A program made the translations under genes and the position numbers. Shown piece by piece: positions 1-33,445 of a stretch of 33,445 nt of DNA (positions are counted from its first letter, which is position 1; every line of letters begins with the position of its first letter). The DNA is from Candidatus Finniella inopinata (GTDB lineage Bacteria > Pseudomonadota > Alphaproteobacteria > Paracaedibacterales > CAITNM01). The stretch spans positions 1-33,445 of the forward strand of contig CALPGA020000013.1 of the NCBI GenBank assembly GCA_943322985.2. The letters are read 5' to 3'. The notes below the pieces were generated by a model. That model had not been told where the DNA came from, made no database searches, and saw only the letters and a list, made by a program, of their open reading frames with translations.

Positions 1-2
1 AG

Positions 3-242
3 CATCGCGCACATGTGGAAGAGCACGCTCACGAAGTTATAGCAGCTGAGCATAACCATGATGCTGCAAATAGGTCTCATGAGCATTCTCAAGGTCACGT
101 GGTTTCTGCTTTGGCATCTCCATCGCTGTCTGATCATTTGGGAAATTTATTTAGTGCAAATCGTGTGCATTCTGAGGAGCATGTTCATGCTGAAAGAGCG
201 CACAGTAATGAGCACTTACATCAAGAGCGCACTCATCATTAG
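3..242 (+). CDS. His-rich repeat protein, C-terminal part (5' end outside window)
   Basis: The reading frame is already open at the left edge of the window, so this is the tail of a longer gene and the GTG at 15 need not be a start. The visible 79 residues are dominated by His and Glu with many H-x-H pairs. An 11-residue unit of the pattern R-x-H-S-x-E-H-x-H-x-E is repeated at nt 162-194 and 195-227, with a partial third copy to the stop, and a diverged copy sits at nt 6-38. Such tails usually bind Zn, Ni or Cu ions, but that is inference from composition. No catalytic domain is visible, so the protein family cannot be named. The gene ends just before a hairpin terminator shared with the convergent gene on the other strand. 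Confidence 0.6.
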   Translation, partial: HRAHVEEHAHEVIAAEHNHDAANRSHEHSQGHVVSALASPSLSDHLGNLFSANRVHSEEHVHAERAHSNEHLHQERTHH

Positions 243-256
243 GCATATTCAATATG

Positions 257-284
257 AAAGCCGCCTTAAAAAAGCGGCTTTTCT
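257..284. terminator. Bidirectional intrinsic terminator
   Basis: A perfect 8-bp stem (AAAGCCGC 257-264 with GCGGCTTT 274-281) has a 9-base loop. It is followed by T residues on the plus strand and has an A-rich flank that becomes T-rich on the minus strand. It lies between two convergent genes, and the minus-strand stop codon (266-268) falls inside the loop, so it plausibly ends transcription from both sides. Confidence 0.8.
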
Positions 285-2146
285 TTGATTTGATCCTTGA
301 GTTGTCTTGGAATATATATCCATTTTTCAATACCTTGATCTAAAGCTTGTATCATTAGCGATTTGCCATATGCAGTATCTTTTTCATGAATATGCTCAAT
401 TCCCTTAAGCCATAGCGCAAAAGGGTCTTTTGCATTTCTTGCAAGCATTGTCTTGATAAAGTCTTTTGCTGTATCTGCTTGTTGATTTTCAATAAGCTCT
501 TTTATGTAAGGCACTAATAAATCACTGCGTCTCGGTGCTTTTTGCAGAATAGCATGCGCAATATTTTCCCGCAGGTTTCTTTTTTCATTATCCGATCCCT
601 GAAAAAATTGCATTCCATGAAGCATTGCTACATCAAGGACTAAGGGGCTATTTTTTGCATCATAGACACGAAAGGCCATATTAAGCTCAGTGGCAATTGC
701 GTTGGACGGTGTTCGGTTTACTTTTTTTAATGTGTTTATAACAAAGTGCCCAAGGTGAAATCCTTGATAATTGTAGGTGCTTTTTACTGCTTCATCAGTC
801 GGTAATTTTTTATTGTGCGCAAATCTGTAAAATAAAGACTTTGGATTTGCAGGATATAACACTGCTGTTTGCCAATAAGTAACTGCTCCATGTGCACAAA
901 GCACAGTTGAAATGCATAACCATAAAATAAGCAGGGGTGTTTTGGTAACGCAGATTTTGTCTTGATTTAAGGTTGATAATCCCAATACAAAAAATGGCCA
1001 TACACATATTAAGGTAAACCATGTAGAGGTTAAGCAGCCAAAAAGAACAGAAAATAAGAGCACACTAAATGAAGGTTTTGCAGAAGTTTGCTGGGAGAAT
1101 GGCGATAAAACTAACATTACATAAAAAATTAATCCGATTAATCCAATGCTAAACAAAGCTTCAGCACCCAAGTGCATGCAATGAAAATCGAGTCGTTCTA
1201 TGCCATCCCAGCTAGGATTCCAAGAATGATTCCTAAAAAATTCTACAGGCAGCGAGGTTATTGTTTTTTGAAGATTTTCGAAATAATGCCCCCAACCATG
1301 ACCAAACAGTAAACTTAAGGGTTCATCTTGCCAAGTGATAACATAGCTTTGAATGGCGAGCTTTCTAGACCCCAGAGTTGAAAATTGTTGCCAATTACCT
1401 AAGGTGTAGATGGCTATTAAACTTGCTAATGGTACACTAGCGCACAAGTATTTTTGCAGGTTGTGTTCACGTTTAGTTTTTCTGGTTATCAACCAGAAAC
1501 ATGCTACTACAAAAACTGCTACCGATGCTGTTTTATTATGTGACATAAACAAGAGAAAGCTACTTAATAACACAAGAATTACGTATTTTATTTTATTGGT
1601 AGTAAGTGTGCTGATTGTGTATATTCCCAAAGCAATTGGGGCTAAAAATGCGCCAAAAACATAAGGTAGCCAATTAGGGCTAATGTTTAAGCCATGTTTG
1701 GGGTGATGCAAAAAAACCAAAAACCCTGCGGTAGCTCCAGCAAATATTGCAGACCAATGAATTATTTTTTTGGAAGTGTTATCTAAGCCAAAAGAAAGAA
1801 TAGATAGTCCACAAAATAAAATGGTTCCTTCTCCTAACAGAGGGGTTCCGAAGTGGTGTACAGTTGGATTTTTTACCCATAGAGTGCTAATCAATGAAAG
1901 CAACGCTAAACCAGTAAAAATGAGTGTATGTTTCGAAAAAAACAATTCTTTTTTTGCTGCAAGCAAAACAATTAAACACGAACCAATTAGAAAAAATACT
2001 ATGTGAGCCGCAACCAGTGGGCATTCTGAATCAACCCAAATACCAATTCTAAATGGCGGCAGCGCTGCTACAAACAGCCAGAAACTGATAGCTATTGCAA
2101 TAGATAAAAAATTTTCAAATATATTTTTAAATTTTATATTTTTTAT
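266..2146 (-). CDS. O-antigen ligase/polymerase-like polytopic membrane protein
   Basis: The product looks like an inner-membrane protein of the O-antigen ligase/Wzy polymerase type, which joins or polymerises lipid-linked glycans on the periplasmic face. About ten or more hydrophobic helices are followed by a large loop with G-H-G-W-G-H and H-x(7)-D-G-I-E-R-L-D-F-H elements, more helices, and a soluble C-terminal part of about 200 residues with a TPR-like helical look. The first ATG/GTG/TTG in this frame is a TTG at 1966. However, the frame stays open to 2158, and the extra residues read as two convincing membrane helices. An ATA codon at 2146-2144 lies 7 bases after an AAAAAGG ribosome-binding site (2160-2154), so I place the start there (626 aa). 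TTG 1966 (566 aa) is the conservative alternative. Family assignment is by motif and topology only. Confidence 0.65.
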   Translation of the reverse strand: MKNIKFKNIFENFLSIAIAISFWLFVAALPPFRIGIWVDSECPLVAAHIVFFLIGSCLIVLLAAKKELFFSKHTLIFTGLALLSLISTLWVKNPTVHHFGTPLLGEGTILFCGLSILSFGLDNTSKKIIHWSAIFAGATAGFLVFLHHPKHGLNISPNWLPYVFGAFLAPIALGIYTISTLTTNKIKYVILVLLSSFLLFMSHNKTASVAVFVVACFWLITRKTKREHNLQKYLCASVPLASLIAIYTLGNWQQFSTLGSRKLAIQSYVITWQDEPLSLLFGHGWGHYFENLQKTITSLPVEFFRNHSWNPSWDGIERLDFHCMHLGAEALFSIGLIGLIFYVMLVLSPFSQQTSAKPSFSVLLFSVLFGCLTSTWFTLICVWPFFVLGLSTLNQDKICVTKTPLLILWLCISTVLCAHGAVTYWQTAVLYPANPKSLFYRFAHNKKLPTDEAVKSTYNYQGFHLGHFVINTLKKVNRTPSNAIATELNMAFRVYDAKNSPLVLDVAMLHGMQFFQGSDNEKRNLRENIAHAILQKAPRRSDLLVPYIKELIENQQADTAKDFIKTMLARNAKDPFALWLKGIEHIHEKDTAYGKSLMIQALDQGIEKWIYIPRQLKDQIKEKPLF

Positions 2147-2366
2147 GACCGCGCCTTTTTAAAATTTTTATATCTATAAGTTTTACCTATTTTTAGTTTT
2201 TAGGTAAGTTTTGAGTGGTGAAAAATTAAAAATCAATTTTTACAAGGCAGAACCGTGCTTAAAAGACAACGGTTGGTTAAAATCATAGCGTATTCATAAA
2301 ATGTGTTGCAGGAAAATTCTGAATTGTTTGTTACATTGATTCTGTTAAGTCATAGTTTCGTATCCC

Positions 2367-3311
2367 GTGGGCAAGTTTTGCGCGCTTTTTTTGTTTTCTG
2401 TTACCACTCTTTTGGGTGAGCCAAATTATTCCTCTTCAGAACCAGTACAGGTCGTTAAATCAGTCGATCAAGCAAGCAACAGAGAGCCTGCTGCTTCTGA
2501 TGTGGAGGCTGCAGAACAGCAAAAATCTGTGGAAGAAATTTCTCCAAAAGCAGCGCCTGTCAAGCCAGATGAGCCCCAATCTTTTAAGCTCATGCCACAT
2601 AAAGCCATTTATGATATTCAACTTCATCCACGTAAAAAACCAAATGATCCAACGGTTAGTAAGGTCACTGGCCAAAGTTCTATTGAGATTATTAAAACAA
2701 AAGAAGGTTGGGTTTATAGACAGAATTTAGAAGTGCAAATTCATTACCATGATGGGACAACAACAACCATTGAACGAAATATTGCTTCGTGGGAATCTCT
2801 TACTGAAGTATCTTTTCACATCGAAAATTTTCGTGATGGTGCATCAGAATCTCTTTTGCAAGGTGGAGCTGAGGTGACGGAAGAAGGAGGCTGGCGAGTT
2901 TATTTTCAAAAACCAGAAATGGATGGTTTCATGACAAATCAGCAGCTTGTATTTCCGATTGGTCATCTAGAAAAAATACTGGAAACTATTGAAAAAGGGA
3001 AAAATATTTTATCTGATCAAATTGTTTTTGATGCTGCTTATGAAGTACACGACCCTGTGCGAATTAATACTGTGATTACGCCATTAAAAGATAAAAGGGT
3101 ATCTTTGAAAGATAATTCTCTTTTGCCTTCAAGTAAAATATGGCGCCTGCAAGAAGCATTGTATGATCTTGAGTCAGCTGATCCAGTTCCTGATTATGAA
3201 GAAAGCAATGTTGATCTATTTTCCACAGGTGTAATAAGCACCAAAGAAATAACTTGGGGTGAGGGCATCACCGTTGTGATGAAGCTCAAAGAACTAACAG
3301 TTTATCAGTGA
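2367..3311 (+). CDS. EipB-like (DUF1849) periplasmic envelope protein
   Basis: This is a 314-residue secreted protein. A GTG start gives a short hydrophobic signal segment (residues 2-17), then an acidic, Ser/Pro/Glu-rich linker to about residue 73. A beta-rich domain follows, opening with L-M-P-H-K-A-I-Y-D-I, the typical opening of the EipB/DUF1849 family. Other family-like elements are the S-W-E-S-L segment, G-G-A-E, the F-P-I-G-H-L-E-K-I stretch and the late P-D-Y-E-E-S-N block. EipB is known from Brucella as a beta-spiral periplasmic protein needed for envelope integrity, so a similar role is inferred. No cysteine occurs outside the signal segment, unlike EipB as I recall it, where a Cys pair forms a disulfide. 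No clear Shine-Dalgarno precedes the GTG, but an in-frame TAA lies 21 nt upstream. Confidence 0.72.
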   Translation: MGKFCALFLFSVTTLLGEPNYSSSEPVQVVKSVDQASNREPAASDVEAAEQQKSVEEISPKAAPVKPDEPQSFKLMPHKAIYDIQLHPRKKPNDPTVSKVTGQSSIEIIKTKEGWVYRQNLEVQIHYHDGTTTTIERNIASWESLTEVSFHIENFRDGASESLLQGGAEVTEEGGWRVYFQKPEMDGFMTNQQLVFPIGHLEKILETIEKGKNILSDQIVFDAAYEVHDPVRINTVITPLKDKRVSLKDNSLLPSSKIWRLQEALYDLESADPVPDYEESNVDLFSTGVISTKEITWGEGITVVMKLKELTVYQ

Positions 3312-3407
3312 TAATATCATAGTAAGCTTAACCTAACTGAAAATCCTGATGGTGATGTTGATCTGATTATTTCTAATCGTCATTAATTTTTTTTTGGTAA
3401 ATATTAC

Positions 3408-3434
3408 TTGACCTTAGCTGATTGTTTTTATAGT
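3408..3434 (+). promoter_or_regulatory. Putative sigma70-type promoter for the regulator/antiterminator pair
   Basis: TTGACC (3408-3413) matches a -35 box. TATAGT (3429-3434) gives a 15-base spacer; the overlapping TAGTGT (3431-3436) gives 17. Transcription would begin near 3440, only a few bases before ATG 3444. The mRNA would therefore be nearly leaderless, consistent with the lack of a Shine-Dalgarno there. Confidence 0.4.
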
Positions 3435-3443
3435 GTTCTTTCT

Positions 3444-4070
3444 ATGAACGCTAATCTAAAAAATTCATTGAGCACTTTTCAAAAAACAAAAGATCAGGCT
3501 GATCGCAGAGTTCTTTTAAGTCTTCTTAGTGCGCTTGGAAATAATCCTGAAGTTTCTCAGCGAAGACTTGCTGGTGATTTAGGTGTGGCTTTGGGATTAG
3601 TTAACACATATTTGAGGCGTTGTGTGGTTAAAGGGTGGATTCGTGCACGTGAGATCTCTCCTCAAAGAATTTCATATTTTTTAACACCAGAAGGATTTTC
3701 AGAAAAAAGCCGTATGGTCTCTGACTATCTAAGTAGGTCGCTACATTTTTTTAGAGATGCTAAATATCAATGTGAAGCTGCATTTTCTGTATGTGTAAAA
3801 AATGAGTGGAAAAATATAGCACTTGTTGGGGCTGGCGACTTAAGAGACATAGCGGTTTTGGTTGCTACCAGTGCTGGTGTTTGTGTTACATTACTAGATA
3901 ATGAAAGCAATGCTGATCTAAGTAGCTTTGATGCCGTTTTAATCACAGATGTGCTTAATCCCCAAATTATTTACGATAATATAAAGAGTCAGATCTCTGA
4001 AGAAAAATTATTGCTTCTGGAGTTACTTCACATATCCGATCATGATTTTTTAATGGAGCGAAGCGCATGA
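3444..4070 (+). CDS. Winged-helix regulator with nucleotide-binding-like C-terminal domain
   Basis: This 208-residue protein is probably a transcription regulator of the polysaccharide cluster. Residues about 20-85 form a winged helix-turn-helix (S-Q-R-R-L-A-G-D-L-G-V-A-L-G recognition segment, then a wing ending S-Y-F-L-T-P-E-G). Residues about 122-208 look like a small Rossmann-type domain with an A-L-V-G-A-G-D-L-R-D-I-A loop (about 126-137) and an F-D-A-V-L-I-T-D strand. That domain might sense a nucleotide sugar or cofactor (inference). A TTG at 3408 could extend the frame, but it looks like a -35 box, so I prefer ATG 3444. The stop overlaps the next gene's ATG by ATGA, so regulator and antiterminator are translationally coupled. 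Similar MarR-like proteins are common at the head of EPS and O-antigen loci. Confidence 0.7.
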   Translation: MNANLKNSLSTFQKTKDQADRRVLLSLLSALGNNPEVSQRRLAGDLGVALGLVNTYLRRCVVKGWIRAREISPQRISYFLTPEGFSEKSRMVSDYLSRSLHFFRDAKYQCEAAFSVCVKNEWKNIALVGAGDLRDIAVLVATSAGVCVTLLDNESNADLSSFDAVLITDVLNPQIIYDNIKSQISEEKLLLLELLHISDHDFLMERSA

Positions 4071-4561
4071 GCTGGTTTGTTGTGTATACTCAACCACTTA
4101 AAGAAATGGTTGCAAAGCAGCATCTTGAAGAGCAGGGATATGACGTTTACTTGCCAATGTTAAAAAAAAGTCGTCGCCACGCAAGGCGTGTGGATGAGGT
4201 GTTGCAGCCTTTATTTCCAAGATACTTATTTGTAGGACTAGACTTAAAAGTTGATGCGTGGAGGGCTGTTAATGGCACTAGAGGCGTTGCGTATTTGTTG
4301 TTGAATGATGGGCACCCTTTGGGTATACCTACATCTATCATTGAAGAATTAAAAACTCTAGAAAATGATGGGGTTGTGCCAATTATCTCTGTAAATGCTT
4401 TCACAAAAGGTGAAAGTCTACGTATTATGGGTGGTACTTTTAAAGATCAGATAGCAGTATTCCAAATGACGGACGATAAACAGCGAGTACAACTGTTGTT
4501 GAATTTTCTAGGTAGAGAGACAAGAATAACTGTGCCTGCTTACGCGGTTGAAGCGGCGTAA
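4067..4561 (+). CDS. NusG-family specialised antiterminator (RfaH-like)
   Basis: This 164-residue protein starts W-F-V-V-Y-T-Q-P-L-K-E, the typical opening of the NusG N-terminal domain. That domain runs to about residue 100 and contains the P-L-F-P-R-Y-L-F-V strand and the R-G-V-A-Y-L segment. A C-terminal KOW-like domain follows (about 113-160, G-E-S-L-R-I-M-G-G-T-F-K-D). Housekeeping NusG normally lies next to secE or rplK, which are absent here. The position at the head of a long polysaccharide operon fits an RfaH/LoaP-type paralogue that binds paused RNA polymerase and allows read-through of the distal genes. A ribosome-binding site (GGAGCG, 4055-4060) precedes the ATG, which overlaps the upstream stop. 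Which paralogue subgroup it belongs to is not resolved. Confidence 0.85.
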   Translation: MSWFVVYTQPLKEMVAKQHLEEQGYDVYLPMLKKSRRHARRVDEVLQPLFPRYLFVGLDLKVDAWRAVNGTRGVAYLLLNDGHPLGIPTSIIEELKTLENDGVVPIISVNAFTKGESLRIMGGTFKDQIAVFQMTDDKQRVQLLLNFLGRETRITVPAYAVEAA

Positions 4562-4574
4562 AGTTTGTAAAATA

Positions 4575-4624
4575 AATCTTGAAGCATCTCAAGATTAGAT
4601 CGTTTAATTTTTTTAAGTCTTGAG
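4575..4624 (+). promoter_or_regulatory. Leader with two mutually exclusive hairpins (attenuator-like)
   Basis: Three short arms compete. AATCTTGA (4575-4582) pairs perfectly with TCAAGATT (4589-4596). The same middle arm, CTCAAGA (4588-4594), pairs perfectly with TCTTGAG (4618-4624). A run of seven T lies between the second and third arms. The segment sits between the antiterminator gene and the first gene of the polysaccharide operon. An attenuation or pausing role is inference, and the stems are GC-poor. Confidence 0.4.
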
Positions 4625-4672
4625 TGATTTTCACCCAGACTGCGGCAGCTATAGAAAGATAATAATAAAGCG

Positions 4673-6433
4673 ATGTCATCGCCTTCTATTTCATCAGCAA
4701 TTCAAAAAATTAGATTTCTTCTAACAAAAGAAGAAAAACTAAAATGGGTTGGAATTGCGTTATTTGCATTGAGCACATCTTTACTAGAAGTTGTCACTGC
4801 ATCAGTTATTGTGGTTTTTGCGCAAGTGCTCAATCAGCCTGACATTGGTCAAAAATATTTGAGTATGGTTGGTTTTTCTAGTAGCTTAGCTCCTGGTCGA
4901 ATTGTTTTGTATATCGCGATCATTGTTGGAATTATTTATTTAGTAAAAAATCTTGTTGCTGCGGCAGAAGTGTTTTATCAAAATTTTACAATTCAAAAAA
5001 TGAACTACCTTTTTAAAGAGAAGCTACTTCATCGCTATGCCGAGGCTGATTATGCGTTTTATTTGACTCGAAATTCATCCTTAGGTGTGGCCGTAGTGGG
5101 AGGAGATGCCGAATTAATGTTTTCCGGTGGCATGATTTCTATAGCGAGTATTTTATCAGAAAGTATTATTTTTATCTGCCTGATTGGGATGGTTGTCTGT
5201 ATGAATCCTTCTTTAGCCATTACAATTTTCGGAGTTAGCGCTATTTTGTGGTTATTTTCTATAAAAATTATGCTGCCACAATTTTACAGATGGGGGCAAA
5301 GAATGCAAGAAGCTGCTCAGAACAGCAGTCAGAATTTATTACAATTTTTTCATGGATTTAAAGAAATTGTTCTTCTTGGTAAGCGAGAAACATTTGTTAA
5401 TGCCTTCCAATATCATTCTCGTAAAAAATCTCGGATTCAAGCCATTCAAACGGCTACTAATGCTCTGCCAAGAATGGTCATAGAGGTTTTATTTGTTGGG
5501 TTATTTGTAACAACGATTGCTTTTTTATGTTTAGAGCACGAAAGTCCTGTGCAGATGTTAGGGGTGTTGGGCGGATATCTTTATCTAGGGTTCCGTGTGA
5601 TGCCAGGATTGAATAGAGTCATTAATCTGCTGAATGCTTTTAAGGCCGCAATTCCTTCGATTGAGAGAGTTTATAAAGAATATACCACTGTGGCTGCCAA
5701 AGAAAGTTATGTAGATGTTCCTGGGTTTGTATTTAAGGGGTGCATTGAACTAAAGGATATTTCTTTTTGTTATCCTAATGTTAAAAAAAATGCTCTTCAA
5801 AATATTTCGTTTCAAATTAAAAAAGGCGAATGTATTGGTGTTGTTGGCGAGACTGGATCAGGAAAATCAACTTTAATCGATGTTCTTTTGGGGCTTCTAA
5901 AGCCACAAAAAGGCACAGTATTAATCGATGGTAAATATCCAGTTGGATCTTACCAGTGGCATCAAAAAATTGGTTATGTTCCGCAGAGTGTTTATTTAAC
6001 TGATGACACGATTGAGTCTAACATTGCTTTTGGTGAAAAAGAGATTGATGCGCTCAGGCTGAATACAGCAATTAATGCAGCGCAACTGCGTAAGTTCATC
6101 GACCAATTGCCAAATGGGGCTAAAACTTTCGTAGGAGAGCGTGGTATTCGTTTGTCTGGTGGTGAGCGTCAACGTATTTCGATCGCTAGAGCACTTTATC
6201 GTAATCCAGAAGTTTTGATTTTTGATGAAGCGACGTCTGCACTTGATAATGAAACCGAGGCAAGACTAATGGAAACAATTAATGCAGTGAGGCAAAACCG
6301 TACAGTTATTATGATTGCTCATCGTCTGACCACACTAAAAGATTGTGATCGGATAGTGGAGATGGATGGTGGAAAAATTAAGAAAATTACAGACAATAAA
6401 AATATTAAGGGGGCAGAAAATAGCCATGTTTAA
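4673..6433 (+). CDS. ABC transporter, fused permease/ATPase (PglK/MsbA-like glycolipid flippase)
   Basis: This 586-residue half-transporter has an N-terminal membrane domain (about six helices within residues 20-320) and a C-terminal ATPase. The nucleotide-binding motifs are intact: Walker A G-E-T-G-S-G-K-S-T (392-400), signature L-S-G-G-E-R-Q-R (494-501), Walker B V-L-I-F-D-E (514-519) and the H-loop A-H-R-L. It likely works as a homodimer in the inner membrane and flips an undecaprenyl-linked oligosaccharide to the periplasm, as PglK does in Campylobacter. No Wzx-type flippase is visible in the window, which supports this role. It is the first gene after the leader hairpins and overlaps the next coding region by 8 bases. 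Lipid A or peptide export is a less likely alternative. Confidence 0.85.
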   Translation: MSSPSISSAIQKIRFLLTKEEKLKWVGIALFALSTSLLEVVTASVIVVFAQVLNQPDIGQKYLSMVGFSSSLAPGRIVLYIAIIVGIIYLVKNLVAAAEVFYQNFTIQKMNYLFKEKLLHRYAEADYAFYLTRNSSLGVAVVGGDAELMFSGGMISIASILSESIIFICLIGMVVCMNPSLAITIFGVSAILWLFSIKIMLPQFYRWGQRMQEAAQNSSQNLLQFFHGFKEIVLLGKRETFVNAFQYHSRKKSRIQAIQTATNALPRMVIEVLFVGLFVTTIAFLCLEHESPVQMLGVLGGYLYLGFRVMPGLNRVINLLNAFKAAIPSIERVYKEYTTVAAKESYVDVPGFVFKGCIELKDISFCYPNVKKNALQNISFQIKKGECIGVVGETGSGKSTLIDVLLGLLKPQKGTVLIDGKYPVGSYQWHQKIGYVPQSVYLTDDTIESNIAFGEKEIDALRLNTAINAAQLRKFIDQLPNGAKTFVGERGIRLSGGERQRISIARALYRNPEVLIFDEATSALDNETEARLMETINAVRQNRTVIMIAHRLTTLKDCDRIVEMDGGKIKKITDNKNIKGAENSHV

Positions 6434-8000
6434 TATAAAAATATCAGTTATAGGTTGTGGGTGCTGGGGTAAAAATCTCGTTCGCAATTTTTCAGAGTTA
6501 GGCGCTCTACATTCAGTTTGTGATGCTAATCATGAGCTTGCTAATGTGGCTTCTCAAGTGTACGGCGTTCCTGCTCTATCTTTAGAACAAGTCATGCAAA
6601 GTGATGTTGGTGGAGTTGTTATCGCTGCGCCTGCTGCTCAGCATTACGACCTTGCACAAAAAGCCTTGAAAGCAGGAAAACACGTTTTTGTTGAAAAGCC
6701 ATTATCTTTAAAAATTGAAGATGCTAAAAAGCTTTGTGATCTAGCTTTGCAGGTTGATCGAAAACTTATGGTTGGACATTTGCTACAATATCACCCCGCT
6801 TTTTTGGAATTAAAACAGCTAATTTCAAAAGGTAACTTAGGGCGACTTCAATATATTTATTCTAATCGGTTGAATTTGGGTAAGTTTCGAAATGAGGAGA
6901 ATATTCTCTGGAGTTTTGCCCCTCATGATATTTCAATGATTTTAGGGCTTGCTGCTGATTTGCCCGAAACTGTTTATGCAACAGGTGCTTGCCATCTAAA
7001 TCCTAGAATTCATGATGTAACAACAACTCACATGTCCTTTAAAAATGGAATTCAAGCGCATATTTTTGTGTCGTGGCTTCACCCATTTAAAGAGCAAAAA
7101 TTGGTAGTGGTAGGTGATCGTGGTATGGCTGTTTTTGATGATGGTTTGCCATGGGGTGAAAAGCTCAAGCTTTATCCGCATCAGGTTAACTGGGTGAATG
7201 GATTACCAGAAGCTACAAAAGCAGACTTGATTAATGTTCCTATAGAGGTTTCAGAGCCCTTAAAATTAGAGTGTCAGCATTTTATTGATTGCATTAGTAA
7301 AGATCAAAAGCCGCGTACTGATGGATTTGAGGGGCTTCAAGTTCTTCAGGTTTTGGATGCTGCTCAGCGGTCTTTATATAGCAAGACAATCATCTCTTTA
7401 AATGATGAGATTTTACCTTATTTTTCTCACGAAACTGCTCTTGTTGATAGTGGTTGTGAAATTGGAAGAGGCACAAAAATCTGGCATTTTTCTCATATAA
7501 TTTCTGGCACTAAAATTGGTGAAGATTGCGTTATTGGGCAAAATGTAATGATTGGTCCTGATGTTGTCGTGGGCAATCGTTGTAAGATTCAAAATAATGT
7601 AAGTCTTTATAAAGGTGTGATTCTAGATGATGGCGTATTTTGTGGTCCATCGTGCGTATTTACAAATGTTCACAACCCAAGAGCAGAAATTGAAAGAAAA
7701 AATGAATATCGCCCAACATTGGTGGGACGAGGAGTAACAATAGGAGCAAATGCAACTATAATTTGTGGAAATAATCTGGGTGCATATAGTTTGATCGGTG
7801 CTGGGGCGGTTGTTACAAAAAACGTTATGCCGCATGCAGTTATGGTTGGAAACCCTGCTCGTCAAATTGGTTGGGTTAGTCATGCTGGCGAAAAACTAGG
7901 CGACGATTTAACTTGCCCAAGAGAAGGTCGTCGATACCACGTAGCTTCTGACGGGTGTTTAGAAGAAATTAAAAGAAAAAGAACTGATGGCGCTGCCTAG
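6426..8000 (+). CDS. Fused sugar dehydrogenase (WbpB/WlbA) and N-acetyltransferase (WbpD/WlbB)
   Basis: This 524-residue protein joins two steps usually carried by separate proteins. Residues 1 to about 325 are a Gfo/Idh/MocA oxidoreductase: G-C-G-C-W-G dinucleotide loop (10-15) and catalytic E-K-P (90-92). It would oxidise UDP-GlcNAc uronate at C3. Residues about 332-524 are a left-handed beta-helix acetyltransferase with many hexapeptide turns (for example I-G-R-G-T-K-I, I-G-E-D-C-V-I-G, I-G-A-N-A-T-I-I) and the F-T-N-V-H-N-P-R-A-E segment of the WbpD/WlbB group, which acetylates the 3-amino sugar. ATG 6426 is chosen because the Rossmann strand starts directly after it and a GGGGG-rich ribosome-binding site lies about 11 bases upstream. 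It overlaps its neighbours by 8 and 14 bases. The C3 aminotransferase acting between the two halves is probably the gene at 13552. Confidence 0.85.
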   Translation: MFNIKISVIGCGCWGKNLVRNFSELGALHSVCDANHELANVASQVYGVPALSLEQVMQSDVGGVVIAAPAAQHYDLAQKALKAGKHVFVEKPLSLKIEDAKKLCDLALQVDRKLMVGHLLQYHPAFLELKQLISKGNLGRLQYIYSNRLNLGKFRNEENILWSFAPHDISMILGLAADLPETVYATGACHLNPRIHDVTTTHMSFKNGIQAHIFVSWLHPFKEQKLVVVGDRGMAVFDDGLPWGEKLKLYPHQVNWVNGLPEATKADLINVPIEVSEPLKLECQHFIDCISKDQKPRTDGFEGLQVLQVLDAAQRSLYSKTIISLNDEILPYFSHETALVDSGCEIGRGTKIWHFSHIISGTKIGEDCVIGQNVMIGPDVVVGNRCKIQNNVSLYKGVILDDGVFCGPSCVFTNVHNPRAEIERKNEYRPTLVGRGVTIGANATIICGNNLGAYSLIGAGAVVTKNVMPHAVMVGNPARQIGWVSHAGEKLGDDLTCPREGRRYHVASDGCLEEIKRKRTDGAA

Positions 8001-9060
8001 AATAATAACTATCTTGGGGGCACGACCTCAATTTATAAAAGCGGCCGTGCTTTCAAAACACATTGCAGATGTTGTGCAGGAAGATATTCTGCATACTGGT
8101 CAGCATTATGATTATTTAATGTCTGGGGCTTTATTTGAACAGCTAGAGCTCAAAAAGCCAACTTGGCACCTAGAGTGCCATGCTTCAAAGCATGGTGCAA
8201 TGACAGCTAAAATGCTTGAAAGTATCGAGGTTATTTTAGAACAGCAAAAGCCAAATGCGGTTTTGCTTTATGGTGATACCAATTCTACTTTAGCTGGCGC
8301 TTTAGCTGCTGCTAAATTACATGTGCCGGTTTGGCATGTTGAATCAGGAGTTAGATCCTTTAACAAAAAAATGCCAGAAGAAATTAATCGAATAGTAACT
8401 GATAAAATTGCTGATGTTCATTTTGCGCCTTCTGCGGTAGCTTGTCAGAATTTGTTAAATGAAGGAGTCAACGCATCTTCCATTCATAATGTTGGTGATA
8501 TTATGTATGATCTTTTTCTTGAATCCGCCACTAAAGAAAAAAAAATAGACTTGCCATTTTCTGATGGTTTCTTATTACTAACCTTGCATCGCGCTGAAAA
8601 TTTTCAAAATTTCGAAGATATTCAAATGCTTTTTAAAGGGTTGGAAGTAATTGCAGAAAAATATCCCATTATTTTACCAATTCATCCACGTGTCGATAAA
8701 ATTTTACGACAAGGTGATTTTTCGATAAGTAATCGTATTTTTTTGCGTGATCCTCTCGATTATTTTGAGATGATTTATGCGCTTAACAGGTGTCATGGAG
8801 TGCTGACTGACTCAGGAGGATTACAGAAAGAATCCTATTACGCAGTCAAGCCATGTGTAACAATTCGAGAAGAAACTGAATGGGTTGAGTTGGTGGAGAG
8901 TGGCTGGAATATGCTTGTTCCTTCTGCGCAATTATGGGAAAATCAGTGTCAAGTTTTGGAATTTTTAGCTGCTAATTTTGAAAAAAAACAAAAGAAAAAT
9001 TTTTATGGTGCTGGAAATGCCAGTCAAAAAATCAAGAAAGTGATTCAAGAAATTTTATGA
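7987..9060 (+). CDS. WbpI-type UDP-2,3-diacetamido-glucuronate 2-epimerase
   Basis: This 357-residue non-hydrolysing UDP-GlcNAc 2-epimerase family member has a GT-B-like fold. Typical elements are G-A-R-P-Q-F-I-K-A near the N-terminus, H-T-G-Q-H-Y-D, G-D-T-N-S-T-L-A-G, H-V-E-S-G-V-R-S-F and M-P-E-E-I-N-R-I, then T-D-S-G-G-L-Q-K-E near the C-terminus. The P-Q-F-I-K-A and G-D-T-N-S-T forms, together with the adjacent WbpB-WbpD fusion, favour WbpI (UDP-GlcNAc(3NAc)A to UDP-ManNAc(3NAc)A) over plain WecB. The gene overlaps the fusion gene by 14 bases and the next gene by ATGA. Exact substrate is inferred from context. A second, WecB-like paralogue lies at 21602. Confidence 0.8.
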   Translation: MALPRIITILGARPQFIKAAVLSKHIADVVQEDILHTGQHYDYLMSGALFEQLELKKPTWHLECHASKHGAMTAKMLESIEVILEQQKPNAVLLYGDTNSTLAGALAAAKLHVPVWHVESGVRSFNKKMPEEINRIVTDKIADVHFAPSAVACQNLLNEGVNASSIHNVGDIMYDLFLESATKEKKIDLPFSDGFLLLTLHRAENFQNFEDIQMLFKGLEVIAEKYPIILPIHPRVDKILRQGDFSISNRIFLRDPLDYFEMIYALNRCHGVLTDSGGLQKESYYAVKPCVTIREETEWVELVESGWNMLVPSAQLWENQCQVLEFLAANFEKKQKKNFYGAGNASQKIKKVIQEIL

Positions 9061-10022
9061 GTAAAAATATTTTTATAACAGGCGTTGCAGGTTTTATAGG
9101 ATCAAATCTTGCGGTTGGATTGGTGAACAAAGGCTATAGAGTAATTGGTTTTGATAATCTTAGTCAGGGTTGCATGCTTAATTTGGCAGCAATCCAAAAT
9201 CATGAAAATTTTACTTTTATTAAAGGTGATATTTTAGACGGTTCAGGTTTGTTAAATATAAGTGAAAATATTGATGTTATTTATCACTTGGCTGCTTTTA
9301 AAATTCCCAGATATACAGATGCTCTTGATACGTTAAAGGTGAATTCTTTTGGCACTGACAATGTTGCTCAGTTAGCAGTTCAAAAAAAAGCTCACTTAAT
9401 TGCTGCTTCTACGTCCGATGTGTATGGTAAGAATTTAGCAATACCATTTAACGAAGAGTGTGATTCAATAATAGGCGCTCCAACAGTTAAACGTTGGGCC
9501 TACGCTATTTCAAAAATGTTTGATGAACAGCTTTTATTTGCGTACCATCAAAGACATAGCATTGATGTTACCTTGGTGCGTTTTTTTGGGGGGTATGGCC
9601 CTCATCAGCACTTATCATGGTGGGGTGGTCCGCAATCTGTTTTTATTGATGCAGCGTTACACCAAAAACCAATTGAAATACATGGGGACGGTTTGCAAAC
9701 ACGAACATTTACATATATTAGTGATCATGTTGCTGGTTTAATGAAAATGCTTGAAACCGAAAATTCCAAAAATCAACTTTTTAATCTTGGTTCATTTGAA
9801 GAAATAAGTATTTTAGACCTCGCTAAAAAGATTTGGTTTTTGGTGCAGGGCAACGAAGACGTTCCATTAAATATTATTCCCTATGAGAAATTTGGAAAAT
9901 ATGAAGATGTTAGAAGACGAGTGCCAGATATAACAAAAGCTCGTAGTTTGCTCAACTACGATCCAGCAATAACATTAGAAATGGGACTTAAAAAAACTAT
10001 TGAATGGCAAAGGTCTTTGTAA
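9057..10022 (+). CDS. NAD-dependent sugar epimerase/dehydratase (extended SDR)
   Basis: This 321-residue extended short-chain dehydrogenase has the NAD-binding loop G-V-A-G-F-I-G (9-15), the D-N-L-S segment, the S-T-S-D-V-Y-G strand (about 118-124) and the active-site Y-A-I-S-K (149-153). It acts on a nucleotide sugar in the cytoplasm. The overall pattern (R-F-F-G-G-Y-G-P, then D-H-V-A-G-L) resembles UDP-glucose 4-epimerases and UDP-glucuronate decarboxylase-type enzymes, but the substrate cannot be chosen from sequence. The start overlaps the WbpI-like gene stop by ATGA, which suggests coupling. Confidence 0.75.
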   Translation: MSKNIFITGVAGFIGSNLAVGLVNKGYRVIGFDNLSQGCMLNLAAIQNHENFTFIKGDILDGSGLLNISENIDVIYHLAAFKIPRYTDALDTLKVNSFGTDNVAQLAVQKKAHLIAASTSDVYGKNLAIPFNEECDSIIGAPTVKRWAYAISKMFDEQLLFAYHQRHSIDVTLVRFFGGYGPHQHLSWWGGPQSVFIDAALHQKPIEIHGDGLQTRTFTYISDHVAGLMKMLETENSKNQLFNLGSFEEISILDLAKKIWFLVQGNEDVPLNIIPYEKFGKYEDVRRRVPDITKARSLLNYDPAITLEMGLKKTIEWQRSL

Positions 10023-10027
10023 GCAGA

Positions 10028-10795
10028 ATGACACTATTTATTGTGATCCCATTTTTAAATGAAGCAGAAAATTTTGCTAGACTTGCACAGGAATTACGAG
10101 AATTTATTGATCATAACATGTCTAAGTCACAGTATCTGATCATTTTTGTTAATGACGGCAGCGCAGATAATTCGGTTGCTGAAGTGCATAAAAAGTTTGC
10201 TGATTTTAATTATCGGCTACTAAATCATGCGACTAATATGGGGCCAGGCACAGCTTTTCAAACAGCATTTTCAGAGATTTTAAAAGCTGCATCAGAGAAT
10301 GATTTTGTTCTTACAATAGAAGCAGATAATACAAGTAATCTTTCAATAGTTCCTAGTATGCTGCGTAGAAGTAAGGAAGGTTATGATGTTGTTTTGGCTA
10401 GTCCTTATATGTACGGTGGAACAATTACCAACACTCCCTTTATTCGCCGTTTCTTGAGTTTTTTTGCAAACCTTTTTCTAAGAGAATTGCTAGATTTGCG
10501 CGGACTTTTTACGATAAGTAGTTTTTTTAGATTGTATAAAGTAAGTGTTTTGCGCCACATAGCGAAAAATTTTGACAGTATGTTGATACAAAGAAAAGGT
10601 TTTGAAGGTAAGGTCGAATTGCTGATGAAGCTAGTTTTTTGTAAAATAGCTATTTCAGAAATTCCTTTGGTTCTTGATACTTCTCGCCGAAAGGGTAAAA
10701 GTAAAATGAAAATTTTAAGAACAATATTTGATCTCTTGTCTCTTTATTTTCGGAAGAGAAGTTGGAAAGAGCAAGCAATTGTTTATAAGTCATGA
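10028..10795 (+). CDS. Family 2 glycosyltransferase (dolichol-phosphate-mannose-synthase-like)
   Basis: This 255-residue GT-A fold enzyme has the opening V-I-P-F-L-N-E-A-E-N, V-N-D-G-S (41-45), N-M-G-P-G-T-A and E-A-D-N (98-101) in the place of the metal-binding D-x-D. The family moves sugars from nucleotide or polyprenyl-phosphate donors, and DPM1-like members make polyprenyl-phosphate sugars. No long C-terminal membrane domain is present, so it is a short form. I start at ATG 10028, six bases after the previous stop, because the conserved first strand follows immediately. An in-frame ATG at 10004 would add eight residues lying inside the upstream gene. It overlaps the downstream methyltransferase by ATGA. 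Confidence 0.75.
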   Translation: MTLFIVIPFLNEAENFARLAQELREFIDHNMSKSQYLIIFVNDGSADNSVAEVHKKFADFNYRLLNHATNMGPGTAFQTAFSEILKAASENDFVLTIEADNTSNLSIVPSMLRRSKEGYDVVLASPYMYGGTITNTPFIRRFLSFFANLFLRELLDLRGLFTISSFFRLYKVSVLRHIAKNFDSMLIQRKGFEGKVELLMKLVFCKIAISEIPLVLDTSRRKGKSKMKILRTIFDLLSLYFRKRSWKEQAIVYKS

Positions 10796-11514
10796 GCACT
10801 GCTGACCATTGTCATTATGACCATTATTGTGCTGACCAGATTAAGCGTTTGGATGGTTTTTATGGTTTGATAGAAAGAACTCTACATCAAGAGCTCGTCC
10901 CACACATGGATGGTAAAACAATTCTTGATATTGGTTGTGGGTTTGGTTCATTGTGTGATTTTTTCAATCAACTTGGCTTTGATGCTACTGGAATTGAGCA
11001 GCATCAGGTTAGCCTTGATGCTGCAAGAGAAAAATTTCCACATATAAATTTTATTTTTGATAATGGAACTATTCTTGATACGATTTCTGATAATTCGTTT
11101 GATATTGTTATCATGAAAGATGTGATTCACCATGTTGTTGCTGAAGCTGATTCTCAAGCATTTATGCGAAATGTGAATAGAATTTGTAAGAATCAGGTTA
11201 TTATTATTGATCCAAATCCAACTCTTATTCTGAAATTGGCTAGAAAAATCATTAGGCATATTGATCCAGAATGTTCGCCAAAACAAGCAATAGATTTACT
11301 TTCTGATAACAAATTTAGATTAAAGAGAATGTTCTTTAGTGAAGTTTTTGCTTTTCCATTAAGTGGTGGTTACGTTGGACCAGAATTAATAAAGTCACCT
11401 TTCTTAATGCGCTTTATTTTAAAAATAGATCGTTTCTTTTTAAAAGCGCTTAATTTTATGAAGCTTTCTCGTTTTGTGTGTTGGAGGTATGTTATTGTTG
11501 CTGAAAAAATATAA
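10792..11514 (+). CDS. Class I SAM-dependent methyltransferase
   Basis: This is a 240-residue Rossmann-type methyltransferase. Motif I is I-L-D-I-G-C-G-F-G-S (44-53), the acidic residue binding the SAM ribose is in G-I-E-Q-H-Q, and the F-D-I-V-I-M-K-D-V-I-H-H motif follows. It probably O- or N-methylates a sugar of the polysaccharide or its lipid-linked precursor; the target is not visible. The ATG overlaps the stop of the upstream glycosyltransferase. Its own 3' end overlaps the next gene by roughly 25 bases. It is one of six methyltransferases in the cluster. Confidence 0.75.
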   Translation: MSTADHCHYDHYCADQIKRLDGFYGLIERTLHQELVPHMDGKTILDIGCGFGSLCDFFNQLGFDATGIEQHQVSLDAAREKFPHINFIFDNGTILDTISDNSFDIVIMKDVIHHVVAEADSQAFMRNVNRICKNQVIIIDPNPTLILKLARKIIRHIDPECSPKQAIDLLSDNKFRLKRMFFSEVFAFPLSGGYVGPELIKSPFLMRFILKIDRFFLKALNFMKLSRFVCWRYVIVAEKI

Positions 11515-12763
11515 CATACTCACCTTCTTCTTTTTTGTTTTTGTGCTATTGGCATTCCTAGCCTATTTTTGGGGATGGAAGACAAGTGGCGTGTTAGAAA
11601 ATAGTATGTCAATGACATATCCAGAAGGATACAGATACGGCTTTTCGTCCCTAAAATATGGTGATTGGTGGGTTAATAAAGAATCTTCCTATTACTTATT
11701 GGCAGCGCAAGGGTTTTTAGGGGTTGATGGTGCGACACTTAATGTGGGATGCATGTATGAAATTTATCGGACTTTTTATCCTTTATTGCTCAGGTCCTTT
11801 TGGTTTTTAGAGCCTATTGAAGCGGTTTTAGTTTTGGATATCTTTATGTGGTTTTTTGCATGTACAGCTATCTGGTGTACATGCAAAAATATTGGTTTGT
11901 CATCCACTACAAGTTTTTTTGCTATATTTTTAACAATATTTGGGCAAGGATTTCTTCAATCTGTAGGCGAAGGAATGCCACATTTAGCGGGGTATTGCTC
12001 TGGCTACTTTGTTATTTTTTTAATATCTTATCTAAGGTCGTGGGAAAAATTAGCTAGCTGGAAAGATGATATTCCTATATACGCTTTTATAGGAATATGG
12101 CAGTTGGCATATGGTACAGCTTTTTTCTTTCTGCCTGTTGCTTTGTGCGCAACATTTTGGCGTTTTTATCAAAACTCTTTTTTTGATTTAAAAAAACTAT
12201 GGTTGTTACTTTTGCTAGCATTTATGCCCTACCTTATTATATCATTATGCGTAAAAATATTTTTTTCAAGTAGTGGTGGGGTTAGCGCTATTGTCTTTGA
12301 AAATATTATGAAGAATTACCAAGGATTTTATAGTCTGGTAAAAAGATATCTGTTTGTATTATTTGATAGCTTTGTCTCATTGGGGCCCGTTGCTTTAGTT
12401 GGGCTGTTTGGGCTTGTATATTCTTCTTTTAGAGAAAAAAATCCATATTTAAGAGTGCTTTTGGGCGTGTGTTTACTTCAATTTTTGGCGATGGCTGTTT
12501 TATTGTTGCCGTTAGCAGGTCGTGGTTATGCAACCTTTAACTTTTATCCAGCTATCTGTTTGGGGGCAGCTATTGTGTTAGGAAATTTATGGGAACAGAA
12601 AGGGAGAATTTTAAAAATTTACGTTTCTTCATTTTGTTTTCTTTTGGTTATCTATGCTCATGGAGTTAAAGCTGGATTCCAACTCCCTAATCAAATATTT
12701 TTTACTGGTGTAGGTAGCATCAACGCACCTTGGTTTAGTCATGAACTTATTTTATTTCAATAA
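11489..12763 (+). CDS. Polytopic membrane protein, unknown (possible polymerase or GT-C-like)
   Basis: This roughly 424-residue, very hydrophobic protein has about nine or ten membrane helices, rich in Phe, Leu and Tyr. An early extracytoplasmic loop contains the Y-G-D-W-W-V-N-K-E segment. I do not recognise the family. Position and topology would suit an O-antigen polymerase or a membrane-embedded glycosyltransferase, but no catalytic motif is certain. The start is uncertain: GGAGG at 11483-11487 is only one base before ATG 11489, while TTG codons at 11495 and 11498 are at 7 and 10 bases, a better spacing. All candidates lie inside the end of the methyltransferase gene. It overlaps the next gene by 23 bases. 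Confidence 0.55.
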   Translation: MLLLLKKYNILTFFFFVFVLLAFLAYFWGWKTSGVLENSMSMTYPEGYRYGFSSLKYGDWWVNKESSYYLLAAQGFLGVDGATLNVGCMYEIYRTFYPLLLRSFWFLEPIEAVLVLDIFMWFFACTAIWCTCKNIGLSSTTSFFAIFLTIFGQGFLQSVGEGMPHLAGYCSGYFVIFLISYLRSWEKLASWKDDIPIYAFIGIWQLAYGTAFFFLPVALCATFWRFYQNSFFDLKKLWLLLLLAFMPYLIISLCVKIFFSSSGGVSAIVFENIMKNYQGFYSLVKRYLFVLFDSFVSLGPVALVGLFGLVYSSFREKNPYLRVLLGVCLLQFLAMAVLLLPLAGRGYATFNFYPAICLGAAIVLGNLWEQKGRILKIYVSSFCFLLVIYAHGVKAGFQLPNQIFFTGVGSINAPWFSHELILFQ

Positions 12764-13535
12764 ATTTTTTATTTTTTTTATAGTGATTACCTCATTGCAG
12801 TTCGCGGGTCCTGTCTATAATTTTATCTCTTTTGGTCTGGCGATACCGTTGACTTCTTACGTAAATATTCTTAGTCAGCCGCTAGAAATAAAATTTATCA
12901 TTAAAAAAATAGCAACGTTGGGTGTATTAAACTTACTAATATTTTTCAGTTCAATGTATTTATATATAATTTTTTATTCATCTGAAAAAATGAAATCATT
13001 TGTTTGGGGGGCATTTTTTTTTATTGGGCTGGGTGGTTTAGGTTATTATTGCAGTGATCAGAAAAAATTAGAATTTAGAGAAAGCAACCAGAGATTTTTA
13101 AACGTTAATGCAGATAAAAAAAATGTTGTTGCTTGTATAAAATTTAAAGAGTTCCCAAAGGGATTCTATCAAGATTTAGTTGCAGCTAAAAATGGTGAAG
13201 TCAAACTATTGATTAATCAAAGATTATGTACATCTTGGTATGATATAAATCAGGGCAAAATTATGCTTAATAATACAGTGCTTCCTATGGCTGTTCCTGT
13301 GGAGCTTGATAAAGCAGAAATAGACAATTTTCTTGAAACGAAAGAACTTCATCTAACTGTGCGTGGTGAAGATGTTTGTTTGGAGTTGAGAGATCTAAAG
13401 GGGAAGCCTTTGGTATCACGAGATGATTTGTTGTTTTTCGATGATAAAAATATTGAGTTAGGTTACGATAAAACATTTTTTCTATCTTTTTATGTTGAAT
13501 CCTTGGATGGAAGAATATTAAGAGTTTATTTGTAA
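12741..13535 (+). CDS. Membrane-anchored protein of unknown function
   Basis: This 264-residue protein has three likely membrane helices (about 7-30, 57-79 and 86-103) followed by a soluble domain of about 160 residues. That domain is rich in Lys, Asp and short alternating hydrophobic strands and may be a beta fold on the far side of the membrane. I recognise no family or active site. The 23-base overlap with the upstream polytopic protein suggests the two are made together and may act as a pair. The ATG at 12741 is the only early start that keeps the first helix whole. Confidence 0.5.
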   Translation: MNLFYFNKFFIFFIVITSLQFAGPVYNFISFGLAIPLTSYVNILSQPLEIKFIIKKIATLGVLNLLIFFSSMYLYIIFYSSEKMKSFVWGAFFFIGLGGLGYYCSDQKKLEFRESNQRFLNVNADKKNVVACIKFKEFPKGFYQDLVAAKNGEVKLLINQRLCTSWYDINQGKIMLNNTVLPMAVPVELDKAEIDNFLETKELHLTVRGEDVCLELRDLKGKPLVSRDDLLFFDDKNIELGYDKTFFLSFYVESLDGRILRVYL

Positions 13536-13551
13536 GGGCATCAGAGATTTT

Positions 13552-14676
13552 ATGGTTATACAGTTTATTGATTTAAAAGCACAACAGGTGCGTATTCGAC
13601 CGCAGGTTGATGCGGCGATTAAGCGTGTTCTTGATCACGGCGCTTATATAATGGGCCCAGAGGTTTATGAACTAGAAAAGCAGTTGGCAGAGTTTTGTGG
13701 TGTGAAACACGCAATTTCTTGCGCCAATGGAACTGATGCATTAGGTCTTGGGCTTATGGCTAAAAATGTAGGTCCTGGTGATGCAATCTTTGTTCCATCA
13801 TTTACTTTTGCTGCAACAGCAGAAGTTGTTGCATGGATGGGAGCGACTCCTGTTTTTATTGATTCACTGGAAGATACTTATAATATCGATCCCATCAGTT
13901 TGGAGTTGGGAATTCAAACAGCAAAAAAGCTGGGTTTAAGACCAGCTGGAATTATTCCAGTGGACTTGTTTGGTCAGCCGGTTGATTATGACGCAATTCA
14001 AACGATTGCGGATGAATATAATCTTTGGGTGATGGCAGACGGGGCGCAGAGCTTTGGGGCAAGCTATAAAGGAAGAAAAGTTGGTAACATTGGTGATATG
14101 GCTACGACAAGCTTTTTTCCAGCAAAGCCATTGGGTTGCTATGGAGACGGTGGTGCGATTTTTACTAACGATGATGAGTTAGCATCAATCATGAAATCTC
14201 TTCGGGTGCACGGCCAAGGAACGGATAAATATGATAACGTTCGCATTGGTATGAATGGGCGATTGGACACTATACAAGCTGCAATTTTGATTGAGAAATT
14301 GAAAATATTTCCAGAAGAGCTTATTACACGCCAGAAAACAGCTGATGCATATAATAATGGATTAAAAGATGTGGTGCAGATTCCGTATGTTATGGATGGA
14401 GTGACATCTGCTTGGGCGCAATATACTGTGTGTCTTCCAAATGGTATTAATCGTGAAAAATTAATGATTGATCTGAAAGAAGTTGGGATTCCAACGATGA
14501 TTTATTATGTAAAGCCCTTGCATTTACAAACAGCGTATAAGCACTATCCAACAGTTGGCGCTTTGTCTGTTTGTGAGTCTCTGTCAAATAAAGTTTTAAG
14601 TTTGCCAATGAGTGGTTATGTTAATAAGCAATGTGTGATTTTAAAAACTTTAGAGGCTCTGAATTTTAATGCTTAA
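13552..14676 (+). CDS. DegT/DnrJ/EryC1/StrS aminotransferase, WbpE/WlbC-like
   Basis: This 374-residue PLP-dependent sugar aminotransferase has the opening F-I-D-L-K-A-Q-Q and S-C-A-N-G-T-D-A-L-G. The D-G-A-Q-S-F-G element is followed by F-F-P-A-K-P-L-G-C-Y-G-D-G-G-A, where K192 is the predicted Schiff-base lysine. F-I-D-L-K-A-Q-Q together with the K-P-L-G form is characteristic of WbpE/WlbC, which installs the C3 amino group on UDP-3-keto-GlcNAc uronate using glutamate. This fits between the two activities of the fusion protein at 6426. The gene lies 4.5 kb away from its partners, separated by membrane and transferase genes. It overlaps the next coding frame by 8 bases. Substrate is inferred from context. 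Confidence 0.82.
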   Translation: MVIQFIDLKAQQVRIRPQVDAAIKRVLDHGAYIMGPEVYELEKQLAEFCGVKHAISCANGTDALGLGLMAKNVGPGDAIFVPSFTFAATAEVVAWMGATPVFIDSLEDTYNIDPISLELGIQTAKKLGLRPAGIIPVDLFGQPVDYDAIQTIADEYNLWVMADGAQSFGASYKGRKVGNIGDMATTSFFPAKPLGCYGDGGAIFTNDDELASIMKSLRVHGQGTDKYDNVRIGMNGRLDTIQAAILIEKLKIFPEELITRQKTADAYNNGLKDVVQIPYVMDGVTSAWAQYTVCLPNGINREKLMIDLKEVGIPTMIYYVKPLHLQTAYKHYPTVGALSVCESLSNKVLSLPMSGYVNKQCVILKTLEALNFNA

Positions 14677-15681
14677 AAATTTTCTAATAAAAAAACCAGA
14701 TCTAAACAATAAAACAATTTTGGTAACAGGTGGAACTGGGTCATTTGGCAACCAGTTTGTGCAAACTATCATTGATAACTATGCTCCCAAAAAACTAATT
14801 ATTTTTCAAGGGATGAGCTAAAACAATACGAAATGGCTCAGAAATTCTCAGAGTCTAAATATCCATTCATGCGCTATTTTATTGGTGATGTTCGAGATTA
14901 TAGTCGCTTAGAAATGGCTTTGCGTGGTGTTGATATTGTGATTCACGCAGCAGCTTTAAAACATGTGACGATTGCGGAATATAATCCTTACGAGTGCATC
15001 AACACAAATGTTATTGGTGCAGAAAATCTTGCTCGCGCGTCTCTTCGGAATGGTGTCAGTCACGTTCTAGCGCTTTCTACAGATAAAGCAGTGAGTCCTA
15101 TTAATTTGTATGGTGCCAGCAAGCTTGCCGCAGAAAAAATTTTTATTGCTGCTAATAATATACGTGGAACTGATCCCACGATATTTTCGGTTGTGCGTTA
15201 TGGAAACGTTGTTGGGTCACGTGGAAGCGTTGTTCCTTTTTTTAAAAAGTTGTTAATAGAAGGTGTAAAATCGTTACCTATAACTGATAACGAAATGACG
15301 CGTTTTTGGATTACCTTGCAACAAGGTGTGGATTTTATTTTATCTAATTTGGCATTAATGCAGGGAGGGGAAATTTTTATTCCAAAGATTCCAAGCATGA
15401 AAATTACAGATTTAGCAGAGGCTATTCAGCCAGGTATTGCAACGCACGAAATTGGCATTCGTCCAGGTGAAAAATTACATGAATGCATGATTACATCTGA
15501 TGAGGCATTGCAAACAGTTCAAATGGATGACCGCTATGCGATTCTTCCATCGTTTGTGAATTTAAATGCTTGGAAGTGTGGTGTAGAGACAGCTCCTGTT
15601 GCAAAAAGAATGATTTATTCAAGTGAAACAAATACGGAATGGCTTAATACAAATCAACTTACAAAAATGATTGATAGTTAA
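14669..15681 (+). pseudogene. pseB: PseB-like UDP-GlcNAc 4,6-dehydratase, frameshifted
   Basis: The first half reads from ATG 14669 with the NAD-binding V-T-G-G-T-G-S-F-G segment and reaches K-K-L-I-I-F, then hits TAA at 14819. One extra T in the run 14802-14806 would restore S-R-D-E-L-K-Q-Y-E-M-A, a PseB/FlaA1 hallmark, and join the second reading frame, which runs to 15681. That half has A-A-A-L-K-H-V, S-T-D-K-A-V-S-P-I-N-L-Y-G-A-S-K (the Y-x-x-x-K site) and G-N-V-V-G-S-R-G-S-V. Intact PseB inverts and dehydrates UDP-GlcNAc as the first step to pseudaminic acid. As written the gene is broken. A sequencing error in the T run or slippage during expression are the alternatives. The start overlaps the aminotransferase stop by 8 bases. 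Confidence 0.85.
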
Positions 15682-15682
15682 T

Positions 15683-15979
15683 ATGATTCCTTACGGTCGA
15701 CATTCTATTGATCAAAGCGATATTGATGCTGTTGTTCGGGTGTTGCAGGGCGGTTGGTTAACTTGTGGTCCGATTGTTGAGGCATTTGAGCAAAAACTAG
15801 AAAAAATTGTTAATGCAAAATATGCAATCTCTTCTTCTAATGGCACAACAGCTTTGCATTTGGCTATGGTGGCTTTGGGTGTGCGAGCTGGAGATGTTGT
15901 GTTAGTTCCAGCTATTACTTTTCTAGCGTCTGCCAATGCTGCGCGTTATGTGGGGGCCGATGTCGTTTTTGTTGATTAG
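15683..15979 (+). pseudogene. pseC: PseC-like aminotransferase, N-terminal fragment
   Basis: Only 98 codons remain of an enzyme normally about 380 residues long. The opening I-P-Y-G-R-H-S-I-D, the G-G-W-L-T-C-G-P turn and the S-S-S-N-G-T-T-A-L-H-L-A segment are typical of PseC, which aminates the PseB product. The frame ends at TAG 15977-15979 straight after G-A-D-V-V-F-V-D, before the PLP lysine, so the fragment cannot be active. The ATG lies one base after the PseB-like stop, as in intact pseBC operons. Sequence beyond the stop encodes something unrelated, which points to a deletion junction rather than a point mutation. Confidence 0.8.
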
Positions 15980-16107
15980 GAGAGGATGTATCTAAACAAT
16001 TAGAAAAAATATACGCTGTCAACTTAGATGAAATAAATAAAAAAAATGAAATTTTTTGGGAAAACTTTCTGCGTCAGATTTTAAATAAAAATAATATTAA
16101 GGTCGTT

Positions 16108-16995
16108 ATGTTTAGTAATGATGATTCAGGTTATTATTTAGGCATGAGAAAATCAGTTCAAAATGTAGGTGTGCCGTGCATAAATTATTACTATGAGCAC
16201 TATACATTGCCATATATGAAAGCAATTAACATTTCATACAAACAATCATACAACTTGAACTATAAGGGAGACGCTCTTTTTTTGTGGAATGACCATGCCG
16301 CTTTAGCATATATAGAGTTTAATAGGTGTCCAAAAGAAAAATGTTATGCTATAGGCGCTCCAAGATTTGATAGATGGCTTCATAGTAAAAACCAACAGGA
16401 AAATATTATCACTTTAATGGCTTATCCTGGTCCTGAATACATGGCTGAATTTAATCACTGGGATGTTATGATTATTTTGAATTATCTATCGAAAAAGTAT
16501 AGCCATTATAAGTTTTATGTAAAATGTAAAAATAGTTTTCAAGAGCATTGCTTAGGGATATATGCATACAAATCTGGATGGAATAATTTAATTATAGATT
16601 CTAAAATTGACAACGTAGATTTAATGTCAAAATCTAAAGTTATTATTGGTTTAAATTCTCTTTCTATTCTGGAAGGACTACTAACAAAAGCGTGTTTAGT
16701 AAATCCTTTTTGGGGGGATGCATGCCTTCCTGATAATTTATTGCAGATAGACCCTAACGACGATCTTGTAAAAAAGTGTTTCGCATTTCCTGACTCAAGA
16801 GAAAAAATGTGTGATATTATTGAGGATGTTATACTAGCTCGCAATTATGTGGATATTGACATGCAATCAAGATTAAAGCTTTTTAACAACTATATAAGAT
16901 TTGACTCTGATGACAGCTGCACAGCAAAATTTGAGCACATTGTAGTTTCTTTAATAGAAAAAGAAGAAAAACATCATATCTCAAGGTTATTATGA
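16108..16995 (+). CDS. Glycosyltransferase-like protein, probably 5'-truncated
   Basis: The frame is open from 15976 but has no ATG, GTG or TTG before 16108. The upstream 44 codons read like ordinary protein, so the true N-terminus is probably lost at the pseC junction. The part from 16108 (295 residues) looks like the C-terminal two-thirds of a GT-B type polysaccharide transferase: an I-G-A-P-R-F-D-R-W element, then K-S-K-V-I-I-G-L-N-S-L-S-I-L-E-G-L, the pattern around the donor-binding site of capsule transferases. Codon choice looks more AT-rich than the genes before it. The assignment is tentative and the protein may be inactive. Confidence 0.45.
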   Translation: MFSNDDSGYYLGMRKSVQNVGVPCINYYYEHYTLPYMKAINISYKQSYNLNYKGDALFLWNDHAALAYIEFNRCPKEKCYAIGAPRFDRWLHSKNQQENIITLMAYPGPEYMAEFNHWDVMIILNYLSKKYSHYKFYVKCKNSFQEHCLGIYAYKSGWNNLIIDSKIDNVDLMSKSKVIIGLNSLSILEGLLTKACLVNPFWGDACLPDNLLQIDPNDDLVKKCFAFPDSREKMCDIIEDVILARNYVDIDMQSRLKLFNNYIRFDSDDSCTAKFEHIVVSLIEKEEKHHISRLL

Positions 16996-17032
16996 TTATT
17001 TATTATTTTTTCGCCTTTTATGGTAGTTCAAA

Positions 17033-18040
17033 GTGACCTATTTTATAAAAAATTTCGATGAAATAACTTCTCATGAATGGGATAGCTACGTTGAAAATCA
17101 TCAAAATAGCTGGCTTTGGCACACTTCTGATTTTATCAAAGCAAAAAATAGTTGGCATGGTCATTCTAATCAAAGCTTTGGAATATATGATTTTTCCCAA
17201 AATATCGTTGGAATTTTCCCTCTGCATTTAATAGAAAGCAAAATATTTAGAATCTTTAATGCCCCAATCTTAGATAATATTGGTGGGTGGCTGACAGATG
17301 ATAAAACTAATAATGCTTGTTATTCTCAGATTCTAATTAACGAATTTTCAAAAAAATTATCAAAGTTTTCTTGTTTGGCTGGAAATATCAATTTTTCTAC
17401 GGCATCACTCAATCAGGGCATAGATCCGTTGTTTGTCCATGGGCTTTCTGGAAATAGAGCATACATAAGCGCTATAGATTTAGCTCGCTCTTCTGAGGAT
17501 ATTTGGAAAGGCTTTAGGAAAGGTCATAAGTCTGAAATAAAGAAAGCTGAAAATAACAATATTACCTTTAAATTAGCCTTACCAGAGGATTTAGAATGTT
17601 ACTGTGATATGCATAAAAAAGTTTATGCTAAATCAGACCTGCTTCCTCATAATAAAAAATATTTTGAACGGATATTTAATATATTGCTTCCAAAGAATAA
17701 CGCCATTGTTGGGATTGCTCTTTTAAATGGAAAACCGATTGCAATGGCTAACTATGGTGCTTACAAAGGGAAAGCAGTTTATTGGACAGGAGCCTGTTTT
17801 GATGATGCCTATAAAGTTGGGGCGAACCACTTTTTGCACTGGAAAATGATTCAACATTTACAAGATATAAATATTTCCTGGCTTGACATGGGGGAAATTT
17901 TTTACCAGCATTTCAGCTCCAAAATACAAGGAATCTCAAATTTTAAAATAGGATTTGGTGGAAAATTTTTTCCTATTTATAAGGGGTCCATAAGTTCCAT
18001 TTCAAAATGGTTGAAAGCTTATCAAGTGATTTGGGGTTGA
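17033..18040 (+). CDS. FemAB/GNAT-like acyl- or aminoacyltransferase (BioF2-type)
   Basis: This 335-residue protein has the look of the GNAT-related FemAB/BioF2-like family. The W-D-S-Y-V-E-N-H opening leads to an F-R-K-G-H-K-S-E-I-K-K-A-E segment in the middle. A C-terminal half carries N-G-K-P-I-A-M-A, Y-W-T-G-A-C and G-A-N-H-F-L-H-W-K-M-I. In exopolysaccharide clusters such proteins usually add an acyl or amino-acid group to a sugar; the substrate here is unknown. The start is the GTG at 17033, because a TAG lies six bases upstream in the same frame and there is no other early start. A 37-base gap separates it from the upstream gene, unlike most junctions in this cluster. Confidence 0.65.
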   Translation: MTYFIKNFDEITSHEWDSYVENHQNSWLWHTSDFIKAKNSWHGHSNQSFGIYDFSQNIVGIFPLHLIESKIFRIFNAPILDNIGGWLTDDKTNNACYSQILINEFSKKLSKFSCLAGNINFSTASLNQGIDPLFVHGLSGNRAYISAIDLARSSEDIWKGFRKGHKSEIKKAENNNITFKLALPEDLECYCDMHKKVYAKSDLLPHNKKYFERIFNILLPKNNAIVGIALLNGKPIAMANYGAYKGKAVYWTGACFDDAYKVGANHFLHWKMIQHLQDINISWLDMGEIFYQHFSSKIQGISNFKIGFGGKFFPIYKGSISSISKWLKAYQVIWG

Positions 18041-18042
18041 GT

Positions 18043-18795
18043 ATGCAAAAAGAATATACCTCAGATCTTATCCACAATGAATTAATTTCTTCATATGGTT
18101 TTCAGATCGATAAGCATTTTTCTTCTGAATTAAAGTATGAAATTCTTAAAAAATACACAAAAATAGCTGATGATCTCTTAGATGCGGGATGTGCAAATGG
18201 TTTATTTACTTTTGCTATAAGCAATGCATGTTGTAATGTTCAAGGTATTGATATCAATCAAAATTTTATAAATTTAGCTACTCAAAAAAAGAAAGATTTT
18301 AAAGTTCAAAATGTAATTTTTTCTTTTGGTGATTTGGAGGACATTCCATTTTCTTCTTTTATTTTTGACTTGGTATATAGTTATTCTGTACTTGTGTTGT
18401 TAGAAAATATTAGCAAGGCTATTAGTGAATGCGTGCGTGTCACAAAGAAAGATGGAATAGTAATATTGGATATTACAGGAAAGTATAATTTGTCTCAAAG
18501 ATTTTGGAAAAAATATTACGTTTCTAAAGGACATTTTTCCTTTAATGCTCTTTCTTGGGATGAGGTCAAAAATGTTTGTGCAATTAATAATTTAAAAATT
18601 ATTGAATCTCACGCACTTGGTTTTTTGGATCAATGGAAATATCTCCCTTTAATTTCTAGAGTGGCTTCAAAGCTAAATTTCATTGATAAAATTTTTCATT
18701 TTTCAAAAAATAGTGATTTGGATTATAAGGTATCTAATTTAAAAATTTTTAAGCCTTTTGCGAATCGGTGGTATATCGTATGTCAGAAAATATAA
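18043..18795 (+). CDS. Class I SAM-dependent methyltransferase
   Basis: This 250-residue methyltransferase carries motif I L-L-D-A-G-C-A-N-G-L, then G-I-D-I-N-Q-N-F and G-D-L-E-D-I-P-F-S. The middle G of the usual G-C-G-x-G is replaced by Ala (G-C-A-N-G), a tolerated variant in this fold. The ATG at 18043, two bases after the upstream stop and following GGGGTTGAG, is preferred to an in-frame ATG at 18007 that would lie inside the upstream gene. It overlaps the next gene by 16 bases. First of three methyltransferase genes in a row; target unknown, presumably a glycan. Confidence 0.7.
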   Translation: MQKEYTSDLIHNELISSYGFQIDKHFSSELKYEILKKYTKIADDLLDAGCANGLFTFAISNACCNVQGIDINQNFINLATQKKKDFKVQNVIFSFGDLEDIPFSSFIFDLVYSYSVLVLLENISKAISECVRVTKKDGIVILDITGKYNLSQRFWKKYYVSKGHFSFNALSWDEVKNVCAINNLKIIESHALGFLDQWKYLPLISRVASKLNFIDKIFHFSKNSDLDYKVSNLKIFKPFANRWYIVCQKI

Positions 18796-19622
18796 AATTT
18801 AATAAAGTTTCCCCTTTTTGTTGTTTCGGAGGAAAAGAGACTGAGTGCTTTGAATCTATTCCTATTCTTGTTCGGAATTATGCTGATATTCGATCTCATA
18901 TTGAAGATGCAAAAGTAAATGGGAAAAAAGAATGGTATGAAAGCTCTCAAGAAGCTATATGGTCTGGACCATATCGTCATCACCTACTTAAAAGGAAAGA
19001 GTACGTTCAGCATATTTTAAAAAATTACGCTGCTAAAAATACGATAAATTCTCTTTTAGATCTAGGTTGTGGAGATGGTGCTAATTTTAAATGGTTAAAA
19101 AACTATGCAGAAAATTTATATGGTTCTGACTACAACATAGCTCGCCTTGTTCGTGCTAAAAATAGAAATATTGCAAAAGAGGTCGTTCTTGCGGATGTAA
19201 CTGATTATGCTGCAAATGAAGGGGCTTTCGATGTTATTTTCTTTAATCATGTGCTTGAGCATATTCCAGATGATACAAAAGCACTTTCAGAAGTTCATCG
19301 AGTATTAAAAAAAGGAGGAATTTGTATTCTTGGTATTCCTAATGAAGGGGCATTTTGGTGGCAACTTGCTTACAAATTACAGCCAAATTCACTAAAAACA
19401 ACGGATCATGTTCACTTTTATACGATTAAAAGTATTTCTGAAAAAATCAAAGCGGCTGGCTTTACGATTAAAGAGATTAAGCGCCTGGGTTGGGGCATCC
19501 CTCATTGGGATTTGGATTCTAGGTTAAGGGGTTACAAAATTTTGGACGATCTTTTTGAGTTCTTTGGGAAAATATTTATTCCCAATCAAGCATCAAGTTT
19601 ATATTTTATTATTGAAAAGTAA
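18780..19622 (+). CDS. Class I SAM-dependent methyltransferase
   Basis: This 280-residue protein has motif I L-L-D-L-G-C-G-D-G-A, the acidic G-S-D-Y-N ribose-binding position, F-N-H-V-L-E-H-I-P-D and R-V-L-K-K-G-G, a complete Methyltransf_11-type core. An N-terminal extension of about 90 residues precedes the core and contains a Cys-Cys pair. The start is ATG 18780, inside the end of the previous gene; an in-frame GTG at 18768 would add four residues. Second of three tandem methyltransferases. The three are clearly diverged from each other, so this is not a recent duplication. Confidence 0.72.
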   Translation: MSENIKFNKVSPFCCFGGKETECFESIPILVRNYADIRSHIEDAKVNGKKEWYESSQEAIWSGPYRHHLLKRKEYVQHILKNYAAKNTINSLLDLGCGDGANFKWLKNYAENLYGSDYNIARLVRAKNRNIAKEVVLADVTDYAANEGAFDVIFFNHVLEHIPDDTKALSEVHRVLKKGGICILGIPNEGAFWWQLAYKLQPNSLKTTDHVHFYTIKSISEKIKAAGFTIKEIKRLGWGIPHWDLDSRLRGYKILDDLFEFFGKIFIPNQASSLYFIIEK

Positions 19623-19626
19623 GGCA

Positions 19627-20445
19627 ATGAGTGCAATAGAAAGCAAAATAAGGAAGCATCTTTTTAAGCAGTATGAGGGTATATTTCTTCCTCAACAAAT
19701 TGATAAGCATGTCAATAATTACGTCCAGAACGTTCAAAGTGACTACCTAATACAGAAAATAACACCTTTTATTGTTACTGGTAAAATCTTAGACATCGGC
19801 TCTGGTTACGGGAGCTTTGTTTTGTCAGCACTTCAAAATGGGTATGATGCTTATGGAATTGAGGTTGAGGCTTTTGAGCACGAAATTTCAAAGGAAAGAG
19901 CTTCTAGCCAGAGTGTAGATCCTTGCAGATTTTCTCATGGATCTGCTCTCGCATTGCCATATTCTGATGAAACCTTTGATATGGTCTCTTTTTGGAATGT
20001 ACTTGAACATATCAGTGATTATAAACTTGCTTTGAAAGAAGCAAAAAGGGTTTTAAAACCAGGTGGATTAATTTTTATTATTGCACCTAACTATTGCTCT
20101 TTCAGAAAAGAAGCGCATTACCATTTGCCATGGTTACCACTATTTCCAAAATCGTTAGCACGGTTATATTTGAAGGCTTTCGATCGTAAAACTAGTTTTC
20201 TGGATGATTACATTTTTTATGTAACTAATTTTGGGGTTAAAAGATTTTTAAAATCCCAAGAGTTATCAATTTCAGTAGACATTAATGAAAAAATATCGAA
20301 AGGCTATGCTTTTCAATCCTCTAAAATCAATTTTCTGGTTTCACTTTGCAGAAGATTTAAAATGGAAAAATTTTTAATAAAATTTATTTTTCTAGTGAAA
20401 ACTAATCCTTTGGCACATTCGATTGATTTAATAGTAAAAAAATGA
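19627..20445 (+). CDS. Class I SAM-dependent methyltransferase
   Basis: This 272-residue enzyme has motif I I-L-D-I-G-S-G-Y-G-S, G-I-E-V-E in the ribose-binding loop, F-W-N-V-L-E-H-I-S-D and R-V-L-K-P-G-G. After the core it has an H-Y-H-L-P-W-L-P-L-F-P-K stretch seen in sugar or lipid-linked glycan methyltransferases. ATG 19627 follows AAGG and lies four bases after the previous stop. An upstream in-frame ATG (19555) would start inside the neighbour. The last bases overlap the next gene by ATGA. Third of the tandem set; target not identifiable. Confidence 0.72.
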   Translation: MSAIESKIRKHLFKQYEGIFLPQQIDKHVNNYVQNVQSDYLIQKITPFIVTGKILDIGSGYGSFVLSALQNGYDAYGIEVEAFEHEISKERASSQSVDPCRFSHGSALALPYSDETFDMVSFWNVLEHISDYKLALKEAKRVLKPGGLIFIIAPNYCSFRKEAHYHLPWLPLFPKSLARLYLKAFDRKTSFLDDYIFYVTNFGVKRFLKSQELSISVDINEKISKGYAFQSSKINFLVSLCRRFKMEKFLIKFIFLVKTNPLAHSIDLIVKK

Positions 20446-21605
20446 CAAAAAAACTTCTAATTATATCTTCTGACTATATATCATCATGGATTGAGAAGGG
20501 AGAAGTGGTCCCTAGGTATTACAATCCGGGGAATTTTTTTGAAGAAGTGCACATCATGATGACTAATGATGATAAGCCTGACCCTTTTCTTTTGCAGTCG
20601 ATGGTGGGGAGCGCAAAGTTATTTATTTACAATTGCCCTGAACCAAAAAAATTTTTCAAAAAAACACTGGGGTGGCAGCCATTTTTGATGAAAAAATGGG
20701 CAGATGAAGCAATTGTTATTGCTAGAAAAATCCAGCCTAGCTTAGTGCGGTGTTATGGTCTCCACCTTAATACTTTTTTAGGGGCTAAAATTAAACAAAT
20801 TCTGGAAGTTCCTTTCATTACAAGTCTTCATGGAAATCCAGATGTTGATTACTTTCGTGGCAGATTAGCAAAAAATTTGAAAGATAAGATTATTGGAAAA
20901 TGCCAAGAAAAACTAGAAAAATTTTGTCTCAGATTTTTGGATCATGTGATTGCAGTTTATTCACCCGTTGAATCTTATTTAAAAAAAAATAGGGTGAAGT
21001 CTTATTCAGTTATTCATAATGTTGTTGGTTTGGGGTTGAGCAAAAAGCAAGATTATTCTATTGATCCTGAAAAAATCAACCTTCTTTGTGTGGGGCGTCA
21101 GACCTATCTTCAGAAGGATCCAGTTAATATTATCAGAGCCATTTCATTTTTAAAAAATGCGCATTTAACATTAGTAGGTGATGGTGACTTGCATGACGCA
21201 CTTGTTAATCTTGCGCGTGATTTAAGGTGTGATCACCGTGTTACATTTATAAAAACGATGAATAATAAGGACCTGATTTTTTTGATGAAAGATATTGATA
21301 TTTATATCTATCACTCTATTAATTATGAAATAAGTAAAAGTTGTATTGAAGCTGCATTAGTTGGTCTTCCTATTATTCTTAATGATCGTTTTGGTCAGCC
21401 TGCCCAGGAGCTTAAAGATGCAAATTTTTATTTAGTAGAAGACTCTCCAAAAAGCTATAAAAATGCGATAGAAAAATTGTTGGCAGATAAAGAATTCAGA
21501 ATGAAGTTGGCTAAGGTTTCGCATAATTATGCACTACAGAATTGGGCACCGGAAATTACTGAGAAAAAATTAGTTGATCTGTATAAAAAGTATGTGAGCA
21601 TATGA
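20442..21605 (+). CDS. GT-B glycosyltransferase, family 4-like
   Basis: This 387-residue retaining-type GT-B protein has an N-terminal acceptor domain with F-I-T-S-L-H-G-N-P-D. A linker V-I-H-N-V-V-G leads to a donor domain with C-V-G-R-Q-T-Y-L-Q-K-D-P, L-V-G-D-G-D-L and K-S-C-I-E-A-A-L-V-G-L-P-I-I (the E-x7-E-like region, with only the first Glu obvious). It would transfer a sugar from a nucleotide donor to the growing lipid-linked chain at the cytoplasmic membrane face. Start and stop overlap neighbours by ATGA on both sides (methyltransferase before, WecB-like epimerase after). Donor sugar unknown; adjacency to the epimerase makes ManNAc a possibility. Confidence 0.75.
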   Translation: MTKKLLIISSDYISSWIEKGEVVPRYYNPGNFFEEVHIMMTNDDKPDPFLLQSMVGSAKLFIYNCPEPKKFFKKTLGWQPFLMKKWADEAIVIARKIQPSLVRCYGLHLNTFLGAKIKQILEVPFITSLHGNPDVDYFRGRLAKNLKDKIIGKCQEKLEKFCLRFLDHVIAVYSPVESYLKKNRVKSYSVIHNVVGLGLSKKQDYSIDPEKINLLCVGRQTYLQKDPVNIIRAISFLKNAHLTLVGDGDLHDALVNLARDLRCDHRVTFIKTMNNKDLIFLMKDIDIYIYHSINYEISKSCIEAALVGLPIILNDRFGQPAQELKDANFYLVEDSPKSYKNAIEKLLADKEFRMKLAKVSHNYALQNWAPEITEKKLVDLYKKYVSI

Positions 21606-22657
21606 AAACTATCCATCTTATCTGTGCTGCACGGCCAAATTTCATGAAAATAGCGCCACTGTATCATGCGCTCAAAAAAGAAAGCCGGTTTAAACTTGAA
21701 ATCGTGCATACGGGACAGCATTACGATTACCAAATGTCGCAAGCATTCTTTGATGATCTTAATTTACCTCTTCCTCATCATCATTTAGGGGTGGGTAGTG
21801 GCACACATGCCGAGCAAACAGCCCAAACTATGATTGCTTACGAAAAATTGTGCTTAGAAAAAAGAAAACCTGATTTAGTTGTGGTGGTGGGAGATGTTAA
21901 CGCAACTCTTGCATGCACAATAGCTGCTAAAAAAATACATTTACAAGTTGCACATTTAGAAGCAGGACTAAGAAGTTTTGATCGTACTATGCCTGAAGAG
22001 GTCAACAGGATTGTGGCCGATTCTATTAGTGACTACTACTGGACACCATCAGAAGATGCTAATGAGAATCTGCTCAAAGAAGGCGTAAGGCCAGAGCAGA
22101 TTAGTTTTGTTGGCAATATCATGATTGATACGTACTGCATGATGCAAAATAAGATTGAGCAAAAAGAAACTTACCATCAATTTGGGTTAAGCAGGCAAAA
22201 TTATGTGGTGTTAACGCTTCATCGTCCTGCTAATGTTGATTCGCTTGATAGGCTTGAGCTGACAATGGAAAAAATCAGACAAATAGATTTACCAGTAATT
22301 TTCCCAGTTCATCCGCGCACAAAAAAGAATCTCGAGCAAATTGAGCAGTTGCCAAAAAATCTAAAAATCATAGACCCGCAAGGATACATTGATTTTATGA
22401 GTCTTGTTTCAAATGCAGCCTATGTTATTTCAGATTCAGGTGGAATTCAAGAAGAGACTACTTACCTAGGTATTCCTTGTTTTACGTTAAGGGATACAAC
22501 AGAACGTCCAATTACAGTTACCGTGGGGTCAAATCAGTTGGTTAGTGTTGATAATCTTCTTGATAGAATTCAATATCCTAAAAAAGGTGAAATTCCTCCG
22601 TTATGGGATGGAAAAACAGCTGAGAGAATAAAAATATTAATTAGGGATAGATTATAA
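21602..22657 (+). CDS. wecB: UDP-N-acetylglucosamine 2-epimerase (non-hydrolysing), WecB-type
   Basis: This 351-residue protein has C-A-A-R-P-N-F-M-K-I-A-P near the N-terminus, H-T-G-Q-H-Y-D, V-V-G-D-V-N-A-T-L-A, H-L-E-A-G-L-R-S-F-D and M-P-E-E-V-N-R-I. The donor-site S-D-S-G-G-I-Q-E-E-T follows. It interconverts UDP-GlcNAc and UDP-ManNAc. The V-N-A-T and P-N-F-M-K forms match WecB better than the paralogue at 7987, which has T-N-S-T and P-Q-F-I-K. No UDP-ManNAc dehydrogenase (WecC) is next to it, so ManNAc itself may be the sugar used. It overlaps the upstream transferase by ATGA; the next gene's ATG follows its stop with no gap. Confidence 0.82.
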   Translation: MKTIHLICAARPNFMKIAPLYHALKKESRFKLEIVHTGQHYDYQMSQAFFDDLNLPLPHHHLGVGSGTHAEQTAQTMIAYEKLCLEKRKPDLVVVVGDVNATLACTIAAKKIHLQVAHLEAGLRSFDRTMPEEVNRIVADSISDYYWTPSEDANENLLKEGVRPEQISFVGNIMIDTYCMMQNKIEQKETYHQFGLSRQNYVVLTLHRPANVDSLDRLELTMEKIRQIDLPVIFPVHPRTKKNLEQIEQLPKNLKIIDPQGYIDFMSLVSNAAYVISDSGGIQEETTYLGIPCFTLRDTTERPITVTVGSNQLVSVDNLLDRIQYPKKGEIPPLWDGKTAERIKILIRDRL

Positions 22658-23392
22658 ATGTTTGTACATGAAAAAAACACTCAGTTTGAGGTGGATCAGA
22701 GAAAATTTTTTGATGAGCTAATAACAAAAGATTGGAACACATATAAAAATAAACTTTGGGATTTTACTAGAGCATATGAAGTAAAAAAAATAATTCAAAA
22801 AACAAACCCTAGTCGCATTCTTGATATAGGGTGTGGATGCGGTTTTCATGATCTGCTTTTTGCAAAAAGTTCAGGTGTAAAATATGTATTAGGAATTGAT
22901 TATTCAAAAGAAAGCATTAAGAAAGCTAATCAAGAGTACCCGCATCAAAAAGTGGAAAGAGTGTGTATAGACTTTTTGTCAGAAAGTGAAGGTATACTAA
23001 GTGATTTTGATCTCGCAGTTTCTTTTCAGGTGATAGAGCATTTGGAAGACTTTGAGCGTTTCCTTTCTCTGATGTCTTCAAAGGTCAAAAAGGGTGGATA
23101 TGTTGCAATTGCAACACCTAACTTTGATCGCTTTTCTAACCGTATTAGAAGATTTTTTGGTTATTCTTCTCAATTTTGCGATCCAATGCATTTTAGAGAG
23201 TTCAACTTACTGGAGCTTAAGAATTTGGGAAAAAATGCTCATCTTAACATGATAGATCATTTTGGTTATGCGCTGTCTTTAAATGCCTTTTTTAACTTTG
23301 ATAAATATATTCCGGCTAAGGTTAGATTTTATTTGGGAGCTGCAGTTCCTAGCATGGCTGAAGTAATTGTTATTATTTTTAAAAAACTATAA
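22658..23392 (+). CDS. Class I SAM-dependent methyltransferase (UbiG/Methyltransf_11-like)
   Basis: This 244-residue protein has motif I I-L-D-I-G-C-G-C-G-F, the acidic loop G-I-D-Y-S-K-E-S, F-Q-V-I-E-H-L-E-D and K-K-G-G-Y-V-A-I-A-T-P-N. The A-T-P-N-F-D-R-F-S-N-R segment and the following M-H-F-R-E-F are common in methyltransferases of polysaccharide loci. The ATG directly follows the TAA of the WecB-like gene, so the two are coupled. Target not identifiable from sequence. Confidence 0.73.
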   Translation: MFVHEKNTQFEVDQRKFFDELITKDWNTYKNKLWDFTRAYEVKKIIQKTNPSRILDIGCGCGFHDLLFAKSSGVKYVLGIDYSKESIKKANQEYPHQKVERVCIDFLSESEGILSDFDLAVSFQVIEHLEDFERFLSLMSSKVKKGGYVAIATPNFDRFSNRIRRFFGYSSQFCDPMHFREFNLLELKNLGKNAHLNMIDHFGYALSLNAFFNFDKYIPAKVRFYLGAAVPSMAEVIVIIFKKL

Positions 23393-23400
23393 GTCGTATA

Positions 23401-24267
23401 ATGAGTGCTCATTTAAAAATCCTCAATCGCATTAATCCAAATCTTATCTGGTATTTGTATGCTGAAAAATGCAAAAAATTATTTAATGAATCTAAACTTA
23501 TTCTTTCATTTGATTGTGATACAGAAGAAGATATAGTCGTTGTTTGGGATGTTCATTCAAGGCTTTTGGACATGGGAATTACTCCTGTTTATGCAGTTCC
23601 AGGAGAGTTATTGAAAAAAGGCGAAAAAATTTACCGAAAAATTCATGAAACAGGCGCTGAGTTTATTAATCATGGTGGCAGAGAGCATACCTATTTTGAT
23701 ACAGCCAACAATCGACATGCTAGTTGTTTTTTTTATGATCAGCAGCCACTTGGGATTGTAGAGCAAGACATTATCCAAGGTCATAAAACCCTTCAAGATG
23801 TTTTGGGAATAACAGCAACATGCTGGCGAACTCCTCATTTTGGAACCTTCCAAAAATCAGAGCATTTGATTTTTCTCTATTCTATATTAAAAGAAATGAA
23901 TTATAAATTTTCAACATCAACGAGTCCTGAAATGGCCTATAGATATGGCCCTATATATAAACACGATAGTATATTTGAAATGCCTGTGACTGGAATTTTT
24001 TCAGAGCCATTGAATATTATGGACACTTGGGGCTATTTTGAGGCGCATGATCGTTTTAGAGCACCTGATGATTACGTTAAAACAAGCCAAAGTCTTGCTA
24101 AGTTTTCTTCTTGCCATCCAATATTTATAAATATTTATGGGGACCCTAGTCACATTTATGACAAGCCGGAATTTTTTCAAGCGATGAAAATTCTTGTGCA
24201 AGCATCAGAAAATATGAATTATACTCAACTTTTAGGAATGATTGATGAAAACCTACGCCTTCTTTGA
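23401..24267 (+). CDS. Polysaccharide deacetylase (NodB-like, carbohydrate esterase 4)
   Basis: This 288-residue NodB-homology protein has the metal and catalytic Asp motif L-S-F-D-C-D-T-E-E-D (35-44), the His motif F-I-N-H-G-G-R-E-H (88-96) and the R-T-P-H-F-G motif (143-148). These would bind a divalent metal and remove acetyl groups from N-acetyl sugars. The His motif is a variant of the usual H-(S/T)-x-x-H. No signal peptide is visible, so it probably acts in the cytoplasm on a lipid-linked or nucleotide-linked precursor. Its last 23 bases overlap the next small gene. It opens a block (23401-28598) with a conserved-looking order: deacetylase, small protein, methyltransferase, AsnB-like, glycosyltransferase. 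Confidence 0.75.
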   Translation: MSAHLKILNRINPNLIWYLYAEKCKKLFNESKLILSFDCDTEEDIVVVWDVHSRLLDMGITPVYAVPGELLKKGEKIYRKIHETGAEFINHGGREHTYFDTANNRHASCFFYDQQPLGIVEQDIIQGHKTLQDVLGITATCWRTPHFGTFQKSEHLIFLYSILKEMNYKFSTSTSPEMAYRYGPIYKHDSIFEMPVTGIFSEPLNIMDTWGYFEAHDRFRAPDDYVKTSQSLAKFSSCHPIFINIYGDPSHIYDKPEFFQAMKILVQASENMNYTQLLGMIDENLRLL

Positions 24268-24688
24268 CAATTCATTTTTTACGCAAAAGCCTTGGTGGTT
24301 ACCAATAAAGCTCTACAATGTGATTTATCAAAGATCAAATCCTCGCACGCAGGAATATATGTTAGCCTTGCTAAGTGAAAAATTTCCTGATGCAGAATTG
24401 ATTAGCAAAGGTGATTCGTATCAAATGGGGCGGATTGTCCTGCTTTATCCTGACTCTATTGGTCTTGGATGGAGTGGTCTGGAGAAAGAGTATATAAAAA
24501 AATTCAAAGAAGTTAATGTGTTAAATGGCCGTAAGCGGTATTTTTCTTTGACCGCTGTGGCACGGAATAAGTTATTGTTACGTCGCATCTTGGAGGTAAC
24601 GTTTTTGCCTGAATTTATTTTTGCACCATGTCTTTTGGTTACTGGTTCTATTTTGGCTATCAAAGACAAAATGGCAGGACGTTCATAA
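24245..24688 (+). CDS. Small protein of unknown function, between deacetylase and methyltransferase
   Basis: This 147-residue protein starts inside the deacetylase gene, and its stop overlaps the next ATG (TAATG). It shows a Trp/Tyr-rich N-terminus, a Y-P-D-S-I-G-L-G-W-S-G-L-E core, a basic stretch (N-G-R-K-R-Y-F) and one likely membrane helix near the C-terminus (about 118-138, ending L-A-I-K-D-K). I do not recognise it by name. Tight overlaps on both sides argue that it is a real gene of this operon and a possible partner of the deacetylase. Confidence 0.6.
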   Translation: MKTYAFFDNSFFTQKPWWLPIKLYNVIYQRSNPRTQEYMLALLSEKFPDAELISKGDSYQMGRIVLLYPDSIGLGWSGLEKEYIKKFKEVNVLNGRKRYFSLTAVARNKLLLRRILEVTFLPEFIFAPCLLVTGSILAIKDKMAGRS

Positions 24689-25554
24689 TGTTAGATAATT
24701 CTAAAAAAGATATTAAGAATTGGTGGGCTCAGAACCCTATGACTTATGGTGAAACTCACGGTCAAACATCTTATAAGGAAGGGGCTTTTGAGATGGGGAC
24801 GAAAGAATTTTTTGACCGTATCGATCAAGAATTTTACAGTTGGAACAAGCCTCTTCACAACCAGAAACCATTTGATCAACTATTCCCTTATGATTTGTAT
24901 AAAGGAAAAAAAGTTTTAGAAATTGGCTGTGGTCTTGGCACTATGCTCATGAATTGGGCAAAAAATGGCGCAGATTGCACAGGTGTTGATTTAAATCCCA
25001 CATCTGTTGATCAATCAAAGAAACGTTTTGAGCTGCACAGCCTAACTGCAAATATCTGTCTGGAAGATGCCAATCAATTGCCATTTAAAGATAATCAATT
25101 CGATTATGTATGGTCGTGGGGCGTATTGCATCATTCGCCGAATCTTGATATTTCGATAAAGGAGCTCTTTCGTGTTCTTAAGCCTGGTGGTGGTTTTGGG
25201 ATTATGCTTTACAACCGCAAAAGTCTATATCAGTGGTATATGACTGATTATGTGGAAGGTTTTTTGCATCAAGAATCTAAATTTTTATCTTCTTTAGAGC
25301 TGAATAGTCGTTATGGTGATGGGCATAAAGAAGAAGGCAATCCTCATACCTGGCCAGTTACAAAAAAAGAGGGTCTAGATTTTTTACAACTATTCAGCCG
25401 TGATGCAAATGTACGAGTGTTAGGTACTGATCTAGATTGTGTTTTACGTTTAATGTTACCAAGAATAATCAATTGGGTGCCTAAGAGTATTATTAAGCCA
25501 CTAGCTCGAAGATGGGGTTGGAGTTTATGGTTTCATGGCACAAAAGCTATTTAG
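24688..25554 (+). CDS. Class I SAM-dependent methyltransferase
   Basis: This 288-residue methyltransferase has motif I V-L-E-I-G-C-G-L-G-T, G-V-D-L-N in the ribose loop, L-E-D-A-N-Q-L-P-F-K, and W-G-V-L-H-H-S-P followed by R-V-L-K-P-G-G. The first residues, K-N-W-W-A-Q-N-P-M-T-Y-G, are a common start in methyltransferases of glycan clusters. ATG 24688 overlaps the TAA of the upstream gene; longer in-frame starts would lie inside that gene. Three bases separate it from the AsnB-like gene. Sixth methyltransferase of the cluster. Confidence 0.75.
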   Translation: MLDNSKKDIKNWWAQNPMTYGETHGQTSYKEGAFEMGTKEFFDRIDQEFYSWNKPLHNQKPFDQLFPYDLYKGKKVLEIGCGLGTMLMNWAKNGADCTGVDLNPTSVDQSKKRFELHSLTANICLEDANQLPFKDNQFDYVWSWGVLHHSPNLDISIKELFRVLKPGGGFGIMLYNRKSLYQWYMTDYVEGFLHQESKFLSSLELNSRYGDGHKEEGNPHTWPVTKKEGLDFLQLFSRDANVRVLGTDLDCVLRLMLPRIINWVPKSIIKPLARRWGWSLWFHGTKAI

Positions 25555-25557
25555 CTC

Positions 25558-27411
25558 ATGTGTGGCATAGCAGGAATTATTGGTGAATTTGATGGGGTTT
25601 CGGGAGAATCCTTAATCAAAAAAATGCTAAGGGTTATTGAACATCGTGGACCAGATTCAAATGGATTTTGGGCTCGTGCTAGTTTTGCCTTTGGTATGCA
25701 ACGTCTTAGCATTATTGACATTGCTGGAGGTGATCAACCTATTTGGTCAAATTGTGGGGTTGGCATTGTCTTTAATGGTGAAATCTATAATTTTAAACAC
25801 CTTCGGGAATTGTTAGAACAGAAAGGAATTACTTTTAAAACCCACTCAGACACCGAAGTTATTCTACAGCTTTACCTCAAAAAAGGCATAGAAGCTATTC
25901 ATGATCTTGAGGGGATGTTTGGTATTTGCCTTTATGATCCTCGTTTTGAAAAAATTTATTTGATTCGTGACCGTTTGGGAGTTAAACCTCTTTACTATTA
26001 TCATGATGATGAAAATTTTATTTTTGGAAGTGAAATTAAATCAATTCTTGAAGCTCTACCTCAAAAACCTGATGTTAATGAGCAAGCGGTGTGGGATTAT
26101 TTGACGCTGCGCTACGTTCCTGCTCCTGAAACTATTTGGAAAAGTATTCATAAATTAGAACCAGGTCATTATCTTGAATACGATTTAAAACATAAAAAAT
26201 TTGATATTTTTAAATATTGGTCGGTCAATTTTTATTCGGAAAAAATTCAAAAAAATAGAAATTATGAAAAAGAGTTTGAGACACTCTTTCTTGAAGCTGT
26301 TGAAAAGAGGTTGCTAGCATCTGATGTGCCTGTGGGCATTCTTTTAAGTGGAGGTCTTGATTCAAGCTGTGTGGCAGCTGCTGCTGTTGAGCTTGGTCAT
26401 AAAAATTTTCACACATTTTCTATTGGTTTTGAAGACGAGAAAGAATTTAGTGAGCTAGGTTATGCTAAGCAAGTCGCGGAACATATTGGATCAACCCACC
26501 ATGAAATTACTATTTCACAAAAGCAGTTCGTGGATTTTCTCGAAGAATTTGTGTGGCACTCCGACGAACCTATTGCTGACTTAGCCTCTATCCCCTTATA
26601 TTACGTTTCAAAATTAGCATCAGAGCATGTCAAAGTAGTGCTATCTGGTGAAGGCGCAGATGAAATTCTTGCAGGATATAATTTTGATCAGCTAGCAAAA
26701 AAGTTATTTCACCTAAAATCTTTGAGTTTTTTGCCAAAATCTATTCTAAAGCTTCTTCCTTTTTATAGTGCAAAAAATCTTGCTGAGTCAGGATATTCAG
26801 ATTTCCTAAAATTTAATGCTACACATATTACCAATGTGTTTTCAGAAGATAGAAAGTTAGGTCTCTGTGCATTTAAACCAAAAAATTCTACAAAAAGATA
26901 TATCCAAAATCTTTACGAAATAAGTTCATCTCCTGAGCCTATTGATCAATTGCAGCAGGTTTATAGCCAGTCATGGCTTGTTGAAGACCTGTTAATGAAA
27001 GCTGATAAGATGAGTATGGCTACATCGCTGGAGCTTCGTGTGCCATTTCTTGATCACAAATTGGTTGAGTGGGCGGCAAAGTTACCATTAGAGTGGAAAA
27101 TAGGATCATTAAGACACGGCTTTACAACAAAGCGTATTTTACGATCCTTTGCTGAAAAAAGAATTCCCGCCGAAATTATTAAACGACCCAAACAAGGATT
27201 TCCTGTTCCAGCTTATAAGTGGTTAAAGGAAGATCTTTTTGAGTTTGCACAAAAAAAAGTACTGGCAGCCTGTTTAAAACAATGGTTTCACGCAGATAAA
27301 TTATCAGCTCTCTTAAGCAATCTAAAAAATACAGATAGAAATGATACGGTTGCACGCGAAGTATGGAGTCTCGTCATTCTATCAATTTGGATGAGTCGAT
27401 GGAAAAATTAA
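25558..27411 (+). CDS. asnB: AsnB-like glutamine-dependent amidotransferase (possible sugar amidation)
   Basis: This 617-residue enzyme starts M-C-G-I-A-G, with Cys2 as the glutaminase nucleophile after Met removal. The class II glutaminase domain runs to about residue 215, including R-G-P-D-S and F-N-G-E-I-Y-N. The synthetase domain carries the ATP pyrophosphatase loop S-G-G-L-D-S (264-269), S-G-E-G-A-D-E and R-V-P-F-L-D-H. Asparagine synthetase activity is possible. In O-antigen clusters, however, enzymes of this family (WbpS, WbmE) turn the carboxyl of uronic-acid sugars into an amide, and this cluster makes such a uronic acid. I favour that role by context; the sequence alone does not separate the two. 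Confidence 0.8.
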   Translation: MCGIAGIIGEFDGVSGESLIKKMLRVIEHRGPDSNGFWARASFAFGMQRLSIIDIAGGDQPIWSNCGVGIVFNGEIYNFKHLRELLEQKGITFKTHSDTEVILQLYLKKGIEAIHDLEGMFGICLYDPRFEKIYLIRDRLGVKPLYYYHDDENFIFGSEIKSILEALPQKPDVNEQAVWDYLTLRYVPAPETIWKSIHKLEPGHYLEYDLKHKKFDIFKYWSVNFYSEKIQKNRNYEKEFETLFLEAVEKRLLASDVPVGILLSGGLDSSCVAAAAVELGHKNFHTFSIGFEDEKEFSELGYAKQVAEHIGSTHHEITISQKQFVDFLEEFVWHSDEPIADLASIPLYYVSKLASEHVKVVLSGEGADEILAGYNFDQLAKKLFHLKSLSFLPKSILKLLPFYSAKNLAESGYSDFLKFNATHITNVFSEDRKLGLCAFKPKNSTKRYIQNLYEISSSPEPIDQLQQVYSQSWLVEDLLMKADKMSMATSLELRVPFLDHKLVEWAAKLPLEWKIGSLRHGFTTKRILRSFAEKRIPAEIIKRPKQGFPVPAYKWLKEDLFEFAQKKVLAACLKQWFHADKLSALLSNLKNTDRNDTVAREVWSLVILSIWMSRWKN

Positions 27412-28598
27412 AAATTCTTTTTTTAACATACGCTTATCCTCCTCAAAAATATCCACGCTCCGTTCAAATAAGCCATTTAGTCCAATATTTACGTAAAGAA
27501 TTTTCTTTGAAAGTAATCACATCTTTTGCTGAAGATGCTGGAGATCAATCATTATTAAGTTTCACCCCTCTTGATAATGTTCAGTATGCTGAGAAGTCAG
27601 CTATTACTAAATTTATAGAAAAATCTAGAGGGCATAGTATAAAAAAATCTACACTCCCAGATTTTCAGTATTTTTGGCATTTCGATCTTTATAAAAAAAC
27701 CTCACGTATTATAGATGAATTTGGCGCTGACGTTATTATTACGTTTGGGCAACCTATGTCTACTCACATTGCGGGATTAAAACTCAAGAAAAAATATCCC
27801 TATTTAAAATGGATAGCGCACTTTAGTGATCCATGGGTGGATAATATATTTAAAGACCATAATATCTGGGTAAATTTTATTAATAAGTATTATCAAGATG
27901 CTGTTTTTAACAAGGCGGATAAGTTGATTTTTACGTCAGAAGAAACCATTAGTCTTGCAACAAAAAACTACCCGTCTTTAATACGATCAAAAGCAATATG
28001 TCTTCCTCATAGCTTCGATGAATCCTTGTATCCTATACAAGTAGATGTGTCTCAAATAGTAACCCCTTTGACTATACGTTATATGGGTAATTTTTATGGA
28101 AACCGTCAACCAGATTCATTGTTTGAAGCGTTGAAGAATCTTCAAAAATCAGACCTGGAAAATATTAGAGTTGAGCTTATTGGATCAGCAACAACTAATC
28201 TTTGTGACAAAATAAAGCTACATGGTTTAGAAAATACTGTTTTTGCAGTATCTTCCGTGTCATATCTTGACTCACTTGCTCTTATGCAGAGTGCTGATCT
28301 ACTGCTAATCATCGATGCATCAGCTGAGCTAAGTCCATTTTTACCAAGCAAATTAGTTGATTACATTGGCTCGAAAAAACCAATTTTTGGCATCACACCA
28401 CCCGGATGCTCTCAAAAACTAATTGAAGAAATGGGATTCTTAGTTGCTAATCCTAATAATCCTGCAGAAATAGCACAAAAATTATTGTTGGTTCTTCAGC
28501 AGCTGAAAGATCAAAAATTACCAGTGATTTCTGAAAATGTTCGTAATAGATATGCAGTTGAAACTGTTGGAAAGCAAATGGCTAATCTTTTATCTTGA
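27399..28598 (+). CDS. GT-B glycosyltransferase, family 4-like
   Basis: This 399-residue GT-B protein opens I-L-F-L-T-Y-A-Y-P-P, typical of family 4 enzymes of lipopolysaccharide and capsule loci. The acceptor domain includes F-S-D-P-W-V-D-N. The donor domain includes Y-M-G-N-F-Y-G-N-R-Q-P and A-D-L-L-L-I-I-D-A, then F-L-P-S-K-L-V-D-Y-I-G and K-P-I-F-G-I-T. ATG 27399 is chosen over an in-frame ATG at 27363 because the first Rossmann strand starts right after it; it overlaps the AsnB-like gene by 13 bases. Last gene of the plus-strand operon, followed by a terminator. Confidence 0.77.
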   Translation: MEKLKILFLTYAYPPQKYPRSVQISHLVQYLRKEFSLKVITSFAEDAGDQSLLSFTPLDNVQYAEKSAITKFIEKSRGHSIKKSTLPDFQYFWHFDLYKKTSRIIDEFGADVIITFGQPMSTHIAGLKLKKKYPYLKWIAHFSDPWVDNIFKDHNIWVNFINKYYQDAVFNKADKLIFTSEETISLATKNYPSLIRSKAICLPHSFDESLYPIQVDVSQIVTPLTIRYMGNFYGNRQPDSLFEALKNLQKSDLENIRVELIGSATTNLCDKIKLHGLENTVFAVSSVSYLDSLALMQSADLLLIIDASAELSPFLPSKLVDYIGSKKPIFGITPPGCSQKLIEEMGFLVANPNNPAEIAQKLLLVLQQLKDQKLPVISENVRNRYAVETVGKQMANLLS

Positions 28599-28629
28599 AA
28601 CTGATTTTTGTTATTAATCCTCCAAACAA

Positions 28630-28660
28630 AAAAAGCTGCCCAATTGAGGCAGCTTTTTTA
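28630..28660. terminator. Bidirectional intrinsic terminator
   Basis: A perfect stem (AAAAGCTGCC 28631-28640 with GGCAGCTTTT 28648-28657) has a 7-base loop. It is flanked by A runs on the left and T runs on the right, so it works on either strand. It separates the convergent polysaccharide operon and pnp. Confidence 0.88.
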
Positions 28661-28680
28661 ATTAATAAATCAAACAATAG

Positions 28681-30768
28681 CTAGTCTTGATTAACAGCTT
28701 TCATGCTTAATTTTATTTTGCCGCGGTCATCAAAGCCAAGAACTTTTACCTGAACAACGTCACCAAGTTTCACAACATCTTCGGTTTTGTTAACTCGAGT
28801 TGGTGCCAATTCGCTAATGTGAACCAATCCATCACGGCCGCCCATAAAGTTTACGAAAGCGCCGAACTCAGCAACCTTCACAACTTTACCTTCATAAATG
28901 TGGCCAATCTCAGGATCACAAGCAATACCTTGAATCATTTTTACTGCAGCATCCATAGCTTCTTGAGTAACTCCAGCCACAGTCACTTGTCCATCATCTT
29001 CAATGTCAACTTTAGCACCAGTTGTTTCGCAAATTTCACGAATCACTTTGCCACCAGAACCAATCACTTCACGAATCTTGGAAGGATTAATTTTAAATGT
29101 TGTCATCTTTGGGGCATAGGCACTTAGTTGTCCTCTTGAATACTCAAGGGCTTTAGACATTTCGCCTAGAATATGTAACCGACCTTTTTGTGCTTGAGCC
29201 AAAGCTTCTTTCATAATACCTGCAGTAATGCTGGTAATTTTGATGTCCATTTGAAGCGCTGTAATACCATCAGTTGTTCCGGCAACTTTGAAATCCATAT
29301 CTCCCAAGTGATCTTCATCTCCAAGAATATCGCTCAATACAGCGTATTTTTTACCTTCTTTTACAAGCCCCATAGCAATACCAGCAATAGATTTTGTAAG
29401 TGGCGCACCAGCATCCATTAGGGCCAAAGAAGTGCCACACACTGTAGCCATTGAAGATGATCCATTAGATTCAGTAATTTCTGAAACCACACGAATTGTA
29501 TAGGCAAATTGTTCTTTTGTGGGTAGCAATGGATTTATTGCTCTCCATGCTAGTTTTCCATGACCAATTTCACGACGACCAACTCCACTTAAGCGACCAA
29601 CTTCACCAACTGAATAAGGAGGGAAGTTGTAGTGCAGCAAGAAGCGTTCTTTGTATTCGCCTTCTATCGCATCAATCATTTGCTCATCTTGACCTGTGCC
29701 AAGCGTTGTAACTACCAATGCTTGAGTTTCTCCACGAGTAAACAAAGCGCTTCCATGCGCGCGTGGTAAAATACCAACTTCGGCTACGATTGAACGAATT
29801 TCATCAAGAGCACGACCATCAAGCCTTTTTCCTGAATCTAAAATATCTCCACGAAGAACAATTGATTGCAGGTCTTTGAATGCACTTGCTACTAATTTTG
29901 GATGAGTTTCCATATAATCAGTTAGTTCAGCTGTAACTTTTTGTTTTGCTGCATCAATTGCTGCATAGCGATCTTGCTTAGCTTTAGTTGTGTAAGCTTT
30001 ACGTAGATCTTTCTCTGCAATTTTTGCAACTTTTTTAGCGATATCTGCAACTTCAGGGGCAGCTTTTGGAAGTTCCCAAGTAGTTTTCCCTGCTTTTTTA
30101 GCAAGCTTTTCGATTAGTTTCAGTATTGGTTGGAAGCTTTCGTGACCAAATTCCACTGCACTAAGCATAATATCTTCAGGTAATTCTTTTGCTTCTGATT
30201 CAACCATCAATACGCCATCTTTTGTTCCCGCAACAACTAAATCAAGATTCGAATTTTTCATCGCCTCAAGAGTTGGGTTCAGTACTAATTCATTATTAAT
30301 GTAGCCAATTCGTGCTGCAGCTAATGGCCCTTGAAAAGGAATGCCAGATATTGCAAGCGCTGCTGATGCTCCAATTAGTGCAGTAATGTCTGTGTCATTT
30401 TCAAAATCGTACGCAAGAACTGTACAAATAATTTGTACTTCGTTACGGAATCCTTCTGGAAATAAAGGGCGAATAGGACGGTCAATAAGCCTTGATTTTA
30501 ATGATTCCGAATCAGATGGTCTTCCTTCGCGGCGCAAAAATCCACCTGGAATTTTTCCAACAGCGAATGTTTTTTCTTGGTAGTGCACACTTAAAGGGAA
30601 AAAATCAATATCTGGTTTTGCTTCTCTTTGTGCAACGACAGTGCACAATACAGTTGTGCCACCGTATGTTGCCATTACGGCTCCATCAGCTTGACGAGCA
30701 ATTTTGCCCGTTTCTAGAACTAGCTTGCGACCAGCCCATTCAATTTCTTCACGTGTAATATTAAACAT
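28681..30768 (-). CDS. pnp: Polyribonucleotide nucleotidyltransferase (PNPase)
   Basis: This 695-residue PNPase degrades RNA 3' to 5' by phosphorolysis and is a core part of RNA turnover. Two RNase PH-like domains are present, the second with [21 protein letters not shown] and [12 protein letters not shown]. An all-alpha linker lies between them. A KH domain ([11 protein letters not shown]) and a terminal S1 domain ([19 protein letters not shown]) complete the usual order. The length is normal. The ATG follows AAGGAA at 30778-30773. It lies downstream of rpsO, as in most Proteobacteria, with a hairpin in the spacer that may allow processing. Confidence 0.97.
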
Positions 30769-30794
30769 AAAATTCCTTAGGGGTAAAAATGAGA

Positions 30795-30825
30795 AATGGA
30801 AGAGACACGAACATGCTCTTCCATT
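30795..30825 (-). promoter_or_regulatory. rpsO-pnp spacer hairpin, possible RNase III processing site
   Basis: A perfect 10-bp inverted repeat (AATGGAAGAG 30795-30804 with CTCTTCCATT 30816-30825) has an 11-base loop and sits in the leader of pnp. In E. coli, a hairpin in the same place is cut by RNase III and lets PNPase control its own mRNA. The parallel here is inferred from position and form. No T run follows, so a terminator is less likely. Confidence 0.5.
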
Positions 30826-30872
30826 AGGTATTTGAAAATAACGAATTGTGAATTTTGTTTTTTCACAAAAGC

Positions 30873-31142
30873 TTAGCGACGAATATTCAAACGTTGAATC
30901 AATGTTTGATAGCGAGGTTCACCAACGCGCTTTAAATAATCAAGCAAGCGACGACGTTGACCAACAAGCATTAACAAACCACGACGAGAATGCAGGTCAT
31001 GTTTATGTTCTTGCATATGGTCTGAAAGATTTCTAATGCGCTCAGTTATAATGGCGACTTGAACCTCTGGTGAACCTGTATCACCAACTTTTGTTGCAAA
31101 TTCTTTAATAACTTCTTGTTTACGTTCTGGACTAATCGACAT
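30873..31142 (-). CDS. rpsO: 30S ribosomal protein S15
   Basis: This 89-residue protein has the standard S15 length and pattern: an N-terminal S-I-S-P-E-R-K-Q-E, then [22 protein letters not shown] and R-R-R-L-L-D-Y-L-K. It binds 16S rRNA early in 30S assembly. ATG 31142 follows a good AAGGA site. Upstream in-frame starts would lie inside truB and add residues not found in S15. Only 16 bases separate it from the truB stop, so it is likely co-transcribed. Confidence 0.97.
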
Positions 31143-31158
31143 CGAGTTTTCCTTTATT

Positions 31159-32022
31159 TTAAATGTTAAACACACGATTCGGATAAAACATATTATCTTG
31201 TACATGGCCAAGGGCGATAAGTTTATCATCGCACAACACTGAAATGCTTAAGGAATTAACCTCATCCATTTCAACTGCTTGACCATGCCGAATCTTAACG
31301 GCCTTTTGAAGCGATACAGATACTGCCGGGATGTCGTCCAGAACAGACCTAATCGGCAACAAAACGCAAGCCAGGGAATTATCGCTTATTTTTTTTATAT
31401 TTTCCAGTGAAATCGCACAATCAATGTTGAAATGGCCGACACACGTCCGTTGAAGCATTACTAAATGGCCAACTGTCCCAAGATGCAGTGCAAGGTCACG
31501 ACCTAATGATCGAACATAAGTGCCAGTGCCGCAGTGCACATTAAGGGTGGCACTTTCTCCGTCATAGTTTTCCAAAGTAAGCTCATAAATTTCAACTTGC
31601 CGTGAAGGCATGTCGATATCTTCACCGGCTCGTGCCCTTGCGTATGCCGGCTTCCCTTTAATTTTTATTGCTGAATAAATTGAAGGCGTTTGTTGTATCG
31701 ATCCTGTAAATAGACTTAAAGCTGACTCTATATCATGCATTGTGGGTCTATGTGCTGATGTGGCAATTACTTCACCTTCAGTATCACCAGTTGCTGTTTG
31801 AGTGCCAAAAGAAAGAGTGAATTTATAAGATTTAGGCCTGTTCATTAAAAATGGCATGGTTTTTGTTGCTTCTCCCAATGCCAGGGGTAATACTCCGCAA
31901 GCAAAAGGATCTAGGGTTCCTGCGTGACCAATTTTTTTCTGATGAAATAGCCGTTTTACAGCGCTACCAGCTTGGGTAGATGTCATCCCTTCAGATTTAT
32001 TAAGAATTAACCAGCCATCCAT
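31159..32022 (-). CDS. truB: tRNA pseudouridine(55) synthase
   Basis: This 287-residue enzyme makes pseudouridine 55 in the T-arm of tRNAs. The opening [13 protein letters not shown] and the [13 protein letters not shown] segment, with catalytic Asp38, are classic TruB. The C-terminal part carries a short PUA-like tail. ATG 32022 is preferred: it lies five bases after the pseudopilin stop and starts directly before the conserved strand. A longer in-frame start at 32049 overlaps that gene. Order truB, rpsO, pnp on one strand is the usual arrangement. Confidence 0.95.
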
Positions 32023-32026
32023 TGAA

Positions 32027-32650
32027 TTAGAATTTATAATAGACAACACAATCAGGCGTTGTTGTTGCTAAATTTAAATGCCCATTACTTACACATCTGC
32101 CTGTTGTCCCGGATGCATCTTTCACAATTAACTGTCCTTGACCTGGATTCATCGCATTATTTCCCTGGTCAATTTTATTTTTCAAAGCTTGTGCTTGCTT
32201 AGGTGTAAGCAAGCCGGCTCCACCCTCTTTAGAAAGCATAAACCAGTGTCCAGGCATTTCTGCAGATGGTTGGAATACTACGGTATAATGTCCACCAAGT
32301 TTTGATGTAGGTGCTGTATCACTATTAAGAATAGAAGCCTTGCTTAAGTGTTGCCAAAATAAGTCTGGCTCTTTTCCTGTGATTTGCCCGTTGCCATCGC
32401 CGGAATCAGCACCTGTAAAATGTATTGATGCTTTTGAATCATCTCCTGGAAGCGCTTGATAGGTTTCCTGGTACACACCAACTGATAACGAATAATGTTG
32501 AAAATCTTGAACAATAGAGCGAATTTTGGCGCTTTCTAAAAGTTCTTGCCCCTTAAAAACTGCACCAGCAATAATGCCGATTACTACCAGCACGATAGAC
32601 ATTTCTATTAAAGAAAAGGCAGGAACACATTTTTGCAAAACTTTTTTCAT
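32027..32650 (-). CDS. Type IV pilin/pseudopilin-like protein
   Basis: This 207-residue protein has a prepilin N-terminus: a short basic leader, then A-F-S-L-I-E-M-S-I-V-L-V-V-I-G-I-I-A-G-A. Cleavage would fall between Ala11 and Phe12, and Glu16 is the conserved Glu5 of the mature form. Ala instead of the usual Gly at -1 is uncommon but tolerated in some pilins. The hydrophobic helix leads to a soluble domain with two cysteines near the C-terminus (about 25 residues apart) that could form a pilin-type disulfide loop. No other pilus gene is nearby. ATG 32650 is preferred to GTG 32671, which only adds a longer leader. It probably shares a transcript with truB. Confidence 0.75.
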   Translation of the reverse strand: MKKVLQKCVPAFSLIEMSIVLVVIGIIAGAVFKGQELLESAKIRSIVQDFQHYSLSVGVYQETYQALPGDDSKASIHFTGADSGDGNGQITGKEPDLFWQHLSKASILNSDTAPTSKLGGHYTVVFQPSAEMPGHWFMLSKEGGAGLLTPKQAQALKNKIDQGNNAMNPGQGQLIVKDASGTTGRCVSNGHLNLATTTPDCVVYYKF

Positions 32651-32697
32651 CAAAATTTTCACTTCTTTCACGTTAGAATCAGTATAAAAGGTTTTGC

Positions 32698-33312
32698 TTA
32701 TGAATCAATTACTTGATTTTCAAACTGTTTTACAAGAAGTTGTTTATATTTTTGATTTTTCACTATATTTTTTAAATTTTCATCAATACGTGCACCAATA
32801 CGTGAAACAACTTCACCTGCCATATAACTACCTAATTGTAGGCACTCAGAAATTGTCCAGCCTGCAGAAAGTCCATACAAAAACCCACCTGCGAACCCAT
32901 CACCTGCACCGGTTGTATCTACAACTTTCACATCACGTGCAGGACAAAACCAAATATTTTCGCCATAAACAGCAATTGCTCCAGCTGCACCAAGTGTAAT
33001 TACAGCACATTTTTCTGTTTCACGTATAAAAGCAATGCATGTTTTTAAGTCACCATTGACTAGTTCACAAGCTTCTTCTTCATTCATAATTATCAGGTCA
33101 GCCGTATTTTGAAGTAATGAAACAAACAAATCTCGTTGTCCTTTTACGCACGATGGATCAGAAGCATTTATTACAATGTATCCCTCGTCGTTTTTTGCCT
33201 TCTCTAATGCTTTTAAGTAGATAGGTACTTTATTTTTGCTGTTCAGCCCGTACCCTTCTAAAAAGACGATAGAGTTTTTATTAATAGGTATATTTTCAAG
33301 AACCCTCTGCAA
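32698..33312 (-). pseudogene. PfkB-family (adenosine kinase-like) sugar kinase, C-terminal fragment
   Basis: These 204 codons match the C-terminal 60% or so of a PfkB kinase: F-L-E-G-Y-G, then D-P-S-C-V, M-N-E-E-E-A, and the catalytic anion-hole motif D-T-T-G-A-G-D (132-138) followed by G-F-A-G-G-F-L-Y-G. The N-terminal lid and substrate-binding half, normally about 120 or more residues, is missing. The frame is closed by TAG at 33324-33322 only four codons before the TTG at 33312, and the 120 bases beyond show no kinase sequence in any frame. The wording resembles the adenosine/ribokinase-like group of Alphaproteobacteria. I take it as a broken gene; a short functional form is unlikely. Confidence 0.7.
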
Positions 33313-33324
33313 AATTTCAGACTA

Positions 33325-33445
33325 GATAAGTATTTTGGTTTATTTGAAGGATACGCGGAGACTTTGAGAGGGAATTGTTCAGATTTTAGGCAGATAGATC
33401 AGTACTAATTTATATGACTGCTTAATTTTTAAGCACTTCTTGTCG
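33325..33445. other. Non-coding stretch at right edge
   Basis: About 120 bases upstream of the truncated kinase have stops in most frames. They show no recognisable protein, RNA gene or clear promoter. Confidence 0.4.

Follow-up and report, generated by a model that had tools for sequence, protein, structure and literature searches.

A probable recombination joint truncates pseC and a predicted GT-B-fold gene within a mosaic surface-polysaccharide locus of Candidatus Finniella inopinata

How two genes, neither of them complete, came to meet at a single point in the surface-polysaccharide locus of Candidatus Finniella inopinata is the question raised by the junction between pseC and the reading frame that follows it. 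The first-pass annotation had read this junction as a deletion scar, left when a single interval separating them was lost together with the rest of pseC and perhaps pseF, pseG, pseH and pseI. The host belongs to an alphaproteobacterial lineage with a small, low-G+C genome. The window, i.e. the whole stretch of 33,445 nucleotides that was analysed, corresponds to positions 1–33,445 of the forward strand of contig CALPGA020000013.1 (assembly GCA_943322985.2), and the features discussed here are collected in Table 1. The final 147 bases of the contig (33299–33445) recur at the ends of about 12 other contigs of the same genome; they represent a multicopy element at which the assembly is broken, and the minus-strand frame at 32698–33312 extends into it.

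Table 1. Positions of the features discussed in the text and the comparisons on which each assignment is based.
Feature	Positions	Strand	Basis
Conserved left flank: DNA-binding-like protein, NusG/RfaH-like protein, ABC transporter	3408–6433	+	Comparison with relatives
Module left of the pse remnant, including Gfo/Idh-acetyltransferase (6366) and DegT (13552) genes	6366–14676	+	Comparison with G004, G006 and G029
Putative left joint of the pse remnant, from the end of DegT homology to the start of pseB homology	14625–14663		Both genes survive
pseB (UDP-GlcNAc 4,6-dehydratase, inverting), with an apparent one-base frameshift near the 5' end	14669–15681	+	TIGR03589; alignment with G003 and G001
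pseC' (pseC codons 1–98, then a stop made by the joint)	15683–15979	+	TIGR03588 positions 1–98 of 380; intact orthologues in G001, G003, G009 and G010
Probable recombinant joint, where homology with all Pse-type relatives ends	15976–15977		blastn end points and side-by-side sequences
5'-truncated gene of predicted GT-B fold; 339-codon open frame lacking a usual start, its only later ATG at 16108	15976–16995	+	Full-length homologues; AlphaFold models and Foldseek
First ATG of the truncated frame, located within a beta strand predicted for the N-terminal domain	16108–16110	+	Models and homologues
Right-hand module: FemAB-like, methyltransferase, glycosyltransferase, WecB-type epimerase, deacetylase-like, asparagine-synthase-like and glycosyltransferase genes	17033–28598	+	G024:C189
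Right edge of the right-hand module, at the terminator-like hairpin of pnp; homology with G002 and G003 resumes	28607–28640		Sequence comparison
pnp, conserved right flank	28681–30768	-	Amino acid identity of 99% to G002 and 95% to G003

The pseC frame runs from the ATG at 15683 through codon 98 to a TAG at 15977–15979, where a full gene would have about 387 codons. When tested against the PseC model (TIGR03588), its product scored 132 bits versus a cut-off of 423.5 and 495 bits for the intact orthologue of G003; on this comparison pseC' is a gene fragment and would not encode a PseC enzyme. Screening of 58 relatives for the 98-residue stretch identified intact pseC frames of 390–394 codons, with no internal stop, in four genomes of the same genus, in which the corresponding stretch was 85–91% (G001, G003 and G010) or 71% (G009) identical. 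A blastn comparison of the window with each of these four genomes gave a match that stopped at base 15976 in every case, and the side-by-side sequences displayed an abrupt change at the same position. Since four alignments stop at one and the same base, chance can be excluded as the origin of this end point. The claim that PseC ends after 98 codons where another frame opens was therefore borne out by the frames, the TIGR03588 match and the blastn ends, with coordinates correct to within 1–2 bases, and the scar at 15976/15977 is, as judged from these alignments, real. No short repeats able to mediate a joint were present at 15976/15977. An 11-base match, ATCTAAACAAT (14700–14710 and 15990–16000), was considered as a mediator and rejected, being located off the joint and probably due to chance.

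The frame to the right of the joint opens after the TGA at 15973–15975, and upstream of 16108 it contains no ATG, GTG or TTG but only ATA, ATT and CTG. It could not be assigned to any Pfam family; its similarity to the surface carbohydrate biosynthesis protein model TIGR04396 was weak, with 15.5 bits over approximately 43 residues, far below the 125-bit cut-off. Sequence and profile searches of the PDB returned chance matches only, and searches of plasmids, phages, viral contigs and, with the single sequence, genome contigs returned none. No homologue was found within the same order. A class-wide search identified eight clear full-length homologues, and 11 homologue loci were recorded from genome contigs, several of them from Dongia and other Rhodospirillaceae and partly representing the same genes as those of the class search. 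This unnamed family is exemplified at full length by L100–L110 and L113. The closest homologue, a protein of 428 amino acids from another class of the phylum (E ~1e-43), is matched only from its residue 116 onwards. Homology started at query residues 19–37 (41 in one partial match), i.e. 8–26 residues upstream of the Met encoded at 16108, which is residue 45, and in the full-length homologues this point is preceded by about 90 or more residues. Their conserved N-terminal block (TVLCLxRxxFxKDIxEL ... QExWVP) is missing from the window frame, as are the first two strands, while the invariant motifs GxPRxDxW, IGxN and PxW are kept along with similarity over the body of the protein.

Structural modelling was consistent with these alignments. 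The AlphaFold model of the L105 homologue (pLDDT 90) displayed a confident strand-helix-strand-helix arrangement at residues 33–70 that is absent from the model of the window protein (pLDDT 84), in which the first strand comprises residues 44–47 of a Rossmann-like N-terminal domain. Foldseek matched both models to GT-B-fold enzymes in the PDB; because UDP-GlcNAc 2-epimerases have the same fold, the label "glycosyltransferase" would be a fold-level assignment only. Alignments and models together indicate that approximately 75–110 N-terminal codons are missing, and we infer that the truncated gene is non-functional. One could argue instead that this gene is intact with a start at 16108 and that pseC alone is truncated, given an AAGG motif five bases upstream of that ATG and 295 codons without a stop after it. 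This reading is scarcely credible and already contradicted: homology reaches upstream of the ATG and residue 45 sits within a predicted strand, so that 16108 should not be a natural start, and a search for an intact homologue that naturally begins at the matching residue found none. The earlier description of a start-less frame, and of two incomplete genes meeting at one point, has accordingly held up.

Downstream of pseC, G003 carries a cytidylyltransferase-like gene and the genes for PseG and PseI, with PseC, PseG and PseI all scoring over their cut-offs. When the G003 cluster from pseC onwards (15.4 kb) was searched for in the genome of Candidatus Finniella inopinata, only two matches of 43–44 bases were obtained, both in other sugar genes of the window, and no second copy of the lost pse DNA was found elsewhere in the genome. 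Nor was any NeuB/PseI-family gene found in this genome; such a gene is present in five of the ten other congeners and absent altogether from the remaining five. The expectation that the lost DNA had held the rest of pseC and further pse genes was thus correct in that relatives carry the remainder of pseC, PseG and PseI immediately after this point, whereas this genome has none of them.

The surviving pse genes include pseB, which scored 418 bits against TIGR03589, over the cut-off, across model positions 46–324; positions 1–45 are out of frame as a result of a frameshift in a short T run at about 14802–14806, as compared with the intact copies of G003 and G001. The remainder of pseB (frame 14833–15681) is otherwise intact and conserved, with 96% amino acid identity to G003. 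As the frameshift lies in a short homopolymer, it is less secure than the truncation of pseC. It could be a sequencing error in the T run, or it could represent a recent loss of the gene, given the intact and conserved remainder, while slippage is less likely. Compared with the known pseudaminic acid pathway (PseB, PseC, PseH, PseG, PseI and PseF), pseB and the initial part of pseC have intact orthologues in four congeners, but all that is left here is pseB with its frameshift and the first 98 codons of pseC. Because pseC is cut, the other pse genes are absent and pseB is frameshifted, the gene content predicts that the known route to pseudaminic acid is closed.

Comparison with relatives placed these remnants in a locus that would be best described as a hypervariable mosaic, changing between close relatives from the nusG/rfaH-like and ABC-transporter block to pnp. 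Homology of the window with G003 covers 139–6391 and 14663–15976 and then resumes from 28607 onward, so that the pse piece, 1.3 kb in length, is an island with a segment unrelated to G003 on each side. In the sister genome G002, with flanks 96–97% identical, the same ABC transporter is followed by LegB, LegC, NeuC-type and NeuB-type genes. Within the genus, the same locus holds pseudaminate genes in G001, G003 (L025/L026), G009 and G010 versus legionaminate-type genes in G002 (L076). To the left of the island, the segment begins with the Gfo/Idh-acetyltransferase gene and ends with the DegT gene; these two are adjacent in G004, G006 and G029 and are separated here by six extra genes (7987–13535). 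The last 15–17 residues of the DegT protein (14625–14676) are unlike those of its homologues and its stop overlaps the start of pseB, as for a left joint that spared both genes. To the right, the module that follows the truncated frame is colinear with positions 9991–21530 of G024:C189, sharing all twelve of its genes in unchanged order at 48–80% amino acid identity, and its second half also occurs in G029. By this synteny, the DNA right of the joint is a separate polysaccharide module and not the far end of a pse cluster. Two neighbouring genes within it (23401–24267 and 24242–24688), neither of which has a Pfam family, are kept with the module in G024 and G029 at 54–67% identity.

The divergence of these segments is informative with regard to their history. 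The synonymous divergence (dS) from G003 was 0.29 for pseB and 0.30 for pseC', versus 0.50–1.05 for eight flanking genes; since these values are lower than that of the backbone, the pse piece was exchanged between the lineages by recombination after their split. Identity to G002 declines near 3.3 kb, from about 97% to about 89% (positions 3300–6400, containing the DNA-binding-like, nusG/rfaH-like and ABC-transporter genes) and returns to about 97% beyond the pnp terminator, a drop and recovery that suggests exchange of the whole locus as a block, in either this lineage or that of G002. On this lineage pseB has acquired four amino acid versus 17 synonymous changes, and the pse remnants are little decayed; the small number of amino acid changes argues that the loss was recent. 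The changes in pseC' (three amino acid versus five synonymous) are too few for relaxed selection to serve as a clock.

Taken together, these data mark 15976/15977 as a probable site of non-homologous recombination within a surface-polysaccharide locus swapped between lineages, and one at which both genes were broken. To its left would lie the remnant of a pseudaminic-acid locus, namely pseB and the first quarter of pseC, and to its right a different module whose first gene, the GT-B-fold transferase, has lost its N-terminal codons. Joining of the two modules would have broken both genes and removed the rest of the Pse pathway from the genome, with the pseB frameshift acquired either at the joining or separately, and the cell presumably makes another polysaccharide from the intact genes flanking the joint. 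The alternative proposed by the first-pass annotation is a simple deletion in an ancestor that had a full pse cluster, the transferase gene and the FemAB-led module in a row, extending from pseC codon 99 to transferase codon ~75–110. Both genes are cut as a single deletion would cut them, the pse genes found after pseC in relatives are missing here, and G003 shows that extra modules can adjoin a complete pse cluster. However, intact pseC (four genomes) and other pse genes were found among the relatives searched, and full-length homologues of the downstream gene outside the order, but none of these relatives had both modules in one row. In G024, which represents another family of the order, the FemAB-led module directly follows the ABC transporter without pse genes. 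Moreover, G003 and G002 have other genes in common at the pnp end (in G002, G003-like genes beside pnp on another contig), hence a deletion alone could not yield the right half of the window. We consider a simple deletion rather unlikely, and the idea that one interval between the genes was lost is not supported, since the right-hand DNA is another module, shared with a different family, and the pse piece has recombined. A deletion confined to a single locus accounts for the data no better than a joint of two locus types, and the latter is the better supported; as the pse piece was exchanged and its remnants are little decayed, a recent joint is favoured, and we infer module exchange rather than simple deletion. 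Against such a joint, no genome was found in which a full-length transferase gene adjoins this FemAB-led module, and a class-wide search with the FemAB-like gene for a module so preceded returned nothing beyond the window at E 1e-20.

Two further readings were weighed against this joint of two locus types. An assembly misjoin or a mixture of strains is conceivable in a draft of 47 contigs (completeness estimate 99.5%), many of which end in copies of the multicopy element, but there is no repeat at the joint, the 1.3-kb region containing it is single copy in the genome, and reported contamination is 0.02%. The outer flanks on either side are orthologous to those of G002 and G003, so an artefact would require two or more independent misjoins that between them restored the normal flanks, which leaves this explanation very unlikely. 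Extremely unlikely is a working rewiring, in which slippage in the T run switches the pseB remnant, now serving the new polysaccharide, and the transferase, re-initiated from 16108, has a reduced or regulatory role.

A close parallel to the exchange of modules exists in the capsule (cps) loci of pneumococci, nearly all of which retain a pseudogene comprising the first 153–174 nt of aliD (PMC5111408). In both systems the flanks are conserved, the middle is swapped and truncated remnants of older genes persist; unlike the pneumococcal case, the host here is an alphaproteobacterium, the flanks are the nusG/rfaH-like and ABC-transporter genes and pnp, and the remnant derives from a Pse locus. No exact precedent in O-antigen clusters was found in the literature searched. 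The joint is a clean but ordinary case of the known switching of polysaccharide loci, in a new place, and it changes no general view. Its value lies in a surface-sugar locus that seems to have been caught soon after a switch, with the old pathway broken, hardly decayed and traceable to the locus type of close relatives. Nonulosonate gene content, whether pseudaminate or legionaminate-type, differs among very close relatives, and the locus would provide a datable example of a coat change in the small-genome bacteria of this order.
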